From assembly GCF_018457165.1 (NCBI RefSeq), contig NZ_JAFMNX010000003.1:434001-498000 (forward strand): 64,000 nt of DNA. Reading direction: 5' to 3'. The translations under genes were made by a program, and so were the position numbers. Below are positions 1 through 64,000 of the stretch, one piece after another (within the stretch, counting starts at the first letter, position 1; each line of letters starts with the position of its first letter). Below the pieces are notes generated by a model. That model ran no database searches. It was not told where the DNA came from and worked only from the letters and a program-made list of their open reading frames with translations. Source of the stretch: Tianweitania aestuarii. Its GTDB lineage: Bacteria > Pseudomonadota > Alphaproteobacteria > Rhizobiales > Rhizobiaceae.

Positions 1-1257
1 GACCTCGGAATCCTCGAACACGGCTTCCACGATCAGGTCGCAGCCCTCGAGATCCCCATAATCGGCAGTCGGCGTGATCAGGCCGAGAAGCTGCTCCTTG
101 GCATCAGCCGTGGCGCGACCCTTCTTGATCTGCGCGTCCACAAGGCCGGCGGAATGCGCCTTGCCCTTCTCGGCCGCTTCCATGTCGCGGTCGAGCAGCA
201 CCACGGGGATGCCGGCCTTGGCCGTGACATAGGCGATGCCCGCACCCATGAAGCCTGCGCCGAGCACGCCGATCTTGGTGAACTGGGTTTCCGGTTGGCC
301 GGCGGGGCGACGCGCGCCCTTGTTGAGTTCCTGCAGGGACACGAACAGCGAGCGGATCATCATCGCCGCTTCGGTGGTCTGCATGATCTCCACGAAATAG
401 CGCAGTTCGATGCGAAGCGCCGTGTCGAAGGGCACCAGCAGGCCTTCATACACGCTCTTCAGGATCGCAAGGACGGCCGGATAATTGCCGGATGTTTCGC
501 GCTTGGCGATGGCGATCGCCGGTGGCCAGAGGTTTGCGCCGGCAGCCGAATAAACCGGGCCGCCGGGCAGCTTGAAGCCCTTTTCGTCCCAGGGCTGAAC
601 GGGCTTGAGGCCGTTCTTGATCAGGCTCTTGGCCGTGGCGACCAGCGCGTCCGGCGCGGCGATCTCGGTGATCAGGCCCATACCCCTAGCCTTTTTCGGC
701 GTCAGCGTCTGACCCGAGGTCAGCATCTGCAGGGCGTCCTGCGTGTTCGCAAGACGCGGAACGCGCTGCGTGCCGCCGGCACCGGGGAAGATACCGACCT
801 TCACTTCCGGCAGCGCCATCTTCACCTTGTCGCTGTCGGCTGCTACGCGGCCGTGGCAGGCGAGCGACAGTTCGAACGCGCCGCCCATGCAGGTGCCGTT
901 GATGGCTGACACCCAAGGCTTGCCGGAGGTTTCCAGCTTGCGGAAGATGCGGCTCATCGCGCCGGCGCGGTCGTAAAGAAACGCGACCGCCTTGTCCTTG
1001 TCTTGTTCCTGCAGGCGCGCGAACTCGGTGGTCATGGCCTTGAGCATGGTGAGATCGGCGCCACCGGAGAAGGTTTCCTTGCCCGAGGTGAACACCGCGC
1101 CCTTGATCGCTTCGGTCTTGGTGACCTCATCGATGATCGCGTCCAGTTCGCGCAGCGCGTCTTCGGTGAAGACGTTCATCGAACGGTCCGGCATGTCCCA
1201 AGTAATGACAGCGACGCCTTCAGCGTCAGTTTCGATCGTGAAGTTCACATATGGCAT
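1..1257 (-). CDS. 3-hydroxyacyl-CoA dehydrogenase/enoyl-CoA hydratase (FadB/FadJ-type), 3' end outside window
   Basis: This is the multifunctional beta-oxidation enzyme that hydrates enoyl-CoA and oxidises 3-hydroxyacyl-CoA. The first 419 codons are visible and the C-terminus lies beyond the left edge. The N-terminal crotonase domain has the oxyanion segments FSGGADL and NGTCMGGAFELSLACHG and the catalytic-glutamate region LPEVKVGIFPGAGGTQR. The NAD-binding domain begins near residue 335 with IGVLGAGFMGAGIA. The ATG at 1257 is preceded by AAGGAGG (1268-1274), which fixes the start. The rest of the beta-oxidation block lies on the same strand upstream, separated by a plus-strand EAL gene, so this gene probably has its own promoter at 1258-1412. 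Family assignment is firm; the choice between FadB and FadJ is not. Confidence 0.93.
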   Translation of the reverse strand, partial: MPYVNFTIETDAEGVAVITWDMPDRSMNVFTEDALRELDAIIDEVTKTEAIKGAVFTSGKETFSGGADLTMLKAMTTEFARLQEQDKDKAVAFLYDRAGAMSRIFRKLETSGKPWVSAINGTCMGGAFELSLACHGRVAADSDKVKMALPEVKVGIFPGAGGTQRVPRLANTQDALQMLTSGQTLTPKKARGMGLITEIAAPDALVATAKSLIKNGLKPVQPWDEKGFKLPGGPVYSAAGANLWPPAIAIAKRETSGNYPAVLAILKSVYEGLLVPFDTALRIELRYFVEIMQTTEAAMMIRSLFVSLQELNKGARRPAGQPETQFTKIGVLGAGFMGAGIAYVTAKAGIPVVLLDRDMEAAEKGKAHSAGLVDAQIKKGRATADAKEQLLGLITPTADYGDLEGCDLIVEAVFEDSEV

Positions 1258-1286
1258 GAGCTTCAAGCCTCCTTCATGTGCTTGGG

Positions 1287-1323
1287 GGCGCCTGCAATTA
1301 ACTTATGATAAGTGCAAGGCGCC
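1287..1323. promoter_or_regulatory. Imperfect inverted repeat between fadB/J-like and EAL genes
   Basis: GGCGCC at 1287-1292 and again at 1318-1323 brackets a perfect CTTAT-G-ATAAG palindrome at 1302-1312, with partly paired GCA/TGC segments between. It lies in the divergent intergenic region, about 30 bp upstream of the beta-oxidation gene start. An operator or promoter-overlapping hairpin is plausible; the bound regulator is unknown. Confidence 0.4.
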
Positions 1324-1412
1324 AATGAACATTTTAACCTGCGACGCAGTTCGATCTTCATGAAATGGCAACGACTTACGTCGCTGTTGGTAGTGTATCG
1401 GCCAAGGAGATC

Positions 1413-2198
1413 ATGGTTTTGGACGGATCGTGCCCGGGATGTCAGTCCGGCAGCAAACTCGAATTTGATTTCACGATGGCCTTCCAGCCGATCGTGGATG
1501 CGAATACCGCTTCTGTCTGGGGCTATGAAGCGCTGATCCGGGGCACGGCGGGGGAGGGCGCGGGCGCCATTATGGGCCGTGTGCAGCCCGAACAACGCTA
1601 CAAGTTCGACCAGGCCTGCCGGGTCAAGGCGATCGATCTCGCGGCGCGCTTGTTTCCGCTGTCTGACGGCCGAACGCCGCGGTTGTCGATCAACTTCCTG
1701 CCGAACGCCGTTTACGAACCGGCCGCTTGTTTGCGCGCCACGCTGGCTGCGGCGCGAAAGAGCCAATTTCCGCGCGAAGCGATCATGTTCGAGTTCACCG
1801 AAAACGAAAGCGTGCGCGACACCGATCACCTGCGCTCGATCATCTCGGAATATCGCCGTCAGGGCTTCACAACGGCGATCGACGATTTCGGCGCCGGTTA
1901 TGCCGGCCTGTCCTTGTTGGCCGATTTCCAGCCCGACCTGATCAAGCTTGACATGGAGCTGATCCGCGACATCGACACCAACAAGGCGCGTCAGGCGATC
2001 ATTGCAGGCGTGATGCAGATCGCGGGCGCGCTCGACATCACGGTTCTGGCCGAGGGCATCGAATCGGAAGCGGAGTTCCGGGTGCTCAGGGATGCCGGCG
2101 TCGGCCTGTTTCAGGGCTACTGGTTCGCCAAGCCCGGCTTCGAAACGCTGCCCGCGCTGTCGAACGCAGGCAGCCAGGCGCTTCGCCCGGCTGCCTGA
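1413..2198 (+). CDS. EAL-domain cyclic-di-GMP phosphodiesterase, standalone
   Basis: A 261-residue protein that is almost entirely an EAL domain, predicted to hydrolyse c-di-GMP to pGpG in the cytoplasm. The signature is seen as FQPIVD and YEALIRG (Glu39). The metal and catalytic segments follow: SINFLPN, FEFTENE, DDFGAGY, LIKLDMELI and VLAEGIE, ending with FQGYWFAKP. All hallmark residues appear present, so it should be active. The ATG at 1413 has AAGGAG at 1404-1409 and is preferred over the in-frame ATG at 1365, which lacks one. The N-terminus carries CPGC (Cys7/Cys10), a possible redox or metal site. There is no membrane segment or GGDEF domain. It points toward the thiolase gene and is transcribed alone. 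Confidence 0.9.
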   Translation: MVLDGSCPGCQSGSKLEFDFTMAFQPIVDANTASVWGYEALIRGTAGEGAGAIMGRVQPEQRYKFDQACRVKAIDLAARLFPLSDGRTPRLSINFLPNAVYEPAACLRATLAAARKSQFPREAIMFEFTENESVRDTDHLRSIISEYRRQGFTTAIDDFGAGYAGLSLLADFQPDLIKLDMELIRDIDTNKARQAIIAGVMQIAGALDITVLAEGIESEAEFRVLRDAGVGLFQGYWFAKPGFETLPALSNAGSQALRPAA

Positions 2199-2238
2199 TC
2201 GCCAATCTGCCACGCGCGGGAGCGTTCGCATCATCGGT

Positions 2239-3447
2239 TCAAACGCGCTCGATGATCGTGGCGGTGCCCATGCCGGCTCCGATGCACAGCGTCACCAGAC
2301 CGACATTGACGTCGCGCCGCTCCATCTCGTCGAGCAGCGTGCCGAAGATCATCGCGCCGGTGGCACCCAGCGGATGGCCCATGGCGATCGCGCCGCCATT
2401 CACGTTGATGTCCTTATGGTCGATGTCGAAGGCCTGCATGTAGCGCAGCACCACGGCGGCGAAGGCCTCGTTCAACTCGAACAGGTCGATGTCCGACAGC
2501 TTCATGCCGGCGCGCTTGAGGAGCTTTTCGGTGACATCCACCGGCCCCGTCAGCATCAAGGCCGGCTCCGAGCCGATGTTGGAAAAGGCGCGGATGCGGG
2601 CGCGGGGCTTCACGCCCATTGCCTTGCCGGCCTTCTTCGAGCCCAGCAGCACGGCCGCTGCGCCATCCACGATACCGGATGAATTGCCGGCATGGTGGAC
2701 GTGGTTGATCCCTTCCAGTTCAGGATAACGCTGCACCGCCACCGCATCGAAGCCGCCCATTTCACCGGGCATCACGAAAGACGGGTTGAGCGAAGCCAGC
2801 GACTGCATGTCGGTCGAAGGCCGCATATGCTCGTCATGATCGAGAATGGTCATTCCGTTCTGGTCTTTCACCGGAATAACCGAGTTCTTGAAGCGGCCGT
2901 CTTCCCAAGCCTTGGCCGCGCGCTTTTGGCTTTCCACCGCGTAGGCATCGACGTCGTCGCGGCTGAAACCGTATTTCGTGGCGATCAGGTCGGCCGACAC
3001 GCCCTGCGGCATGAACCAGGCCGGCAGGCCGACGGAGGGATCCATGAACCAGGCGCCGCCCGACATGCCCATACCGACGCGCGACATGGATTCCACGCCG
3101 CCCGCGATCACGATGTCATCGGCACCCTGCGCGATCTTGGCCGCACCGAGGTTCACGGCGTCGAGACCCGACGCGCAGAAGCGCGAGATCTGCATGCCTG
3201 GCGCCTTGATGTCGTAGCCGGCCTCAAAGGCGGCCGAACGCGGGATCACCGAACCGGCTTCGCCCACCGGATCGACGCAGCCGAAGATGATGTCGTCCAC
3301 CTTCGTCGTGTCGAGCCCGTTGCGGTCGCGCAGTGATTCCAAGACCTTGGCGCCCAGGCGCACGGCCGGCACTTCATGCAGCGAACCATCCTTCTTGCCG
3401 CGACCGCGCGGCGTGCGAACGGCATCATAGATAAAAGCGTCGGCCAT
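2239..3447 (-). CDS. Acetyl-CoA acyltransferase (thiolase), FadA-type
   Basis: A thiolase-family enzyme that cleaves 3-ketoacyl-CoA with CoA (or condenses acetyl-CoA), here most likely the last step of beta-oxidation. At 402 residues it has normal length. The nucleophilic cysteine is in SRFCASGLDAVN (near residue 90), the catalytic His is in NGGAIAMGHPLGATG and the second Cys is in LCIGAGMGTA. The ATG at 3447 follows AAGGAGA with 8-nt spacing. The gene lies 12 nt downstream of an OsmC-like gene and in the same direction as two acyl-CoA dehydrogenase genes, so it is probably the last gene of that operon. Confidence 0.94.
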   Translation of the reverse strand: MADAFIYDAVRTPRGRGKKDGSLHEVPAVRLGAKVLESLRDRNGLDTTKVDDIIFGCVDPVGEAGSVIPRSAAFEAGYDIKAPGMQISRFCASGLDAVNLGAAKIAQGADDIVIAGGVESMSRVGMGMSGGAWFMDPSVGLPAWFMPQGVSADLIATKYGFSRDDVDAYAVESQKRAAKAWEDGRFKNSVIPVKDQNGMTILDHDEHMRPSTDMQSLASLNPSFVMPGEMGGFDAVAVQRYPELEGINHVHHAGNSSGIVDGAAAVLLGSKKAGKAMGVKPRARIRAFSNIGSEPALMLTGPVDVTEKLLKRAGMKLSDIDLFELNEAFAAVVLRYMQAFDIDHKDINVNGGAIAMGHPLGATGAMIFGTLLDEMERRDVNVGLVTLCIGAGMGTATIIERV

Positions 3448-3459
3448 GGACTGGTCTCC

Positions 3460-3921
3460 TTAGATAACGGGTTCGACGGCAACGACCGTCTTCACGGAAT
3501 TGGCGATGAAGCAGGCGTCGTGCGCTTGGGCGTGGAGGTCGGTGAGCTGATTGGCGCTGAGGTCGCCGTCGGTCTCGACGCGCGGGCGCAGAGTGACGCG
3601 GGTGATGGCGGTGCGGCCTTGCCCATCCTGTTCCATCACGCCCTCGGCCTGGTCCTCGTAAGACAGGACCTCGACGCCGGCGCGCCGGGCGATGTCGAGA
3701 AACCAGAGCATATGGCAGGACGACAGGGAGGAAACGAAGAGTTCTTCGGGATCAACCGACACTTCGCTCGAAAACTGTGCCGGCACATTGCCTGGCGCGC
3801 CCGACGCCTGGATGGTGGTGCCGCCGTCAAAGGCGATCTCGTGAACGCGCGTGTAGCGGCCGAGGTTGAAATGATCGTCCTCATCCTGACGCCAGCGGAT
3901 GGCGGCTGTGTGGGTCGACAT
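3460..3921 (-). CDS. OsmC-family protein
   Basis: A 153-residue OsmC/Ohr-fold protein. Members usually reduce organic or fatty-acid hydroperoxides with a Cys pair. The visible segments are VDPEELFVSSLSSCHMLWFL (first Cys) and AHDACFIANSVK (second Cys). The ATG at 3921 has GGAGGG at 3931-3936. A longer reading from TTG at 3927 has poorer spacing. Its position between thiolase and acyl-CoA dehydrogenase genes suggests a role in detoxifying lipid peroxides formed during fatty-acid oxidation, but that is inference. Confidence 0.88.
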   Translation of the reverse strand: MSTHTAAIRWRQDEDDHFNLGRYTRVHEIAFDGGTTIQASGAPGNVPAQFSSEVSVDPEELFVSSLSSCHMLWFLDIARRAGVEVLSYEDQAEGVMEQDGQGRTAITRVTLRPRVETDGDLSANQLTDLHAQAHDACFIANSVKTVVAVEPVI

Positions 3922-3957
3922 GATCAAAAGCCCTCCATAATCAAAGGCCGTCCATGG

Positions 3958-5130
3958 CTAAAGGCTCCGGGCAATCAGAAGCTTCATGATCTCGTTTGTG
4001 CCGCCATAGATGCGCTGCACTCGTGCGTCGCGGAACATGCGCGCGATCGGATATTCGTTCATGTAGCCGTAACCGCCATGCAGCTGCAGGCATTCATCCA
4101 CGATTCTGCATTGCAGGTCGCTCAACCAATACTTCGCCATGGACGCGGTGGTGGCATCGAGCCCGCCATCGAGATGGCGCTGCACGCAGTCATTATAGAA
4201 GACGCGGCCGACGGTGGCTTCGGTCTTTAGCTCGGCCAGCTTGAACTGGGTGTTCTGGAAGTCGATCACCGCCTTGCCGAACGCCTTGCGCTCTTTGACA
4301 TAATCGATGGTGACGCTCAGCGCCCGCTCGATCATGGCAATCGACTGCGCGCCGATCAGAAGCCGCTCCTGTGGCAGCTGCTGCATGAGCTGGATGAAGC
4401 CCTCGCCTTCTTCCGTGCCGAGCAGGTTCGCGGTGGGCACGCGCAGATCGTTGAAGAACAATTCGGACGTGTCGTTGGCCTTGAGGCCTACCTTGTCCAG
4501 GTTGCGGCCACGCTCGAAGCCGCTTTCCACCGTGTCGGTTTCCACCACGATCAGCGACGTGCCCTTGGCACCCTGTGCCGGATCGGTCTTGGCCACGACG
4601 ATGATCAGATTGGCGTTCTGGCCGTTGGTGATGAAGGTCTTGGAGCCATTGAGCGTGTACTGGTTGCCTTGCTTGACGGCCGTTGTCTTCACGCCCTGCA
4701 GGTCGGAACCGGCACCCGGCTCCGTCATGGCGATGGCGCCGATCAGCTCGCCGGTTGCCATGCGCGGCAGCCAGCGCTGTTTTTGTTCTTCCGAGCCGTA
4801 ATGAAGGATGTAGGGCGCGACGATCGCATTGTGCAGCGCGATGCCGAACCCATCCACGCCGACATGGCCGATCGCTTCCGCGATCGCGCTTTCATGCGCG
4901 TAGGTGCCGCCCGAGCCGCCATAGGCTTCCGGCATGGAGGCGCAGAGCAGGCCGGCTTGGCCGGCCTTTCGCCACGCATCCTTGTCGACGATCTCGTTTT
5001 TCTCGAAGGTCTCGTAATGCGGTGCGATGTCCTCGGACAAAAACCGCACGGACATATCGTAGAGCATCTCGACGTCGTCACGCGCCCATTGTGCCTTTAA
5101 CAGGCCGAGAATGGCAGCGGGGTTCGACAT
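3958..5130 (-). CDS. Acyl-CoA dehydrogenase, long-chain (LCAD-like) type
   Basis: A FAD-dependent alpha,beta-dehydrogenase of acyl-CoA thioesters, 390 residues. The FAD/substrate segment AMTEPGAGSDLQG, the LPQERLLIG helix and the C-terminal IYGGTNEIMK are seen. In the LCAD subgroup the catalytic Glu lies in LPQER rather than in the C-terminal YEGT motif. The Gly in YGGT is therefore expected and is not a defect. The ATG at 5130 follows AAGGAGG; the in-frame start at 5163 has no such site. It is preceded by a second acyl-CoA dehydrogenase gene and an 86-nt gap with a strong inverted repeat. Electrons would pass to ETF. Confidence 0.93.
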   Translation of the reverse strand: MSNPAAILGLLKAQWARDDVEMLYDMSVRFLSEDIAPHYETFEKNEIVDKDAWRKAGQAGLLCASMPEAYGGSGGTYAHESAIAEAIGHVGVDGFGIALHNAIVAPYILHYGSEEQKQRWLPRMATGELIGAIAMTEPGAGSDLQGVKTTAVKQGNQYTLNGSKTFITNGQNANLIIVVAKTDPAQGAKGTSLIVVETDTVESGFERGRNLDKVGLKANDTSELFFNDLRVPTANLLGTEEGEGFIQLMQQLPQERLLIGAQSIAMIERALSVTIDYVKERKAFGKAVIDFQNTQFKLAELKTEATVGRVFYNDCVQRHLDGGLDATTASMAKYWLSDLQCRIVDECLQLHGGYGYMNEYPIARMFRDARVQRIYGGTNEIMKLLIARSL

Positions 5131-5176
5131 CGGATCCTCCTTCCTTCTGTCTCTTGCGTTCAATATGGGGTCGCGG

Positions 5177-5206
5177 CGTGCAACCTATCAAGTGTTAGGT
5201 TGCACG
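5177..5206. promoter_or_regulatory. 11-bp perfect inverted repeat between two acyl-CoA dehydrogenase genes
   Basis: CGTGCAACCTA (5177-5187) and its exact complement TAGGTTGCACG (5196-5206) flank an 8-nt spacer. The repeat begins 10 nt beyond the stop of the upstream gene and has no T-run after it in the direction of transcription. It may be an operator for an internal promoter (TetR-type sites look like this) or an RNA-stabilising stem-loop. Confidence 0.5.
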
Positions 5207-5216
5207 ATCGCTGTGA

Positions 5217-7010
5217 TCAGAAGGCCTCCGCAGGCAGCGCCATCAGCGTATCGGCACCGGCCGAAATGCGTGCGAGGCGCGTTGCGGTTTCCGGCAGAAG
5301 GCGTTCGACATAAAAGCGCGCCGTGACCAGCTTGGTTTCATAAAACGCAGTGTCGCCCGAACCGTCGGCGAGTTTCGCCTGCGCGGCCTTGGCCATCTGG
5401 CCCCACATATAGCCGATCGCAACGAGGCCGAAGAGGTGCATGTAATCGGTGGACGCCGCACCCGCATTGTCGGGCTTCTGCATCGCGTTCTGCACCAGCC
5501 ACATGGTTGCGGCCTGAAGGTCGTTGAGGCCCTTCTTCAGCGCCTTGGTGAAAGGCGCCATGGCTTCATCGGCGCGGTTGTCTTCGCAGAACGCGCCGAC
5601 TTCCTTGAAAAAGGCCTGCACGGCGCGGCCGCCATTCAGCGCCAGCTTGCGGCCAACGAGATCGAGCGCCTGAATGCCGTTGGCGCCCTCATAGATCATG
5701 GCGATGCGGGCATCCCGCACGAACTGGCTCATGCCGTGTTCTTCGATATAGCCGTGGCCGCCGAACACCTGCTGGGCGGCAACCGCATGGTCGAAGCCCT
5801 TGTCGGTGAGCACGCCCTTGACCACCGGCGTCATCAGGCTGAGCAGATCGTCCGCCACCTGACGCGTCGTTTCGTCTTCACCGTGATGGGCGAGATCGGA
5901 TTGCAGCGACGTCCAGAGCTGCAGCGCCCGGCCGCCTTCGGTCAAAGCGCGGATGGTGAGCAGCGTGCGGCGGATATCGGGATGAACGATGATCGGGTCG
6001 GCCTTCTTGTCCGGCGCCTTTGCACCCGACAGCGAGCGGCCCTGAATACGCTCGCGGGCATAAGACACGGCGTTCTGGTAGGCCGCTTCGCCAACGGCGA
6101 GACCCTGCAAGGCGACGCCGAGGCGCGCTTCGTTCATCATCACGAACATGGCCTTGAGGCCGCCATTCTCGGCGCCGATCAGGAAGCCTTCCGCCTCATC
6201 GTAGTTCATGACGCAGGTGGAATTGCCGTGGATGCCCATCTTTTCTTCGAGTGAGCCGCAAGACACCGCATTGCGCTCGCCGACCGAGCCGTCTTGGTTC
6301 AGCTTGAACTTCGGCACCACGAACAGCGAAATGCCCTTCACGCCTTCCGGTGCGCCTTCGATGCGGGCGATCACCAGATGGATGATGTTTTCGGCCATGT
6401 CGTGCTCGCCGGCCGAGATGAAGATCTTCTGGCCGGAAATCTTGTAGGTGCCGTTTTCGCCAGGCACCGCCTTGGTGCGCAGAAGCCCGAGATCCGTGCC
6501 GCAATGCGGCTCGGTCAGGTTCATCGTGCCGGTCCAGGTGCCATCCACCATCTTGGGCAGATAAAGCTGCTTCTGTTCGTCCGAACCATGCGCGATGATC
6601 GCGGCGATAGCGCCCTGCGTCAGGCCGGGATACATCATTAGCGCCATGTTGGCGGCCGACATATATTCGCTGACGGCGGTATGCAGCGTGTAGGGAAGGC
6701 CTTGGCCGCCGAATTCCGCCGGCACGGCCAGCCCGATCCAGCCGCCTTCGCGATACTGGTCGAAGCCTTCCTTGAACCCCTTCGGCGTGGTGACGGAACC
6801 GTCCGCGGCGCGTTCGCAGCCTTGCGTGTCGCCGATCCGGTTCAGCGGCTGAAGCACGCTTTCGGAAAGCTTGGCGCCTTCTTCCAGGATCGCATCCACC
6901 ACATCGGGGGAGGCGTCGGCAAAGCCGGGCAGGTTCGAGAAACGGTCGAGCCGGAGAACCTCGTTCAGAATGAAACGGGTGTCTTCTACGGGCGCGCGGA
7001 AAACGGGCAT
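5217..7010 (-). CDS. Acyl-CoA dehydrogenase with C-terminal extension (about 597 aa)
   Basis: A large acyl-CoA dehydrogenase of the type with an extra C-terminal helical domain (Acyl-CoA_dh_C), common in alphaproteobacterial beta-oxidation operons. The N-terminus [18 protein letters not shown] is typical of the subfamily. FAD/substrate segments include [13 protein letters not shown], and the catalytic-Glu motif is [11 protein letters not shown]. The ATG at 7010 has GGAGGA 4 nt upstream; the frame stays open to 7079 but that extension lacks a ribosome site. It is the first structural gene downstream of a MerR regulator and of the palindrome at 7109-7136, so that site probably controls it. Confidence 0.93.
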
Positions 7011-7108
7011 GCTGTCCTCCAGATCAAGCGCGAAGCGTTGGCGCTTCAGCGCATGCAACACGAAAAAACGCCGGCCCATGGACCGGCGCTTGGAGGATTA
7101 TCTATCAA

Positions 7109-7136
7109 ACTTTGACGTTTGCGTAAACGTCAAAGT
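7109..7136. promoter_or_regulatory. Near-perfect 28-bp palindrome, probable MerR-family operator
   Basis: ACTTTGACGTTT (7109-7120) is the exact reverse complement of AAACGTCAAAGT (7125-7136). The four central bases break symmetry at only one pair. It lies between the stop of the MerR gene (7156) and the start of the acyl-CoA dehydrogenase gene (7010). It resembles, from memory, the operators of MerR regulators of fatty-acid or branched-chain acyl-CoA catabolism (LiuR group). The regulator is inferred from adjacency. Confidence 0.72.
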
Positions 7137-7155
7137 CAAAGTGGCATGAACGCGA

Positions 7156-7629
7156 TCAGTTCGGCTTGCCGGTGGGAATGGCGGCGAGCTTTTCCTTGGT
7201 GGTCGCGATCAGGTCGCTGATGGCCTCGATCGCCGAATCAAGTTCGGCCCGCTGCTTCTCCAAACGGCCGAGCTGGCGTGTGGACCGATCCACGACGGCC
7301 TTGAACTGACGGATGTTCGTGCCGTTCGGATCATAAAGATCCATCAGCTGCTTCACTTCGCGAAGCGAGAAACCGACCTTGCGGCCAAGCAGGATCAGCT
7401 CGAGCCGGCTGACGTCGCGGCGATGATAAAGCCGGGTGCTTCCGACGCGCTCGGGCGTCAGCAATCCCTTGTCTTCGTAGAAGCGCAGCGTGCGCAGCGA
7501 GACGCCATATTCCTTGGCGAGGTCGCCGATGCGGCGTGCGTCTTCTTCCATGCCAGCCGTATCGTCGGCGCTCGGCATGTCGAGGTGAGACTCTTTCTCC
7601 GCGGTCGCGCGGTTGAAGTGATAAGCCAT
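7156..7629 (-). CDS. MerR-family transcriptional regulator of the acyl-CoA dehydrogenase operon
   Basis: A 157-residue MerR-type regulator. The winged helix-turn-helix is RIGDLAKEYGVSLRTLRFYEDKGLLTPERVGSTRLYHRRDV, cut here into IGDLAKEYGVSLRTLRFYED and GLLTPERVGSTRLYH. It is followed by the helical segment GFSLREVKQLMDLYD and a C-terminal coiled coil (STRQLGRLEKQRAELDSAIE). No cysteine-rich effector loop is seen, so it probably does not sense metal. In related proteobacteria such regulators control fatty-acid or branched-chain amino-acid degradation. The ATG at 7629 is chosen because orthologue-like sequence starts about there; its ribosome site is weak (AAGAAGAAC). The frame is open upstream to 7824 without support. 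Confidence 0.85.
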   Translation of the reverse strand: MAYHFNRATAEKESHLDMPSADDTAGMEEDARRIGDLAKEYGVSLRTLRFYEDKGLLTPERVGSTRLYHRRDVSRLELILLGRKVGFSLREVKQLMDLYDPNGTNIRQFKAVVDRSTRQLGRLEKQRAELDSAIEAISDLIATTKEKLAAIPTGKPN

Positions 7630-8048
7630 TGTTTTTGTTCTTCTTGCTGTGGGTTCGCGGGCAAAACCGTGCGGCATCGTTCCGACAGGCTTCTGTTGGA
7701 TACGCGTGTTTCTGATGCCGATGTGGGGGCGGTCCTGATACCCGCCTATATAGGCCTTCCCCACCGACATGCAACGCGGATGCTGGCACGACTGATTGCA
7801 AAGGCGGGACAAGATCGCCTTCAAATATGGTTAACGGGTTCTTTACCACCTCTCGGGAATTGTATCGGTGTCGGCATTCCGTGAGCCGCCTGTACCGAAT
7901 CGTTTCACGGCGTGTTTCGAGTGCTTGTTGAAGCCTCGATCGAACCGAAAGTTCCGCATCAGCCACGCGGTGACGCAAGGTCCCGGCAATCCTCCTCGTG
8001 TTTAGCTCACGCGGTGGCACACCATTTTCAATGGCGGCGGGCGGTTTT
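7630..8048. other. Intergenic region between merR-like and podJ-like genes
   Basis: A divergent promoter region of about 420 bp without a supported gene. It contains a perfect 12-bp palindrome, GCCTATATAGGC, at 7744-7755, whose TATATA core could be a -10 element on either strand. Nothing else was recognised. Confidence 0.5.
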
Positions 8049-11000
8049 ATGACCAGCAGGCGATCTTATCTCGAGACTTTGAATTCCGGGCGGCAACGTC
8101 GCGGAACATCGTCTCTCGACGAGCTGACGCGCACGCTGGAAGCGCTGGAAACCCAGCTGGAGCGCCCTTCGCCCTTTGCCGATCTGCGCCGCCGCGAACC
8201 GCTCGAGACCGCGCGCCCGATCCTGCACACCGAGCGCCGCGCCGACCTGCGCTCCGAAGCGCCAACGCCCCTGCGCCCAGAACCACGCGCCGAATCAGCC
8301 TTCGACACCCGTTCCGATCTGGCCCGCGATGTTGGCCGCGACACGGGACGCGACCGGTCTGCCCCGCGCGCGGCCCTTCAATCCGTTGCCCGCGACCTCG
8401 AACGCTCGCGCCGGGAAGGCGACAGTGTGGCGGCCGTTGGCCAGATCGCGGCCGAGTTGCACGCGCTTCGCGAAGACATGCGCCAGCAGATGGCCGCTTC
8501 GCTCACGCGCGAATTCGATGCCTTGCGCAGCGACGTGCATCGCCTGGCGACCGAAGCCCAGCATGGCGGCTCCAGCGAAGCGCTTTTGGGTGAGGTCGAG
8601 CGCCTTTCGGGCGCAATCGCCGACCTGTCGCATCGCAGCGACGACAAGAACGTCTCGCTGCTGCGTCTCGAACTCGACCAGGTGAAGGGCTCGATCGGCG
8701 CTTTGGCGCGCGAAGACACGCTGCGCGCCGTCGGCGTGCGTTGGGATGCGTTCGATGACCGTATGTCGCGCTTCGAAGAGCGCGTTGCCGCCCAGTCGCC
8801 GCAGGTGCGCGACGATGCGGCGATCGACGCTTTGACCCACCGTCTCGAACAGATCGCCGCTGCCGTGGACGTCCTGCCGGAATCGCTGTCGCTGCGCACG
8901 CTGGAAGACAAGGTGCGCACGCTTGCCGGCGCGCTTGATCATTTTGCCCGCAAGCAGGACGCGCAAAGCGAGCAGACCTTCGACATGATCGCTGAGCGTC
9001 TCGATGAGATTTCGCGCGCGATCGCTGCATCGCTCACGCGCGGTTCGACCGCGTCCGCCATCGATCCCGCGCCGTTCCAGCGCATCGAAGCGCGCATGGC
9101 CTCGCTCGCCTCGCAGATCGAGGAACTGATCGAAGAGCGCCCGGCGCATGAGGTGCTCGGCCAGATCGCAGCGCTGTCGACCCGCGTGGACGAGCTTGCC
9201 GCCCGCTCAGCGCTTCCCGAAAAGGCGGTTGAACGCCTCGGCCAGCAGCTCGGCCAGATCGCCGAGCGGCTGGAACGCGAACCGGCAGCGCCCGATGTTT
9301 CCACCATCTTCGATGGCCTGGAACACCGCTTCGCCGTTCTGTCGGATGCGCTCGATCGCCGTCAGGCCGATTCGATGGAGCAGGGCAACAAGCTTCTGCG
9401 TGACATGGAAGGCCGGCTCGACACGATCGTTCAGCGCCTCGATACGCAGGCCGAAAAGCCGAGCGACCGCGGCGAGATCCTGTCGGTGATGGATGAGCGC
9501 TTTGCAGCGCTTGCCGCCCGGCTCGACGAGCGGGTCGCTTATGGTCCGGAAGCCGCGAGCATTCGCGAACTGGAACTGCGGCTGGGCGACATCGCCTCGC
9601 GCCTCGATACATCCGCGCGCCAGGTGTCCTCGATGGATGAAGCGGTGATCGGCCGCCTGGAAGCGCAGGTCGCGGAACTATCCGTACGCCTGTCCAATCC
9701 GCCGCGCGTTTTGCCCGAACTCGAAGATTTCGCGCCGCGCTTCGACCAGATCGAGCGCTCGCTTGCCGGCCAGCATGATGCGCTGATCGAAGCGGCCCGC
9801 AACGCTGCCGCCGACGCCGTGCGCGAACTGGCGGAACGTGAAAGCGACAGCGAGGCCGTTGCCGGTTTGTCAGGCGAACTGCGCTCGCTCGAAGCTTTGA
9901 CGCGCCAGTCCGACGAGCGCAATTCCAAGACCTTCGAGGCGATCCACGATACGCTGATCAAGATCGTCGATCGCCTCAGCATGATGGAGCAGGGCGAGCA
10001 CACACAGGCAGCCACCCAGGCCGTCGCGAACGCTGCCGCCCAGCCTGTCGCGAAGCCGGTTGTCGCCGATGCGCCCTCGATCGCGGCCGATGACGCGTTC
10101 GATCTCGACCCGTCCGATCTTTCCGTCGGCGAGGTCCCGTTCGGCCAGCGCGAGGCGCAAGCCAAGCCGGTCGATCAACGCGACGACCAGGATGAGGCGC
10201 CCGACACGGGGTCCAAGCTCGGCGGCTTCACGCGCGCTCTGCGCAACCGCAAGGACAAGCCGCAGCCGGACGCCGTTGAAAAGCCGGTTGTCGCCCTGCC
10301 GAAAGCGGAGGAACCGGAATTCCCCTCGCTCGATCAGCCGCTCGATCCGCGCATCGCCAACCAGCCGCTGGAACCCGGCAGCGGGGCTCCTGATCTCAAT
10401 GCCATCATGAAGCGGGTGCGCGACGAGCGCGGCATGACCGGCAACAATCAGGACGAGGCGGAAACCGCCAAGTCCGATTTCATTGCCGCCGCCCGCCGTG
10501 CCGCACAAGCCGCTGCAGCCGAAGCCGAAGGCCGGAAAACCGGCACGGATGCTGAAGACGCGTCCAGCCGCCGCAAGATCGGCCGCATCCTCGGACTTCG
10601 CCGCAAAACCGTGTTGATGGCCACCGCCGCGATGGTCGTGGGCGTCGGCGGTTTCCAGCTGAGCCGCGCGTTTCTGGCCGAAGAACCGCATTATTTCGCC
10701 TCCACCGAACCGGTTGGTGGCGAGAACGAAACCGCCCCGGCGCTCACTGCCGCCGCCCCCGCCCCCGCCGCGTCGGCCTCGTCTGCTGCGCCGGTCGGCA
10801 ATGTCGCCGCTGCGCCTGTCCAAAGCGAAACACCAACTCAGGCAGCACCCGAGCCTGTTCGCCAGGAGATGCCCACGGAACTGGCATCCGCTGCTCCGAC
10901 GGTTGAGCCGGTCGAACCGCCTGCTGCCACCGCTGTATCGGAACCAACGGAGCCAACGCCCGCTCTCGCTGCCGAAGCTCCGCAGAACAATGTGGATGAC

Positions 11001-11996
11001 CAGCCGCAGGAACCGGCGGCGTCCGAGCCAACTGAGCCTGCGCTCGCCACCGTCGCGTCGATAGACCCGGACAGCCCCGTTGGATCGGCCGTGGTGCGCT
11101 CCACCGTGGATGACATGGCGCCGACCCAGGTCGCGCTCGAAGCCGGCGCCGTGCCGATGAATGCAGGCCCGGTTGCCTTGCGCGAAGCCGCGCAGGCCGG
11201 TGACATCAAGGCCTTCTACGAGATCGGCACCCGTTACGCCGAAGGTCGCAATGGCGAGCCCGACATGAAGGCTGCCGCCGACTGGTATGTGCGTGCAGCC
11301 AATCGCGGCTTTGCGCCGGCGCAGTACCGCCTCGCCAATTTCTATGAAAAGGGCGTCGGCGTCGATCGCGACCTGTCCAAAGCCAAGGCGCTCTACGAAA
11401 AAAGCGCCGAACAGGGCAATGCCAGCGCCATGCACAACCTGGCCGTGTTGTATGCCATGGGTGCCGATGGCACGACCGACAACAAGGCGGCCGTGCGCTG
11501 GTTCACCGAAGCGGCCGAGCGCGGCATCAAGGACAGCCAGTTCAATCTGGGCATCCTGGCCGCCAAGGGTGTTGGCCTGAACCAGGACCTCGTTGCGTCC
11601 TACAAGTGGTTCGCGCTCGTGGCCAAGACGGGCGACAAGGATGCCGAAGCCAAGCGCGATGAAATCGCCCAGTCCTTAAAGCCGGAAGACCTCACCCGTG
11701 CTCGCGCCGACACCGACCTGTGGCGCGCCAAGCCGGTCGATCCCCAGACCAACGATGTCGCCATCCCGCCCGAATGGCAGGAAAGCAACGACATCACCGC
11801 CAGCATCGACATGAAGCAGGCCGTGCGCAACATCCAGCTCATCCTGAACAAGAACGGCTTCGATGCCGGTCGTCCGGACGGTTTGATGGGCGGCAAGACC
11901 AAGACCGCGATCATCGCCTTCCAAAAAGCCAACGGGCTGACGGCCGATGGCGAGGTCAACGAACCGCTGGTGCGCGCCCTTCTGGCCAAGAAATAA
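8049..11996 (+). CDS. PodJ-like polar localization protein (coiled coil, TM, Sel1 repeats, peptidoglycan-binding)
   Basis: A very large protein (1,315 aa). Its long cytoplasmic part is rich in Arg, Glu, Ala and Leu with many heptad-like helices such as LTRTLEALETQLER and RLEAQVAELSVRL. One membrane segment, VLMATAAMVVGVGGF, lies near residue 855. A Pro/Ala/Glu-rich periplasmic linker follows, then Sel1-type repeats around residues 1050-1200 (APAQYRLANFYEKGVGVDRD, SAMHNLAVLYAMGADG, SQFNLGILAAKGVG). The end is a PG_binding_1 domain (IQLILNKNGFDAGRPDGLMG). This order matches PodJ/PodJL polarity factors of Caulobacter and rhizobia, which organise the cell pole. The ATG at 8049 is a compromise; 8031 and 7998 are in-frame alternatives and none has a strong ribosome site. 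A strong terminator follows. Confidence 0.85.
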   Translation: MTSRRSYLETLNSGRQRRGTSSLDELTRTLEALETQLERPSPFADLRRREPLETARPILHTERRADLRSEAPTPLRPEPRAESAFDTRSDLARDVGRDTGRDRSAPRAALQSVARDLERSRREGDSVAAVGQIAAELHALREDMRQQMAASLTREFDALRSDVHRLATEAQHGGSSEALLGEVERLSGAIADLSHRSDDKNVSLLRLELDQVKGSIGALAREDTLRAVGVRWDAFDDRMSRFEERVAAQSPQVRDDAAIDALTHRLEQIAAAVDVLPESLSLRTLEDKVRTLAGALDHFARKQDAQSEQTFDMIAERLDEISRAIAASLTRGSTASAIDPAPFQRIEARMASLASQIEELIEERPAHEVLGQIAALSTRVDELAARSALPEKAVERLGQQLGQIAERLEREPAAPDVSTIFDGLEHRFAVLSDALDRRQADSMEQGNKLLRDMEGRLDTIVQRLDTQAEKPSDRGEILSVMDERFAALAARLDERVAYGPEAASIRELELRLGDIASRLDTSARQVSSMDEAVIGRLEAQVAELSVRLSNPPRVLPELEDFAPRFDQIERSLAGQHDALIEAARNAAADAVRELAERESDSEAVAGLSGELRSLEALTRQSDERNSKTFEAIHDTLIKIVDRLSMMEQGEHTQAATQAVANAAAQPVAKPVVADAPSIAADDAFDLDPSDLSVGEVPFGQREAQAKPVDQRDDQDEAPDTGSKLGGFTRALRNRKDKPQPDAVEKPVVALPKAEEPEFPSLDQPLDPRIANQPLEPGSGAPDLNAIMKRVRDERGMTGNNQDEAETAKSDFIAAARRAAQAAAAEAEGRKTGTDAEDASSRRKIGRILGLRRKTVLMATAAMVVGVGGFQLSRAFLAEEPHYFASTEPVGGENETAPALTAAAPAPAASASSAAPVGNVAAAPVQSETPTQAAPEPVRQEMPTELASAAPTVEPVEPPAATAVSEPTEPTPALAAEAPQNNVDDQPQEPAASEPTEPALATVASIDPDSPVGSAVVRSTVDDMAPTQVALEAGAVPMNAGPVALREAAQAGDIKAFYEIGTRYAEGRNGEPDMKAAADWYVRAANRGFAPAQYRLANFYEKGVGVDRDLSKAKALYEKSAEQGNASAMHNLAVLYAMGADGTTDNKAAVRWFTEAAERGIKDSQFNLGILAAKGVGLNQDLVASYKWFALVAKTGDKDAEAKRDEIAQSLKPEDLTRARADTDLWRAKPVDPQTNDVAIPPEWQESNDITASIDMKQAVRNIQLILNKNGFDAGRPDGLMGGKTKTAIIAFQKANGLTADGEVNEPLVRALLAKK

Positions 11997-12083
11997 CGGC
12001 GGTTCGGCGTCTGATTGGACAATCACGTCGCAAGGCGGACATCTTGCCTTGCATTCTCCATGGTATTCGCGTTGAACGAACCT

Positions 12084-12116
12084 GCGGTCCCGCTTTGCCG
12101 GGACCGCTTCTATTTT
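12084..12116 (+). terminator. Intrinsic terminator after the podJ-like gene
   Basis: GCGGTCCCG (12084-12092) pairs perfectly with CGGGACCGC (12099-12107) around a 6-nt loop and is followed by TTCTATTTT. This is a 9-bp GC-rich stem with a T-rich tail, 88 nt after the stop codon. Confidence 0.85.
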
Positions 12117-12143
12117 AACGGATAAGAAGCTGAGTGTGACGGG

Positions 12144-13064
12144 GTGAACATCTATCTCCCCATAGCCGAAATGTCAGTCAACGGGCTCGTTGTGCTGATC
12201 ATGGGTGCTGCCGTCGGATTTCTATCCGGATTGTTCGGTGTGGGCGGCGGCTTTCTCATCACGCCGCTGCTGATTTTCTACAACATTCCGCCTGCCATCG
12301 CCGTGGCGACCGGCGCCAATCAGGTCATCGCCTCGTCCATGTCGGGCGCGCTGGCGCATTTCCGACGACGCACGCTCGACTTCAAGCTGGGCTTCGTTCT
12401 GCTTGGCGGCGGTATTTTCGGCTCGAGTATCGGCATCGTCGTGTTCGCCTGGCTGCGCGCGCTCGGCCAGCTCGACCTCTTCATTTCGCTGCTTTACGTG
12501 GTGTTTCTGGGCTCCGTCGGCGGCTTGATGCTGGTGGAAAGCGTCAACACGCTGCGCAAATCGCGCTCAGGCGCGGTGTCGCTCAAGAAAGCCGGCCAGC
12601 ATCACTGGATCCACAAGCTGCCGCTGAAGATGCGGTTTCGCACCTCCAAGCTGTTTGTCAGCGTCATTCCCGTGATTGCACTGGGTGCCGGCATCGGCTT
12701 TCTGGCGGCCATCATGGGCGTGGGCGGCGGTTTTATCATGGTGCCGGCCCTGATCTACCTTCTCAAGGTGCCGACCAATGTGGTTGTCGGCACCTCGCTG
12801 TTCCAGATCATCTTCACGGCCGCCTTCACCACGATCGTTCATGCCGCGACCAACCAGACCGTGGATGTGGTTCTGGCCTTTCTCCTGATGATCGGCGGCG
12901 TCGCCGGCGCGCAATATGGTGCAAAGGCCGGCCAGAAGCTGCGCGGCGAACAGCTACGCCTTTTGCTCGCGCTGATGGTTGTGGCGGTTGCCTTGCGGCT
13001 TGCCTTCGATCTCTTCGTGCAACCGGCGGATCTGTATTCGCTCGGGCCGCTCGGGGAGTTCTGA
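12144..13064 (+). CDS. TSUP-family membrane exporter (TauE/SafE-type)
   Basis: A 306-residue integral membrane protein of the sulfite exporter TauE/SafE family. It has the two characteristic repeats, each with a glycine-rich signature: GFLSGLFGVGGGFLITPLL near residue 28 and GFLAAIMGVGGGFIMVPALI near residue 187. About eight hydrophobic segments are visible. Members export sulfur oxyanions or organic acids; the substrate cannot be told here. Translation most likely begins at GTG 12144 (MNIYLPIAEMSVN), with ATG 12171 as alternative. It is followed after 3 nt by an Alph_Pro_TM gene, a conserved pairing in alphaproteobacteria. Confidence 0.88.
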   Translation: MNIYLPIAEMSVNGLVVLIMGAAVGFLSGLFGVGGGFLITPLLIFYNIPPAIAVATGANQVIASSMSGALAHFRRRTLDFKLGFVLLGGGIFGSSIGIVVFAWLRALGQLDLFISLLYVVFLGSVGGLMLVESVNTLRKSRSGAVSLKKAGQHHWIHKLPLKMRFRTSKLFVSVIPVIALGAGIGFLAAIMGVGGGFIMVPALIYLLKVPTNVVVGTSLFQIIFTAAFTTIVHAATNQTVDVVLAFLLMIGGVAGAQYGAKAGQKLRGEQLRLLLALMVVAVALRLAFDLFVQPADLYSLGPLGEF

Positions 13065-13067
13065 GCG

Positions 13068-13988
13068 ATGAAGCGCGCTTTTTCCGCTGTTCTGATCCTC
13101 CTGGCGCTGCTGGCACCCGCGCATGCGCAGACGGAGCCGACGCCAGCGCCGGACGCGGCGCAGCCCCAGCCACAGCCCGAAGCGGCCCCTCAGCCGGAAG
13201 CCGCACCAGCCGCACCAGCCGCGCCGCAGCCGGAGGCGCCGCCACCTGCACCGCAACTCGAACAAGGGCCGCCGCAATATAACGAGTCGATCCAGATCGG
13301 CTTGTCGACCGACCGCATCACCATCACCACGGACTTTTCCGGCACGGATCTGACCATCTTCGGCGCCCTGAACGATGTGGATCCGCAGCTTGCGCGGCAA
13401 AACCGCTATGATGTCATCGTGGTGCTGGAAGGTCCGGCGCGCCCCGTTGTGGTGCGCCGCAAGGATCGCGTCGTCGGCATGTGGATCAACACGCAGTCCG
13501 AAACCTTTCTGAACGTGCCGATTTCCTATTCCGTGTCCACCACGCGGCCGTTTCAGGACATGGCGCAGCCCGCCACCTACAAGCGCCTGTCGCTGGGTGC
13601 GGACTACATGTATCTGCAGCCGCGCAACCGTGACGACGAGCCGGCCACGATCGAGGAATTCACCGCAGCGCTTCGCGAGCGCAAGCAGGTGACCGGGCTT
13701 TATTCAGAGCTCACCGGCGGCGTGCAGTTCCTGTCGCCCAACCTGTTTCGCGCCACGCTGGAGCTTGCGCCCAACGTGCCGATCGGCACGCATCGCGCCC
13801 GTGCGTTTTTGTTCAAGAACGGCCAGTTCATCCGCGAAACATCGGCGCAGCTGGCGATCCAGAAATCCGGCGTGGAACAGTCGATCTTCAAGGCAGCCCA
13901 CGAATACAGCCTGTTTTACGGCATCTTCGCCGTCGCGCTCGCGATCATCACGGGCTGGCTCGGCCGCATCATCTTCAGCCGCGACTGA
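13068..13988 (+). CDS. Alph_Pro_TM (TIGR02186-type) predicted membrane-anchored protein
   Basis: A 306-residue protein with an N-terminal signal sequence (FSAVLILLALLAPAHAQ), a Pro/Ala/Gln-rich linker (about residues 20-70), a conserved extracytoplasmic beta-rich domain beginning NESIQIGLSTDRITI, and one C-terminal membrane helix (LFYGIFAVALAIITGWLG). This arrangement fits the alphaproteobacterial Alph_Pro_TM family of unknown function. It starts 3 nt after the TSUP exporter and is surely in one operon with it, so it may be a periplasmic partner of that transporter. The biochemical role is unknown. Confidence 0.85.
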   Translation: MKRAFSAVLILLALLAPAHAQTEPTPAPDAAQPQPQPEAAPQPEAAPAAPAAPQPEAPPPAPQLEQGPPQYNESIQIGLSTDRITITTDFSGTDLTIFGALNDVDPQLARQNRYDVIVVLEGPARPVVVRRKDRVVGMWINTQSETFLNVPISYSVSTTRPFQDMAQPATYKRLSLGADYMYLQPRNRDDEPATIEEFTAALRERKQVTGLYSELTGGVQFLSPNLFRATLELAPNVPIGTHRARAFLFKNGQFIRETSAQLAIQKSGVEQSIFKAAHEYSLFYGIFAVALAIITGWLGRIIFSRD

Positions 13989-14004
13989 AGACCCATTTGG
14001 GTCT
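13989..14004. terminator. Possible hairpin between convergent genes
   Basis: AGACCCA (13989-13995) and TGGGTCT (13998-14004) form a perfect 7-bp inverted repeat just after the stop of the Alph_Pro_TM gene, between convergent transcription units. It has no T-run, so terminator function is uncertain. Confidence 0.35.
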
Positions 14005-14040
14005 CGGCTTAAGGTGCGTTCGCGGCTGGTCGTCGGCCGC

Positions 14041-14769
14041 TCAGCCTGGATGGAGATTGCCGGTGGCCACCGCGTAAACGCGCTCTTCGCCCAGCATATA
14101 GGCGCGGAAATCGCTCCAGTCGAACAGGTTGCGATAAGCGCGGTCGAGCACGTTGAGCGTGCCGGTAAACGCGCCGAAGGCCGGCATCACCAGCCGGCGT
14201 CCGTCGCTGGCAAAGCAGCGGCGGCGCACGGAGCGGCCGCGCTGCACGATGCGCGCGCCGGGATGCAGATGCCCGGCAATCTCGCCAGCGATTGAAACAA
14301 GCGTCGGCTCGTGCCGGAAGGTCAAACCGGCAAGGGCAAGGTCCGTCACCGTTTCGCCTTCTACGCCCTGCGGCGCGTCGGGATCGTGATTGCCGGTGAT
14401 CCAGTACCAGTCGCGGCCCTTTTGCAGGGCGGCCAGCGTTTCGCGGAACGGTTCGGGCATGCGCGCCGCACCCCCGCCGTCATGGAAACTGTCGCCGAGG
14501 CTGATCACCATGCGCGGATCATGCTGTTCCACGGTTTGCTTCAGCCGCGCCAGCGTCGCCGCCGTATCATAGGGCGGCAAAAACGAGCCGCGCCGCGCAA
14601 AGGCCGAGCCCTTTTCCAGATGCAGGTCGGACACGACGAGCAGCGACAGGTCTTCGAACCACAGCGCGCCGGATCGGTCGCACACGACCTCACGGCCCGC
14701 GATCCGTATCCGTCCCCGCATCGCTGCGGGGTTCGGTGTTGCTGCTCTTGTTAGGCTGGTTCGTTCCAT
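14041..14769 (-). CDS. pdeM: Ligase-associated DNA damage response metallophosphoesterase PdeM
   Basis: A 242-residue calcineurin-like metallophosphoesterase of the ligase-associated PdeM family, an Mn-dependent nuclease/phosphoesterase found with Lhr-type helicase, exonuclease and DNA ligase genes. Metal-binding motifs are in order: VVSDLHLEKG, ISLGDSFHDG, WITGNHDPD and IAGHLHPGA. The start at 14769 overlaps the 3' end of the helicase gene by 19 nt, so the two are translationally linked. The N-terminal 16 residues are weakly conserved-looking and the start could be a little later. The partner genes are about 4 kb away on the other strand. Confidence 0.92.
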   Translation of the reverse strand: MERTSLTRAATPNPAAMRGRIRIAGREVVCDRSGALWFEDLSLLVVSDLHLEKGSAFARRGSFLPPYDTAATLARLKQTVEQHDPRMVISLGDSFHDGGGAARMPEPFRETLAALQKGRDWYWITGNHDPDAPQGVEGETVTDLALAGLTFRHEPTLVSIAGEIAGHLHPGARIVQRGRSVRRRCFASDGRRLVMPAFGAFTGTLNVLDRAYRNLFDWSDFRAYMLGEERVYAVATGNLHPG

Positions 14770-17294
14770 TCCGGACCCATCGCATCCCCGATGAGGTCGC
14801 CTTCGGCCTCCGCGAGCAGCGTTTCGCTAGCCTCGCCATGAACCCGTTCCCGACCGATCTCCATCATGACCGGCACCGCGAGCGGCGAGATTTGTTTGAG
14901 GTCTTTATGCATGATTCGTCCGCGGATGCGCGACAGCATTTCGCCCAAACGCCGGATGTCGAGCAGTCCCGCAGCGGCATCCTGACGGGTCGCCTGCAGG
15001 AGGATGTGGTCAAGCTCGTGGCTTCGCAGCACATCATAGATCAGATCGGCCGAGATCGTGACCTGCCGGCCGGTCTTTTCCTGCCCCGGATGCCGCTTCT
15101 CGATCAGCCCCGAAACAAGGGCGCAGTTCCGGAAGGTGCGTTTGAGGAGGTAAGACGATGCCAGCCAGTCCTCGAGATCGTCGCCCAGCATGTCCTCGTC
15201 GAACAATTCGCTAAGCCGCGGCTTTCCCTTCTTGAACGCCGCGCCGAGATCATCGAACGCCCAGATCGCAAGCGAGTAATCCGTCGCCACGAAGCCGAGC
15301 GGGCGCAGCTTAGAGCGTTCCAGCCGCTTGGTCAGCAACATGCCGAGCGTTTGATGCGCCAGCCGCCCTTCAAAGGGATAGGCCACCATGTAGAAGCGGT
15401 TGCCGCGCGGGAAGGTTTCCACCAGCAGGTCTTCCGGATGCGGCAGAACGGATTTGTCGGCCTGGATGCGCAGCCAGTCCGACACCTGATCGGGCAGGGC
15501 CTTCCAGCGTTCGGGATCGGCGATCATGGAGCGCACGACATCGGCCAGATAGGTCGTCAGCGGAAACTTGGAGCCGCCCCAATAAGGCACCTTGGCTTCG
15601 GCATCCGGCGCGTTCGACACGAAGCATTCATTGTCGCGAATGCCCTCGAAGCGCAGAACCTTGCCGGCAAACAGGAACGTGTCGCCTTGGGTCAGGGTTT
15701 CGAGGAAATATTCCTCGATCTTGCCGAGCGTCATGCCGCCGCGCGACGCCGTTCCCCGGCCCTTGCCGACATAACGAATGTTGAGCGATGGCGCTTCGAT
15801 GATCGTGCCGACATTCAGCCGGTACTGCTGCGCAAAGCGCGGATGGCTGATGCGCCACAGCCCTTCCTTGGTCTTCCTGATCTTGGCGTAGCGTTCGTAA
15901 GAGCGCAGCGCGTAACCGCCGGTCGCCACGAAATCGATGATCCGATCGAAAGTCGGGCGCTCAAGATGGGCGTAAGGGGCGGCGGTGCGGATCTCGTCGA
16001 ACAGCTGGTCGGGATCGAACGGCGCGCCGCAGGCCGAGCCCAGCACATGCTGCGCCAGAACATCGAGCGCGCCATCGATCAAGGGCGGCGTATCCTGCGC
16101 GCCGAGATAGTTGGCCTCCAGTGCTGCTTCGCATTCCAGCACCTCGAAGCGATTGGCCGGAATGAGGATCGCCTTTGAGGGCTCGTCCATGCGGTGATTG
16201 GAACGCCCGATGCGCTGCGCCAAACGGCTGGCACCCTTCGGCGCGCCGACATGCACGACAAGGTCCACGTCGCCCCAGTCGATGCCGAGATCGAGTGTCG
16301 ATGTCGCAACGATCGCCCGCAGCGCATTCGTTTCCATGGCCTTTTCGACCCGCCGCCGCTGACTGGCATCGAGCGATCCGTGATGCAGCGCGATCGGCAG
16401 CGTGTCTTCGTTGACGCGCCACAGTTCTGAAAACAGCATCTCGGCCTGGGAGCGCGTGTTGACGAAAAGGAGCGTCGTCTTGTGCTCCTTGATCGCCTGA
16501 TAGATCTCGGGGATCGCGTAGCGGCTGGTATGACCGGCCCAGGGTACGCGCTCCTCGGATTCCAGGATCGAGATATCCGGCTTCGCCCCGCCATCCACGG
16601 TGATGAGGTCCGACAGGGCGCCGGGCTCTCCCTGGCTGACCAGCCAGCGCCGGAGTTCGTCCGGTTCCGCCACCGTGGCCGACAGCCCGATTACCTGAAG
16701 CTCGGGCCGAAACCGCCGCAGCCGCGCCAGTCCCAGCGACAGAAGATGGCCGCGCTTGGAGGTCACCAGCGAATGCAGTTCGTCGAGCACGATGTAGCGC
16801 AGATCGGCAAAGAAACGATCGGCATCCGACGAGGCGATCAACAGCGCCAGCTGCTCAGGCGTGGTCAGGAGAATGTCGGGCGGCACCAGCTTCTGGCGCT
16901 GCCGCTTGGAGGCCGGCGTATCGCCGGTGCGGTTTTCCAGCGTGACCTTGAGGCCGATCTCGTTGACCGGCTTGGTCAGGTTGCGCTCGATATCCACCGC
17001 AAGCGCCTTCAAGGGGCTGATATAGAGCGTATGTACGCCGCGCCCCGGCTCGCCCGGCTTCTTCTTCGGCCGTTCCGCCAGATCGGTCAGGCTCGGCAGA
17101 AACCCCGCCAGCGTCTTGCCGGCACCCGTCGGCGCAATCAGCAGAACCGACTTGCCCGCCTGCGCCCGCCCCAGCAGCTCCATCTGGTGCGCCCGCGGCG
17201 CCCACCCCTTCTTGCCGAACCATTGAAGAAACGGTTCGGGCAGCCGGGCCGGCAGGGTGGTTTCAGGAAGGGGAGCGAGAATGGGCTTTGTCAC
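14751..17294 (-). CDS. Ligase-associated DEXH-box DNA helicase (Lhr-Core type)
   Basis: An 847-residue superfamily 2 helicase of the Lhr-Core type from the ligase-associated repair cluster; relatives are ATP-dependent 3'-5' DNA translocases. Motif I is LLIAPTGAGKTLAGF (residues 52-66), motif II is VLDELHSL, motif III is LSATVAEP, and motifs V-VI are TLDLGIDWGDV and RLAQRIGRSNHR. The long C-terminal region matches the Lhr winged-helix and core extension in size. The start is GTG at 17294. It lies 58 nt downstream of the BrnA antitoxin gene. Confidence 0.92.
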   Translation of the reverse strand: MTKPILAPLPETTLPARLPEPFLQWFGKKGWAPRAHQMELLGRAQAGKSVLLIAPTGAGKTLAGFLPSLTDLAERPKKKPGEPGRGVHTLYISPLKALAVDIERNLTKPVNEIGLKVTLENRTGDTPASKRQRQKLVPPDILLTTPEQLALLIASSDADRFFADLRYIVLDELHSLVTSKRGHLLSLGLARLRRFRPELQVIGLSATVAEPDELRRWLVSQGEPGALSDLITVDGGAKPDISILESEERVPWAGHTSRYAIPEIYQAIKEHKTTLLFVNTRSQAEMLFSELWRVNEDTLPIALHHGSLDASQRRRVEKAMETNALRAIVATSTLDLGIDWGDVDLVVHVGAPKGASRLAQRIGRSNHRMDEPSKAILIPANRFEVLECEAALEANYLGAQDTPPLIDGALDVLAQHVLGSACGAPFDPDQLFDEIRTAAPYAHLERPTFDRIIDFVATGGYALRSYERYAKIRKTKEGLWRISHPRFAQQYRLNVGTIIEAPSLNIRYVGKGRGTASRGGMTLGKIEEYFLETLTQGDTFLFAGKVLRFEGIRDNECFVSNAPDAEAKVPYWGGSKFPLTTYLADVVRSMIADPERWKALPDQVSDWLRIQADKSVLPHPEDLLVETFPRGNRFYMVAYPFEGRLAHQTLGMLLTKRLERSKLRPLGFVATDYSLAIWAFDDLGAAFKKGKPRLSELFDEDMLGDDLEDWLASSYLLKRTFRNCALVSGLIEKRHPGQEKTGRQVTISADLIYDVLRSHELDHILLQATRQDAAAGLLDIRRLGEMLSRIRGRIMHKDLKQISPLAVPVMMEIGRERVHGEASETLLAEAEGDLIGDAMGPEWNEPA

Positions 17295-17352
17295 CGCCTA
17301 GAGATAGGGCGTCCGGAAGCAGCGCGCCATTCAAGAGATGACAAGTTGCGGA

Positions 17353-17631
17353 TCAGGCTTTGCTCTGGGCCTTGGCATAGGCCTTCAGGACATTCTGCAT
17401 CTTGGTCACATGACCTTTGCCGTCGGCTTCCGCATAGAAGAAATCGAAGACTTCCTGGTCGAGCCGCAGATGTACGGACTTCGATGGAGGGTGCACGATC
17501 TTTGCGTTTGCCCAGAATTCCGGCCCGAGGTCTTCGCCTTCTGGCGCATCGGGCGAGTGATAGAGTTCACCGGCCTTCCTCATCCTGGTCAGCTCTGCCA
17601 GGGAAGCACGCTTGATATTTTCTTCGGGCAT
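17353..17631 (-). CDS. brnA: BrnA-family antitoxin
   Basis: A 92-residue antitoxin. The C-terminal half (VHLRLDQEVFDFFYAEA, then KMQNVLKAYAKAQ) is the ribbon-helix-helix DNA-binding domain typical of BrnA. The N-terminal half (LGPEFWANAKIV) would wrap the toxin. The ATG at 17631 lies inside brnT and has a strong GGAGG-type site (17636-17646), so translation is coupled to the toxin with a 65-nt overlap. The toxin-then-antitoxin order is normal for brnTA. BrnA should neutralise BrnT and repress the operon at the palindrome near 17886-17908. Confidence 0.9.
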   Translation of the reverse strand: MPEENIKRASLAELTRMRKAGELYHSPDAPEGEDLGPEFWANAKIVHPPSKSVHLRLDQEVFDFFYAEADGKGHVTKMQNVLKAYAKAQSKA

Positions 17632-17875
17632 TTCGCCCTCCTTTCCAGGCGGTGATCAGCCGGGTGACGTGGCCACGCTGTGTATGAACCACAACGAAAC
17701 ACTCGTCCTCTACCATGCCTACCGATATCAGCCGGACCTCTCCATAATCGGATCGTCGGTCTATGCTGGTAGTGACGTCGCCTTCAAAGATGCCTGCGGC
17801 ATAAAGGATGTCTACGCGTCGAGACCGTAGCGTTTCGTCGCGCTTGTTTTCATCCCATTCGAATTCTATGGGCAC
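17567..17875 (-). CDS. brnT: BrnT-family toxin (RelE-fold ribonuclease)
   Basis: A 102-residue BrnT toxin. The family N-terminus FEWDENKRDETLRSRRVD is recognisable. The segment GEVRLISVGMVEDECFVVVHTQRG and the basic C-terminal RLITAWKGGRNARRKYQA carry the family's catalytic-type Arg, Trp and Lys residues. BrnT toxins are ribosome-independent RNases that arrest growth. Translation appears to start at GTG 17875, only 10 nt from the operator palindrome, giving a very short leader. The tail after KYQA is longer than usual and overlaps brnA. Confidence 0.9.
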   Translation of the reverse strand: MPIEFEWDENKRDETLRSRRVDILYAAGIFEGDVTTSIDRRSDYGEVRLISVGMVEDECFVVVHTQRGHVTRLITAWKGGRNARRKYQACFPGRADQDEEGR

Positions 17876-17885
17876 CCAAAAGCAG

Positions 17886-17908
17886 TGTGTACAAAAATAA
17901 GGTACACA
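17886..17908. promoter_or_regulatory. brnTA operator palindrome
   Basis: TGTGTAC (17886-17892) and GTACACA (17902-17908) form a perfect 7-bp inverted repeat with a 9-nt spacer immediately upstream of the brnT start. The position and symmetry fit autoregulation by the BrnA ribbon-helix-helix protein; binding itself is inferred. Confidence 0.65.
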
Positions 17909-17922
17909 TTCAGCGCATTATT

Positions 17923-18873
17923 TCAAGTCGATCCCGCCACCACCACAAGCCCCTGGATCGCCGCGCCGCGGTCGCTGCGGATCGTGTCTTCCCTCACCGA
18001 CAGCAGCGTCAAACCGGCTTGGGCCAGTTCGCGCTCCACATACGCGCGGCCATGCGCATAGCGGCGGGATTCCTGGAGCACGAGGTCGTCGCCTTCTGAC
18101 GCTTCCACGGAAAAGGCGAACAGGCCGTTCGGGCGCAGCATGGCGGTGACTGAGGTGAACACGGCATCAAGCGTGCCGACATAGATGAAGACATCGGCTG
18201 CGGTCACGAGATCGACGCTGCGCGGCACGCTGAGCTCGCCGATGTCGCCCTTCACCAGCCGGTCGTAAACGCCGCGCGCCTGCGCCTTGCGCAGCATTTC
18301 GGCGGACAGGTCGATGCCTTCCAGATCGCCGCACAAAGGCCGCAGCCGCTCGCCCATCAGGCCGGTGCCGCAGCCGAGATCAACAGCCTTGTCGAAACGG
18401 GTGCGGCCAGTAGCCCGCAGGGCGGTGTCCATCAGTTCGGGAACGCAATAGCCGAGCTTGTCCACCAGCGATTGATCGAACCGTGCGGCGTAATCGTCGA
18501 ACAGCGCTTCCACGAAGTCGGCCGGCGGCGTTTCGGGAATGGGGGCCGCACCCAGCAAGGCGAGCTTCAGCGTCGCGCCGAAGCGATCGGCCGGCTCCAG
18601 CCGCAGAGCTTCGCGCCAGGCTTGTTCAGCACCCGCTTCGTCGCCGGCCCTTTCGCGCAGCTCGCCGACGCGAAACCAGCCGGCCGCCCAGTCTGGCGCG
18701 AGCTGCAGGGCACTCGTCATCAGCTCGGCGGCAGCCGCCCAGTCCTGGCCTTGCGCCAGCATCTCCGCATAATCGGCACGACGGTCGGCAAGAAGGTCGC
18801 CGGATGACAAACCAGAAGACAGGGCCGCAACGACCATCGACAACCGCGCTGTGGGGTGGAGGAGGACGCTCAT
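17923..18873 (-). CDS. TPR-containing class I SAM-dependent methyltransferase
   Basis: A 316-residue protein. The N-terminal TPR-like part (residues about 20-90: WAAAAELMTSALQLAPDW, WFRVGELRERAGDEAGAEQA) precedes a Rossmann methyltransferase domain. Motif I is AVDLGCGTGLMGERLRP, the acidic ribose-binding residue is in LEGIDLSAEML, and later motifs include DLVTAADVFIYVG and GLFAFSVEA. This architecture occurs in trans-aconitate/tellurite-type methyltransferases; the substrate is unknown. The ATG at 18873 is the first in the family-like part. The frame remains open to 19587 but that stretch is antisense to the exonuclease gene and is rejected. It diverges from the repair exonuclease. Confidence 0.85.
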   Translation of the reverse strand: MSVLLHPTARLSMVVAALSSGLSSGDLLADRRADYAEMLAQGQDWAAAAELMTSALQLAPDWAAGWFRVGELRERAGDEAGAEQAWREALRLEPADRFGATLKLALLGAAPIPETPPADFVEALFDDYAARFDQSLVDKLGYCVPELMDTALRATGRTRFDKAVDLGCGTGLMGERLRPLCGDLEGIDLSAEMLRKAQARGVYDRLVKGDIGELSVPRSVDLVTAADVFIYVGTLDAVFTSVTAMLRPNGLFAFSVEASEGDDLVLQESRRYAHGRAYVERELAQAGLTLLSVREDTIRSDRGAAIQGLVVVAGST

Positions 18874-18951
18874 CGCTGGAGATTGCCGTCTTGGCAAGAG
18901 CGTAAGCGCCACAGGCTTCCCGCAATCGGTGCTGCACCTATCTAGAAGGTC

Positions 18952-19962
18952 ATGCGCGGACAAGACCTGCTTCATCCCCGCCCCGAAGGGCTTTATTGCC
19001 CGCCCGGCGATTTCTTCATCGATCCCGTGCGCCCCGTGGCGCGCGCGCTGGTAACCCACGGCCACGGCGATCATGCGCGCCCCGGCAACACGGCGGTGAT
19101 GGCGACGCAGCAGACGCTCGATATCATGGCGATCCGCTATGGCGCCGATTTCGCGCAAACGAGCCAGGTGGCCGAGTGGGGCGTTCCCGTGAAGATCGGC
19201 GATTGCACCGTGACCTTTCATCCGGCAGGCCATGTGCTGGGCTCGGCGCAGATCGCGGTCGAATGCGACGGCCTGCGCATCGTCGCATCCGGCGATTACA
19301 AGCGCCGTCCCGATCCGAGCTGCCAGGCTTTCGAACTGGTGCCCTGCGATATCTTCATCACCGAAGCGACCTTCGGCCTGCCGGCGTTCCGGCATCCGGA
19401 CTCCAAGGCCGAAATTGCCAAGCTGCTGCGCTCGGTCGCGCAGTTTCCCGACCGCACCCATATGGTCGGCGCTTATGCGCTGGGCAAGGCGCAGCGCGTC
19501 ATCAAGGAGTTGCGCGATGCCGGTTATGACGAGCCGATCTATATCCACGGCGCGCTGCAGAAACTCTGCGACTACTACGAGACGCAAGGCATCGCGCTCG
19601 GCGAGCTGAAGCCGGCGACGCTGGAAAAAGGCTCAAAACAGGATTTCGCCGGCGCGATCGTGGTCGGCACCCCATCTTCCTTCGCCGACCGCTGGGCGCG
19701 CCGCTTCGCCGATCCGGTGGCAGCCTTCGCGTCCGGCTGGATGCAGGTGCGCCAGCGCGCTCGCCAGCGCGGCGTCGAACTGCCGCTGATCATCTCCGAT
19801 CATTGCGACTGGGACGAGCTGTGCGAAACAATCGACGAAGTGGGCGCAGAAGAAATCTGGGTCACCCACGGCCGCGAAGAAGCGCTGGTGCGTTATTGCG
19901 AGCTCAAGCAGCTGCGCGCCCAGCCCCTGCATCTCGTGGGCTATGAGGACGAGGCGGAATGA
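18952..19962 (+). CDS. Ligase-associated DNA damage response exonuclease (MBL/beta-CASP fold)
   Basis: A 336-residue metallo-beta-lactamase-fold nuclease of the ligase-associated exonuclease family. The zinc/manganese motif is THGHGDHARPG (residues 35-45). Further motifs are TFHPAGHVLGSAQI and SGDYKRRPD, with C-terminal SDHCDWDEL and VTHGREE matching SNM1/CPSF-like beta-CASP enzymes. The ATG at 18952 has AAGG a few nt upstream. Its stop overlaps the ligase start (ATGA at 19959-19962), so the two are co-translated. Confidence 0.93.
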   Translation: MRGQDLLHPRPEGLYCPPGDFFIDPVRPVARALVTHGHGDHARPGNTAVMATQQTLDIMAIRYGADFAQTSQVAEWGVPVKIGDCTVTFHPAGHVLGSAQIAVECDGLRIVASGDYKRRPDPSCQAFELVPCDIFITEATFGLPAFRHPDSKAEIAKLLRSVAQFPDRTHMVGAYALGKAQRVIKELRDAGYDEPIYIHGALQKLCDYYETQGIALGELKPATLEKGSKQDFAGAIVVGTPSSFADRWARRFADPVAAFASGWMQVRQRARQRGVELPLIISDHCDWDELCETIDEVGAEEIWVTHGREEALVRYCELKQLRAQPLHLVGYEDEAE

Positions 19963-21557
19963 GAGCCTTTGCCGAACTGCTCGATCGCCTGCTTCTGACG
20001 CCGTCGCGCAACCGCAAGCTTCAGCTTCTGGTGGATTATTTCCGTGCCACGCCCGATCCCGATCGTGGTCTGGCGCTGGCGGCCCTGATCGGTGACCTCG
20101 ATTTTCCCGGCGTGAAGCCGGCCATTCTGCGCGCCATGATCTCGGAGCGCATGGATCCGGTTCTGTTCGGCCTTTCCTATAACTTCGTGGGCGATCTCGC
20201 CGAAACGATCAGCCTGGTCTGGCCAACCGGCAACAGCGGCGCGGGCGATGGCTTACCGCTGGCCGGTGTCGTGGACCAGCTCAGCCGCGTCAGCCGTTCC
20301 GATGCGCCGAAAGTGGTGGCAGCGCTGCTCGACCAATCCACGGCGTCCGAGCGCTTCGCCATCCTCAAGCTCGTCACCGGCTCATTGCGTATCGGCGTAT
20401 CCGCGCGTTTGGCCAAGCAGGCGCTGGCCGATCTCGGCCAGGCTGACATCAACGAGATCGAGGAACTGTGGCACGGTCTGCATGCGCCTTATGCCGATCT
20501 GTTCGCCTGGCTGGAAGGGGTGGCCGACAAGCCGGTGCCGCAGGCCCAGGCGCTGTTTCGTCCGGTGATGCTGTCGAACCCGATGACCGAAACCGATTAT
20601 CCCAAGCTCGATCCGGCCGATTACTGCGCCGAATGGAAATGGGACGGCATCCGCGTGCAGGTCGTTGCGATGAATGGGGCGCAGCGGCTTTATTCGCGCA
20701 CGGGCGACGATATCAGCGGCTCGTTTCCCGATCTCATGCAAGCGGTCAATTTCGAAGGCGTGATCGACGGCGAGCTTCTGGTCGGCGATCCGCAGGGCCG
20801 CACGGCGACCTTTTCCGATCTGCAACAGCGCCTCAACCGCAAAAGCGTGTCGGCCAAGGTGCAGGCTCAGTTTCCGGTTTTCGTGCGCTGCTACGATATT
20901 CTGCAGGCCGGCGAAGACGACCTGCGCACCCTGTCCTTCATCGAGCGCCGCAAGCATCTCGAAGCCTTTGTCGCCGATCTCGATCCCACCCGGTTCGACG
21001 TGTCGCGTTTCGTGCCGTTTTCGTCCTGGGAAGAGCTCGACGAAAAGCGCAAGCGCCCGCCGCATCCGATCATCGAAGGCGTCATGGCCAAACGCTGGGA
21101 TTCGACCTATGTGCCCGGCCGCCCCAAGGGCCCGTGGTTCAAATGGAAGCGCGATCCCTACACGGTGGATGCGGTGCTGATGTATGCGCAGCGCGGCAGC
21201 GGCCGGCGCGCCAGCTTTTATTCCGATTACACTTTCGGCGTGTGGTCCGGCCCGGAAGATGCCCCGGAACTCGTACCCGTCGGCAAGGCCTATTTCGGCT
21301 TCACCGATGCCGAGCTGAAGCAGATCGACAAATTCGTGCGCGACAACACGATCGACCGTTTCGGCCCGGTGCGTTCGGTCCGCGCCAATCGCGAAACCGG
21401 CCTGGTGTTCGAAGTCGCCTTTGAAGGGCTGAACCGTTCGACGCGCCACAAGTCGGGCGTCGCGATGCGCTTTCCCCGCATCAGCCGGCTGCGCTGGGAC
21501 AAGCCCACGGCCGAAGCCGACCGAATCGAGGTGCTGCAATCCATGCTGGAAGGCTAG
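19959..21557 (+). CDS. Ligase-associated ATP-dependent DNA ligase
   Basis: A 532-residue ATP-dependent DNA ligase of the bacterial repair-cluster type. It has an N-terminal helical DNA-binding domain (about residues 1-200), then the nucleotidyltransferase core. The lysine adenylated by ATP is in EWKWDGIRVQ (near residue 226). Other motifs are VIDGELLVGD, EGVMAKRWD and WFKWKRDP, followed by the OB-fold domain (FGVWSGPEDAPELVPVGKAY). No LigD-style polymerase domain is present. It belongs with the exonuclease just upstream and with the Lhr-type helicase and PdeM on the opposite strand. Confidence 0.94.
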   Translation: MRAFAELLDRLLLTPSRNRKLQLLVDYFRATPDPDRGLALAALIGDLDFPGVKPAILRAMISERMDPVLFGLSYNFVGDLAETISLVWPTGNSGAGDGLPLAGVVDQLSRVSRSDAPKVVAALLDQSTASERFAILKLVTGSLRIGVSARLAKQALADLGQADINEIEELWHGLHAPYADLFAWLEGVADKPVPQAQALFRPVMLSNPMTETDYPKLDPADYCAEWKWDGIRVQVVAMNGAQRLYSRTGDDISGSFPDLMQAVNFEGVIDGELLVGDPQGRTATFSDLQQRLNRKSVSAKVQAQFPVFVRCYDILQAGEDDLRTLSFIERRKHLEAFVADLDPTRFDVSRFVPFSSWEELDEKRKRPPHPIIEGVMAKRWDSTYVPGRPKGPWFKWKRDPYTVDAVLMYAQRGSGRRASFYSDYTFGVWSGPEDAPELVPVGKAYFGFTDAELKQIDKFVRDNTIDRFGPVRSVRANRETGLVFEVAFEGLNRSTRHKSGVAMRFPRISRLRWDKPTAEADRIEVLQSMLEG

Positions 21558-21590
21558 AAAGCCGGTCCGGCAAGCCTGTCACGCAGTGGT

Positions 21591-22805
21591 TCAGTTCGCT
21601 GAAACGCGGATCGAAAAGATATCAACGGCCTTGTTGCTGTTGGAAACGTCGCTGACGATCGCGATCGTGCCATCGGACCCCGGCTCGACCGTCGGCAGAT
21701 CTACATCGAAGATCACGTCGCCGCGTTCGCCCGTCAGGTCGAAACGCCGCCGTCCGCCGCAATCGCCCAGTTCGCCGAACGAGCAGCTGATCGAGATCTG
21801 CGTGGTTTCGCCTTCTTCCGCCTGGCCTTCCACGACGAAAAGGGCGCGGCGTCCGGCCAGCTGCCTCAACACGTCCTGCGGCACGTTGAAGAGGATCGCC
21901 GAGCCCGATTGTCCCGAATGAATGCGCAGCGCGCGGTTCGCGCCTTCACCCGTCAGCTCGGCCACCGCATCGCTCGGCGTGCTGAAATCGTCCTGGTCGC
22001 CTGGCGTGAACAGGGGAATGGCATCGGGATCGTTGGCCTCCGCGCCAAGACGCGGTGCGCTGCTATTAGTGGGCGGGCTGCCGGCCGCCGGATTGAAATC
22101 CTCGGCTTCGCGAACAGGCGACGGATTGGGCACCGACCCGTCGCGCTGATCGGCGGGAATGAATATACCGCTGCCGACCACCCACCAGGCCGCAACCGCC
22201 AGAACGGCCAGCCCTGTGATGATCACGAAAAGGAGCGCGAACGGCCGGCGCTTGCGTCGTGTTTTTCGTGTTTCGCCCCGCACCGTCTCATCGAGATCGG
22301 CATCGATGCCGTATTCGTCCAGCTGCGGCGCGTCTGGCTCGGCGCTCATCACCGGCTCGCGGCGCTCGGCCGGCGAACGGGGTGGCTGAGAATGGGGTGC
22401 CTGCGAGCGAGGTGCCTGAGAACGAGGTGTCTGGGAACGGGTTGGCTGGGGATAGCGCGGTTCGGCGCGCAGTTCGGGTTCCACAACCCGCGGCGCTTCG
22501 CTGCGGCGGTCTGGCCCGGGCTCAATACGGGGCTCGGCGCGTGGCGCTTCGGGCTCAACCCGCGCTTCGTCGGGCATGGGAACCGGCGCGGGGCGGGTAG
22601 CGGCGAGATGTTCGCCTTCCACGCGCGCGATGGTTTGCTGCAAGCCGGTCCGACGGGCCTGCGCGCTGTCTTCCGACACGTTGGGATTGTTCAAGGCGCG
22701 CTCAAGCGCCGCAAAGGCTGACTGGTACACCTTTTCGCGATAAGCGCGATCGCTGAAATCGCCCTTTTCGAGCGCTGATCGAATGGCGCGTTCGAGTGTG
22801 TCCAC
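21591..22805 (-). CDS. Hypothetical single-pass membrane protein with Pro/Arg-rich region
   Basis: A 404-residue protein of unknown function. The N-terminus (LERAIRSALEKGDFSDRAYR) is helical and cytosolic. Residues about 75-150 are Pro/Arg/Glu-rich and include five 5-residue repeats of the SQAPR type. A single membrane helix, LLFVIITGLAVLAVAAWWVV, lies near residues 187-206. The C-terminal 180 residues look like a beta-rich extracytoplasmic domain (GSAILFNVPQDVLRQLAG, TTQISISCSFGELGDCGG). It starts with GTG at 22805 preceded by AAGAGGA. No catalytic motif is seen. It could be an envelope or septal protein of alphaproteobacteria. Confidence 0.75.
   Translation of the reverse strand: MDTLERAIRSALEKGDFSDRAYREKVYQSAFAALERALNNPNVSEDSAQARRTGLQQTIARVEGEHLAATRPAPVPMPDEARVEPEAPRAEPRIEPGPDRRSEAPRVVEPELRAEPRYPQPTRSQTPRSQAPRSQAPHSQPPRSPAERREPVMSAEPDAPQLDEYGIDADLDETVRGETRKTRRKRRPFALLFVIITGLAVLAVAAWWVVGSGIFIPADQRDGSVPNPSPVREAEDFNPAAGSPPTNSSAPRLGAEANDPDAIPLFTPGDQDDFSTPSDAVAELTGEGANRALRIHSGQSGSAILFNVPQDVLRQLAGRRALFVVEGQAEEGETTQISISCSFGELGDCGGRRRFDLTGERGDVIFDVDLPTVEPGSDGTIAIVSDVSNSNKAVDIFSIRVSAN
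22381..22455 (-). repeat. Five tandem 15-bp coding repeats
   Basis: Five 15-bp units run head-to-tail from 22381 to 22455 within the hypothetical membrane protein gene and encode SQAPR-like pentapeptides. They keep the frame, so copy-number change would only lengthen or shorten the linker. Confidence 0.75.
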
Positions 22806-22918
22806 CGGTTCCTCTTGAGCCTTGTTCGTGCGAATCGTTAACGCACCGCCTGAAGAGGTTCAATCGCAGCTGTGCCATGATCCTGCAACCCGCGCGCGAT
22901 CGGCCCGGGAATGGCCGC

Positions 22919-23323
22919 TCAATCGTCTTCGATCGACAAGCCGAACGTGTCGGCCACATGTGGCGCCACAAGCCCGGCATGCAGCGCCAGAAGAACAAGC
23001 TCGGCATCCAGCCCATCGGGATAATCGACAGCCCGCTCGACCCGCGCCGCAAGCGACTGCGCCATGCCTTCGCCAAGCAGTTCACCCATGCGCCCTTCAC
23101 CCAAAACGGTGAACGAAACGAGCGCCGCCGCGTCGTGATAGGCGCGTTCGGTCGGCTCGCCGGACGCCGAATGCTTCTGCACCAGCCGAACCGCCGCCAG
23201 CTTCACGCCATCCACCACCTGCGCCGGATGCACATCGCAACGCCGCAACCCATCATCAAACGCCCGCAGATCGGACGAGCGCCCGAAGCGGCCGAGAAAG
23301 CCGAAAGAAGATCGTCCCGCCAT
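22919..23323 (-). CDS. Conserved-looking hypothetical protein, 134 aa
   Basis: A small soluble protein without a recognised domain. The start at ATG 23323 (MAGRSSFGFLGRFGRSSDL) has GGAG about 6 nt upstream. The sequence is rich in Ala, Leu and Val with helices such as AAVRLVQKHSASGEPTERAY and VERAVDYPDGLDAELVLLAL, suggesting an all-alpha fold. The frame extends upstream to 23578, but that part runs antisense through the tRNA gene and is rejected. Function is unknown. Confidence 0.65.
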   Translation of the reverse strand: MAGRSSFGFLGRFGRSSDLRAFDDGLRRCDVHPAQVVDGVKLAAVRLVQKHSASGEPTERAYHDAAALVSFTVLGEGRMGELLGEGMAQSLAARVERAVDYPDGLDAELVLLALHAGLVAPHVADTFGLSIEDD

Positions 23324-23511
23324 GAAACTCCAACCCCGATGCCTAGGCTTTGATCGCCTGTCACATAGGGCGCAACCCGCCGGCCGCACCGCTTTGTCAT
23401 ATCGATCCTGCGTGAAGGGCGACATGCACGCTTTCACTTGATTCCGCCGCACAATCCAGCTATGAGCCGCCCACGATCGCTGCGAGACACCCATCCGTCC
23501 GCCCAAGCGAT

Positions 23512-23587
23512 GCCGCTTTAGCTCAGTTGGTAGAGCATCGCATTCGTAATGCGGGGGTCGCGTGTTCGAGTCACGCAAGCGGCACCA
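23512..23587 (+). tRNA. tRNA-Thr(CGT)
   Basis: A complete tRNA gene with encoded CCA. The acceptor stem GCCGCTT (23512-23518) pairs perfectly with AAGCGGC (23577-23583), followed by discriminator A and CCA (23585-23587). The D-arm is GCTCAGTTGGTAGAGC and the T-arm contains GTTCGAG. The anticodon loop TTCGTAA gives anticodon CGT, so it reads the threonine codon ACG. Its 3' portion is the left copy of the 47-bp direct repeat and serves as an island attachment site. Confidence 0.97.
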
Positions 23588-23588
23588 T
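23542..23588 (+). repeat. 47-bp direct repeat, left copy (attachment site in tRNA-Thr)
   Basis: The sequence from the anticodon loop to just past CCA is identical over 47 bp to 42094-42140. The bases on both flanks differ between the copies, so the boundaries are exact. Such 3'-tRNA duplications are left when an element integrates by site-specific recombination. Confidence 0.92.
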
Positions 23589-23901
23589 CGACTTCTAAGT
23601 CGTTGATTGATGATCGTTTGAAGACGCTAAATCCTTCTTTGTTCAATCTGATCTGATTTGTACGAATGCTCACCAATAGGTGCTGGGCGCGTACCGCAAC
23701 GTTATCACTGCGGCCTTCGCGGAGTTAGCGTCGAGGTCCATGAAGCAATCACCTAAGCTGATCATGTATATGGTAACTCGCTGCTTTATCAATTTAAGGG
23801 GTGGTTAGCTGAAGGATCACTGCCGCTGGAACCGTGGCAGGCGATGAACTAAGAGGTTTGCCTCTGAGCTAAAATTTGAAGCGGTAGATGGAGTAATTGC
23901 G
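23589..23901. other. Intergenic region after the tRNA, left end of island
   Basis: About 310 bp, AT-rich, with no supported gene. Two small hairpins are visible: CGACTT/AAGTCG directly after the tRNA and AGAGG/CCTCT at 23852-23865. No integrase remnant was recognised. Confidence 0.5.
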
Positions 23902-24570
23902 ATGTTGGAGCCCATCAAGCTTCGGTCTCTCTCAAACGAGGCGCTTGATCGCGTTGTGCTTGCAATCACATCTGGCGAGTTCGAACCAGGCGAGAAGCTG
24001 TCGGAGTCCAAGTTGGCACGTCAACTTGGAATCAGCCGGGGTCCGGTCCGCGAAGCGTTGCATCAGCTGGAAGGCAAGCTGGTGCAGCGAGAGCCTCGTC
24101 TGGGTGTTCGAGTCATCCAGTTCGATCATGACTCACTTCAGCAGCTTTTTTATCTTCGGGAAGCGCTTGAGGGCATGGCAGCACGCCTTGCAGCGGAACG
24201 GGCACCCGATGATTGGGCAGATCGTGCTGAGAGTATGTTGCGCGGTGACGAAGCCAACATTCGAGATACAGGAAGTCGCGCTTACCGTCAGCGCTCAGTG
24301 GATGAAGATTTTCACCTCTTCATCGCACGCGCATCCGGGTGCGCTAATATTGAGCGAATTTTGCTCAACGAGGTCAACTACCAGCTGCGAATTGCGCGCT
24401 TAAAATCCTCGATGCGGCCCGGTCGCGCCGAAGAAGCACTCCGCCAACATTTCGCGATTGTAGATGCGATCCGCGCTCGCGATCCTGACAAGGCGGAAGC
24501 GGCCATGCGCATTCATATCTCATCGGCGCGCGATGGTTCCGTAGCCGTCTTAAGCGAGCCCATGGCTTAA
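23902..24570 (+). CDS. GntR-family regulator, FCD subfamily
   Basis: A 222-residue GntR/FCD regulator. The N-terminal winged helix contains GEFEPGEKLSESKLARQLGI then SRGPVREALHQLEGKLV. The C-terminal FCD all-helical domain (about residues 85-215) shows likely metal/acid-binding residues in DEDFHLFIA, LRQHFAIVDAI and MRIHI. FCD regulators usually sense carboxylic acids. GGAG at about 23888 precedes the ATG. It is the first gene of the island and lies just upstream of the seven-gene operon, whose promoter region carries an inverted repeat it could bind. Confidence 0.9.
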   Translation: MLEPIKLRSLSNEALDRVVLAITSGEFEPGEKLSESKLARQLGISRGPVREALHQLEGKLVQREPRLGVRVIQFDHDSLQQLFYLREALEGMAARLAAERAPDDWADRAESMLRGDEANIRDTGSRAYRQRSVDEDFHLFIARASGCANIERILLNEVNYQLRIARLKSSMRPGRAEEALRQHFAIVDAIRARDPDKAEAAMRIHISSARDGSVAVLSEPMA

Positions 24571-24626
24571 GCGACCTTCGACGGCAAACCACCCACAGCC
24601 CTACAAGACCGATCAGCTACATATTT

Positions 24627-24653
24627 GCAAACTGTTGACAGATTGCAGTTTGC
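24627..24653. promoter_or_regulatory. Inverted repeat with embedded -35 box upstream of the lyase operon
   Basis: GCAAACTG (24627-24634) and CAGTTTGC (24646-24653) are perfect complements 11 nt apart. TTGACA at 24635-24640 fits a -35 box inside this repeat. The 10-mer TGCAAACTGT also occurs in the repeat upstream of the TRAP operon (33858-33867). It is the likely operator of the island GntR protein. Confidence 0.62.
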
Positions 24654-24714
24654 CGCGCATTTTCTGGTCGTTGTCCTTGCCGCGCAGGCAAACTCATCGA
24701 GCCAGGAACCTAGA

Positions 24715-25584
24715 ATGAAAAGAAACCAGAAGCTCCGATCTCTCATCGCGCGCCGCGATGCAGTTACGGTTCCCGGTGCAGCGAATGCAATGTTTGCACG
24801 CGTGATCGAAGATCTCGGCTTCGAGGCGGTTTATGTTACGGGCGCGGGCATCGCCAATATGCGGTTGGGTGCGCCAGACGTCGGACTGACAACTGTGACC
24901 GAGGTTGCGGATACTGTCGCTGCCATTTCGGACGCTGTTGATCTTCCGTTGATCGTAGATGCGGATACCGGTTTCGGAAATGCCGTGAACACTGTGCGGA
25001 CCATCCGACTTTTGGAGCGGGCTGGCGCGTCGGCAATCCAGCTTGAAGATCAGGTATTCCCCAAAAAGTGTGGCCACTTCAACGGCAAGGATGTCATCCC
25101 GGCTTCTGAGATGCTGCAGAAGATAAAGGCAGCCGTGGATACGCGAACCGACCAAGACCTTCTGATAATCGCTCGCACTGATGCACGCGCGATCGAAGGG
25201 CTCGATGCGGCGTTGGACCGTGCGGCTGCTTATATCGAGGCCGGTGCGGACATGACCTTTGTGGAGGCACCGGCAAGCCTAGAAGAATTGCGCCGCATCG
25301 GCACTGAGCTCGTCGTTCCGCAGGTCGCCAACATCGTTTTTGGCGGGAAAACGCCTGATCCGGGCCGCAAAGCTTTGGCTGAGAACGGTTTCTCGATCGT
25401 GTTGTACGCCAACGCCGCTTTGCAGGCCGCATTGCGCGCATCCACGCAGGTTCTGAGCGCCTTGCGCGACGAGGGCAGTCTCGACGGCGTCGCCGATCTG
25501 CTTGCCGGTTTTGATGAGCGCCAGCGTTCGGTGAACAAGGATTATTGGGACGGTCTCGAAGCCAAGTACAAGCAAGCGCTTTAA
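24715..25584 (+). CDS. Isocitrate lyase/PEP mutase-superfamily carbon-carbon lyase
   Basis: A 289-residue member of the isocitrate lyase/phosphoenolpyruvate mutase superfamily, which includes 2-methylisocitrate lyase, 2,3-dimethylmalate lyase and oxaloacetate hydrolase. Metal-binding residues are in LIVDADTGFGNA. The catalytic loop is PKKCGHFNGKDVI, the K-K-C-G-H form of C-C lyases rather than of mutases. IIARTDARAIEG and MTFVEAPAS complete the barrel. The ATG at 24715 with AGGA upstream is preferred over an in-frame start at 24625, which lies in the operator. It would cleave a branched malate- or isocitrate-like acid to two oxo/carboxylic acids. Confidence 0.88.
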   Translation: MKRNQKLRSLIARRDAVTVPGAANAMFARVIEDLGFEAVYVTGAGIANMRLGAPDVGLTTVTEVADTVAAISDAVDLPLIVDADTGFGNAVNTVRTIRLLERAGASAIQLEDQVFPKKCGHFNGKDVIPASEMLQKIKAAVDTRTDQDLLIIARTDARAIEGLDAALDRAAAYIEAGADMTFVEAPASLEELRRIGTELVVPQVANIVFGGKTPDPGRKALAENGFSIVLYANAALQAALRASTQVLSALRDEGSLDGVADLLAGFDERQRSVNKDYWDGLEAKYKQAL

Positions 25585-25626
25585 GACAGTCAGCGGTTCA
25601 AGACAGCCGCTAGGGAGGAGAAAGCT

Positions 25627-26307
25627 ATGTCGCGCCCGTGGGATGGTATCATCAGCGAAGACGATCTTCGCGCTTATGACGCTGCCGGCTTTGGCCGTCC
25701 GACTGGACTGGGTAAACGCCCTGCGCTGGTGATTATCGATGTTCAATATCGCACAACCGGAACGCGTCCGATGCCGTTCTGGGAGGCGATCGGTGAGTTC
25801 AAAACATCCTGTGGCGAGATCGCCTGGGATGCGATGGCGAATATCGAGCGGTTGCTTCAGGTCTTTCGCAGCCGCAACTGGCCTGTTCTTTACCCTTATG
25901 TCGCGCCCAAGCAGTCCTTTGATACTGGCCGCTTAGGTGACAAGGTTCCGGCGCTGCTCGGCGTTGCCGCAAAGGGCTACGAGTTCCCGCCGCAGATTGC
26001 GCCTCGCGAAGGCGACATCCTGTTGCCGAAGAAGCATCCTTCGGCATTCTTTGGAACCCCGCTCGCCAGTTACCTGATAGACCTTGGCGTGGACTCCCTA
26101 GTTGTGGTGGGGTGCTCGACTTCAGGCTGCGTGCGCGGCTCCGTGGTGGATGGTTTTGCTTACAACTTCCGTTGCACCGTGCCGCAGGATGCTTGTTACG
26201 ACCGGTCATTCACCTCGCATGCGGTGAACCTTTTCGACATGGCTTATAAATATGCCGACGTGCTGTCTACCGAAGACACGCTTGCGGCGCTGGAAGCGCT
26301 CGCCTGA
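25627..26307 (+). CDS. Isochorismatase-fold amidohydrolase (N-carbamoylsarcosine amidase/maleamate amidase-like)
   Basis: A 226-residue cysteine hydrolase. The catalytic triad is seen as Asp in ALVIIDVQY, Lys in LPKKHPSAFFGT and Cys in VVVGCSTSGCVRGS. The N-terminus MSRPWDGIISEDDLRAYDAA and the Ser-Gly after Cys resemble N-carbamoylsarcosine amidase and maleamate amidases rather than true isochorismatases. It is expected to hydrolyse a small amide or carbamoyl group to an acid plus ammonia. GGGAGGAGAAAGCT before the ATG is a very strong ribosome site. It is the second gene of the island operon. Confidence 0.87.
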   Translation: MSRPWDGIISEDDLRAYDAAGFGRPTGLGKRPALVIIDVQYRTTGTRPMPFWEAIGEFKTSCGEIAWDAMANIERLLQVFRSRNWPVLYPYVAPKQSFDTGRLGDKVPALLGVAAKGYEFPPQIAPREGDILLPKKHPSAFFGTPLASYLIDLGVDSLVVVGCSTSGCVRGSVVDGFAYNFRCTVPQDACYDRSFTSHAVNLFDMAYKYADVLSTEDTLAALEALA

Positions 26308-26343
26308 GCTGAACTTCAATATGCGATCTGATGGAAGACAAGC

Positions 26344-27708
26344 ATGAGCGATGAGCTTGACGTTCTAGTAATCGGCGCTGGGGCCTGCGGGCTCTGTGCC
26401 GCGATCCAGGCTCACGACAAAGGCTTGAGCGTAGCCATTATCGAGAAGAACGAGCGGCCGGGTGGCAACTCAGCTCTCTCGACAGGATCAGTGCCTGCCG
26501 CCAACAGCCGATTTCAGCGTGAAGCAGGCATCAAAGACAATCCCGAGAAGTACTTTCGTGACCTGATGGGGATTGCTGGCGAAACCGAGGCGGAAAACCT
26601 TGTGCGCCGCATGACAGCTGTTTCCGCGGAAACGGTGGAATGGCTGATCGATGATGTTGGCTGCCGAATGGAGCTCATTACCGCTTACAAGCATATCGGG
26701 CATTCCGTATCCCGCCTACACGCTCCGCGCTCGCGCCGGGGCCAAGATCTGGTCGATGACCTCGTTGGCGCCGTGGAGCAACGCGACATTCCGCTGGCGG
26801 TTGGCAACTCTGCCAAAAGTCTGATCGTCGAGGATGGCCGGGTTGTCGGCGCTGTTGTGGATGCTGGCGACGGCGACGTGATGGAGATCCGTGCCCGCGC
26901 GGTGATACTTGCATCAAACGGCTTTGGCAACAATCGCGCGCTCGTGGAGCGCTACATACCAGAAATCGCCAGCGCACAGTATTTCGGCGCCCTCGGATCG
27001 GATGGTGAGGCGATCATCTGGGGTGAGGAGCTCGGCGCTGACTTTCGCAATATGGCAGCCTACCAGGGCTATGCCGCCGTGGCCGATCCTCATGGCTCGA
27101 TCCTCAGCTGGACCACCATCGAAAAAGGCGGCGTTCTCGTGAACGAGAAAGGCGAGCGTTTCGGTGACGAAAGTCTCGGTTATTCCGGCTATGCCAAGCA
27201 TGTGTTGGCCGAGGGTTCGCGTTCCTGGGCAATTTTCGACCAGCGGATCTTCGAGATCGCCATGCAGGAAGAAGAGTTCGCCGAGCTGTGGGAGCACAAA
27301 GGGCTCAAAAAGGCAGACACAGTCGCTGAAGTGGCTTCGGCGCAGGGGTTAGATGGCGCTGCCGCGGAAGCTGCCGTGGCTGCTTACAATGCGGCTGCCG
27401 AGCAGGGCGTGGCCGATGCGTTTGGTCGCACGGCTTCCGGCTTGGCGCCGTTGCAAGCGCCATTTTATTCCTGCCGTACCTTGCCAGCGTTGTTCCACAC
27501 CCAGGGCGGCCTTGCTGTGGATGATGATGCCCGTGTTCTGCGCAAGGATGGTTCGGTAATCGCCGGACTTTACGCCGGTGGCGGTGCTGCTGCGGGTGTT
27601 TCGGGCAAAGCCGGCGCCCTCGGCTACGCTTCCGGCAATGGGCTTCTTACGGCGGTGGCGCTTGGCCGACTGGCGGCGCGTGCGGCTGCTGCCGACATAG
27701 GGGCGTGA
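26344..27708 (+). CDS. FAD-dependent oxidoreductase, fumarate reductase flavoprotein-like
   Basis: A 454-residue FAD_binding_2-family protein. The dinucleotide-binding motif is VLVIGAGACGLCAAIQA with the downstream ERPGGNSALSTGS. A capping domain follows (about residues 230-340), then the C-terminal FAD contacts HTQGGLAVDDD and AGLYAGGGAAAGVSG. Relatives reduce or form the double bond of fumarate-like acids or 3-ketosteroids. The protein is soluble, without a heme or flavin-transfer domain. It overlaps neither neighbour but lies one nt before the MmgE/PrpD start. In this pathway it probably introduces or removes a C=C bond in a carboxylate. Confidence 0.86.
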   Translation: MSDELDVLVIGAGACGLCAAIQAHDKGLSVAIIEKNERPGGNSALSTGSVPAANSRFQREAGIKDNPEKYFRDLMGIAGETEAENLVRRMTAVSAETVEWLIDDVGCRMELITAYKHIGHSVSRLHAPRSRRGQDLVDDLVGAVEQRDIPLAVGNSAKSLIVEDGRVVGAVVDAGDGDVMEIRARAVILASNGFGNNRALVERYIPEIASAQYFGALGSDGEAIIWGEELGADFRNMAAYQGYAAVADPHGSILSWTTIEKGGVLVNEKGERFGDESLGYSGYAKHVLAEGSRSWAIFDQRIFEIAMQEEEFAELWEHKGLKKADTVAEVASAQGLDGAAAEAAVAAYNAAAEQGVADAFGRTASGLAPLQAPFYSCRTLPALFHTQGGLAVDDDARVLRKDGSVIAGLYAGGGAAAGVSGKAGALGYASGNGLLTAVALGRLAARAAAADIGA

Positions 27709-27709
27709 G

Positions 27710-29086
27710 ATGACGCTTTCGGCTGATGTGATTGCGCGACTGCGCTCTGTGGAGCGCTTGCCGGACGGCGTTCAAGCGACGGCTGTTCGCCATTTCACCG
27801 ATGCGATCGGCGTTGCCCATGGTGCGGCAGGGTCGCAAGCGGGCGCGCATTGGCGGAAATACGCCAAAGCACAAACAGCACAGGGAACGTCCAGCGTAAT
27901 TGGCCTGTCGCATGGACTGCCTGCCGCAACGGCTGCCTTGGTGAATGGCGGGCTGATCCACAGCCTGGAATATGACGACACCCATACCGGCTCGATCGTC
28001 CACGGATCAGCGGTTCTGGCTGCAACTGCCTTAGCGGCCGGAGAAGCGGCTGGAGCGACCGGCGCGGCGGTGATGCGTTCCTATGCGCTGTGGTACGAAG
28101 TCTTCATCCGCTTTGGCCTAGCAGCCGCGGGCGGGTTTCAGAACCGCGGTTTCCAGCTGACTTCCGTGGGTGGCGCCTTGTGTGCTGCCGGCATTGCAGC
28201 CGATCTGAAAGGGCTCGACGCCGACGCCTCGCAGGCCGCTATCGGAATCGCGTTAAGTCAGGCGTCGGGTGTTTTCGAGTTTTTGACGAACGGGGCAACC
28301 GTAAAGTCAATGCATCCCGGCTGGGCGGCTCATGCTGGACTGATCGCCGCCGATCTCGCGGAAGCGGGTATGACCGGGCCTTTCACCGCGCTGGAAGGTA
28401 AATTCGGCTTGTTCCGGGTGTTCGCGGGTGATGATGCGGCGCCTCAGCGGTTTGCCGATATGCTTCCCGACATGGGTGAAGTTTGGCATCTCGACAAGGC
28501 AGCCTACAAGTTTCATCCCTGCTGCCATTACCTGCACCCCTTTATCGAGGCCGCGCGCTTGATGCAGGCGCAGGGCGTGCGGGCGGACCAGATCGCGAGG
28601 TTCGATTGCGGTGTGCCGAAGGGCGCTGCCGGCATCATCGCCGAACCTTGGGCTTCAAAGGTCGCGGCTGCGGGGCATCAAGCGCGCTGGTCGCTGCCGG
28701 TAACCGTGGCAATGCAGATGGTCGATGGTCGCGTGGACCTGGCGAGTTTCGAGGAACCTCTTTCGCCGGGTGTTTTGGAACTGGCGGAGCTCAGCGACTG
28801 GCACGTGTTGACCGATAGCGCGTTTCCCGCTCTGTTCGATGCTTATCTGCGCCTGACGCTCAAGGATGGGCGTGTGGTGGAAAAGCGGATCGACGATGTT
28901 TACGGCAACGGCTCTCGTCCGCCGGCGCAAGCTGACCTGGATGGCAAGTTTGCTGGCAACATGGAGCGGTTTGCACCAGGTGTCGATGCCGCGCCGCTGC
29001 TTGCTGCTTTGACGGGCTTGCCGAAGGCAAATGACCTCGGTGAGGTCACGCGCACGCTGCGATCCGTTGTTTCGTTGGAGGAGTGA
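27710..29086 (+). CDS. MmgE/PrpD-family protein, first copy
   Basis: A 458-residue MmgE/PrpD protein. The family includes 2-methylcitrate dehydratase, cis-aconitate decarboxylase and iminodisuccinate epimerase. Conserved stretches include HGAAGSQAG-like residues near 30-45, LEYDDTHTGSIVHGSAVLAA (residues 80-99), SMHPGWAAHAGLIAADLAEAG and YKFHPCCHYLHPFIEAA. It starts one nt after the flavoprotein stop. Beside an isocitrate-lyase-like enzyme it could hydrate or isomerise the substrate before C-C cleavage, like PrpD before PrpB. The exact reaction cannot be read from the sequence. Confidence 0.88.
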   Translation: MTLSADVIARLRSVERLPDGVQATAVRHFTDAIGVAHGAAGSQAGAHWRKYAKAQTAQGTSSVIGLSHGLPAATAALVNGGLIHSLEYDDTHTGSIVHGSAVLAATALAAGEAAGATGAAVMRSYALWYEVFIRFGLAAAGGFQNRGFQLTSVGGALCAAGIAADLKGLDADASQAAIGIALSQASGVFEFLTNGATVKSMHPGWAAHAGLIAADLAEAGMTGPFTALEGKFGLFRVFAGDDAAPQRFADMLPDMGEVWHLDKAAYKFHPCCHYLHPFIEAARLMQAQGVRADQIARFDCGVPKGAAGIIAEPWASKVAAAGHQARWSLPVTVAMQMVDGRVDLASFEEPLSPGVLELAELSDWHVLTDSAFPALFDAYLRLTLKDGRVVEKRIDDVYGNGSRPPAQADLDGKFAGNMERFAPGVDAAPLLAALTGLPKANDLGEVTRTLRSVVSLEE

Positions 29087-29090
29087 TAGC

Positions 29091-30491
29091 ATGGCAGCCT
29101 ATGATCTGGTTATCCGTGATGTTGAAGCCGTTCTTCCGGCGTCAGGGCGTACCGCTTGCGATATCGCGATCCGCGACGGCCAGATCGCTGCGATACTTCT
29201 GCCCGGCAGCTCTGTTGAAGCGTCAGAAATCCTCGATGGTAAGGGCCTGGTGGCGCTGCCTGGAGTCATCGACTGTCATCTGCATCTCGGTCATGGCAAA
29301 GACATATCGCGGCCGCGCGAACCGAAGGATGCAGATGTCGAGACCGCTTCGGCCGCGTTGGGCGGCGTAACGTGCATGATCCCTTTCCTCATGTCATCCG
29401 AGCCGCATGCGGCTGATTTCGGTGAGGTGAAGGCGGTAACGGAAGCGGGTGCGCGGATCGATTTTGGCTACCACTTCATTATCTCGACCGAAGCGCAGCT
29501 GGCGGAAGTGCCTGACTACATCAGTAAATTCGGCGCGCCGACGCTGAAGATCTTCATGAACAATCGCGGTGGGGAAGGCAAACGCCTCAATCTGCCCGAT
29601 ATCGACGACGGCTTTCTTTTCCGTTTGGCGGAAGCCGCCGCGCAGCATGGCGGCATGGTTGCTCCGCATCCCGAGAACATAGAGATCGCCTGGGTGCTGC
29701 GGGACCGCGCCATGAAGGCTGATCCCGACGGCCAAGCTGGGCTGGCCTCTTGGGATGCGTCACGACCGGATTTCGTTGAGGCCGAAGCGGTGCAGCGGGC
29801 TTCCTATGTTGCCAATGTTGCCGGCGCGCCGCTTTACGTGGTGCATACGTCGTCTGCGGCCGCGCTGGAAGCCGGCCTCGCGCGCCGCGACGCCGGTGAC
29901 GAGATCTATTTTGAGACCTGCCCCCATTACCTCACGCATGACATCACCGATCCGATCGGCGAAGTCGCGAAGATTAATCCGCCGCTGCGCAGCCGCGACG
30001 ATTGCGAGCGGCTGTGGCAGGCTATCGAAGAGGGCGACATCGACACTGTCGCCACCGATCACGTCCATCGCGACATCTCGAGCAAGGCCAACGGGATCTG
30101 GGCTGCTTCCCCTGGATGTCCGGGAATGGAAACGCTGCTCCCTGTCATGCTGACCGAAGGCTACCATGGCCGCGGTATTCCGTTGGAGCGATTGGTGGAA
30201 GTCCTGTCGGAAACACCCGCGCGTTTGATGGGGCTCGATGTGCGCAAAGGCACGCTTTCGGTGGGCAAGGATGCGGATATCGTGCTGCTTGATCTGAACG
30301 CTGAATGGACCCTGACGCGCGACAAGGTCGCATCTTCGGCCGGCTACTCGATCTACGAGGGCAAGACCTTCAAGGGCGCGATCCAACATACGTTTGTGCG
30401 CGGTCACACAGTCGTGCGCGACGGGAACCTCACCGAAACCAGCGCCGGCATCGGACGCTATCAGCATCGCAAACTCGGTTTCAGAGGTTAG
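29091..30491 (+). CDS. Dihydropyrimidinase/hydantoinase-like amidohydrolase
   Basis: A 466-residue cyclic amidohydrolase. The metal ligands are seen as DCHLHLGHG (residues 61-69), Lys in TLKIFMNNRG (likely carboxylated), His in MVAPHPEN and YVVHTSS, and Asp in VATDHVHRD. This fits dihydropyrimidinase, hydantoinase and dihydroorotase-type ring openers acting on cyclic amides or imides. The ATG at 29091 has GGAGGAG upstream and follows the MmgE/PrpD stop by 4 nt. In the operon it would open a ring whose amide is then removed by the amidase genes on either side. Confidence 0.88.
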   Translation: MAAYDLVIRDVEAVLPASGRTACDIAIRDGQIAAILLPGSSVEASEILDGKGLVALPGVIDCHLHLGHGKDISRPREPKDADVETASAALGGVTCMIPFLMSSEPHAADFGEVKAVTEAGARIDFGYHFIISTEAQLAEVPDYISKFGAPTLKIFMNNRGGEGKRLNLPDIDDGFLFRLAEAAAQHGGMVAPHPENIEIAWVLRDRAMKADPDGQAGLASWDASRPDFVEAEAVQRASYVANVAGAPLYVVHTSSAAALEAGLARRDAGDEIYFETCPHYLTHDITDPIGEVAKINPPLRSRDDCERLWQAIEEGDIDTVATDHVHRDISSKANGIWAASPGCPGMETLLPVMLTEGYHGRGIPLERLVEVLSETPARLMGLDVRKGTLSVGKDADIVLLDLNAEWTLTRDKVASSAGYSIYEGKTFKGAIQHTFVRGHTVVRDGNLTETSAGIGRYQHRKLGFRG

Positions 30492-30494
30492 CAA

Positions 30495-31496
30495 ATGGTG
30501 GGCCCTCCCGTTGTCGCTATCATAGGGGCGGGGGGCACGATATCCTCGCTTGCGGTTGATCAGCGAGACTATGTCAATTACCCCGAAACGGGGCGCAAAT
30601 TGTCGGTTGACGAGGTGTTGGCGCATCTCCCCGAACTGGTCGGCTTCGCTCAGCTCATTCCGCTAAGCTTCCGCTCGGTTGGTTCAAGCGCGGTGGGTCC
30701 CGAGGATTGGCTGCGGCTGCACCGAACAATCACCGATGCGGTTGCCGCGCACCCGGAGATCGTTGGTGTGGTGATCCTGCACGGAACCGCTACGCTTGAA
30801 GAAACCGCCTTCTTTTTGGATTTGACGCTGCCAGTAGGCCGTCCCGTGGTGTTGGTGGGGGCGCAACGGCCGCTCAACACAGTGTCGTCCGATGCCGCCG
30901 CCAATGCGATAGCAGCCGTGCGCGTTGCCGCCGATCCAGGTGCGGCCGGGCGTGGCGTGATGGTTGTTCTGAATGACGAAATCCATGCCGCCCGTGTGGT
31001 GACCAAAAGCTCGACCCTCCGGCTTCAAACCTTCAACTCAGGTGCTGCGGGCTTGCTGGGTGTAGCCGACCCGGATCGGATCGTTTTCAACTACCCTGCC
31101 GAGGGCGTTGACCGTTTTCGCTTGCCAGTGGACGTCAGCTATCTGACGGAGCTTCCGCGCGTCGACATCTGCTACGCTTATGCCGGAAGTGACGGAACGG
31201 CGGTCCGCGCTTTCTTGGCCGCCGGCGCGAAAGGCCTGATTTCTGCAGGTTTCGCACCCGGTATGCCGGCCACGCAGGAACGGGCCGCTATAATCGAAGC
31301 GTCGCAAGCAGGCATAGCGGTGGTGCAAGCCAGTCGTGCAGGTCAGGGGCGAGTTGTTCGACGCGATTGGCTTAAGCAGAATGGCTGGATCGCAGCCGGT
31401 GCTCTCACCCCGCACAAGGCACGCATTTTGCTGATGCTGGGCCTGCTGGTTGAGCATGATCCGGAACAGCTGCAAACATTCTTCGATAGAGTCTAG
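30495..31496 (+). CDS. Asparaginase/glutaminase-fold amidase with Asp-to-Ala change in the active site
   Basis: A 333-residue L-asparaginase-like protein. The nucleophile Thr15 is in IIGAGGTISSL and Lys171 in VVTKSSTLRL is conserved. The second catalytic segment reads HGTATLEETAFFL where classical enzymes have HGTDTLEET. The Asp that completes the Thr-Lys-Asp triad and contacts the substrate amino group is thus Ala99. The amidase chemistry may be kept while specificity for alpha-amino amides is lost. A substrate such as a dicarboxylate half-amide is possible. It starts 3 nt after the hydantoinase-like gene. Confidence 0.85.
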   Translation: MVGPPVVAIIGAGGTISSLAVDQRDYVNYPETGRKLSVDEVLAHLPELVGFAQLIPLSFRSVGSSAVGPEDWLRLHRTITDAVAAHPEIVGVVILHGTATLEETAFFLDLTLPVGRPVVLVGAQRPLNTVSSDAAANAIAAVRVAADPGAAGRGVMVVLNDEIHAARVVTKSSTLRLQTFNSGAAGLLGVADPDRIVFNYPAEGVDRFRLPVDVSYLTELPRVDICYAYAGSDGTAVRAFLAAGAKGLISAGFAPGMPATQERAAIIEASQAGIAVVQASRAGQGRVVRRDWLKQNGWIAAGALTPHKARILLMLGLLVEHDPEQLQTFFDRV

Positions 31497-31512
31497 GCCA
31501 GGAGCCGGAACG

Positions 31513-32412
31513 ATGGAGTTGCGTGATCACGGACGATATGGCTACTCGGCGCTGCCGGAGCGGCCAGACTACCATTGGCCTGGCGGCAAGAGATTGGCGC
31601 TTTGCATCTGCAACAATATCGAGATTTTCAGCTACCGATCCGGATTAGGCAGTGATAGCGCCACACTGACCGCGCCGCAAACGCACCGAAATTACGCTTG
31701 GCGTGATTATGGCAACCGCGTTGGACAATGGTACCTGTTTGATCTGCTCGAAGAGTGCGGCCTTCCTGCTTCGCACAACGTCAACTCCGCCGTGTTGCGG
31801 CAGTATCCGCAGATCCTACAGCGGATCCTGTCGCGCGGTGACGAGATCGTCAGTCATGGCCGCTCGAATGGCGAACGGCAGGACGTTCTATCCGAAAACG
31901 AAGAGCGCCAGCTGATCGCCGAGGCGACCGAAGAAATTACATCCTTGGCCGGCTACCAGCCCAAAGGCTGGATGGGACCATACTTCGCGCAAAGCGAGGT
32001 CACGCTCGATCTACTTCAAGAAGCCGGTTATGAGTTCATGCTGGATTGGCCGGTTGACGATCAACCGGTGTGGATGCGGACGCGAGGCGGGCACATCTTG
32101 TCCGTCCCTTACTCCGTGGAACTGAACGATTCGCCTTCCATGGTGTTTCGCCAGGAAAGCATCGCGTCTTTCGAGTGTATGATCATCGATCAGTTCGATG
32201 AGATGCTGTTTCAATCAGCCAAGCGGCCCCTGGTTTTCTCGCTGATTACCCACCCCTTCATCATAGGGCATCCTTACCGGCTGCACGCATTGCGCCGGGC
32301 ACTGGCGCATATTCTGCTCCACAGAGACGAGATCTGGATCACCACCGTTGGCGGGGTGAACGCCCATATCCGCAGCTTGCCGTCCGGCATTCTGCCGGGC
32401 GCGCCCGACTGA
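31513..32412 (+). CDS. Polysaccharide-deacetylase-fold hydrolase, allantoinase PuuE/cyclic imidase-like
   Basis: A 299-residue protein with the polysaccharide deacetylase (NodB) fold. The typical metal motifs of true deacetylases are only partly present: the TFDD-type motif is replaced by LALCICNNIEIF, while HGRSNGERQ (residues 117-125) and LITHPFIIGHPYR are kept. This pattern is seen in PuuE allantoinase and metal-independent cyclic imide hydrolases of similar length. There is no signal peptide, so it acts in the cytoplasm. The ATG at 31513 has AGGAG at 31499-31503; the in-frame start at 31450 lies inside the asparaginase-like gene and is rejected. It ends the operon. Confidence 0.78.
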   Translation: MELRDHGRYGYSALPERPDYHWPGGKRLALCICNNIEIFSYRSGLGSDSATLTAPQTHRNYAWRDYGNRVGQWYLFDLLEECGLPASHNVNSAVLRQYPQILQRILSRGDEIVSHGRSNGERQDVLSENEERQLIAEATEEITSLAGYQPKGWMGPYFAQSEVTLDLLQEAGYEFMLDWPVDDQPVWMRTRGGHILSVPYSVELNDSPSMVFRQESIASFECMIIDQFDEMLFQSAKRPLVFSLITHPFIIGHPYRLHALRRALAHILLHRDEIWITTVGGVNAHIRSLPSGILPGAPD

Positions 32413-32442
32413 TCATTTCGCTCGCAAGGGGCTCGCTCACGA

Positions 32443-33798
32443 TCAGGCGGGGCTTGCCCGCAGCGCGATGATGCGGCGGCGAAAGCGGTCGAGCCCTTCC
32501 TTGAGCACTTCGCTGTCCCCACCGGCTGATTGTCCGATGCCGTGAAGCTCCTCAACCTCAAAATTGGCACATAGCAGTTGCTGCAGACGCTTCGGACCAA
32601 TGGGTGTGAATGGACCTTGCAAAGGCACTTGTCCTCTCGCTTCCGACCGAGCCCATTCCGCGCCGTAGCGGGACGCGCGGTTGCGAACGCTAAGCACAAG
32701 ATGGCCTTCATTGCGCAGCACACGGCGCACCTCTCGCAATATGGCTGCGGGATCGGCCATGTGTTCCAGCGATTGTGCGATCACCACAAGATCAACGCTT
32801 TGCGTCGCGAAGGGCAACGACGTGCCGCTGAACAAGGCACCCTCGACCGAGTGGGTGATCCCTTCGCGCGGCAGCCTGTCTTGGATAAAATGCAGATTGT
32901 TTTCGTGCAACTCCACGACAGTAAGCGATGCATCCAGGGGCAGCCTTCGTGCGAGTGTAACAGTGCTGGTTCCACCCCAAGGCATGAGTTCGGCCACCTT
33001 TGCCTCTGTGGGAAGAGACGGGATCAGATCCAGCTCACGCTCACTCGCTTCGCCTTGGCGCCGCGAGGTATAAACGCCGTTAAGCGGTGACTTGGCCCAA
33101 ACCGACCACGCGCGATAATCAGCCAGTTGAGCCCAGCTCCATTGTGTAGGATCCCATTGCGCATAGGGATTAGAGTCTCGGGAGACGGCATGGAAGGGAT
33201 AGGTATTCGCGTTTTCAACAGGGTAGATCGTGTTCTCAGGACGCTCGAACGTTTGAAATGAAACAACGCTGTTAAGCGGACGGCGCGGCGGCTTGCGTGC
33301 TGGCGCATCGGGATGTGCGCGACCCAAAGCAATGGCACCCTGACAGTCGAACACCGAAGGCAAATCAAGCATGGCGCGAACGCCTTCAGGATCACCGATG
33401 CCGGCGTTCCAGATTGCATGATACCCGCGCAAATGGGCCGAAAGCATCAGATGATATCCGGCCGCCGCAACGCCTTGAACAACGGAAAAGTTGTCATGCG
33501 TCCAACCTTTCTGAAAGCACAGGTAAACCAGAGCGGAGCAGGTGCGGAAATGCGGATTGCCGCCGGCCAGCTCGGCTGCCCGCGCGAGTTGCTGCGGATC
33601 ATCCACGATGATGAAATGCCAATGTTGCTGATTGCAGGAGGAGGGGGCTTCGAGCGCATCCGACAGCATCAGCAGCAACTCCTCGCGAGCAATGCGGCTA
33701 CCGTCGAAATCGCGGCAAGACAAGCGAGATGCCAGCCGAGACAAAATCGTCTGAGTGTCATTCGCTGAAAGGGTCTGCTGATCGTTTTGGATTTCCAT
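32443..33798 (-). CDS. Nitroreductase-methyltransferase fusion protein
   Basis: A 451-residue two-domain protein. Residues about 15-185 are a nitroreductase-family FMN domain (RLSCRDFDGSRI, APSSCNQQHWHFIIVDD, AIALGRAHPDAPARKPPRRP). Residues about 245-440 are a class I SAM methyltransferase (VAELMPWGGTSTVTLARRL, LTVVELHENN, SQSLEHMADPAAILREVRRV, GHLVLSVRNR). The linker holds YPFHAVSRDSNPYAQWDPTQ. The reading frame is continuous, so this is a real fusion and I know of no described example. It is transcribed against the seven-gene operon and diverges from the TRAP operon. The partner activity and substrate are unknown. Confidence 0.82.
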   Translation of the reverse strand: MEIQNDQQTLSANDTQTILSRLASRLSCRDFDGSRIAREELLLMLSDALEAPSSCNQQHWHFIIVDDPQQLARAAELAGGNPHFRTCSALVYLCFQKGWTHDNFSVVQGVAAAGYHLMLSAHLRGYHAIWNAGIGDPEGVRAMLDLPSVFDCQGAIALGRAHPDAPARKPPRRPLNSVVSFQTFERPENTIYPVENANTYPFHAVSRDSNPYAQWDPTQWSWAQLADYRAWSVWAKSPLNGVYTSRRQGEASERELDLIPSLPTEAKVAELMPWGGTSTVTLARRLPLDASLTVVELHENNLHFIQDRLPREGITHSVEGALFSGTSLPFATQSVDLVVIAQSLEHMADPAAILREVRRVLRNEGHLVLSVRNRASRYGAEWARSEARGQVPLQGPFTPIGPKRLQQLLCANFEVEELHGIGQSAGGDSEVLKEGLDRFRRRIIALRASPA

Positions 33799-33837
33799 CG
33801 GGACACCGCTTGTTGAGGAATGGCAATCACATGCGGA

Positions 33838-33876
33838 TTGACACTGCCCCTAACTGGTGCAAACTGTAAACAGTTT
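33838..33876. promoter_or_regulatory. Promoter-operator region between the fusion gene and the TRAP operon
   Basis: AAACTGT (33861-33867) and ACAGTTT (33870-33876) form a perfect inverted repeat with a 2-nt centre, preceded by TTGACA at 33838-33843. The outer bases GCAAACTG match the half-site at 24627-24634. The shared sequence suggests that one GntR protein controls both divergent units and the lyase operon. Confidence 0.6.
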
Positions 33877-33945
33877 TCGGAATCTGTGCCGAAAGATAAT
33901 GTCTAGCGCGGGAACGCTAGCGAAACTTCAAATGGGAAAACCGCT

Positions 33946-34962
33946 ATGATCAAGACCCTCTTAGGCTTTGGACTCGCAGCCGTCGCAGCGGCCTTCGCCT
34001 CTTCAACGGCTTCGGCGCAGGAGTTTCGGCTTAACTTCGGCCACTATCTGTCTAACTCACCTTTCGTGAAGGTAGAGCAGGATTTTGCTAAACGCGTCGA
34101 AGAGCGGACCGACGGACGCGTAAAAATCAATATTGTGTACTCAGGAGGCCTCGGCAAGGACTCCGAGTTGCTAGGCCTTGTCGGCCGAGGTGCCATTGAT
34201 ATGGCTGCGATTGTGCCGGGCTACTATGGAGATCAGCTAGTTTACAGCAAGGCTTTGCAGACGCCGTTTGTTTTCAGCAGCCCTGCACAAGCTATTGAGA
34301 TCGCTAACTACTCGTTCTCTGAGCTTCAGCCCTTTAAGGATGAAATGGAGCGACTGGGTGTGCATCGCTTGTTCCATCAGCCGGTCGACCCCTACTATCT
34401 GACGGGTAAAACGGATGCTTGTAAGTCGCTTGACGGCTTGCAGGGCAAGAAGATTCGTACGTTTGGCAGCCTCATTCCGCACATGATGTCGGCGGTCGGC
34501 GCCACGCCGGTCACGGTACCAGCTGGTGATCTTTACGAGGCTGTTGATCGCGGCACGATTGACTACTCCTTCGTCAACCTCGGCAACGTTAATGTGTACA
34601 GGCTCTATGAAGCGGGCAAGTTCACGTGTGGACCGGCTATGAACATCGCTGGTCACCTGGTTGTCATCGGCGATCGCACCTGGCAGCGCCTGCCGGATGA
34701 CATCAAGACGATCATCACTGAAGAATCCGTTCAGGCGCAGAAGGACTATGTTGCCTTCGTTGAATCGTCGGTGGCAACTTCAAGCGAAGCAATCAAGGCG
34801 GGTGGCGGTGAGATCATTGCAATCTCGCCAGAGATGCTTGCCGAGTGGAAAGAAAAGACCCCTGATCTCCTGCAAATGTGGGTTGATGAGCTGAAGGGCC
34901 GTGGTGAAGGCGAAGGAGCTGCAGCGGTTGCACAGGCCTGGCGTGAGCGGGTCGACCAGTAA
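33946..34962 (+). CDS. TRAP transporter solute-binding protein (DctP family)
   Basis: A 338-residue periplasmic binding protein with signal peptide FGLAAVAAAFASSTASAQ, cleaved before EFRLNFGH. The DctP fold is shown by VKVEQDFAKRVEERTDGRVK, YSGGLGKDSELLGLVGRGAIDM and the Arg-containing KKIRTFGSLIP, where family members bind the ligand carboxylate. SFVNLGNVNVYRLYEAGKF is also typical. It would deliver a small carboxylate to the DctQM membrane components encoded just downstream. Confidence 0.92.
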   Translation: MIKTLLGFGLAAVAAAFASSTASAQEFRLNFGHYLSNSPFVKVEQDFAKRVEERTDGRVKINIVYSGGLGKDSELLGLVGRGAIDMAAIVPGYYGDQLVYSKALQTPFVFSSPAQAIEIANYSFSELQPFKDEMERLGVHRLFHQPVDPYYLTGKTDACKSLDGLQGKKIRTFGSLIPHMMSAVGATPVTVPAGDLYEAVDRGTIDYSFVNLGNVNVYRLYEAGKFTCGPAMNIAGHLVVIGDRTWQRLPDDIKTIITEESVQAQKDYVAFVESSVATSSEAIKAGGGEIIAISPEMLAEWKEKTPDLLQMWVDELKGRGEGEGAAAVAQAWRERVDQ

Positions 34963-34990
34963 ACACTCTGAACAGTTCGTAGCAAAAGTG

Positions 34991-35500
34991 ATGGAGAGCG
35001 CGTTGAATCAACTTATCCGACGACTTGCCGTGTTCTCCGTAGCCATCGGCAGCATTGCCTTGTTGCTGTCGATGTTTCTTAGCGTCGGCGATGTGGTCGG
35101 AACGCAGATGGGGCAACCAGTCCCTGGTGCGCTTGAATTCACAGAAAGCACGATGGTTCTTGTGGTATTCGGCGGCATTGCTTGGGCGCAGATACGTCGT
35201 TCCCACATTCGCGTCGAGCTTGTTTACCTGCAAGTTGGACCGCGCATGCGCTCTGCGATGGATATCATTGCGTCCATAGCGGGCATCCTCTTCTTCGGTT
35301 TGATCATTTGGCAAGGCGCAGTAGAAGCTCTCTATAGCTGGCAGATACAAGAAGCGACGTCCGGTCTGTTGCGCTTTCCCCTTTGGCCCGCTCGCTGGAT
35401 CCTAGTGTTCGGCTCGACCATGATGGTCCTTCAGCTGCTGCTGGACCTTTGGTACGACCTGACGCACTTCGGAAACCCTCATCCGGTTGAGTTCGGCTGA
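34991..35500 (+). CDS. TRAP transporter small permease (DctQ family)
   Basis: A 169-residue membrane protein with four predicted helices (FSVAIGSIALLLSMFLSVGD, FTESTMVLVVFGGIAWAQ, IIASIAGILFFGLIIWQGAV, WILVFGSTMMVLQLLLDLWY). The motif RRSHIRVELVY after helix 2 is characteristic of DctQ. The ATG at 34991 is chosen over an upstream start at 34901 that would overlap dctP, although no strong ribosome site is seen. It acts with the large permease in the inner membrane. Confidence 0.9.
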   Translation: MESALNQLIRRLAVFSVAIGSIALLLSMFLSVGDVVGTQMGQPVPGALEFTESTMVLVVFGGIAWAQIRRSHIRVELVYLQVGPRMRSAMDIIASIAGILFFGLIIWQGAVEALYSWQIQEATSGLLRFPLWPARWILVFGSTMMVLQLLLDLWYDLTHFGNPHPVEFG

Positions 35501-35553
35501 CCTGCGGTTCTTGACCGTTTTTGTTCCCAGACCCTCGCCGGAAGGCAAACAAG

Positions 35554-36864
35554 ATGTTTGATCCAGCAACTGCTGCAATTATTGCCATTGGGCTGCTCTT
35601 TTTACTCATGCTTGCCGGTGTGCATATCGGCGTTGCGATGGGGCTGTGCGGCTTGCTCGGTATATACCTGTCGATGGGTGAGTTCGCGGCGCTGGCACAA
35701 GCTGGATCGGTGCCGTTTTCCACCGTCAACAGCTTCACGCTGGCCGTGATCCCGATGTTTATCTTAATGGGTTCTCTGGCAACACAGGCGCGGCTGACGA
35801 CAGACCTCTATGCCGCGGCTCATAACTGGTTTGCCAAACTGCCCGGTGGGTTAGCGATGACCACCACGATGGCGTCCGCAGCATTCGGTGCTGCGTCTGG
35901 ATCAACGATGGTGAATGCCGCCGTATTCACCAAAATGGCCATGCCCGAGATGACGGATGCAGGCTATGACAAGCGCCTAAGCTCAGGCTCGATTGCGTCG
36001 GCCGGCGTCTTATCCGCAATGATCCCGCCGTCCGTTCTTATGGTGATCTACGCCATTACAACCGAGCAATCAGTGGGCAAGATGCTAATTGCGGGCATAA
36101 TCCCGGGTCTCATGACCGCCTTTATCTTCTTGGGTGGCATCTATGTGTGGGCGAAACTGAAGCCCCATCATGCACCTATGCCAGAACACTCCGTATCCTT
36201 CTCGGACAAAATCGGATCCTTGAAGAACACCTGGGGCATCCTGCTTCTCTTCGCTCTGGTGATCGGCGGTATCTATGGCGGCTGGTTCATTCCAACCTAT
36301 GCTGGTGCAGTGGGAGCCTTTGGAGCTTTCCTGATCGTCTTTATGAAGCGTCGCGCTGACTTCGCGACCCTGCGCGAAACGTTTCTGGAAGCGATCCTGT
36401 CGTCCGCAACCATCTTCCTGGTTGTGATAGGCGGCATGCTGTTTGCCCGCTTTTTGACCTATACCGGACTTGTTTCGGAGGTTTCTGACTGGCTGATCAC
36501 ACAAGAACTTCCGCCTTTCGCTTACCTCATGGCCTTTGCGGTTCTGTTTCTGATCTTGGGCTGTTTCATTGAACCCATCGCCATCATCGTGATGACGCTG
36601 CCGGTCATGTTCCCTGTGATGATGAATGTTGGTTATGATCCGATTTGGCTCGGGGTCGTCGTGATCAAGATGTGCGAGATCTCCTTGATTACGCCGCCCG
36701 TTGGACTGAACGCGTTTGTAGTGCGTGCATCGTCCCCGGTCCCGCTACGGCTCGAACAGGTGTTTGCTGGTGTGTTGCCCTTTATCCTGATGGAAGTCGT
36801 TGCATTGGCTCTGTTGATTGCCTTTCCGAGCTTGGTGACCTTTCTTCCGTCGCTGATCTCGTAA
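35554..36864 (+). CDS. TRAP transporter large permease (DctM family)
   Basis: A 436-residue multi-span permease that drives solute uptake with the sodium or proton gradient. Family segments include VIPMFILMGSLATQARLTTD, AAFGAASGSTMVNAAVFTKM, GSIASAGVLSAMIPPSVLMV and LGCFIEPIAIIVMTLPVMFP. The ATG at 35554 follows GGAAGG. With the binding protein and small permease it forms a complete importer. Because it sits inside the island operon, its substrate is probably the compound metabolised by the neighbouring enzymes. Confidence 0.93.
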   Translation: MFDPATAAIIAIGLLFLLMLAGVHIGVAMGLCGLLGIYLSMGEFAALAQAGSVPFSTVNSFTLAVIPMFILMGSLATQARLTTDLYAAAHNWFAKLPGGLAMTTTMASAAFGAASGSTMVNAAVFTKMAMPEMTDAGYDKRLSSGSIASAGVLSAMIPPSVLMVIYAITTEQSVGKMLIAGIIPGLMTAFIFLGGIYVWAKLKPHHAPMPEHSVSFSDKIGSLKNTWGILLLFALVIGGIYGGWFIPTYAGAVGAFGAFLIVFMKRRADFATLRETFLEAILSSATIFLVVIGGMLFARFLTYTGLVSEVSDWLITQELPPFAYLMAFAVLFLILGCFIEPIAIIVMTLPVMFPVMMNVGYDPIWLGVVVIKMCEISLITPPVGLNAFVVRASSPVPLRLEQVFAGVLPFILMEVVALALLIAFPSLVTFLPSLIS

Positions 36865-36878
36865 TTGCGGGTAGGACA

Positions 36879-38276
36879 ATGAACGAAGCAAAGTCTTGTT
36901 CTGTTGAGAAGCACGAGGAAGTCGCAGAAGCGCTCAAGGCGCTTGTTCAACACACAACCCAACTGATATGGTCGGACTTGCCTGTTGATGTTCAACAGCG
37001 TGCCGCCACCGTCTTTTGTGATGACTTCACGTCGCTGATCGCGGCGCGGGAAGAGCCTGAACTGCAAGCCTTGAGCCAGCAAGCAGCGCGCGTAAGCGGC
37101 CCAGCCGAGGCGACGGTCCTGAACGGCGCGCGCCCTGCGCTCCGCCTGGATCGCTATTCGACGGCGCTGGTCAATGGCACGGCAGCAGACTGGGCTGAGT
37201 TGGACGGTGGCTACCGTGCGGTGGTTTGTCATGCCGCGCTCTACTGCATTCCCGCTTTGCTCGCAGAAGCCGAAGCAACAAATGCCAGTTTGCAGGACCT
37301 GTTGTTGGCGCTTGTTGTTGGCTACGAAACGGTCGCCCGCACCGCTCACGCGTTCAGCTTTCCCGGCTTGGTGCTGCATCCCCATGGCGGGCTCGCGACC
37401 GTCGGATCGGCGGCAGCGGTTGCCAAGCTGCGTGGATCCAGCGCTGACGAGACTTTCCGGGCGATCACTACCGCCGCGACCTTGTGCTTGCCGGGACCGT
37501 TCAACCATGCGGTGTCAGGCGCGCTGATCCGCAATGTGTGGCCTGGACTATGCGCGCAGAACGGCATCCGCGCTGTAGATTGGGAACCTCTGGGGATCAC
37601 CGGCAGCCCTTGGTCGATGACCGAAGTGTTCGCCGACATCTTCGGTGGCATTGTCGATGCTCGTGCATTTGATCAGGCGCTAGGAGAGGGCTGGAAGATC
37701 ACGCAAGGCTACCACAAAATGCATGCCTGCTGTCAGTACGCCCATTCCACCGTGGAGGCGATGCTTTCAGCTCTCGAACAGCGAAAGGTGGAGCCAGAGA
37801 GCGTCGAGCAAATCGTGGTCGCGACACACTGGAAGGGTCGCCGTCTGGATCGACCACAACCGGAAACCAGCTTGGCAGCCAAGTTCTCCATCCAGCATAT
37901 TGCTGCCGCTACCCTCGCTCAGGGCCACGCAGGCGCAACAGCGTTTAGTGCCGACAGCCTCGTCGATCCGGACATGGTGCGTCTGCGTGATATTGTTTCG
38001 ATTGATGCTTTTCCAGAAGACCTGCCATGGCCGAATGACCGCCCGTCGCATGTTAAGGTGGTGTTGAGCGATGGCAGCCATCTGGAAGGAACCTGCCTCA
38101 GCGCACCCGGCGGCGCGGATCAGCCGTTCAGTACGCAAGTTCTGCGCGACAAGATCCTGGGCAATCTTGCTCCGGCTTATCCCGGGGGGGCGGAATTGAT
38201 TTCCGCCGCTTTGGATCTCGATCAGGCCATTCTTGCCGCGCCTTGGCGCACGACGCTTGCGCAGATGGTCGGCTGA
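36879..38276 (+). CDS. MmgE/PrpD-family protein, second copy
   Basis: A 465-residue MmgE/PrpD protein, only distantly similar to the first copy. It shows ALVNGTAADWAELDGGYRAV where the first copy has the EYDDTH motif, HPHGGLATVGSAAAVAKL and the C-terminal YHKMHACCQYAHSTVEAM. The aspartates of the usual DD..H motif are altered (WAELDGGY). It may therefore catalyse a different isomerisation, hydration or decarboxylation. The ATG at 36879 has AGGA upstream and lies 14 nt after the DctM stop, so it belongs to the TRAP operon. The frame is open upstream inside dctM without support. Confidence 0.86.
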   Translation: MNEAKSCSVEKHEEVAEALKALVQHTTQLIWSDLPVDVQQRAATVFCDDFTSLIAAREEPELQALSQQAARVSGPAEATVLNGARPALRLDRYSTALVNGTAADWAELDGGYRAVVCHAALYCIPALLAEAEATNASLQDLLLALVVGYETVARTAHAFSFPGLVLHPHGGLATVGSAAAVAKLRGSSADETFRAITTAATLCLPGPFNHAVSGALIRNVWPGLCAQNGIRAVDWEPLGITGSPWSMTEVFADIFGGIVDARAFDQALGEGWKITQGYHKMHACCQYAHSTVEAMLSALEQRKVEPESVEQIVVATHWKGRRLDRPQPETSLAAKFSIQHIAAATLAQGHAGATAFSADSLVDPDMVRLRDIVSIDAFPEDLPWPNDRPSHVKVVLSDGSHLEGTCLSAPGGADQPFSTQVLRDKILGNLAPAYPGGAELISAALDLDQAILAAPWRTTLAQMVG

Positions 38277-38341
38277 CAAGTCTTCAGCCGATCGAGCGAT
38301 TGCTTTGCCCGATCAGCGTCTTTCAACAAGGGAGCACCTGA

Positions 38342-39031
38342 TCAAGCTTCAGAAGCGCTGCCACCGGAAGAAAACAATAGCGTTAGACGGGCACGGAGTG
38401 CTTGATCGATGTGGGCGCGAGCGGCAGCTTCGGCTCCCGCTGCATCGCGGTTCAGTATCAAATCTAGCATCACCTGGTGCTCGACCAACGCCGCTTCTGA
38501 GCGTCCTTCTACTGAAAATGTCGTGCTCGGTAAAAGCGCAAGGGAGTCGTTCAGGTCGCCCAGCATGCGGCGCAGATAGCGATTATGAGCGGCTTCGTAG
38601 ATCGATTCATGAAACAGTGCATTGATGCGCGCGGCGGTCGCCGGGTCGCTCCGTTGCTGCTCGAACAAAGAGGCGATGTGCGTGAGCCCAGCTAGCTCGC
38701 CAGATGACGCATTTTCTGCCGCGAAAGCTGCGGCGCTGCCTTCCAGGCGAGCGCGAAGGGCATAAAGTTCGATCACCTGCGACCGATCCAAGGAGGCGAC
38801 GGTTAGACCGCTGGCGCCTGGTTGCACGAGGCCTCGAACCTGCAAGCGGGCAAAGGCTTCACGTACGGGTGTGCGGCTAACGCCAAGTACCGAGGCGATG
38901 TCTTCTTCCCGCAGGCGCGCACCCGACAGAAGTTGACCCGTGCGGATACGCTCCACGAGTGTGCGATAGACCCGATCGCCGCGATTTTCCTGCGTTTCGT
39001 TCTTCAAGCCGCCCACATGCTTCAGCCGCAT
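38342..39031 (-). CDS. GntR-family regulator, FCD subfamily (tcu side)
   Basis: A 229-residue FCD-type GntR protein. The HTH region is LLSGARLREEDIASVLGVSR followed by TPVREAFARLQVRGLV. The FCD domain includes ELYALRARLEGSAAAFA, NALFHESIYEAAHN, LVEHQVMLDLIL and AARAHIDQA, with the expected His ligands. The gene diverges from tcuA and the GTATAC-N4-GTATAC repeat lies between them. It presumably controls tcuAB in response to a tricarboxylate-type acid; in Salmonella that role is held by the unrelated LysR protein TcuR. Confidence 0.9.
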   Translation of the reverse strand: MRLKHVGGLKNETQENRGDRVYRTLVERIRTGQLLSGARLREEDIASVLGVSRTPVREAFARLQVRGLVQPGASGLTVASLDRSQVIELYALRARLEGSAAAFAAENASSGELAGLTHIASLFEQQRSDPATAARINALFHESIYEAAHNRYLRRMLGDLNDSLALLPSTTFSVEGRSEAALVEHQVMLDLILNRDAAGAEAAARAHIDQALRARLTLLFSSGGSASEA

Positions 39032-39096
39032 TCCGCGTTTTGCGGATGTCAGTTCCTACAACATAGCAGCATAGGGCAACACCCTTGTCATCAATG

Positions 39097-39112
39097 GTAT
39101 ACTTTTGTATAC
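39097..39112. promoter_or_regulatory. GTATAC-N4-GTATAC element between gntR and tcuA-like genes
   Basis: GTATAC occurs at 39097-39102 and 39107-39112, separated by TTTT, in the divergent promoter region. FCD-type GntR proteins often bind short palindromes centred on TATAC-like cores. The factor is inferred from adjacency. Confidence 0.6.
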
Positions 39113-39144
39113 ATAAACATGTAAGGCAGTCGGAGTGAACCTTG

Positions 39145-40530
39145 ATGGATGCGCTGGACGTACTCGTCGTCGGTGGTGGGAATGCTGCTTTGTGCGCCGC
39201 AATCGCAGCGCGCCGCTCGGGTGCATCAGTGATGGTGGTGGAGGGCGCGCCGAAATTTTACCGAGGTGGGAACACCCGACACACCCGCAACATGCGCTGC
39301 GCTCATGACACGGCTACGCAGCACCTGACCGGTCCCTACACGGAAGACGAGTTCCTGGACGACCTACTTCGGGTCACCGAAGGCAACACGGATGAGCAAC
39401 TCGCTCGCCACATGATCTCGCTGTCTAAGCCGATGCTGGACTGGATTGGGGAACAGGGCGTTCGCTTTCAGCCTTCCCTTGGGGGCACGCTCAGCCTCGG
39501 CCGCACCAATTCCTTCTTTCTCGGTGGTGGCAGGGCCATGCTGAATGCACTTTACCTCACTGCTGAAAAGCTTGGTGTTCAGATCCAGTATGATGCTTCG
39601 GTGGTTGCACTCGACGTTGAGGATGGGCGCTTCAAATCGGCCACGATCCGGACGGTCGAAGGCGACAAGGTGGTCGAAGCCCAGTCTCTTGTTGCAGCAG
39701 CCGGTGGGTTCGAGGCAAATATTGAATGGCTCAAGGAAGGCTGGGGCGACATCGCCGATAACTTCCTGATCCGAGGCACGCCTTACAATCGTGGCGACGT
39801 TCTAAAAATGCTGATGGCAGCCGACGTCGAAACGATTGGCGATCCCACGCAGTGCCATGCCGTCGCGATTGACGCGCGCGCTCCGAAGTTCGACGGCGGC
39901 ATCATCACGCGACTTGATTGCGTGGTGTTCGGCATCGTGGTGAACCGGAACGCTGAGCGTTTTTATGATGAAGGACAGGACTTCTGGCCGAAGCGCTATG
40001 CCATTTGGGGACGTCTAGTCGCGCAGCAGCCCGATCAAATCTCCTGGATTATCTTCGACGCTAAATCCCTGAAGATGTTCATGCCGTCGCTTTATCCGCC
40101 GATCGCCGCGCAAAACGTGGCTGATCTCGCCGATAAGCTGGGGCTTCCGGTTGAAGCACTGGAAAAGACAGTGCGTGATTTCAATGCGGCGGTGCGGCCC
40201 GGAACATTTGACCACACGATCCTCGACGACTGCCACACGGAAGGGCTTAACCCACCGAAGACCCATTGGGCGCGCCGTCTGGAAACGCCACCCTTCTACG
40301 CTTACCCGGTGCGGCCCGGCATCACCTTTACTTATCTCGGCACTCGGGTGGACCGCGAAGCGCGTATGCGCATGAAAGGTGGTTTGGGCGCCGAAAACAT
40401 GTTCGCTGCTGGCGAAATCATGGCCGGCAATGTGCTCGGCAAGGGCTATGCCGCCGGCATAGGTATGACGATCGGCAGCGTCTTCGGAAAGCTCGCGGGA
40501 GAAGGAGCAGCACGTCATGCACGCGGCTGA
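39145..40530 (+). CDS. tcuA: FAD-dependent tricarballylate dehydrogenase-like protein TcuA
   Basis: A 461-residue flavoprotein of the TcuA type, which oxidises tricarballylate to cis-aconitate. The FAD motif is VLVVGGGNAALCAAIAARRS, and GGNTRHTRNMRCAHD is characteristic. Substrate-domain segments include NSFFLGGGRAMLNALY and FKSATIRTVEG, and the C-terminus ends GEIMAGNVLGKGYAAGIGMT. The ATG at 39145 follows GGAG at 39132-39135. It overlaps tcuB by 14 nt. Substrate specificity could have shifted to a related polycarboxylate, since no dedicated tricarballylate permease gene of the TcuC type is present. Confidence 0.87.
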   Translation: MDALDVLVVGGGNAALCAAIAARRSGASVMVVEGAPKFYRGGNTRHTRNMRCAHDTATQHLTGPYTEDEFLDDLLRVTEGNTDEQLARHMISLSKPMLDWIGEQGVRFQPSLGGTLSLGRTNSFFLGGGRAMLNALYLTAEKLGVQIQYDASVVALDVEDGRFKSATIRTVEGDKVVEAQSLVAAAGGFEANIEWLKEGWGDIADNFLIRGTPYNRGDVLKMLMAADVETIGDPTQCHAVAIDARAPKFDGGIITRLDCVVFGIVVNRNAERFYDEGQDFWPKRYAIWGRLVAQQPDQISWIIFDAKSLKMFMPSLYPPIAAQNVADLADKLGLPVEALEKTVRDFNAAVRPGTFDHTILDDCHTEGLNPPKTHWARRLETPPFYAYPVRPGITFTYLGTRVDREARMRMKGGLGAENMFAAGEIMAGNVLGKGYAAGIGMTIGSVFGKLAGEGAARHARG

Positions 40531-41638
40531 CCACTACAAGGAAGCCGAAAGGCTTATGACGATCTGCAATTCCTGCCGCTATTGCGAAGGATTGTGCGCG
40601 GTGTTTCCGGCCATGGAGCTGCGGCGTAGCTACGAGAACCGCGATCTCGATTACCTTGCCAATCTCTGTCATGGTTGTGGCGCGTGTTATGTGGATTGCC
40701 AGTTCTCGCCTCCGCATGAGTTCAAGGTTAACGTGCCACGAACCTTGGCGCAGCTTCGTGGCGTGTCATATCGCTCGCATGCATGGCCAGGCTTCATGCG
40801 CCCAATGTTTGACCGCAATGGCTTAGCAATTGCGGTGGTTACAGCGCTTAGCATAGCGGGGTTCATTCTTGGCTTTGCGCTGTGGCATGATCCGCGCGTG
40901 CTGTTTTTAGGTGAGGGTCAGTTTTACCGACTGATGCCACACAACGTGATGGCCCCACTTTTTGGGGCTGCCTTCCTGTTCAGCCTTCTTGCGCTCGGCA
41001 TGGGTTTCCGCAGTTTTTGGTGCGATATTGGTGCGCGCAGTGTTTCAGCAGGGTCTGGCGGCTCCCTCCTGCAGGCAAGCCGCGATGCAGCAGCTTTGCG
41101 GTATCTCGATGGCGGCGGTGTCGGCTGTTACAATGAAGATGAGCGCCCGACCGATAACCGCCGGCTCTTCCACCACCTGACATTCTACGGCTTCCTGCTG
41201 TGTTTCGCCTCCACCTCGTCGGGCACGATCTACCATTATGCTTTTGACTGGCCTGCACCCTATGGCTTGTTAACGCTGCCCAAACTGTTTGGCATACCTG
41301 GCGGTATCGGTCTTGTGGTTGGCTCTCTCGGCCTCATCCACGCGAAGCTTGTGCGTGACCGCGCGCTGATGGATCCTACCAAATTCGGCATGGACACCGC
41401 TTTCCTTCTGATGATGCTGGTGACGGGACTAACTGGCCTCCTTCTGATGGTGTTGCGCGAAACGCCGGCGATGGGCATTACCCTTGCGGTTCATCTCGGA
41501 GCTGTTTTCGCTCTGTTCTTGACGATGCCTTACGGAAAGTTCGTACACGGCATCTATCGCTTCGGCGCGCTTGCGCTTTACGCGGCGGAGCGCAGACTGG
41601 ACCGGGCAGCAGTGCCAGGTGCAAAACGGCCATCGTGA
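40517..41638 (+). CDS. tcuB: 4Fe-4S membrane protein TcuB (electron acceptor of TcuA)
   Basis: A 373-residue protein with two iron-sulfur cysteine clusters at the N-terminus, CNSCRYCEGLCAVFP (residues 16-30) and CHGCGACYVDCQF (residues 51-63). About six hydrophobic helices follow, such as AIAVVTALSIAGFILGFALW and LTFYGFLLCFASTSS, with His residues that could hold heme. In the TcuAB system this protein reoxidises FADH2 of TcuA and passes electrons to the quinone pool. It starts within the end of tcuA. It is the last recognisable gene of the island. Confidence 0.88.
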   Translation: MHAADHYKEAERLMTICNSCRYCEGLCAVFPAMELRRSYENRDLDYLANLCHGCGACYVDCQFSPPHEFKVNVPRTLAQLRGVSYRSHAWPGFMRPMFDRNGLAIAVVTALSIAGFILGFALWHDPRVLFLGEGQFYRLMPHNVMAPLFGAAFLFSLLALGMGFRSFWCDIGARSVSAGSGGSLLQASRDAAALRYLDGGGVGCYNEDERPTDNRRLFHHLTFYGFLLCFASTSSGTIYHYAFDWPAPYGLLTLPKLFGIPGGIGLVVGSLGLIHAKLVRDRALMDPTKFGMDTAFLLMMLVTGLTGLLLMVLRETPAMGITLAVHLGAVFALFLTMPYGKFVHGIYRFGALALYAAERRLDRAAVPGAKRPS

Positions 41639-42093
41639 TAGCGATCTAATCGGCACGAAAACATCAACACTGATCGCTGGCTGCTTTGCGCGTCCACAGC
41701 ACGCCGGATTAGAGTTCGATCTGTTTGTCTGTGCTGTATTAACGGTAATACATCGGCAACAAACTCAGCGACGACACTTTAATGTTTCCAAGGCTAGCGA
41801 AAGGTCACCCTTCGCACATCCCGGCATCCCGGATGCATGTTTGAATGAGCAACAGGAAAGTGCGTGCCAGTTAGGTTCCCTCGCGCGTATACGCGTAAGG
41901 CCCCACCTTCGATGCGCGTCCGCCGTCATAGGTTCAATAACCAATATCAGCGGTGCATCGTTAGTAGGGGAGGGGCGCAGTGTCCGACACCAGCAGACAT
42001 CATACAATGCCTAGCAGAAAGCACGAGCTAGCTCAGTGGCTTAGTGCAACAAGGGGCAACTCGCTGCCACCCAGTCCAACCCACTAACTACTA
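41639..42093. other. Gene-free right end of the island
   Basis: About 455 bp with no supported gene. A perfect 12-bp palindrome, CGCGTATACGCG, lies at 41884-41895. A weak tRNA D-arm-like stretch, AGCTCAGTGGCTTAGTGC, lies near 42030, shortly before the right repeat. No recombinase remnant is recognisable. Confidence 0.45.
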
Positions 42094-42140
42094 ATTCGTA
42101 ATGCGGGGGTCGCGTGTTCGAGTCACGCAAGCGGCACCAT
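42094..42140 (+). repeat. 47-bp direct repeat, right copy (truncated tRNA-Thr 3' end)
   Basis: It is identical to 23542-23588 and contains the anticodon arm's 3' side, the T-arm, the acceptor 3' strand and CCA. The 5' half of a tRNA is missing, so this is not a functional tRNA gene but the second attachment-site copy. Confidence 0.9.
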
Positions 42141-42345
42141 TTCTCCTTACTTCTCAAGTTCTCTGCAGTATGTGGGTCGTTGCAAGCTAATCAATGGCGG
42201 GACAGCTATGCGCGCCATCTCTGTCGTGTTGCTTTGCTTGCGTTATCCTCAAACGAACATTGATCTGCACATTCCACGTGCAGGAAGAGGCATCGCAAAT
42301 GAACCAAAACGTAGGGGCGAGCCAATCTTGCTTTGCGTTCCGGAC
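42141..42345. other. Gene-free stretch right of the island boundary
   Basis: About 205 bp, AT-rich relative to flanking genes, without an ORF that can be supported or a recognised regulatory site. Confidence 0.4.
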
Positions 42346-43731
42346 CTAAAACACCTTTCCTGTGTTTAAGATGAAGTTTGGATCGATTGCATGCTTGATC
42401 CTGGCCATTAGCGCGAGTTCTTCCGGTGTGCGGGACAACCCGAGATAGGGCTTCTTCAGGAGACCGATTCCATGTTCGGCGGAAATCGTCCCGCCTTCAG
42501 CCGCAATAAAGCCGAACACGAGCTCGGTGATCTCTTTATGTGGCTGATCCTGGCCGGCAGACGGGATGTGGCAGACGACGTGAAGGTTGCTGTCGCCGAT
42601 ATGACCGTAGCTGAGCGCGATCGCGTCGGGCCAGCGGTCGGTCATGGCCGCTTCGATCGCATCCGCCACCTTTCCGGCTGCACTCGTGGGCAGGCCGACG
42701 TCGAAGGCGGTGAGGGGGCCCATCAGCTTGCCGTATTCGGATACGCTTTCGCGCACCGCCCACAAGTCGCGTGTCTCGCGCTCGGAAGACGGCAGGACGG
42801 CATCTGTGACAAAGCCCGCTTCGAGGGCGCTCGAAAGGACATCCTGCAGCAGGGCTTCGTTTTCCGTTGCGTCACGACCTCCGCTCTCGATGAGCACATA
42901 CGCGCCGTGCGGTTCGTTGAAGGCACGGCGCAGATTGGGCAGACCCTGCGTCATGAAATCATAGAAACTCGGCCACATCACCTCGAAGGACGTCAGCGCG
43001 CTTCCCATTTGCTGACGGGCGCTCTTGAGAAGCTCGAGCAGGGATGGAAAATCCGGGCAGCCGCAAAAGGCACTTGCCAGCATTGCGGGCCTAGCCTGCA
43101 GGCGCAGCACGGCGCGGGTGATGATACCCAGCGTTCCTTCCGAGCCGATGAAGAGCTGCTTCAGATCGTAACCGGCATTGTTCTTCAGCATCTTGTTGAG
43201 CGAGGTGACGACCGTGCCATCAGGCAGGACGACTTCAAGGCCGAGTACATGCTCGCGCGCCATACCGTAGCGGATGACCCGATTTCCGCCGGCGTTGGTG
43301 GACAAGTTGCCGCCGATCAAGCAAGAGTCGCGCGCACCGAGATCAAGGCCAAGAAAAAGGCCTGCGTCCTCCGCTGCCTTTTGGGCCGTGCTCAGCGGCA
43401 CCCCGGCTTGCACGGTCATCGTCGCCATCACGGTATCGACCTCCTCGATCCCGTTCATCCGGTCGAGCGAAAGCGCGACGCCGCCCTTGATCGGTCGTGC
43501 GCCGCCGGCGAGCCCGGTCATGCCGCCTTGGGGTGTGACGGGAACCTTGAACGCGTTGCAGATACGCATGGTCGCCGCCACTTGCTGGGTTGATCGCGGA
43601 CGAACAAGCGCAAGCGGTAACACTGGAGACATCCCCGCCCAGTCATTGTGGTACCTTGCCGGGATATCGTTGCCGAAGACGACCTCAGCTCCGAGTTCTG
43701 CGCGCAGGGCATCGACAATCGTCTCGGTCAT
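42346..43731 (-). CDS. FAD-linked 2-hydroxyacid dehydrogenase (GlcD/D-lactate dehydrogenase-like)
   Basis: A 461-residue member of the FAD_binding_4/FAD-oxidase_C family, which oxidises D-2-hydroxyacids. The FAD-binding region reads VTPQGGMTGLAGGARPIKGG and IGGNLSTNAGGNRVIRYGM. The catalytic C-terminal segment contains ALSYGHIGDSNLHVVCHIP and GGTISAEHGIGLLKK. Exact substrate (lactate, glycolate or 2-hydroxyglutarate) is not determinable. The ATG at 43731 has GGAG upstream; the frame stays open to 43947 but that part is unsupported. It is divergent from the EthD-like gene, with the TTTAAGTTTAAA motif between. Confidence 0.9.
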   Translation of the reverse strand: MTETIVDALRAELGAEVVFGNDIPARYHNDWAGMSPVLPLALVRPRSTQQVAATMRICNAFKVPVTPQGGMTGLAGGARPIKGGVALSLDRMNGIEEVDTVMATMTVQAGVPLSTAQKAAEDAGLFLGLDLGARDSCLIGGNLSTNAGGNRVIRYGMAREHVLGLEVVLPDGTVVTSLNKMLKNNAGYDLKQLFIGSEGTLGIITRAVLRLQARPAMLASAFCGCPDFPSLLELLKSARQQMGSALTSFEVMWPSFYDFMTQGLPNLRRAFNEPHGAYVLIESGGRDATENEALLQDVLSSALEAGFVTDAVLPSSERETRDLWAVRESVSEYGKLMGPLTAFDVGLPTSAAGKVADAIEAAMTDRWPDAIALSYGHIGDSNLHVVCHIPSAGQDQPHKEITELVFGFIAAEGGTISAEHGIGLLKKPYLGLSRTPEELALMARIKHAIDPNFILNTGKVF

Positions 43732-43800
43732 GACGGCTCCATTTACCGGATCGGCACCGACCATTGTTGATCGGTGATGAGACCAGCCTCTCTTCAATGG

Positions 43801-43815
43801 TTTAAGTTTAAACTT
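43801..43815. promoter_or_regulatory. AT-rich palindrome TTTAAGTTTAAACTT, first copy of a recurring motif
   Basis: AAGTTTAAACTT (43804-43815) is a perfect 12-bp palindrome in the divergent promoter region of the hydroxyacid dehydrogenase and EthD-like genes. The 12-mer TTTAAGTTTAAA recurs exactly at 59722-59733. Confidence 0.5.
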
Positions 43816-43901
43816 GTTGCGCTTCAAGCGCTTCGCTAACTTGTGGCCAGCGGGCGCAAAGCCGACAGCACTTGCACCCTTATTCAGACTGGGGATTGGC
43901 C

Positions 43902-44606
43902 ATGCGCTTTGCCTACTTCGCCTTCTTCGACAATGCCGATGGCGCACAGCTTGCCGTCAGCAAGGCTGATCTGAAAACGGTGGCGGAGATTGTTAGGCAG
44001 ACGCCGGGCCTGACCTCGGCAAACCTTTATACGCCCGAAGTGACGAAGGACCTGTTCAATGCGGATGAACAGTCGCCCGTGTTCGGGATGCAGCTTCATT
44101 TCAACGAGCTTTCAGAACTGGAAGATGCGATCGCGCCGTCCGGTCACCTGCAGCAGCTTACAGCGCCCGGCGTGCTGTCAAGCATAGAAGGTGCCAAGGC
44201 GACGCAGCAGGCCATGTATGTCAGGCATTTTCCTGTCGACGACGCCGCGCTCGACATCGGGAAGAACGGCAATCCCTGCTCCTATGTCGTTCATTACCAG
44301 GGGCCGGCACAGGATCTGAACGTGTGGATGCACCACTATGTCTCACACCATCCGCAGGTCATGCGCACCTTTCCCGGCATCAGGAAGATCGAGGTTCTTT
44401 CGCGACTGGACTGGACTGGCTTCCTGCCTTGGCAGCGGATCGATTACATGCAGCGCAACCGCGTGATGTTCGACAGCCCCGCCGCCCTGCAGGCCGCTCT
44501 GCAATCGCCGGCACGCTTCGCGATGCGCGAGGACTTCAACATGTTTCCTCCCTTTGAAGGCGGTAACTCTCACTTTCCGATGGAAACGCGGATCATTACG
44601 CCCTGA
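43902..44606 (+). CDS. EthD-like dimeric alpha-beta barrel protein
   Basis: A 234-residue protein that looks like two tandem ferredoxin-like (EthD) halves. The first begins MRFAYFAFFDNADGAQL, and the second begins near SYVVHYQGPAQDLNVWMHHY. Such small domains occur in decarboxylases, cyclases and unknown accessory proteins of catabolic clusters. There are no metal-binding or catalytic motifs to define the role. The ATG at 43902 follows GGGGA. It converges on the FMN oxidase gene with a 4-nt gap. Confidence 0.65.
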   Translation: MRFAYFAFFDNADGAQLAVSKADLKTVAEIVRQTPGLTSANLYTPEVTKDLFNADEQSPVFGMQLHFNELSELEDAIAPSGHLQQLTAPGVLSSIEGAKATQQAMYVRHFPVDDAALDIGKNGNPCSYVVHYQGPAQDLNVWMHHYVSHHPQVMRTFPGIRKIEVLSRLDWTGFLPWQRIDYMQRNRVMFDSPAALQAALQSPARFAMREDFNMFPPFEGGNSHFPMETRIITP

Positions 44607-44610
44607 GCGG

Positions 44611-45795
44611 TCAAGGCCTAACCGTCCTGAGATGGTCGCGGTTCAAGTCTGCTACCGAGCGACAGCCAAGCAGCGCCATCGTGCGGCGAGTTTCTTCTTC
44701 GAGGATGGCAAGGGCGCGCGCCACACCAGCCTCTCCGCCAGCGGCCAGTCCGTAAAGCGTTGCGCGGCCTGTCATCACGGCATCGGCGCCCATCGCCAGC
44801 GTCTTGACGATATCCGTGCCGCGCAGAATGCCGCTGTCTGCCAAAATGACAAGCTGTCCCTTCAGCCGATCCGCGATGTCCGGCAAAACCGCCATAGGGC
44901 TCGGCGCACCGTCGAGCTGACGCCCGCCATGGTTACTGACTACGATGCCGTCCGCACCGGCATCAGCGGCACGCTGTGCATCGGGCGCGCTCAGGATGCC
45001 CTTGACGATCAGCAGCCCCTTCCAGATGCGTCTCAGATGCTGAATGTGGCTCCAGTGGAGGTGCGGCTCGATCTGTTCGCGTGACCAGATCGCTGTACGC
45101 GCAAAGCTCTGCTGGTCGGGCGGAAGGAAGTCGAGGAGATTGCCGAAAGCCGGGATGCCCCGGGCCATGACCGACAGGGCCCAGCGCGGATGAAACAGTA
45201 TGTCGAGCTTGTTGCGTATGGTCGGGTTCATTCCGGATCGATAATTGCGGCGGTCCCACTCTCGATTTCCGAAGGTCGCTGCGTCCGTGGTGACCATGAG
45301 CGCCTGACAACCGGCGGCCTGGGCGCGGGCAACAAGCTCGTCCATGAAGGCCTGTGAGCGGAAGACGTAAAGCTGCATCCAGTGGGTGAGGTCCGGCACG
45401 GCCGCCAGTGCTTCGAAGCGCTCGTTGGACACAGTGCTTTGCGTGAAGACAACGCCCGCCTTGGCTGCAGCCTGTGCAAGCAGCCTGTCGCCTTCGAAAC
45501 GCAAAAGGGCGTTGAAGCCGGTCGGCGCAATGACAAGCGGTAGTCGCATCGGCGTGCCGAACAGGGTGGTGGAAAGGTCCGGCGCGCCGACGCCGGTCAA
45601 GGTCGAGGGGCGGAACTCGATGTTTGAAAAGGCATCGCGATTGCGACGAAGCGTCTGCTCGTTCTCGGCGCCCCCTTCGAGATATTCCCTCACGAAGGCC
45701 GGAAGATTGCGATGAGCCATGCCCTGCAGGTCGGCGATCGTGACAGCGCGGCTCAGGTTGCGGCCGCTGTAGTGTCGGCGGCCGGCCAGTGGCAT
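44611..45795 (-). CDS. FMN-dependent alpha-hydroxyacid dehydrogenase/oxidase (LldD-like)
   Basis: A 394-residue FMN enzyme of the L-lactate dehydrogenase/glycolate oxidase/mandelate dehydrogenase family. FMN-binding and catalytic segments are PLVIAPTGFNALLRFEGD, MQLYVFR, TTDAATFGNREWDRRN, and SNHGGRQLDGAPSP with the catalytic His and Arg. ADSGILRGTDIVKTLAMGAD completes the barrel. The start overlaps the stop of the ABC ATPase gene by one nt (TGATG), so it is the last gene of the ABC importer operon. The imported compound may therefore be a hydroxyacid-containing molecule, or release one. Confidence 0.91.
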   Translation of the reverse strand: MPLAGRRHYSGRNLSRAVTIADLQGMAHRNLPAFVREYLEGGAENEQTLRRNRDAFSNIEFRPSTLTGVGAPDLSTTLFGTPMRLPLVIAPTGFNALLRFEGDRLLAQAAAKAGVVFTQSTVSNERFEALAAVPDLTHWMQLYVFRSQAFMDELVARAQAAGCQALMVTTDAATFGNREWDRRNYRSGMNPTIRNKLDILFHPRWALSVMARGIPAFGNLLDFLPPDQQSFARTAIWSREQIEPHLHWSHIQHLRRIWKGLLIVKGILSAPDAQRAADAGADGIVVSNHGGRQLDGAPSPMAVLPDIADRLKGQLVILADSGILRGTDIVKTLAMGADAVMTGRATLYGLAAGGEAGVARALAILEEETRRTMALLGCRSVADLNRDHLRTVRP

Positions 45796-47657
45796 CACTC
45801 CACCTGGTATCCGGCCTCAGCGGCAACTGGAGACCATTGAAGATTGATGTCATCCGGCGGCACCGCCGTCAGCAGGCTCTTGGTGTAGGGGTGTTGCGGG
45901 TCAGCAAAAACGGTCTGCGTCCGGCCGCTTTCCACGACCTCGCCGCGATACATCACCATCACCCGGTCGCAGAGGTAGCGAACAACCGACAGATCATGGC
46001 TGATGAAGAGCATGGAGAAGCCGTGCTCGTCGCGCAGCTTCAGGAGCAGATCAAGAAGCTGCGCCTGAACCGATACATCCAGGCCGGACACGATTTCATC
46101 GGCCACCAGGATCTTGGGCAATGTACACAGGGCGCGCGCGATGTTGACGCGTTGCTTCTGGCCACCCGACAGCTGTGACGGAAAGCGCAGGGCAGCGTCT
46201 GCCGGAAGCCCGATTTCTTTCAGAAGCTCGGCGGCGCGATCGGCGCGTTCGCGTTGGCTGTTGTGGAGGCCCGTAGCCTCGTTTGCCTGCGTCACGATGC
46301 TGCCGATGCGGCGGCGCGGATTAAGCGCGGATTGCGGATCCTGGAACACCATCTGGATGTAATCGCGCCGAAAGGCGCGCTCGGCTTGGCCATTTGCAGT
46401 CACGTCGCGACCGTCGAGCGTAATCCGGCCGGCCGTCGGATTGTCGAGGCCAACCACAAGGCGGGCAAGCGAGCTCTTGCCGCTGCCGCTTTCGCCGACG
46501 ATGCCCACGAACTCCCCTTCGTCGAGCGTGAGATTGACGTTGTTGACCGCCTTGAAACTGCTGCGTTTGCCGAAAGGGCTCCAGGCTGTGGTGTAGGTCT
46601 TCGTCAGCTTCTCAGCCGTGAGATGGGCCTTGGCGGAAGTCGCTGCCCGGCCGGGTGCGAACGGCGGCGGCACGATCTCCGGCGTTTTCTCCACGCGGAT
46701 GCAGGCTGCGATGTGGTCGGGGCCGATGGGCAGGAGCGGTGGTTCGGCTTGGGTACAAGCCTCGATGGCATTGGGACAGCGAGAGGCGAAGCGGCAACCC
46801 TTGAGTTCCTTCAGAACCCGAAGGCCAGGCATCCGCTCGGGAAGGATGAAGAGGCCACGACGCGGCCCGCTGATCGTCGGGTTGGCCAGTTGTAGGCAGC
46901 GCGTATAGGGATGGGCCGGCGCCGAAAACAGCTGCTTGGCGGGACCGTACTCGGCCGGCCTGCCGGCATAAAGAACCATGATCTCGTCGCTGATCTGTGA
47001 AGCGAGCCGGAGATCGTGGGTGATGAAGATCACCGCAGTCCCGTCACGCTTCTGCATCTCGCCGATCAGCTTGACGATGCGTGCTTGGATAGTGACGTCG
47101 AGCGCGGTGGTCGGCTCGTCGGCAATCAGCAAACGCGGGCGGCTTGCAAAGGCCATCGCAATCAGGATGCGCTGACACATGCCGCCGGACAGCTGATGCG
47201 GGAATTTTTCCAGAAGTGCAGCGCCGTGAGGCAGATGAACGGCCTCGAACTCCTTGAGCGCACGGTCGCGCCAGCTTTCGCCGGGTGCAAGGCCGATGCG
47301 GTGCAGGTGCTCCTTCATCTGCTGGCCGACGCTGAGAACGGGATCGAGGCCCGACAGCGGCTCTTGAGGAATGAAGGCGATGTCGCGACCCAGCAGGGCA
47401 CGCCTGCGTTCAGCCGGCATGCCAACGAGATCTTCGCCGCCGAACTGAAGGGTTCCCTTGGTCACGGCAAAGCCATGCGGCAGGAACTGCGAGATGGTGC
47501 GGCCGATCATCGATTTGCCGGCGCCAGACTCGCCGACAAGGCCGAGGATCTTGCCGGGTTCGAGCGAGAAATTGAGATCGGTCAGGACCGGAAAGCTTTC
47601 TTTGCCTCCGAGTGACTCGACACAAAGACCGCGCGCAGACAGAATTGGGTAGGCCAT
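45795..47657 (-). CDS. Peptide/nickel-type ABC transporter, fused double ATPase (DppD-DppF)
   Basis: A 620-residue protein with two complete ABC ATPase domains. Domain 1 has Walker A GLVGESGAGKSM, signature LSGGMCQRI and Walker B LLIADEPTTALD. Domain 2 (from about residue 345) has GIVGESGSGKSSL, LSGGQKQRVNIA and ILVADEIVSGLD. The linker region CRFASRCPNAIEACTQAEPP is the oligopeptide-transporter C-terminal domain. Fused forms are found in GsiA-like importers. It energises the two permeases encoded immediately upstream and overlaps both neighbours by one nt. Confidence 0.94.
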   Translation of the reverse strand: MAYPILSARGLCVESLGGKESFPVLTDLNFSLEPGKILGLVGESGAGKSMIGRTISQFLPHGFAVTKGTLQFGGEDLVGMPAERRRALLGRDIAFIPQEPLSGLDPVLSVGQQMKEHLHRIGLAPGESWRDRALKEFEAVHLPHGAALLEKFPHQLSGGMCQRILIAMAFASRPRLLIADEPTTALDVTIQARIVKLIGEMQKRDGTAVIFITHDLRLASQISDEIMVLYAGRPAEYGPAKQLFSAPAHPYTRCLQLANPTISGPRRGLFILPERMPGLRVLKELKGCRFASRCPNAIEACTQAEPPLLPIGPDHIAACIRVEKTPEIVPPPFAPGRAATSAKAHLTAEKLTKTYTTAWSPFGKRSSFKAVNNVNLTLDEGEFVGIVGESGSGKSSLARLVVGLDNPTAGRITLDGRDVTANGQAERAFRRDYIQMVFQDPQSALNPRRRIGSIVTQANEATGLHNSQRERADRAAELLKEIGLPADAALRFPSQLSGGQKQRVNIARALCTLPKILVADEIVSGLDVSVQAQLLDLLLKLRDEHGFSMLFISHDLSVVRYLCDRVMVMYRGEVVESGRTQTVFADPQHPYTKSLLTAVPPDDINLQWSPVAAEAGYQVE

Positions 47658-48514
47658 CAGGTGCGCTCCGTCTGCGTCAGGCGCGTATCGAGCGTACGCC
47701 GCAAGCCATCGCCCAGGATGTTGAAGCCGAACACGGCAAAGAAGATCGCGAGGATCGGGGCGATCATGTTGAACGGCGCTTCATAGATGTTCTGCCGCGC
47801 ATCGGCGATCATCTGGCCCCAGGCTGGTGTTTCGGAGCCGACGCTCATGCCGACGAAGGACAGGATGGCTTCGACGATAATGGCAACGCCCATCTCAAGG
47901 CTCATCAGCGTGATCAGCAGCGGCATCGTTCCCGGCAGGATCTCGCGGGTTATGGTGCGCCAGTGCGAAAAGCCGACGAGCTGGGCGGCGGAAACATAGT
48001 CGCGGCGTCTCAGCACGATGACCTCGCTTCGCAACACGCGGCAAAAGCGCGTCCAGTCCACCAGGATGATCGCCAGCACGACATTGCGCAGGCCCGTGCC
48101 GAGACCGACCATAAGGATCAGCGACAGGATCACTGGCGGGAACGACAGCCAGATCTCAACGATGCGGCTGATCAGCCAATCAACCCAGCCGCCAAAATAT
48201 CCCGCAACGTGGGCGAAAAAGGCGCCGATGATCATCGCACCGACCGAAGCCGAAAACGCAACCGTCAGGGCAACCCGGGCGCTGAAGATGAGGCGCGACA
48301 GCACGCAGCGCCCAAGACTGTCGGTGCCAAGCGGATAAAGCGCATCGCCTCCATCGGCCCATGCAGGCGGCGCCAAGATCGCGAGAAGATCCTGCTCGTT
48401 GGGATCGTTGGGCGCCAGCCAGGGCGCGAAGAGGGCGCAGATTGCGAGGATGGCGATGATCACCAACCCTGTCTGTACGCGGCCGGATTTCAGCCAAAGG
48501 GGTATCGGTCGCAT
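47657..48514 (-). CDS. ABC transporter permease (DppC/OppC family)
   Basis: A 285-residue inner-membrane permease. It has an N-terminal helix (GLVIIAILAICALFAPWLAP), the family motif YPLGTDSLGRCVLSRLIF and the cytoplasmic EAA loop SAAQLVGFSHWRTITREILP. Six membrane segments are visible. It pairs with the DppB-like permease, and its stop overlaps the ATPase start (TGATG). GC-rich and codon usage like the rest of the operon. Confidence 0.93.
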   Translation of the reverse strand: MRPIPLWLKSGRVQTGLVIIAILAICALFAPWLAPNDPNEQDLLAILAPPAWADGGDALYPLGTDSLGRCVLSRLIFSARVALTVAFSASVGAMIIGAFFAHVAGYFGGWVDWLISRIVEIWLSFPPVILSLILMVGLGTGLRNVVLAIILVDWTRFCRVLRSEVIVLRRRDYVSAAQLVGFSHWRTITREILPGTMPLLITLMSLEMGVAIIVEAILSFVGMSVGSETPAWGQMIADARQNIYEAPFNMIAPILAIFFAVFGFNILGDGLRRTLDTRLTQTERT

Positions 48515-48515
48515 G

Positions 48516-49538
48516 TCAGCGCACCCTCAGTTTCGGGTTGAGGATGAGGTAGAGGCTGTCCACCACGATGCTGATCACCAGAACGGCGACGCAATAAGTC
48601 AGCCCCGCGCCCTGGATGATCGGCAGGTCCGCGTTGCGGATCGCATCCACCATCAGATTGCCCATGCCGGGATAGGAATAGATGATCTCCACGAGCAAGG
48701 TGCCACCGAAGAGGAAGCCGAACTGGACGCCCATCAGGCTGAGCGTAGGCAAGATCGCGTTCTTCAGCCCGTGGCGAACCAGAAGGCGCTTTTCGGACAG
48801 GCCGCGCAGCCGCGCTTGGTGAATGTAGTCGTCCTGATAGGCATCGAGCAGGCTGGAGCGCAGCACGCGCATCAGAGCTGGCGACAGCGCGATGCCAAGC
48901 GCCAGGCTGGGCAGGATCATATGCTGCATGGCATTGAGGAGCGTCGCTATGTTGCCGGTGATCAGGCTGTCGAACAAAAGGAAGCCGGTAACCACAGGTC
49001 GCTCGAAGCCGGGGCTTAGGCGACCGGTAAACGGCAGCACTTCAAAGAAGACACCGAAGATCAGGAGCAGGAAGAGGCTCCACAGGAACTCGGGCAGAGA
49101 CAGAAGCAGGATCGACACGAAGTCCATCACCGCTTCGGCGCGCGTGCCGCGGACGTAGAACAGGAACAGTCCACCGGCGATCCCGAGCACGGTGCCAACC
49201 ATCATCGCAAGTAAGGCAAGCTCGATCGTGGCGGGCAGCGTGCTGCCGATCAACGATGTCACGTCCTGGCGAAAATGGATGGAGCGACCGATATCGCCTT
49301 CGAGAAGCTTACCGAGCCAGATGCCGAACTGCTCATAGATCGGCCGGTTCAAGCCCATCTCCGAGCGCATCGCCTCCACCTCCTGCGTCGTCGCATTCGG
49401 CGGCAACGACATCGCAGCCGGATCGACGGGCAGGATCCGCAGGATGCCGAACAGAAGCATCGAAACAACAAACAGGATGGGAATGGCGGTCAGTACGCGC
49501 ATTACCAACAGCTTGGCAATGGTCGCAAACATGCGCAT
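48516..49538 (-). CDS. ABC transporter permease (DppB/OppB family)
   Basis: A 340-residue permease with N-terminal helix LTAIPILFVVSMLLFGILRI, the family segment LPVDPAAMSLPPNATTQEV followed by EMGLNRPIYEQFGIWL, and the EAA loop HQARLRGLSEKRLLVRHGLK. It ends with a C-terminal SYPGMGNLMVDAI region and last helix. The ATG at 49538 has GGGG a few nt before it. It follows the substrate-binding protein gene after a 73-nt gap that carries a hairpin. Confidence 0.93.
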   Translation of the reverse strand: MRMFATIAKLLVMRVLTAIPILFVVSMLLFGILRILPVDPAAMSLPPNATTQEVEAMRSEMGLNRPIYEQFGIWLGKLLEGDIGRSIHFRQDVTSLIGSTLPATIELALLAMMVGTVLGIAGGLFLFYVRGTRAEAVMDFVSILLLSLPEFLWSLFLLLIFGVFFEVLPFTGRLSPGFERPVVTGFLLFDSLITGNIATLLNAMQHMILPSLALGIALSPALMRVLRSSLLDAYQDDYIHQARLRGLSEKRLLVRHGLKNAILPTLSLMGVQFGFLFGGTLLVEIIYSYPGMGNLMVDAIRNADLPIIQGAGLTYCVAVLVISIVVDSLYLILNPKLRVR

Positions 49539-49564
49539 GCCCCGTATCTTGGAATGTCAGGGAA

Positions 49565-49587
49565 GGGTCCGAATTTCTCCCGGACCC
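49565..49587 (-). promoter_or_regulatory. Stem-loop between the binding-protein and permease genes
   Basis: GGGTCCG (49565-49571) and CGGACCC (49581-49587) form a 7-bp stem with a 9-nt loop. It lies just after the binding-protein stop, with no T-run downstream. Such hairpins often protect the abundant binding-protein mRNA or partly terminate transcription, which would give more binding protein than permease. Confidence 0.5.
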
Positions 49588-49611
49588 CTTAACCACTTGC
49601 CTGCCCTAAGA

Positions 49612-51147
49612 TCAGGACCAGGACATCGTGTTGCCGAGGACCCAGGCATTGCCGTATTTGACGTAGTTCAGGTCCTGCTTGCGCACGAGCGTCTGGACGC
49701 TCTGCAGAAGCGGGACGTTGGCACCCGTCTCGACGATCTCCTTGGCGAGATCCTTGTAGCCGGTGATGCGCTTTTCGTAATCCGGCTCGACGAACAGCTT
49801 GAGGATCTTGTCGCCGATCTCCTGGCCCTTCCAGGCACCAAAGGGCATCTTCGGGTTCATGAGATAACCTGAGAAGATCTCCGGATCGCCGGTGGCGTTG
49901 TCGAAGCTGTAGAGCGTGGCCTCGGGAAGCTGTCCGCCGCGGTTCAGTTCGAAATATTTAGAATATTCGATCTGCTGCAGTTCAACCTTCAGCCCGACCT
50001 TCTGCCACATCTGCACGAGTGCGCGGGCGATGTCGAAGTCGCTGGGAAACTGGCCGTTGGTGGCGGCAAGCGTGAAGGTCGCCGGCTTGTCGTCCGAATA
50101 TCCTGCATCCGCCAGGAGCTTCTTGGACAAGTCTGGATCATAGGCGAAGTTGTAGTCCGGCAGGTAGCCCGGCGTGCCAGGGGTTGCTGGGACCGAAAGC
50201 GGAACGGCCGCGCCGCCATAGAACGCCTTGGACAGCGCTGCCTTGTCGATCGCGTGATGGGCGGCAAGACGGATGGCCTGGTCGGCGAAACCCTTGTCGT
50301 TGCGCATCTGCAGCAGGATGAGGCGGGTGAACGGGTTGATCTCGGACACGAGCCCCTCGACCTTGCCCAGGCGCTCTGCCTCGCGGACGGGAATGTTGAC
50401 CGTAAGGTCCACCTGGCCCGCCTGGATGGCCGCTGCGCGGGCCGACGGATCCTTGATGATGTCGATCGTGACCCGCTTGATCTTCGGCTTCGTGCCGAAA
50501 TAATCCTCGTTGCGTTCCAGCACGATGCGGGAGTTCATCTGGTAATCGACCAGCTTGTAGGGGCCGGTACCGATCGGCTTCTTGGCAAATTCCTCTGCGC
50601 CGACGGATTCCACGTAAGCCTTCGGCACGACATAGCTACCAAGGAAGGCCAGCCACTGCGGCGCTGTTGGCGTTGCTGCGGAAAACCTCATGACGCCGGA
50701 TGTCGGCGACAGGATTTCAATATCGGTGAGGGTGCGCCATGAATTGGCGATATCCAGCTTCAGGCCGGACTTGATGCGATCGACGAAGGTGTACTTGATG
50801 TCCTCCATCGTCATGAGGTCACCGTTGTGGAACTTCACGTCGTTGCGGATCTCGAACGGCATCGACATGCCATCGGGCTGCGGTTCCCACGTGGTGATCA
50901 GATTGGGGATCAGCTTGAGGTCCGGCGCCTGATCGAGCGGCTGATCGTACACCATCTTGAACAGCGGTTGCGCGTCCGGAACGAAGCGCAGGTTCGGGTC
51001 CCATGATGGGACGTCCGACGGCCAGCCGATGGTCACGCTATCGGTCTCGGCCGCATAGGCGATGTCGGCGCGCGACAGCACCGAGCCACCGACGGCTGCC
51101 AGCCCAAGCATCTGCAGGAGATTTCGGCGGTCAATTGAGAAAGTCAT
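49612..51147 (-). CDS. ABC transporter substrate-binding protein (SBP_bac_5, peptide/opine type)
   Basis: A 511-residue extracytoplasmic binding protein. The signal region DRRNLLQMLGLAAVGGSVLS resembles a twin-arginine signal, cleaved after ADIAYAA. The mature part begins SVTIGWPSDVPSWDPNLRF and has SBP_bac_5 segments VKFHNGDLMTMEDIKYTF, GTGPYKLVDYQMNSRIVLER and IRLAAHHAIDKAAL. The ATG at 51147 follows AGAGGGA; the frame is open to 51426 without support. It would capture a peptide-like or other oligo-organic ligand for the downstream permeases. Confidence 0.93.
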   Translation of the reverse strand: MTFSIDRRNLLQMLGLAAVGGSVLSRADIAYAAETDSVTIGWPSDVPSWDPNLRFVPDAQPLFKMVYDQPLDQAPDLKLIPNLITTWEPQPDGMSMPFEIRNDVKFHNGDLMTMEDIKYTFVDRIKSGLKLDIANSWRTLTDIEILSPTSGVMRFSAATPTAPQWLAFLGSYVVPKAYVESVGAEEFAKKPIGTGPYKLVDYQMNSRIVLERNEDYFGTKPKIKRVTIDIIKDPSARAAAIQAGQVDLTVNIPVREAERLGKVEGLVSEINPFTRLILLQMRNDKGFADQAIRLAAHHAIDKAALSKAFYGGAAVPLSVPATPGTPGYLPDYNFAYDPDLSKKLLADAGYSDDKPATFTLAATNGQFPSDFDIARALVQMWQKVGLKVELQQIEYSKYFELNRGGQLPEATLYSFDNATGDPEIFSGYLMNPKMPFGAWKGQEIGDKILKLFVEPDYEKRITGYKDLAKEIVETGANVPLLQSVQTLVRKQDLNYVKYGNAWVLGNTMSWS

Positions 51148-51302
51148 CAGTTTCCCTCTGGTTGCCAAAGGCGCATGGCCGATGGGGCTGCGACGGCTGT
51201 TGAAGACGCAAACCTGAATGCTGCCGAGGATTCTACTGATGATTTTCAGCCGTTCTGCGCGGCGATCCTTAACAACAAGAGGATGGTAGAACTGGAAATG
51301 AA

Positions 51303-51322
51303 CTACTTCAAGCCTAAAATTT
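51303..51322 (-). promoter_or_regulatory. Recurring AT-rich motif upstream of the ABC importer operon
   Basis: On the minus strand this reads AAATTTTAGGCTTGAAGTAG. It shares GCTTGAAG and most upstream positions with the element at 59722-59741. It lies in the only sizeable gap before the operon, so it may be its operator. Similarity is by eye and moderate. Confidence 0.35.
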
Positions 51323-51422
51323 CTGCGTGTTTTGCTAGCAATTCGATGGAAGATTACGCAGGTGCGCAGAGCAGTGTTACTGGTTGCCACGAGTAATTGC
51401 TGTTCTGGTTGACCCCCGAAGA

Positions 51423-52349
51423 TCACATCGTCAAAACTAGGCGGCCACGCGTAATTTCGCCCTTTTCCATCAGCCGATGCGCTTCAACGGCTTGGGACAG
51501 CGGCATTGTGCGGGCCACCTGAGGCTCGATCGCTCCTTGGGCAGCCAAGTCCATCATCGCCTGGAGCGCTGTGCGGCCGTCGGAAATCATCACGCGTTTG
51601 ACGGTCACGCCGAATTCGGCGCCGCGATCGAGAATGGGGTCGGCAACCAGCCAGGCAAGCGTGCCGCCGCGCTTGAGGACTTTGTAGGATCTGTCGTGAA
51701 CGGCGCCGCCCATGAGGTCGAACACGATGTCTTGTTCGGACAGGATCTCGGAAAAGTCTTCCCTGTCATAGGCGATGGCAAAGGTTGCACCGAGGCCAAG
51801 CACATAGTCGCGATTGGTTGAGCGACAGGTAGCGGCAACCTCAGCGCCAAGATGTTGGCAAAGCTGGACAAGAAGCCCGCCCACCGCGCCGGCACCGGAA
51901 TGCACCAGCACCTTGTCGCCCGGCTTCAGACCGGCTGCCTGCACACAAAGCCAAGCGCTGTGGCCTGCATTGGTCATCGCGACCGCCTCCACCATGCTCA
52001 ATCGCTCGGGAACAACCACCGCGTTCTCAACATCGACCGCGATCAACTCAGCATAGCCACCCTGTGCAATCACTGACGCCATGACAACGACGCGATCGCC
52101 AATCTTGAAGTCCGTGACGTCGCTTCCCTTGCCAATCACCGTTCCACCACCGTCGCGGCCGGGCACGCTTGGCATTGCAAGCATGAAGTGGTTCTGCAGG
52201 AGCCCCTGGCGAAGCTTGCAATCAAAGGGCGTTACACTGGCCGCCTCGAGCCTGACCAGAATCTGGCCGGGTCCTGCAACGGGATCGGGAATGTCTGTGT
52301 AGATCATGACCTCGGCGGGGCCATGCTCGCGGTACTGAATAGCCTTCAC
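51423..52349 (-). CDS. Quinone oxidoreductase-like MDR protein
   Basis: A 308-residue zinc-independent medium-chain dehydrogenase/reductase. The N-terminal GroES-like domain (VLVRLEAASVTPFDCKLRQG, written in part as LEAASVTPFDCKLRQG) is followed by a Rossmann domain with KVLVHSGAGAVGGLLVQL. There are no zinc-binding cysteines of alcohol dehydrogenases. It probably reduces enones or quinones with NADPH. The start is GTG at 52349 with AAGGAG 9 nt upstream. It diverges from the acyl-CoA ligase gene. Confidence 0.88.
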   Translation of the reverse strand: MKAIQYREHGPAEVMIYTDIPDPVAGPGQILVRLEAASVTPFDCKLRQGLLQNHFMLAMPSVPGRDGGGTVIGKGSDVTDFKIGDRVVVMASVIAQGGYAELIAVDVENAVVVPERLSMVEAVAMTNAGHSAWLCVQAAGLKPGDKVLVHSGAGAVGGLLVQLCQHLGAEVAATCRSTNRDYVLGLGATFAIAYDREDFSEILSEQDIVFDLMGGAVHDRSYKVLKRGGTLAWLVADPILDRGAEFGVTVKRVMISDGRTALQAMMDLAAQGAIEPQVARTMPLSQAVEAHRLMEKGEITRGRLVLTM

Positions 52350-52515
52350 GCGTTACGCTCCTTCAACGGGTTGACCGGGCAGATCCAGCCGGACACCGGC
52401 GGCCGGAGCTTGGATCGAAGTAGGCTTCACGATCGTTGCCCGGCCAGGATACTCATGCCGGGATCGATCCGAATACGTCGTACATTATTGTGCTAGCACC
52501 CGATCAAACACCTTG

Positions 52516-52534
52516 CTACTTTATGCTTAAAATA
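52516..52534 (-). promoter_or_regulatory. Recurring AT-rich motif upstream of the acyl-CoA ligase operon
   Basis: On the minus strand this reads TATTTTAAGCATAAAGTAG, which matches TTTTAAG-NN-TAAAG of the 59722 site. It sits in the divergent promoter between the quinone-oxidoreductase-like gene and the acyl-CoA ligase gene. It supports GTG 52550 rather than ATG 52523 as the start of the ligase gene. Confidence 0.4.
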
Positions 52535-52549
52535 AGCGGAAGGTACACT

Positions 52550-54199
52550 GTGCACTCCACATCACCTTATGACGCATTTCGCAGCAAGGCTTTGAGCCGG
52601 CCGGATCTTCCCTTTCTAATTGCGCCTGCATCGGCGGGGCTGCCCTATGCCCCGGATGGTTTCCGGCTGACCTATGGGGAGATACACGACGCCTGTTCCG
52701 AACTCGGCGATCGCGTTCGCGCGGCGGGCTACAAGGCTGGCGATCGCATCGCCCTGCTTCTTGAGAACCGCCCTGAATTCTTTGTTCATTGGCTGGCCTT
52801 AAACAGCATTGGCGTCTCGATCGTGCCTTTGAACCCGGATATGCGACCCGAGGAACTGCACTTTCAGCTGCAGGTGTCCGGTGCAGATCTTGTTGTTGCC
52901 TTGCCCGAGTATAGTGACCTCGTGGTCAAAGGGCTGAGTGAGACAGCCACTGCTATTCTGCCCGGTGAGCCAATCCCTCCATGTGATCGCAAGCAAGAAG
53001 CACAGACCGACCTAAAGGAAGCAGATCGTGAATGCGCGCTGCTATTCACGTCCGGCAGCAGCGGCAAGCCCAAGGCCTGCATTCTTTCAAACCTGTATTT
53101 CATGACCCTTGCAGACTGGTACGTCACGCAAGGGGGCATTGCAGAGATGGGTGAGGATTGCGAAGTCGCGCTCACGCCATTGCCGTTCTTCCACATGAAT
53201 GCACTCGGCTGCACGGCCGTCGGCATGATGATCAAGGGCGGTGCCGTGGTTCCGCTGGATCGTTTCCATGCCCGCCGGTGGTGGCGCACCGTTGCCGATA
53301 GCGGCGCAACGATCGTCCACTGCCTGGGGGTCATCCCCGCTATCCTGCTGCAGCTTCCCGAAGATCCATGTGAGCGCAGTCACAAGGTTCGCTTTGCGCT
53401 GGGACCCGGTGTTGATGCGCGCCACAAATCGGTTTTCGAGGCTCGCTACGGCTTCCCGATCGTGGAGGCCTGGGCCATGACCGAAACGGGCGGTGCTGCG
53501 GCAACGACAACAGCCAGCGACCCTTATGAACCTGGCAAACGGTGCATCGGTCGGCCACGCTCCACCATGGACTACAGGCTCGTCGATGACGTCGGGCAGG
53601 AGGTGGAGATAGGCGAGCCCGGCGAACTCTTGGTGCGCACCAAGGGCGAAAATCCTCGGCATGGCTTTTTCTCCGGGTACTTCAGCGATGCGCCAGCCAC
53701 GGAGGAGGCGTGGGCTGGCGGCTGGTTCCACACCGGCGATCTCGTTTCAGCAGATGCCAAGGGCCTTCTCTACTTCTTTGATCGAAAGAAGAGCGTCGTG
53801 CGCCGATCGGGTGAAAACATCGCCGTTCTGGAAGTCGAGGCAGCCCTCGCCAACTACCCCGCGATCAAGGCGGTGGCCGTCGCTCCTGTCGCCGACGATC
53901 TGCGTGGCGAAGAAGTTTTTGCATTGGTAGTGCTTAAGGACGCTGAAGGAGACGCCGGGCGTGACAAGCTCGCAAACGACGTTCTCGTTCATGCGGCGCA
54001 ATCACTGTCTTATCACAAGCTCCCGGGATACATCGCTTTCGTTCAGGCTCTGCCGGTTGGATCAACGCAAAAGCTTCAACGCGGCGTGGTGAAGGAACAA
54101 GCGGCCCTGGCGCTGTCCGAGGGCGCCTGCGTGGATCTAAGGTCGAGCAAGGCTGCGATCCGCAAGCACGAACAGCTCGCCACTTCCGATCAAAGCTAG
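52550..54199 (+). CDS. AMP-binding acyl-CoA synthetase (CaiC-like)
   Basis: A 549-residue acid-CoA ligase of the ANL superfamily. The P-loop is LLFTSGSSGKPKACILSN, the substrate motif is VEAWAMTETGG, and the adenylate motif is GWFHTGDLVSADAKG followed by DRKKSVVRRSGENI. The final catalytic lysine is in STQKLQRGVVK. It activates a carboxylic acid to a CoA thioester, as the first step for the downstream thiolase-like/DUF35 pair. GTG 52550 has GGAAGG six nt upstream; ATG 52523 is the alternative and lacks one. It heads a six-gene operon. Confidence 0.89.
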   Translation: MHSTSPYDAFRSKALSRPDLPFLIAPASAGLPYAPDGFRLTYGEIHDACSELGDRVRAAGYKAGDRIALLLENRPEFFVHWLALNSIGVSIVPLNPDMRPEELHFQLQVSGADLVVALPEYSDLVVKGLSETATAILPGEPIPPCDRKQEAQTDLKEADRECALLFTSGSSGKPKACILSNLYFMTLADWYVTQGGIAEMGEDCEVALTPLPFFHMNALGCTAVGMMIKGGAVVPLDRFHARRWWRTVADSGATIVHCLGVIPAILLQLPEDPCERSHKVRFALGPGVDARHKSVFEARYGFPIVEAWAMTETGGAAATTTASDPYEPGKRCIGRPRSTMDYRLVDDVGQEVEIGEPGELLVRTKGENPRHGFFSGYFSDAPATEEAWAGGWFHTGDLVSADAKGLLYFFDRKKSVVRRSGENIAVLEVEAALANYPAIKAVAVAPVADDLRGEEVFALVVLKDAEGDAGRDKLANDVLVHAAQSLSYHKLPGYIAFVQALPVGSTQKLQRGVVKEQAALALSEGACVDLRSSKAAIRKHEQLATSDQS

Positions 54200-54234
54200 A
54201 AACGGGCGCAAGCTCAAACATAGGAGATCACGCG

Positions 54235-54660
54235 ATGCAGCCGGAAAAAATCCTTTACGAAACGAGCATGACGGCCCATGGCGGTCGCGAAGGCAAAGTC
54301 GAAAGCGCCGACGGAACCTTCTCGACGAATCTCAGCGTGCCAAAAGGTCTAGGCGGCGCTGGTGGCGACGGTTCAAACCCCGAGCAGCTTTTCGCAGCCG
54401 GTTATGCCGCCTGTTTTCTTGGCGCCGTTAAGCTCGTCGCTCGCACAAACAAGGTCGCGCTATCCGAGGATACAAGCGTTACCGCAAAGGTTGGCATCGG
54501 TCCGGTCGTAACCGGCTATGGCTTGGCCGTTGAACTGACGGTCTTGCTGCCAGGAGTGGACAGGGCAGTTGCCAAAGATATTGTTGCCGGCGCGCATGAG
54601 CGCTGCCCTTACTCCAACGCGACCCGCGGCAATATTGACGTCGTGCTGACCGTGGCTTAA
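54235..54660 (+). CDS. Organic hydroperoxide resistance protein (Ohr-type)
   Basis: A 141-residue thiol peroxidase of the Ohr subgroup. The catalytic cysteine is in AAGYAACFLGAVK and the resolving one is in AHERCPYSNATRG. NPEQLFAAGYAAC is the family signature. It detoxifies organic or lipid hydroperoxides with lipoylated partners. AGGAGA precedes the ATG. Its position inside a CoA-ester operon (8 nt before the thiolase-like gene) suggests protection against peroxides from an oxidative step in that pathway. Confidence 0.93.
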   Translation: MQPEKILYETSMTAHGGREGKVESADGTFSTNLSVPKGLGGAGGDGSNPEQLFAAGYAACFLGAVKLVARTNKVALSEDTSVTAKVGIGPVVTGYGLAVELTVLLPGVDRAVAKDIVAGAHERCPYSNATRGNIDVVLTVA

Positions 54661-54668
54661 GCGGCCGC

Positions 54669-55856
54669 ATGGGTCCCGGCTTGCGCGGTGGACGGAAAGG
54701 CTATGATGGTGTGGTGCTCGCCGCACCCGTCACCGTGCCTTACATGCGCTTCAGCATCGAGAGCACCGCCTGGTGGGTTGGCAGGGCGCTAGCCGCCTTG
54801 TCGCAAGCGTCCGGGATCGCGCACCAGAACTTCGACGGCTTCTCGCTCGCAAGCTTTTCGACGGCGCCCGATACCGCCATCGGCTTGACCCAGCACTTCG
54901 GACTGTCGCCCCGCTTCGTCGATTTCATTCCCATGGGCGGTGCATCCGGCATCGTTTCGATCCGCCACGCCGCGCGCGCTGTCCAGGCGGGTGATGCAGA
55001 TATCGTCGCCTGCGTGGCTGCCGATACCAATCACGTAAACTCGTTCAGGCATTCGCTCGAGAATTTCTCGCGGTTCTCGCAGGACGCCGTTTACCCCTAT
55101 GGGACCGGCGGGCCGAATGTCAGTTTCGCTCTCATTGCTGCAAACTACATGCGCAAATACGGTGCCGCGCGAGCAGATTTCGGCAAGATTGCTGTAGCCC
55201 AACGCTCGAACGCGCTGAAGAACCCGCATGCCTTGATGAAGAAGCCGCTCAGCATGGAGCAGTACATGAATGCGCGCGCCATAGCGGAGCCTATTCATCT
55301 GTTCGACTGCGTCATGCCCTGTGCCGGCGCGGAAGCCTTCCTTGTGATGCGCGAGGAAACGGCCAGGGCGGAGGGGCTCCCTTATGCCCGTCTCCTATCC
55401 GCGATCGAGCGTCATCACGCTTTTGCGCAGGATGCGATCCAGGAGCGCGGCGGCTGGGTGCAGGACATCGATGAACTCTATGCGATGGCAGGCGTCCGGC
55501 CGCAACAGATCGACGTGCTGCAAACCTATGACGACTATCCGGTTATTTCGATGATGCAGTTCGAGGATCTCGGCTTCTGCCGTAAGGGTGAGGGGCCGGA
55601 TTTCGTGCGCCAGCACGATCTGACGATCGGGGGCAGCTTTCCGCACAACACCAGCGGCGGACAGTTGTCGGCCGGCCAGGCAGGTGCCGCAGGCGGCCAC
55701 CTCGGCATCGTGGAAGCGGTCCGCCAGGTAACGGGCAGGGCCGAAGGCACTCAGGTGGCGAATGCGAAGCTTGCGCTGGCATCGGGCTTCGGCATGATCA
55801 ACTATGATCGCGGGCTTGCCTCCGGCGCGGTGATCCTGGCGGGAAACGAGCCATGA
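54669..55856 (+). CDS. Thiolase-fold protein lacking the nucleophilic cysteine (lipid-transfer/SCP-x type)
   Basis: A 395-residue thiolase-superfamily protein. Where thiolases have ACASG around the nucleophilic Cys it has MGGASG (residues 89-94), so the Cys is a glycine. The C-terminal end keeps GGSFPHNTSGGQLSAGQAGA. Such cysteine-less proteins act as retro-aldolases with a DUF35 partner in steroid side-chain degradation (Ltp2-ChsH2 type), and here the next gene encodes a DUF35 domain. The start at 54669 has no good ribosome site; it follows the Ohr gene by 8 nt. It overlaps the next gene by 4 nt. Confidence 0.84.
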   Translation: MGPGLRGGRKGYDGVVLAAPVTVPYMRFSIESTAWWVGRALAALSQASGIAHQNFDGFSLASFSTAPDTAIGLTQHFGLSPRFVDFIPMGGASGIVSIRHAARAVQAGDADIVACVAADTNHVNSFRHSLENFSRFSQDAVYPYGTGGPNVSFALIAANYMRKYGAARADFGKIAVAQRSNALKNPHALMKKPLSMEQYMNARAIAEPIHLFDCVMPCAGAEAFLVMREETARAEGLPYARLLSAIERHHAFAQDAIQERGGWVQDIDELYAMAGVRPQQIDVLQTYDDYPVISMMQFEDLGFCRKGEGPDFVRQHDLTIGGSFPHNTSGGQLSAGQAGAAGGHLGIVEAVRQVTGRAEGTQVANAKLALASGFGMINYDRGLASGAVILAGNEP

Positions 55857-57121
55857 CGCAGCCTTTGCAGCCGCCGCGACGCAAGAATCCGCTTGAGCGC
55901 ACACGGCTGCCCCTCCTGCCGCCGGCCAAGCGCAGCCGCCGCGCGCATGACCTCACCCGGGCTGCCGCCGAAGGCCGTTTTGCGCTTCACGCCTGTGAGA
56001 GTTGCGGCACCTATTCCTATCCGCCACGCGAGGCTTGCCCCGCGTGCTTGTCCGACCGGCTCGTCTTGCGTGATGCGCCGGATGGCGGCGAACTGCTTTC
56101 CGCGACAAAGGCAGAGGTCCCGGCCGATAATTATTTCCGGGAACGTGCGCCGTGGAGTGTCGGACTTGTCCGGATGGATGGCGGGCCCACGGTTCTTTGC
56201 TTCCTGAACCCGCGATGCCGGCCTGGCGATTTAGTGCGGCTGCAGCTACGGCTCGACAGGGCGGGCCAAGCCGTTTTCTATGCGTTTCCAGCGGGCAAAG
56301 GACAAGCAATGTCGGAGCGTGAACTGTCTGAAGATCCGCAATGGCGCGAGCTTGGCGCCGACCCGCAACACCGCCGCATTCTGATCACCGATGGACGCAA
56401 TCCCGTCCTGATGCCGCTCGTCGCCGCGTTGCACGGAGCGGGCGCTGGCGAGATCATCATTGGCCTCAGTGAAAGCTGGAAGCCGTTCGCGCACAGGGAT
56501 GCGCTGGCCGCGATGGATAAGGTGACGATCGTTCCTCTCGACCTCACCGATGAGCGCTCGGTGATCGATCTGGCGCGCGATCATGCGGCAAAGATCGAGA
56601 TTTTGATCAACACGGCCGACTATCTGCGTCCCGGCCCGCTGGGGGGAGCCTCTTCGCTGAATGCCGCGCGCGAGGCCATGGAACGACTTTACTTCGGCCA
56701 GTTGCGCCTTGCCGAAGCCTTCGCACCGGTGATGATCGCACGCGGAGCGGATGGCGACGCCGGGGCTGCCGCCTGGGTCAACCTCTTGTCGATCTATGCG
56801 CAAGTGCACGATCCAGCCTATGCCACCTATAGCGGCGCACAGGCGGCAGCCGTCGCGTTGTCGCAAGGCTTGCGCGCTGAACTTGCCAAAGGTGGCGTCA
56901 GGCTTGCCAATGTGTTCGCAGGTCCAACGGACAGCGAGTGGTACCAGACATCCGCGCAACCGAAAGTCAGCCAGTCGGCGATTGCCGCCGCGCTTGTTGA
57001 TGCCTTGAAGCGTGGGATGGAGGAGACGTATGTCGGTGATACCGCGAAGGATCTCCATGCGCGAAAGCAACGAAACCCCAAGGCGCTCGAGCGTGAGTTG
57101 GCAGCGGGGCTGGAGGGATGA
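55853..57121 (+). CDS. DUF35 zinc-ribbon/OB-fold protein fused to a degenerate SDR domain
   Basis: A 422-residue fusion. Residues about 30-150 are a DUF35 domain with a rubredoxin-like zinc ribbon (Cys48, Cys51, Cys62, Cys65 in HACESCGTYSYPPREACPAC) and an OB fold. Residues about 172-420 look like a short-chain dehydrogenase (RRILITDGRNPVL, VNLLSIYAQVHD, ATYSGAQAAAVALSQGL). The cofactor glycine motif is missing, and the YxxxK pair reads Y326...Gln330. The SDR part thus probably does not catalyse oxidoreduction. It may serve as a scaffold or substrate-channel partner for the thiolase-like protein encoded just upstream. Confidence 0.84.
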   Translation: MTQPLQPPRRKNPLERTRLPLLPPAKRSRRAHDLTRAAAEGRFALHACESCGTYSYPPREACPACLSDRLVLRDAPDGGELLSATKAEVPADNYFRERAPWSVGLVRMDGGPTVLCFLNPRCRPGDLVRLQLRLDRAGQAVFYAFPAGKGQAMSERELSEDPQWRELGADPQHRRILITDGRNPVLMPLVAALHGAGAGEIIIGLSESWKPFAHRDALAAMDKVTIVPLDLTDERSVIDLARDHAAKIEILINTADYLRPGPLGGASSLNAAREAMERLYFGQLRLAEAFAPVMIARGADGDAGAAAWVNLLSIYAQVHDPAYATYSGAQAAAVALSQGLRAELAKGGVRLANVFAGPTDSEWYQTSAQPKVSQSAIAAALVDALKRGMEETYVGDTAKDLHARKQRNPKALERELAAGLEG

Positions 57122-57918
57122 TCCCGATGCATGCTGATAGCCCGCTCAGTGGCTTCGCCCTGGCCCTTGCCACCGGCGCAGTGAGCATCGTCGACCTGAC
57201 GCAAACGCTGTCACCGGACTTCCCGACCATCGTCATGCCGCCGGAGCTTGGCCAATCCATGCCGGTGCGTATCGAGCGCATCTCTCACTACGATGCTGCC
57301 GGCCCTGCCTGGTACTGGAACAACATCTCGTTCGGCGAGCACACGGGGACGCATTTCGACGCGCCGATTCATTGGTTCACCGGCCGCGATCTGGCGAACA
57401 ACGCGGTGGATACGCTTCCCACGGCCCACATGATTGCCCCGGCCTGTGTGATCGACTGTTCAAGGGAAAGCGCTGACAACGGCGACTTTCGTTTGACGCG
57501 AGATATGGTTCTCGCCTGGGAAGCCATGCATGGGCAGATCACAAGCGGCTCATGGGTGCTGATGCGGACAGATTGGTCGCAGCGCGCTGGCGCAGCCTAT
57601 GCCAATTTGGCCGACGACGGTCCGCATACGCCTGGACCGGATGCAGAGGTGATGCGCTTCCTGGTCGAGGAGCGGGCGGTCCTGGGCTTCGGCACCGAAA
57701 CGATCGGCACGGATGCCGGACAGGGCGGGCACTTCCAGCCACCTTATCCCGCGCATCACTATCTTCATGGTGCCGGCCGCTATGGGCTGCAGTGCCTGTG
57801 CAATCTCGACCAGCTGCCGCCTATGGGTGCCATGATCGTTGCCGCCCCGCTCAAGATCCAGAACGGTTCCGGCAGTCCGCTGCGTGTTCTGGCGCTGGTG
57901 CCGAGCTCTGGTCGCTGA
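57118..57918 (+). CDS. Cyclase-family metal-dependent hydrolase (kynurenine formamidase-like)
   Basis: A 266-residue protein of the cyclase (PF04199-type) family. The metal-binding motif is HTGTHFDAPIHW (residues 75-86), and the conserved acid/His are in GFGTETIGTDAG and PAHHYLHGAG. Members hydrolyse formyl, lactone or amide bonds (kynurenine formamidase, isatin hydrolase). It starts at ATG 57118 overlapping the DUF35-SDR stop, with ATG 57127 as alternative. It is the fifth gene of the operon. Confidence 0.88.
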   Translation: MIPMHADSPLSGFALALATGAVSIVDLTQTLSPDFPTIVMPPELGQSMPVRIERISHYDAAGPAWYWNNISFGEHTGTHFDAPIHWFTGRDLANNAVDTLPTAHMIAPACVIDCSRESADNGDFRLTRDMVLAWEAMHGQITSGSWVLMRTDWSQRAGAAYANLADDGPHTPGPDAEVMRFLVEERAVLGFGTETIGTDAGQGGHFQPPYPAHHYLHGAGRYGLQCLCNLDQLPPMGAMIVAAPLKIQNGSGSPLRVLALVPSSGR

Positions 57919-57933
57919 GAAAGAAACAAGCCG

Positions 57934-58746
57934 TTGCGCATCTTCTGGCAAAGCTTCATCGACCATACCACATCCGCCGCCTACATGACGCGCCTGCAGG
58001 ACTATCTGAATGCAATCGCCGAGCCGGGAACGGTGATTGAGGTTCACGGTATCAGTCCGCCGGATCGCTCGTTCGGCCGCTTGTCCGAATTTCGTTGTGC
58101 GATCCTTGCGATCGACAACGGCATCGCTGCGGAAGAAGCCGGCTACGACGCCGTTGTTCTCGGCCACTTCCAGGATCCGGGCCTTCTTGAGCTCAAGTCT
58201 GCCGTATCTATCCCGGTGATCGGGACCGGGGAGGCAACTTTGCACTTCGCGGCCCAGCAAGGCCGCCATCTCGGTCTCGTCACCCTGGACGACGTTTTCC
58301 GCACCATGCATTTCGAACAAGGCGATCTCTACGGACTTTCCGGCAGAATCAGCCATGTTGCAGGCCTGAATGCCGACCCGTCCGATTTCTCGGCCTGCTT
58401 TGCCGGCGATCTTGACGCCAAAGCTCGCATGATTGAGGCCTTCCGCCTTGTTGCCGAGCCGATGGTTGCTGGTGGCGCCGATGTGATCGTCCCGGCCGGT
58501 GTGTTGCCGGGGCTGTTGATCGGCAGCGAGCATGGGCTGTGCTTCGGCCATGCGCCGGTGGTTAACTGTGCGGCCGTTGCGCTGAAATCAGCGGAGATGC
58601 ACGTTCGGCTACAAGCGCTCAATGGGTTTGAGCCGAGCCGCGGCCCCTTCTGTGCCAAGGCGCCGCCTCAAGCGATCGCAGATTTTCGTAAGCTGGTCGC
58701 CGAGGGGCGCGGTGCTTCCCCGCTTCTCAGGCCTGGCCAGCGGTAG
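57934..58746 (+). CDS. Aspartate/glutamate/hydantoin racemase-fold protein lacking both cysteines
   Basis: A 270-residue member of the Asp/Glu racemase superfamily, most like hydantoin racemases (MRIFWQSFID, AVVLGHFQDPGLLELKSA, HLGLVTLDDVF). At the two catalytic positions of hydantoin racemase (CFGDPG and GCAG) it has His78 (GHFQDPG) and Ala188 (VPAGVL). Neither catalytic cysteine is present, so simple racemase chemistry is unlikely. Translation seems to start at TTG 57934. It ends the six-gene operon. Confidence 0.75.
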   Translation: MRIFWQSFIDHTTSAAYMTRLQDYLNAIAEPGTVIEVHGISPPDRSFGRLSEFRCAILAIDNGIAAEEAGYDAVVLGHFQDPGLLELKSAVSIPVIGTGEATLHFAAQQGRHLGLVTLDDVFRTMHFEQGDLYGLSGRISHVAGLNADPSDFSACFAGDLDAKARMIEAFRLVAEPMVAGGADVIVPAGVLPGLLIGSEHGLCFGHAPVVNCAAVALKSAEMHVRLQALNGFEPSRGPFCAKAPPQAIADFRKLVAEGRGASPLLRPGQR

Positions 58747-58784
58747 CGTTCCACCCAGGAGGTCACTGCGGGCGTCTGCTGATC

Positions 58785-59546
58785 TCACCCTTCCGCAGCG
58801 TGTGCGGCGGCTACGCCGGCTGCGATGCTGGCGCCGAGGAACATCGTGTCGCTGGCTAGGAGAAAGAAGCTGACGCCGGCCTGGGCCCATTTGCCGACGT
58901 CGTCCGGCGAAGGGCGAAAGATGCCGACGGTTCTGCCGGCAGCGCGTACGGTTGACGTTATCTTTCGAATTGCGGCCTCGAGCTTCTCAGTTCCGGATGG
59001 GCCGGTAGCGTCGATCGAAACGGAAAGATCGCCAGGGCCGATGAAGATGACGTCGATGCCTTCCACCGCAACGATTGCCTCAATATTGGCCAGACCTTCG
59101 GCAGTCTCGACCTGAATGGCCAGCACCAGGTCCTCGTTGGCTGCCTGGAGGTAATTAGGAATGCGGTAGCCGTAAGCGGCGGCGCGCCCAGGGCCAACTC
59201 CGCGTTCGCCAATCGGCGGGTATCGCGTTGCCTGCACGGCAGCTTCAGCCTGGGCGGCGGTGGAAACCCGTGGCACAAGCACGCCAGCCGCGCCCGCGTC
59301 GAGAACGGACGCGATCCATTCCGGCGTATGGCCGGGTACGCGAACCATCGCAGGAACTTGGTGAACATCGGCTGCGCGGATCAGATCCTCGATCCGCTCG
59401 CGGCTGATCTGCGAATGCTCCCAATCTATGCAAAGGAAATTCAGGCCTGCCGCAGCCGTTACCTCGATCGCGACGGGGTGGGGAATGGAAGCGAAGGTTC
59501 CCACAACGCGCTCATGCTGAAGGCATTTTTGCCGAAAACTGATCAT
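58785..59546 (-). CDS. HpcH/HpaI-family class II aldolase
   Basis: A 253-residue TIM-barrel aldolase of the HpcH/HpaI (4-hydroxy-2-oxoheptanedioate aldolase) family. Key segments are FLCIDWEHSQIS (metal/acid residues), VPAMVRVPG (catalytic Arg), LDAGAAGVLVPRV, AIQVETAEGLANI and IFIGPGDLSVSI. It cleaves a 4-hydroxy-2-oxo acid to pyruvate and an aldehyde, or an equivalent reaction. It is on the opposite strand to the ligase operon and diverges from the GntR-RutA-like operon. Confidence 0.9.
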   Translation of the reverse strand: MISFRQKCLQHERVVGTFASIPHPVAIEVTAAAGLNFLCIDWEHSQISRERIEDLIRAADVHQVPAMVRVPGHTPEWIASVLDAGAAGVLVPRVSTAAQAEAAVQATRYPPIGERGVGPGRAAAYGYRIPNYLQAANEDLVLAIQVETAEGLANIEAIVAVEGIDVIFIGPGDLSVSIDATGPSGTEKLEAAIRKITSTVRAAGRTVGIFRPSPDDVGKWAQAGVSFFLLASDTMFLGASIAAGVAAAHAAEG

Positions 59547-59669
59547 CAGATCTTTGAGGCCTTTGCGGAATGAAGCGGCTACTTTGGTTTAAGCCTTGTG
59601 TCGCGCCCAAACATGCGTTGGCCGGTTGCCCGATGTCCAGCGCCGATGCTGACAGGCAGCCATATAACA

Positions 59670-59760
59670 GTATACGGAAATTAGGATGCGAGAGGTCGAG
59701 AATGGCTTTTCTGGTGCGTCTTTTAAGTTTAAAGCTTGAAGCAAGAGTAAATCAGTATAC
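59670..59760. promoter_or_regulatory. Divergent regulatory region with two GTATAC sites and the TTTAAGTTTAAA motif
   Basis: GTATAC lies at 59670-59675 and 59755-59760. Between them TTTAAGTTTAAAGCTTGAAG (59722-59741) repeats the 12-mer found at 43801-43812. The region separates the HpcH/HpaI aldolase from the GntR gene and is the best candidate for the binding site of that GntR protein. Confidence 0.5.
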
Positions 59761-59778
59761 ACTTCAGACTGAGAAATC

Positions 59779-60498
59779 ATGATCACAGCCACGCCTAGCC
59801 TCGTTGAGACCGTTTACCAGACGCTCCGCTCACGCTTGCAGCTGAGCGAAGTGGGGGTGTTCGACCGCTTGGTCGACACTGATGTGGCCCGTGAATTCGG
59901 GACGTCACGCATGCCTGCCAGGGAAGCGCTGCTTCGGTTGGTATCGGAAGGGTTCCTTGAAGGCACCACGCGTGGGTTCGTTGTGCCGCGCCTGACACCT
60001 GAAGACTTGACAGATCTGTTCGAGCTTCGGCGCCAGCTTGAACCCCGTGCCGCCGCCGCCGCCGCGCGCGACCTGACAGATGAGGCAAAAGCGACATTGA
60101 GCGGAGCAATGACCGTTATCCGCGAGGCTCATGCAACAGGCGACGTGGGTGCGATGGTGCGCGCGAACCTCGACTTTCGCAGGGCTTGGACGGGCTGCCT
60201 TACCAATCGCCGGCTGGCATCGGCCATTTCGCGCTACATCGACTATTTCCAGGCTATCCGGCTGCAGACTTTTGCCGACCTCGCCACGCGTGGCGGTTAT
60301 GTCGCTGCAATGGGCGATCTGCATGACGCCTTCCTTGCACGAGACTCGCTGGCGGCCGCTGATCGGATGATGCTTTTCCTGTTCGCCGCCGAAACCGCAT
60401 ATCGCACCGCGCTGGAAACCATCGAGGGTGAGGCTGCCGAAAACCATAAGCCCTCCGGCCGACGCCGGTCCGGAGCAAAACACACGAGGGAACAATGA
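59779..60498 (+). CDS. GntR-family regulator, FCD subfamily (RutA-like operon)
   Basis: A 239-residue FCD-type GntR regulator. The wing-helix region is VDTDVAREFGTSRMPAREAL followed by LRLVSEGFLEGTTRGFVV. The FCD part (about residues 80-215) has DLFELRRQLEPRAAAAAARD, RANLDFRRAWTG and MGDLHDAFLAR. The C-terminus is longer and more polar than usual. It starts a short operon and its stop overlaps the next gene by 4 nt (ATGA). It likely regulates itself, the LLM enzyme and perhaps the divergent aldolase. Confidence 0.88.
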   Translation: MITATPSLVETVYQTLRSRLQLSEVGVFDRLVDTDVAREFGTSRMPAREALLRLVSEGFLEGTTRGFVVPRLTPEDLTDLFELRRQLEPRAAAAAARDLTDEAKATLSGAMTVIREAHATGDVGAMVRANLDFRRAWTGCLTNRRLASAISRYIDYFQAIRLQTFADLATRGGYVAAMGDLHDAFLARDSLAAADRMMLFLFAAETAYRTALETIEGEAAENHKPSGRRRSGAKHTREQ

Positions 60499-61586
60499 TC
60501 AGACAGCATCCATTGAAAGGCCCCAACAAGCTCAAGCTTGGCGTCTTTTCGGCCAATGCCGATGGTGGTCTTGCAATCACGGACGTGCCGGAGCGCTGGA
60601 CGGCGCAGTGGGATGATGTGCTCAGCGTGGCGCAGATCGCCGATCGCAAGGGCCTCGACTTCTTTCTGCCGATTGCACGCTGGGCCGGATTCGGAGGCAA
60701 GAACCGTGTGCGCGAATGGTCGTTCGAGACCTTTACCTGGGCTGCCGCGCTTGCCGCGTCGACGGAACGGATCGGCCTGTTCATGACCGTACATGTGCCG
60801 ATGGTGCATCCGCTTTACGCCGCCAAGGCTCTGGCGACGGTGGATCATGTGAGCCACGGTCGTGCAGGTCTCAACATCGTGTGCGGCTGGAATCCCAAGG
60901 AATTTGCCATGTTCGGCACGCCTCCGGTGGAAAAGGGTTATGATCAGGCGGCGGAATGGATCGAGGTGATCGAGCGGGCCTATCAAGCCGACGAGCCTTT
61001 CGACTTTGATGGCAGCTACTACAAACTGAAGCAGGTCGTCAGTCGGCCGGCCAGCCTGCAAGCGCCCCGACCGGTTACGATGAATGCCGCGTTTGGCGAT
61101 CCGGGGCGCAACTTTGCTGCCGCGCATTGCGATTATCTTTTCACGACATTTAGCGAGATCACCGAAGCCGGGCGGCATGTGCACGACATCCGCGGTCGGG
61201 CGCAACAAGCCGGTCGCGATGTCGGTTGCTACACAGTTTGCCACGTGGTTTGCCGTGATACCCAGGTGGAAGCCGAGGATTACTACGAGCGGTATGCGAT
61301 GACGCAGGCTGACACGGCGGCTGTGGACGCTCACATGGCCGGCAAGAAGGAGTTCTCCAAGTCGCATGATGCGGCATCCTACGAGCGCTATCGCAAGCGC
61401 TTTGCGGGAGGTGCCGGTTCTTATCCGTTGGTTGGTACGCCCGAAAAGATCGTGGAGGACATGATCGCGATCTCAGAACAGGGCTATTCCGGTATCGCAC
61501 TATCCTTCGTGAACTACCTTTATGAGCTGCCTTATTTCTGTGACCGAGTGCTGCCGTTGTTGCGGCAAGCAGGCTTGCGAACGTGA
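60495..61586 (+). CDS. RutA-like LLM-class flavin-dependent monooxygenase
   Basis: A 363-residue bacterial luciferase-like monooxygenase. The alignment to RutA/SsuD-type enzymes is seen in LKLGVFSANADGG, FLPIARWAGFGGK, GRAGLNIVCGWNPKEF and SQGYSGIALSFVNYLYE-like end. RutA uses reduced FMN and oxygen to break the uracil ring amide. The neighbouring flavin reductase gene supplies FMNH2. The usual rutB-E genes are absent, so a different nitrogen-containing ring or amide may be the substrate. It is co-translated with its GntR regulator. Confidence 0.86.
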   Translation: MIRQHPLKGPNKLKLGVFSANADGGLAITDVPERWTAQWDDVLSVAQIADRKGLDFFLPIARWAGFGGKNRVREWSFETFTWAAALAASTERIGLFMTVHVPMVHPLYAAKALATVDHVSHGRAGLNIVCGWNPKEFAMFGTPPVEKGYDQAAEWIEVIERAYQADEPFDFDGSYYKLKQVVSRPASLQAPRPVTMNAAFGDPGRNFAAAHCDYLFTTFSEITEAGRHVHDIRGRAQQAGRDVGCYTVCHVVCRDTQVEAEDYYERYAMTQADTAAVDAHMAGKKEFSKSHDAASYERYRKRFAGGAGSYPLVGTPEKIVEDMIAISEQGYSGIALSFVNYLYELPYFCDRVLPLLRQAGLRT

Positions 61587-62134
61587 TCGGGACGCCTGAG
61601 ATGAGAACGGATCTTGCCGATCTGACAACAGGCGGAGCGTTACCGATGCCGGCTTTCCTGTCCTTCAGGGATGGCATGGCGCGGCTTGCTTCGGCCGTGC
61701 ACATCATTACCACGGATGGCCCAGCGGGCCGTTACGGCTTCACTGCGACTGCCGTGTGCAGCGTCAGTGATGCGCCGCCGACATTGCTGGTTTGTGTCAA
61801 CACTGCCGCCTCCTCGCTGAATGCGCTGCTCGCTAACGGCAGCCTTTGCGTCAATACGCTGGCTTCCGATCAGCAGCTGGTGGCGCGCGCCTTTGGCAAT
61901 GGACAACCGATGGCGGACCGTTTTGCAACTGGCGAGTGGACGATGGAAGCTGGTGACTTGCCTCGGCTGGCTGATGCCTTGGTTCGCTTTGAGTGCTCGA
62001 TCCGTAGCGTGGCGGAGCAGGGCACACATCAGGTGCTCTTTTGCGCCGTCAACACCATTGCCCCGGGCGCACCAGGCGACGGATGCTTGGTGTATTTCGA
62101 CCGGCGTTATCATGGGTTGCCGCCAAGCGGTTGA
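61583..62134 (+). CDS. RutF-like flavin reductase
   Basis: A 183-residue flavin reductase that transfers NAD(P)H electrons to FMN. The core AVHIITTDGPAGRYGFTATA, then VCSVSDAPPTLLVCVN and VYFDRRYHGL, matches RutF almost throughout from memory. The start at GTG 61583 overlaps the LLM stop (GTGA); ATG 61601 is the alternative. With the preceding gene it forms a two-component flavin monooxygenase. Confidence 0.9.
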   Translation: MIGTPEMRTDLADLTTGGALPMPAFLSFRDGMARLASAVHIITTDGPAGRYGFTATAVCSVSDAPPTLLVCVNTAASSLNALLANGSLCVNTLASDQQLVARAFGNGQPMADRFATGEWTMEAGDLPRLADALVRFECSIRSVAEQGTHQVLFCAVNTIAPGAPGDGCLVYFDRRYHGLPPSG

Positions 62135-62183
62135 GCCTACGGGCACCAGCCCGCGAAGCTCGCACCGATGGCGGTTGCCCAGT

Positions 62184-63389
62184 CTAGTTCAGCGCTTCGA
62201 CCATTCGGGTCACTGCCGTTTGAAACAGCGTTTGTTCACGGAACACACACATGCGCATGAAGCCTGCGGAGGATTGCCCGAACAGGTGACCTGGAGCCAG
62301 TCCAACGCGGCTTTTCTCCAAGATCGTGGTGCAGGCTTCCCGCGCATCTGGTACACCTTCCAGACGCATAAAGGCGTACATTCCGCCTTTTGGCTTTTCG
62401 GAAAGGAGAATGGAGGGGACATCAGCCAAACTCGAATAAAGCACATCGAGGTTTTGCTTGATCCGGCCACGAATATCCGAGACCAGCGGCTCCCCTTGCT
62501 CGAGGGCTGCCACCGCACCGGCTTGAACGAAAGCCGCAGTGCCGCTGTTGATATACTGCGTCATGGCAGAAAGCTGGTCGACCACGCTTTTCGGATGCGT
62601 CAGCCAGCCGATCCGCCATCCGGTCATAGCCCATGCCTTCGAAAAGCTATTGATCGTGATGATGCGGTCCTCATCGTTCGCGATGGGGAGCATTGAGGGG
62701 GCAACATCGCCCTCAAAATAGAGACGCCCATAGACCTCGTCGGAGATGATCCAAATACCGGTCTTACGGCTGAACTCGAGCAAGGCCGCCATTTCTTGAG
62801 AAGAAGCCGTCCAGCCTGTTGGATTGGCTGGCGTGGACAAGAAGATCGCCCGTGTGCGCGCGTCGCAGGCAGCGAAAAGCTTATCCAGGTCGAGGTGCCA
62901 GTCGCCATCGAAGTCCAGCGCCACCGCGCGAGGCTCTGCGCCGACCAGGTGGATTGCGTTGTGGATGTTTGGCCATTGTGGCGCGACATAAACGACGTTG
63001 CTGCCGGCATCTGCAATCAAGGCCAGAGCGATGTACAACGCCTGCATGCCGCTGGGCGCGACTGTTGAACGCATGACATCGATCGATTGGCCATGCAGCT
63101 GCGTCTGGTAAGCGCTCAATGCATTGCGAAGCCTAGGGTGGCCGCGCATGTCGGGGACATAGAAGGTTTCGCCTTGGTCGAGCGAAGCTTTCGCCGCATC
63201 GCGGATGAAAGCCGGCGTCACGAGGTCACCTTCGCCATACCAGAGTGCAATTACGTCTTCGAGCTGGCCAGCCTTGACTGCCAACTGTGCGATGTTTTCC
63301 GTGCGAAGATCCTTGATTTGGTCGCGAATTCCGCTGAACGCGGTTTTGCCGCCATTTTGCGCAGCCATCACATCATGGATGATAGACAT
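62184..63389 (-). CDS. Pyridoxal-phosphate-dependent aminotransferase (class I/II)
   Basis: A 401-residue fold-type I aminotransferase. Key segments are VIALWYGEGDLVTPAFIRDA, STPANPTGW, IWIISDEVYGRLYF and the PLP lysine in INSFSKAWAMTGWRIGWLTH. It transfers an amino group between an amino acid and a 2-oxoacid; the substrate is not fixed. The ATG at 63389 with AAGGGA is chosen over 63446, which lacks a ribosome site. It is monocistronic and diverges from a GntR gene, which probably controls it. Confidence 0.9.
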   Translation of the reverse strand: MSIIHDVMAAQNGGKTAFSGIRDQIKDLRTENIAQLAVKAGQLEDVIALWYGEGDLVTPAFIRDAAKASLDQGETFYVPDMRGHPRLRNALSAYQTQLHGQSIDVMRSTVAPSGMQALYIALALIADAGSNVVYVAPQWPNIHNAIHLVGAEPRAVALDFDGDWHLDLDKLFAACDARTRAIFLSTPANPTGWTASSQEMAALLEFSRKTGIWIISDEVYGRLYFEGDVAPSMLPIANDEDRIITINSFSKAWAMTGWRIGWLTHPKSVVDQLSAMTQYINSGTAAFVQAGAVAALEQGEPLVSDIRGRIKQNLDVLYSSLADVPSILLSEKPKGGMYAFMRLEGVPDAREACTTILEKSRVGLAPGHLFGQSSAGFMRMCVFREQTLFQTAVTRMVEALN

Positions 63390-63512
63390 GTTCGGTCCCT
63401 TCGTTGTGGCTTCGAGAAAGCGGTCAAGGTGCTCAGCCGGTGTCATGATCGGACAAGGCAAGTCTTACCGGAGAAGCTTTAGGGTTGAAGCTGTTTTGTT
63501 GTCAAAGCACCC

Positions 63513-63572
63513 GTTTAAAGCACGACTGGTTGCTTGGTTTGACGAAGCTGACTTCTCATGATCGTATGATCA
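63513..63572. promoter_or_regulatory. Divergent promoter region of aminotransferase and GntR genes with a TGATC-N4-GATCA palindrome
   Basis: TGATC (63559-63563) and GATCA (63568-63572) form a short perfect inverted repeat around GTAT. GTTTAAAGC at 63513-63521 repeats the core of the motif near 59727. Either could be the operator of the GntR protein encoded to the right. Confidence 0.4.
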
Positions 63573-63617
63573 AATTTTGCGGATTAGCAAGAACGAGAAG
63601 GAACACGCTCGGTCGCC

Positions 63618-64000
63618 ATGCTTACGTCACCATCGAAGAACCGCGTCGATAGCGCTGGACTGCGTGCAGTCAAGAAGCGCTCGACAACGCAGGACCTTGT
63701 TTATGAGCAACTGCGTGACGCGCTTATTGCCGGCATGTTTGAGGCGGGACATGGCTTCACGGTTGCTGCACTGGCAGACCAGTTTGGAACGTCGCACATG
63801 CCGGTGCGTGAAGCATTGCGGCGGCTGGCGGCGGAGAACGCTTTGTCGATTGGCACCTCGGGAACAGCAATGGTGCCCCTGACATCGGCGGCGGGTCTGG
63901 ACCATCTGGGACAAGCACGTTGTATTTTGGAGGGAACTGCCGCACGGCTTGCTGCAGAGCTGATCAGCGACGAGGCCGTAAAGAAGCTGAAAGCAACCGC
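63618..64000 (+). CDS. GntR-family regulator, FCD subfamily, 3' end outside window
   Basis: The first 127 codons of a GntR/FCD regulator run to the right edge without a stop. The HTH part is VYEQLRDALIAGMFEAGHGF, then FTVAALADQFGTSHMPVREA and LRRLAAENALSIG. The FCD domain begins GLDHLGQARCILEGTAARLA. It is divergent from the aminotransferase gene. The effector cannot be predicted, since the domain is incomplete. Confidence 0.85.
   Translation, partial: MLTSPSKNRVDSAGLRAVKKRSTTQDLVYEQLRDALIAGMFEAGHGFTVAALADQFGTSHMPVREALRRLAAENALSIGTSGTAMVPLTSAAGLDHLGQARCILEGTAARLAAELISDEAVKKLKAT

Follow-up and report, generated by a model that had tools for sequence, protein, structure and literature searches.

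Loss of the alpha-amino pocket in a clade of asparaginase-fold amidases that may act on half-amides from ring opening

The 64,000-nucleotide stretch of Tianweitania aestuarii DNA analysed here (the window; contig NZ_JAFMNX010000003.1, positions 434,001 to 498,000) encodes a protein with the fold and the nucleophiles of a type II L-asparaginase in which the residues of the alpha-amino pocket, Gln59, Asp90 and Glu283', together with Asn248, have disappeared as one set. With moderate confidence we propose from sequence comparisons that it is a cytoplasmic class 1 asparaginase-fold threonine amidase with an erased alpha-amino pocket and that it acts on a half-amide arising from ring opening. Its mode of action is most likely that of an omega-amidase, and it probably frees ammonia from an amide other than asparagine in the breakdown of a nitrogen-containing ring compound.

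The amidase reading frame starts with ATG, encodes 333 residues without an internal stop, and has both the N- and the C-terminal asparaginase domains above cut-off. The structural model has the same whole-chain fold as the type II asparaginases over ~315 residues, and the sequence is 36% identical to type II L-asparaginase. Its score with the type II profile TIGR00520 is 257.4 bits, under the cut-off of 314.3, and those with the type I asparaginase/GatD profiles are also below threshold (TIGR00519, 111.3 against 260.5; TIGR02153, 96.4 against 324). The protein resembles the class 1 type II L-asparaginases of E. coli (AnsB), Wolinella and Erwinia in its fold and its Thr-Tyr-Ser-Thr-Lys residues but differs in that Gln59, Asp90, Asn248 and Glu283 are all replaced and that no leader peptide is seen; on inspection of the sequence, 12 residues precede the GGT, and no leader is visible before the first strand. 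Despite its type II fold and nucleophiles, the protein would thus not be classed as an L-asparaginase, failing at Asp90, at the alpha-amino pocket and at the TIGR00520 cut-off.

Residues are numbered by reference to E. coli AnsB (EcAII), whose sequence is identical to PDB 1nns over 326 residues. The original prediction had read the motif ILHGTATLEETA (HGTATLEE) as carrying Ala99 in place of an Asp, with the nucleophile Thr15 and Lys171 kept; alignment to AnsB confirms all three, the numbers being correct and the equivalents Asp90, Thr12 and Lys162. Ser64 and Thr98, the counterparts of Ser58 and Thr89, are also retained, as is Tyr29 (Tyr25; Table 1). The statement that the missing Asp normally contacts the substrate amino group agrees with the structure of the Pseudomonas 7A glutaminase-asparaginase, in which the alpha-amino group of L-Glu is hydrogen-bonded to Asp101, Glu68 and Glu294' (PMC7567106), the counterparts of EcAII Asp90, Gln59 and Glu283'. 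In E. coli AnsB, Glu283' is in contact with the nitrogen of the ligand and is linked in a network to Tyr25 and Gln59 (PMC8460627, where the catalytic-Lys loop is also named). The original prediction missed the joint loss of Gln59, Asn248 and Glu283, and the change is larger than it described. Position 90 is occupied by 40 Ala, 2 Gly, 3 Ser, 4 Asn and 69 Asp in an alignment of 118 sequences that includes the window protein and AnsB. None of Gln/Glu59, Asn248 and Glu283 is present in 38 of the 42 Ala/Gly rows, and the other four retain one, whereas all three are present in 48 of the 69 Asp rows; the set was therefore lost as a unit.

Table 1. Features of the amidase and its gene cluster in window coordinates; Ala/Gly rows are aligned sequences with Ala or Gly at position 90
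Feature	Position	Strand	Basis
Asparaginase-fold amidase	30495..31496	+	ORF; PF00710 8.8e-51, PF17763 9.9e-27; model pLDDT 84, Z 38-39
Thr15, nucleophile (EcAII T12)	30537..30539	+	alignment; 39 Thr and 3 Ser among 42 Ala/Gly rows
Tyr29 (EcAII Y25), retained	30579..30581	+	alignment
Ser65, replaces Gln59 (alpha-amino contact)	30687..30689	+	Gln/Glu at 59 in 0/42 Ala/Gly rows
Ala99, codon GCT, replaces Asp90	30789..30791	+	alignment to AnsB
Lys171 (EcAII K162), retained	31005..31007	+	Lys in 42/42 Ala/Gly rows
Arg176 (EcAII D167), catalytic-Lys loop	31020..31022	+	Arg in 42/42 Ala/Gly rows
Met257, replaces Asn248	31263..31265	+	alignment to AnsB
Trp292, replaces Glu283', alignment approximate	31368..31370	+	Glu at 283 in 2/42 Ala/Gly rows
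GntR/FCD regulator	23902..24570	+	profile match; co-conservation
Methylisocitrate-lyase/PEP-mutase family lyase	24715..25584	+	sequence near methylisocitrate lyases and petal death protein
Isochorismatase-family amide/carbamoyl hydrolase (RutB-/biuret-hydrolase-like)	25627..26307	+	profile matches
FAD flavoprotein, fumarate-reductase/flavocytochrome c type	26344..27708	+	profile matches
MmgE/PrpD family protein 1	27710..29086	+	profile match
Hydantoinase/allantoinase-like cyclic amidohydrolase	29091..30491	+	profile matches; ends 3 bases before amidase
PuuE-type (NodB-fold) cyclic amide/imide hydrolase	31513..32412	+	profile matches; best match PuuE 3cl6, 8e-25
Nitroreductase-like and methyltransferase domain fusion	32443-33798	-	opposite strand to cluster
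TRAP transporter DctP, DctQ, DctM	33946..36864 (33946-34962, 34988-35500, 35554-36864)	+	DctP profile match; DctQ and DctM named from gene order and size; all three co-conserved
MmgE/PrpD-like protein 2	36864..38276	+	clusters with MmgE/PrpD 1; co-conserved

The replacement of Asp by Ala is by itself weak evidence, and the argument is borne by the joint residue loss and the gene context. Succinic monoamide is already among the substrates of ordinary class 1 asparaginases (PMC8256714, PMC8948990), and the Ala is thus not needed for its hydrolysis. Residue 90 alone does not rule out asparagine either, since the D96A substitution in the Erwinia carotovora enzyme is reported, in an in silico study cited in a review, to lower glutaminase activity by 30% and to raise asparaginase activity by 40% (PMC8948990). 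This effect, the intact fold and catalytic residues, and the position of the amidase as the sole PF00710 gene in its genome, where a second was not found, are what would be expected if the protein were an L-asparaginase (or D-asparaginase) after all, one whose pocket is unusual and which feeds nitrogen from asparagine; we consider this unlikely in view of the concerted disappearance of the alpha-amino contacts and of a cluster made up of ring-opening hydrolases. The lack of a second PF00710 gene also counts in favour of the half-amide proposal. Because those contacts are lost while Ser64 is retained, the expected substrate has a carboxylate and no free alpha-amino group. The original suggestion of such a substrate is therefore plausible on the triple contact loss, although not on the Asp-to-Ala change from which it was drawn.

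Asp90 is also counted among five residues crucial for catalysis (PMC8256714), so that its loss could affect or impair the chemistry as well as binding. A changed reaction, with a cyclic imide, ureido group or ester as substrate, or a non-catalytic protein would account for its absence, but we hold either to be very improbable: equivalents of Thr12, Tyr25, Thr89 and Lys162 are retained in nearly all clade members, and three other C-N hydrolases in the cluster already cover such jobs. The retained fold and catalytic residues instead support amide hydrolysis through Thr15.

The catalytic-Lys loop contributes a further difference, Arg176, which is a possible new carboxylate contact. If it held an extra carboxylate, the substrate might be an N-substituted or larger amide, such as a tricarboxylate half-amide or an N-substituted asparagine. 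The invariance of Arg176 in the Ala/Gly rows is in keeping with this, as is the recurrence nearby of TcuA/TcuB-type tricarballylate dehydrogenase genes (in the window and at loci L007 and L015). However, the loop is weakly modelled (residues 173–178, pLDDT <50), Arg occupies the same position in the Ser rows, the 4 Asn rows and 6 of the 69 Asp rows, and it is absent from the Azospirillum relative; we therefore regard a larger amide as doubtful.

A maximum-likelihood tree was calculated from 80 rows with columns 59, 90, 248 and 283 left out. All 45 Ala/Gly/Ser rows form a single clade (support 95/98; 94% of bootstrap trees), and the loss of Asp needs one change on the tree as compared with a mean of 26 in shuffles. 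With 45 of the 118 aligned sequences, from many genomes, carrying the same change, a sequencing error as the source of Ala99 is ruled out. The four Asn rows (L017–L020) fall in a separate clade of the same tree; these asparaginases have the motif HGTNTIEE, Tyr at 59 and Asp at both 248 and 283, and they represent a second, independent rebuilding of the pocket. Profile searches gave matches with E <1e-120 in 20 of 385 genomes at class level and matches at 1e-60 in 10 of 395 genomes at family level, and the gene is therefore sporadic. In four plasmid records, clade sequences are annotated plainly as asparaginase.

In the window, the amidase lies within a cluster of hydrolase, lyase, flavoprotein and transporter genes (Table 1), and a half-amide fits this setting because the neighbourhood holds ring-opening hydrolases. 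The PuuE-type protein, although its best match is PuuE, scores 99.6 bits against the curated PuuE allantoinase cut-off of 424.6, and so can be likened to that enzyme and to the cyclic imide hydrolase of Pseudomonas putida with this limit. In the proposed route, a cyclic amide, imide or ureide would be imported and then opened by the PuuE-type and/or the hydantoinase-like hydrolase. The half-amide product would bind through the retained carboxylate site, formed by Ser64 and the backbone, and, as judged from the fold and the conserved residues, Thr15 would attack the omega-amide with departure of ammonia, after which Thr98 and Lys171 would help water to release the acid. The resulting di- or tricarboxylate would pass to the flavoprotein, MmgE/PrpD and methylisocitrate-lyase-like enzymes of the cluster. 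A more specific version, which we think rather improbable, is a previously undescribed pathway with an alkyl-substituted cyclic imide as the starting compound, for example a maleimide from haem or chlorophyll breakdown; the PuuE-type or hydantoinase-like enzyme would open the ring, the Asp-less asparaginase would deamidate the product, MmgE/PrpD would hydrate it, and the lyase resembling methylisocitrate lyase and petal death protein would then cleave the dialkylmalate. Downstream in the window, a TcuA equivalog (703.8 bits; cut-off 369) is followed by a TcuB-like protein (39142-41638, plus strand), and this pair is accompanied by a GntR regulator (38342-39031, minus strand).

The neighbours of related amidases were assigned from tblastn, Pfam and record annotation because the selection of longest reading frames in GC-rich loci yields antisense ORFs. 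The full cluster has syntenic counterparts in Falsigemmobacter faecalis (L001), Roseivivax isoporae (L002), an uncultured Rhodobacteraceae (L003) and genome G148 (L142), in which the amidases are 59–68% identical to the window protein. The fusion of nitroreductase and methyltransferase domains is conserved at the same place in all four. The window sub-branch comprises 13 tree rows (support 99/91), and in 10 of these the amidase is close to the putative ring-opening PuuE-type gene, which is the context expected of a half-amidase (the window, L001, L002, L003, L015, L083/L142, L084/L143, L085/L149, L086/L150 and L016). A PuuE homologue was not found near the amidase in sub-branch members L004 (a 6.3-kb contig), L006 and L012, nor at the remaining loci of the same neighbourhood table. 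The amidase of L143 is flanked by two different PuuE-type genes, one 67% and the other about 30–37% identical to that of the window. At the Hoeflea-type loci, the amidase and PuuE genes occur with those of molybdenum hydroxylase subunits, and in one also with TcuA/TcuB-like genes. In Pseudohoeflea/Hoeflea, L007 (618-6302) and L005 carry two molybdopterin large subunits and an FAD subunit of a molybdenum hydroxylase, and downstream of these PuuE, a membrane-protein frame and the amidase; the frame taken in L005 for the gene that separates PuuE from the amidase gives no Pfam match and is likely the wrong one, and an alternative frame appears membrane-transporter-like by eye. TcuA/TcuB-like genes recur close to the amidase in L007, L015 and L142.

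Other relatives have different neighbours. In the Mesorhizobium type (L011, L144, L145 and L146), the amidase lies beside a lyase of the AspA/fumarase superfamily, and a permease, a LysR gene and a binding protein of family 3 are also present at L011. Such a lyase, together with an amino-acid binding protein of this family, would suit an asparaginase. The aspartase substrate loop is GSGTSTNMN, whereas the AspA-like neighbour (L011:7484-8962 and its equivalents in L144, L145 and L146) has GGGGTAANMN in three of the four, with the GSSIMPGK loop intact; this suggests a lyase with an unusual substrate and speaks against the asparaginase reading. Amidases of the PF01425 family adjoin L008, L013, L122 and L123, a creatininase adjoins L006, and the Terrarubrum relative (L155) lies in a cluster with RutA-like, isochorismatase, deacetylase and nitrilase genes. 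Oxoadipate genes are found in the neighbourhoods of other relatives. On an Azospirillum ramasamyi plasmid (L156:3036-8984), the Asp-less asparaginase is inside a cluster of Rieske ring-hydroxylating dioxygenase and cupin genes that adjoins intradiol dioxygenase and muconate cycloisomerase genes, for which degradation of an aromatic amide is possible.

The members in these other neighbourhoods also have Ala at position 90. The Ala is indeed common to the homologues with the window's gene neighbourhood but extends to relatives with unrelated ones, and its restriction to the window operon is ruled out. Since relatives elsewhere carry the same change, the Ala is, on these comparisons, old and maintained and predates the operon; the ring-opening neighbours fit the half-amide that had been predicted, but the link drawn between the Ala and the operon was too narrow. 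C-N hydrolases or ring-degradation genes recur among the relatives' neighbours, yet these do not make up one pathway, and because the neighbourhoods differ, the substrate may not be the same throughout the clade.

The order of steps proposed for the window resembles that in the breakdown of nicotinate by Aspergillus, in which a ring imide is opened by the imidase HxnM before an amidase releases the nitrogen (PMC9304392); an allantoinase and several cyclic imidases are among the relatives with the PuuE fold (PMC9304392). By this analogy, a NodB-fold cyclic imidase would precede an amidase in both, but HxnN is an amidase-signature enzyme of the PF01425 type (PMC8478523), whereas the window amidase has the asparaginase fold. 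An earlier description of an Asp-less asparaginase or of a half-amidase counterpart, or an assay of any clade member, was not found in a limited literature search covering half-amidases, cyclic imides and asparaginases. A half-amidase exists as a step of bacterial cyclic-imide metabolism, and the reaction proposed here is alike, the two being likened by reaction only and not by sequence.

The annotation of the clade as asparaginase is probably wrong as to substrate. Asparaginase is the enzyme used as a leukaemia drug, and the clade bears on residue roles in it: in it Asp90, Gln59 and Glu283' have been removed together by nature while the catalytic threonines remain, which puts the disputed roles of the three residues to the test. 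Conservation of the cluster is a pointer to a so far unassigned pathway of nitrogen-ring degradation in Rhodobacter-type bacteria.

What the first reader, a model, noticed from the sequence alone, without database searches (positions are those of the whole stretch)
32443..33798. Nitroreductase fused to a SAM methyltransferase
A continuous 451-codon frame joins a complete nitroreductase-like flavin domain to a complete class I methyltransferase domain. It is divergent from the TRAP operon and faces the amide operon. The fusion implies sequential reduction (or oxidation) and methylation of one compound, or removal of a toxic intermediate.
Basis: seen in the sequence. Interest (0 to 1): 0.7.

Follow-up and report, generated by a model that had tools for sequence, protein, structure and literature searches.

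The report
Flavin reductase fused to methyltransferase-like domain
This is a real and conserved bacterial protein that joins a flavin-dependent reductase to a methyltransferase-shaped domain whose usual cofactor-binding loop is gone, and it appears to be switched on together with genes that import and break down an unidentified nitrogen-containing ring compound.

Summary
Window 32443-33798 (-) is one open 451-codon gene. Its N-terminal nitroreductase-fold and C-terminal class I methyltransferase-fold domains are found, joined in the same way, in 34 other loci, nearly all alphaproteobacterial, at 47-66% identity. It is therefore not a frameshift or assembly artefact. Neither domain has a close stand-alone orthologue in the genomes sampled.

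The interpretation 'reduction then methylation' is only partly supported. FMN-site residues are intact. In the methyltransferase-fold half, the SAM glycine loop D/E-x-G-x-G-x-G is replaced in 30/30 members by E/D-x-[M/L]-P-W-[G/S]-G-T (one member has G for P), with an invariant Trp. The adenine-contacting Asp is lost in 27/30. Canonical SAM methylation is thus doubtful.

The surroundings are informative. The gene sits divergently beside a TRAP transporter in a conserved catabolic cluster. A perfect palindrome AAACTGTNNACAGTTT lies between the fusion and dctP, and a one-mismatch copy lies before the lyase gene. These are the only two such sites in the 3.83 Mb genome. Related palindromes mark the same promoters elsewhere. 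The fusion thus belongs to one probable regulon for uptake and degradation of a likely cyclic amide/imide/ureide carboxylate. The substrate and reaction remain unknown.

The parts
32443..33798 (-). Nitroreductase / methyltransferase-fold fusion gene, 451 aa
   Evidence: single ORF; both Pfam domains in 30/30 homologues
33235..33753 (-). Nitroreductase-fold domain, residues 16-188 (FMN-type residues R25, S27, R29, S53, N56, Q58, K169, R172 invariant)
   Evidence: PF00881; alignment A1 invariants; Foldseek to PDB nitroreductases, TM up to 0.91 on target length
32446..33135 (-). Class I methyltransferase-fold domain, residues 222-451
   Evidence: PF08241; Foldseek of the domain model to SAM methyltransferases
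32968..32991 (-). Altered SAM motif I, residues 270-277 E-L-M-P-W-G-G-T; Trp274 invariant
   Evidence: column composition; gapless alignment to GxGxG of solved MTases
33861..33876 (.). Palindromic operator-like site AAACTGTAAACAGTTT between the fusion and dctP
   Evidence: genome-wide only this site and 24629-24644 at <=1 mismatch
24629..24644 (.). Second copy of the palindrome (1 mismatch), about 70 bp upstream of the lyase ATG at 24715
33946..34962 (+). TRAP transporter solute-binding protein DctP
   Evidence: PF03480
34901..36864 (+). TRAP transporter DctQ (34901-35500, start uncertain) and DctM (35521-36864)
   Evidence: ORFs; conserved next to dctP in the homologous loci
23902..24570 (+). 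GntR/FCD regulator, candidate reader of the palindrome
   Evidence: homologue cluster 10; its cluster mate at 38342 matches GntR and FCD
24715..25584 (+). Methylisocitrate-lyase / 2,3-dimethylmalate-lyase-like enzyme with KKCGH motif
   Evidence: PDB search; motif read in the ORF
25627..26307 (+). Isochorismatase-like cysteine amidase (NicF / N-carbamoylsarcosine amidase-like)
26344..27708 (+). FAD-dependent flavocytochrome c / TcuA-like oxidoreductase
27710..29086 (+). MmgE/PrpD family protein
29091..30491 (+). Hydantoinase / dihydropyrimidinase-like amidohydrolase
30495..31496 (+). Asparaginase-like amidohydrolase
31510..32412 (+). PuuE / polysaccharide-deacetylase-like cyclic amidohydrolase

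Best explanation
The gene encodes one polypeptide, fused since the origin of its family. An FMN-dependent nitroreductase-fold oxidoreductase is joined to a methyltransferase-fold domain that probably no longer binds SAM in the canonical way. It is probably expressed from a GntR-controlled divergent promoter together with a TRAP transporter and a catabolic operon. The most likely mechanism: a cyclic amide, imide or ureide carboxylate is imported. The flavin domain carries out a redox step on it or on an early product, probably reduction or dehydrogenation of a C=C conjugated to a carbonyl. The methyltransferase-fold domain binds and orients the substrate, or performs a non-methylating step. Hydantoinase-like and PuuE-like enzymes open the ring, the NicF-like amidase removes nitrogen, and the MmgE/PrpD and methylisocitrate-lyase-like enzymes feed the carbon skeleton to central metabolism. 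Shown here: the fusion, its conservation, the altered motif I, the synteny and the shared palindrome. Inferred: FMN binding, the redox reaction, loss of methyl transfer, GntR control, the substrate class and the order of steps.
For: Fusion conserved in 34 other loci, Pfam 30/30, and the identities of the two halves co-vary across members (r 0.87, Mantel 0/2000). Domain-only searches give 1e-92 / 1e-116 for the fused protein and only 4e-21 / 4e-14 for the best stand-alone proteins, so no split orthologue was found in 289 genomes of the class. Nitroreductase residues are invariant and the nitroreductase fold is matched in the PDB. Motif I is replaced in 30/30, against GxGxG in 12 of 13 stand-alone relatives with a readable motif and in solved MTases aligned without gaps. 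The catabolic cluster is conserved. In one other order, 20 of 36 genomes have a dctP relative, 10 with the fusion beside it; all four fusion-bearing loci read out there carry the cluster, and the eight read-out loci without the fusion lack hydA, ICL, isochorismatase-like, PuuE-like, FAD and GntR genes. The palindrome occurs at only two places in the own genome, both in this cluster, and at exactly two sites in four other fusion-bearing genomes, with none in two genomes lacking the fusion.
Against: No biochemical data. The acids at the ends of strands beta1 (E270) and beta2 (E296) are kept, and residues of the substrate side (Q342, E345, S370, R372, N373, QGP 394-396) are invariant, so an unusual SAM-binding site and methyl transfer remain possible. 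The cluster could act on several ring classes, and the position of the fusion in the pathway is not determined by genomics. Binding of the palindrome by the GntR protein is inferred; three Microvirga-type loci have neither the palindrome nor a GntR gene in range.
Confidence: 0.55

Rival explanations
1. Truly bifunctional enzyme: the flavin domain reduces or oxidises the compound and the C-terminal domain methylates it with SAM through an unusual motif I.
For: Complete class I MTase fold, best matches are SAM methyltransferase structures such as 3l8d and MitM; acids E270 and E296 kept; substrate-side residues invariant.
Against: Two of the three motif I glycine positions carry Met/Leu and invariant Trp; the motif III acid is present in only 3 of 30 (register); Pfam profiles skip motif I; a methylation step is unexpected inside a catabolic route.
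Confidence: 0.28
2. Detoxification or repair accessory: the fusion removes a reactive by-product of the pathway, such as an electrophilic unsaturated amide, rather than catalysing a main step.
For: Nitroreductase relatives include an enone reductase (4qlx); transcribed away from the main operon.
Against: It shares its operator-like site and promoter region with the transporter, as expected of a main pathway enzyme rather than a stress response.
Confidence: 0.12
3. Flavin- and ligand-binding sensor that controls transporter expression or activity, not a catalyst.
For: Nearly always beside the transporter (TRAP or, in Microvirga-type loci, a branched-chain-type ABC transporter), divergently transcribed; methyltransferase domain possibly catalytically dead.
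Against: No DNA-binding or signalling domain in the Pfam scan; nitroreductase active-site residues conserved; a GntR regulator is already present in most loci.
Confidence: 0.05
4. Frameshift or assembly artefact joining two genes.
For: None.
Against: Same joined architecture in 34 independent loci and 30/30 Pfam scans.
Confidence: 0

Closest known systems
Nitroreductase family PF00881 (NfsB, CLA-ER enone reductase 4qlx, cyclodipeptide oxidases 9exv and AlbA 8uc3)
   Same: Fold, RxSxR and PSxxNxQ FMN motifs; fold match to 9exv with TM 0.91 on target length
   Different: Mostly 17-28% identity in the fold matches; family-specific GGNxHFxxC and CFQKGWTH segments; fused C-terminal domain
Class I SAM methyltransferases (Methyltransf_11; 3mgg, RebM 3bus, MitM 8zc8)
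   Same: Fold, strand-end acids and motif IV-VI region
   Different: Motif I glycines replaced by [M/L]-P-W in the family; motif III acid mostly absent; extra conserved segment 210-247
SpnF (4pne), a methyltransferase-fold [4+2]-cyclase
   Same: Fold match; precedent for a MTase fold with a non-methylating reaction
   Different: SpnF is a stand-alone biosynthetic enzyme; different pathway, no flavin domain; still carries a canonical SAM site (general knowledge)
Hydantoin, nicotinate (NicF) and pyrimidine (RutB) degradation modules
   Same: Cyclic amidohydrolases plus isochorismatase-like amidase in one catabolic locus (NicF and RutB functions in PMC5806882)
   Different: No match above any NCBIfam equivalog cut-off for these enzymes; adds MmgE/PrpD, methylisocitrate-lyase-like enzyme, TRAP and the fusion

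Membership tests
Nitroreductase family (PF00881) | Profile match above the gathering score | tested here: met
   64.6 bits against 23.5; 30/30 members matched
Nitroreductase family (PF00881) | FMN phosphate and isoalloxazine residues (RxSxR, PSxxNxQ, C-terminal K/R) | tested here: met
   R25, S27, R29, S53, N56, Q58, K169, R172 invariant; assignment to the FMN site by analogy with NfsB from general knowledge
Nitroreductase family (PF00881) | FMN bound and NAD(P)H-dependent reduction | not testable with these tools
   needs purified protein
Class I SAM-dependent methyltransferase | Seven-strand Rossmann-like MTase fold | tested here: met
   Foldseek probability 1.00 to many MTases; PF08241 55 bits
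Class I SAM-dependent methyltransferase | Motif I D/E-h-G-x-G-x-G | tested here: not met
   [M/L]-P-W-[G/S]-G-T in the aligned positions in 30/30, one with G for P
Class I SAM-dependent methyltransferase | Acid at the end of strand beta2 (ribose contact) | tested here: met
   E296: E in 28 and D in 2 of 30
Class I SAM-dependent methyltransferase | Motif III acid (adenine contact) | tested here: not met
   column 324: D in 3 of 30, register
Class I SAM-dependent methyltransferase | Methyl transfer from SAM | not testable with these tools
   needs assay
Cyclodipeptide oxidase (AlbA type) | Partner small subunit (AlbB) and cyclodipeptide synthase nearby | tested here: inconclusive
   none among the conserved neighbour clusters, but no dedicated profile search for either was run and very short ORFs (<70-80 aa) were left out

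The most novel reading that the evidence does not exclude
A flavin oxidoreductase fused to a methyltransferase-fold domain repurposed for a non-methylating role acts as one enzyme in an undescribed catabolic pathway for an N-heterocyclic carboxylate.
Probability: 0.4. Interest if true: 0.65.

Novelty: new variant of a known kind. Interest (0 to 1): 0.5.

Why it matters
It defines a conserved fusion family and an associated probable regulon with a short and nearly genome-unique palindrome, so the pathway can be attacked directly: substrate screening through the TRAP binding protein, deletion of the fusion, and SAM and FMN binding tests. If the methyltransferase-fold half is truly repurposed, it would be another route by which this very common fold acquires new chemistry. 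It would also show that automatic annotation as 'methyltransferase' is misleading here.

Tried and rejected
Frameshift or artefact: rejected. Split orthologues: none at family-level scores in 289 genomes of the class. Plasmid copies: none in PLSDB. Literature on such a fusion or cluster: none found in the held library, and searches on cyclic imide and tetrapyrrole-derived maleimide degradation gave no matching bacterial pathway in titles and abstracts. I considered alkylmaleimide or hematinic-acid-type substrates because PuuE-like, NicF-like and methylisocitrate-lyase-like enzymes would fit in series. This stays a lead only, since hydantoin-type ureides fit the hydantoinase, racemase and carbamoylase-like genes of several loci equally well. 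Apparent long ORFs of 946 and 1184 aa in L012 and L028 are read as in-frame extensions across antisense transporter DNA in GC-rich sequence, not larger fusions; dctP is found there on the other strand. dctP relatives without the fusion belong to loci without the catabolic cluster.

Full report
Observation. The window holds a single minus-strand ORF at 32443-33798, ATG to stop, 451 aa. Pfam matches Nitroreductase (PF00881, E 1.6e-17) in the N-terminal half and Methyltransf_11 (PF08241, E 1.4e-14) in the C-terminal half. The full-length AlphaFold model built on 30 homologues is confident (pLDDT 88.6, pTM 0.86). Foldseek matches the N-terminal half to solved nitroreductases (for example 9exv, TM 0.91 on target length). 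A model of the C-terminal domain alone (pLDDT 88.8) matches SAM methyltransferases (3l8d, MitM) and the methyltransferase-fold cyclase SpnF.

It is not an artefact. One scan of genome contigs found 34 further loci encoding the same fusion at 47-66% identity: Rhodobacteraceae, Thalassobaculum, Microvirga, Aliihoeflea, Afifella and unnamed alphaproteobacterial assemblies, and one bin labelled Pseudomonadales. All 30 members scanned carry both Pfam domains. Pairwise identities of the two halves are strongly correlated (r 0.87, Mantel 0 of 2000), which is what one old fusion inherited as a unit would give. The fusion is rare: 2 of 397 genomes of its order, 2 of 385 of its class and 1 of 398 of its phylum sample, own genome included in each. 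Domain-only profiles gave 1e-92 and 1e-116 for the fusion, against 4e-21 and 4e-14 for the best stand-alone protein. I therefore found no split orthologue.

The nitroreductase half looks intact. Invariant residues include R25, S27, R29, S53, N56, Q58, K169 and R172, the positions of the FMN site in NfsB-type enzymes (general knowledge). Segments GGNxHFxxC (79-87) and CFQKGWTH (94-101) are a family signature and a likely substrate site (inference).

The methyltransferase half is altered where SAM should bind. The Pfam methyltransferase profiles that match nearly in full (PF08241, PF13649, PF08242) start at profile position 8-9, after the glycine-rich loop. Profile alignment to solved SAM methyltransferases is gapless across strand beta1: VLEAGCGIGAQT in 3mgg stands opposite vvevmpWgGtst (HMMER prints the query profile in this register). 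The loop reads [M/L]-P-W-[G/S]-G-T in all members (one has G for P), with Trp274 invariant in 30 of 30. Twelve of the 13 stand-alone relatives with a readable motif carry GxGxG by a simple pattern, and the thirteenth (L049) reads GVGTG by eye. The motif III position (column 324) is Asp in 3 of 30 only. The beta2 acid E296 is kept. Classical SAM use is therefore doubtful but not excluded.

Neighbourhood. Several loci are cut by contig ends. The usual order has the fusion divergent from dctPQM and convergent with an amidohydrolase. Microvirga-type loci replace TRAP by a branched-chain-type ABC transporter. Other members add AtuA plus DUF4387, Asp/Glu/hydantoin racemase, a carbon-nitrogen hydrolase and amidases. 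In the order of G772, 20 of 36 genomes have a dctP relative. Ten carry the fusion next to it. Of the ten without it, the eight that were read out have no hydA, ICL, isochorismatase-like, PuuE-like, FAD or GntR gene in range, while all four fusion-bearing loci read out have the cluster.

Shared palindrome. The 147-bp intergenic region between the fusion and dctP contains the perfect palindrome AAACTGTAAACAGTTT (33861-33876). The only other site in the 3.83 Mb genome at up to one mismatch is 24629-24644, between the GntR gene and the lyase ATG at 24715; the reversed-pattern control gives none. In most other loci the palindrome reads GTCAACNGTTGAC with the same AACTGTTkAC core. A palindrome of either type lies before the fusion/dctP pair in 25 of 36 non-redundant loci, and again before the lyase, AtuA or isochorismatase-like genes in many. 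In genomes G772, G786, G798 and G800 GTCAACNGTTGAC occurs exactly twice, on the fusion-bearing contig; G778 and G804, whose dctP loci lack the fusion, have none. This ties the fusion, the transporter and the catabolic operon into one probable regulon. The GntR protein as reader, and repression through an overlapping TTGAC-like -35 element, are inferences.

Function. The neighbouring enzymes are cyclic amidohydrolases (L-hydantoinase-like; PuuE-like), a cysteine amidase nearest to NicF and N-carbamoylsarcosine amidase (NicF makes maleate from maleamate, PMC5806882), an asparaginase-like enzyme, MmgE/PrpD (nearest iminodisuccinate epimerase and cis-aconitate decarboxylase) and a methylisocitrate-lyase-like enzyme. 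This points to degradation of a cyclic amide, imide or ureide carboxylate to central metabolites. Of the window enzymes scanned, none reaches a curated equivalog cut-off, so the substrate stays open. I commit to a redox role of the flavin domain on the ring or an early product, with a repurposed methyltransferase-fold domain, at 0.55 for the combined statement. Genuine methylation is kept at 0.28.

Novelty. Both folds are known. The fusion, the altered motif I and the regulon were not found in the held literature. Protein-architecture databases could not be searched, so absence there is not claimed.

Noticed in passing
38342-41638: A second GntR/FCD gene and a TcuA-like plus TcuB-like pair (tricarballylate-type dehydrogenase and electron-transfer protein, named by eye and by cluster) follow the cluster; TcuA/TcuB-like genes also lie near the fusion in L004 and L020.
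   Followed up: partly
36645-38276: A second MmgE/PrpD gene directly after dctM, so the cluster carries two; its listed ORF start overlaps dctM and the true start is probably further downstream.
   Followed up: partly
14041-21557: Lhr-like helicase, phosphoesterase, MBL-fold nuclease and ATP-dependent DNA ligase genes side by side, resembling the known Lhr/LigC-type DNA repair cluster (recognised by eye).
   Followed up: no
45795-57121: Dipeptide-type ABC transporter operon (fused ATPases, two permeases, binding protein), an oxidoreductase, then acyl-CoA ligase, thiolase-like and further genes: probably another catabolic island (recognised by eye).
   Followed up: no
L010:12834-15871: A hydantoin racemase-like gene, second hydantoinase-like gene and carbon-nitrogen hydrolase adjoin the fusion cluster in several Rhodobacteraceae-type loci.
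   Followed up: partly
L088-L093: A close dctPQM relative paired with MmgE/PrpD but without the fusion or the other catabolic genes: possibly a different substrate.
   Followed up: partly
L097: The fusion and several neighbouring genes are split over frames in this metagenome-derived copy, possibly sequencing errors.
   Followed up: no
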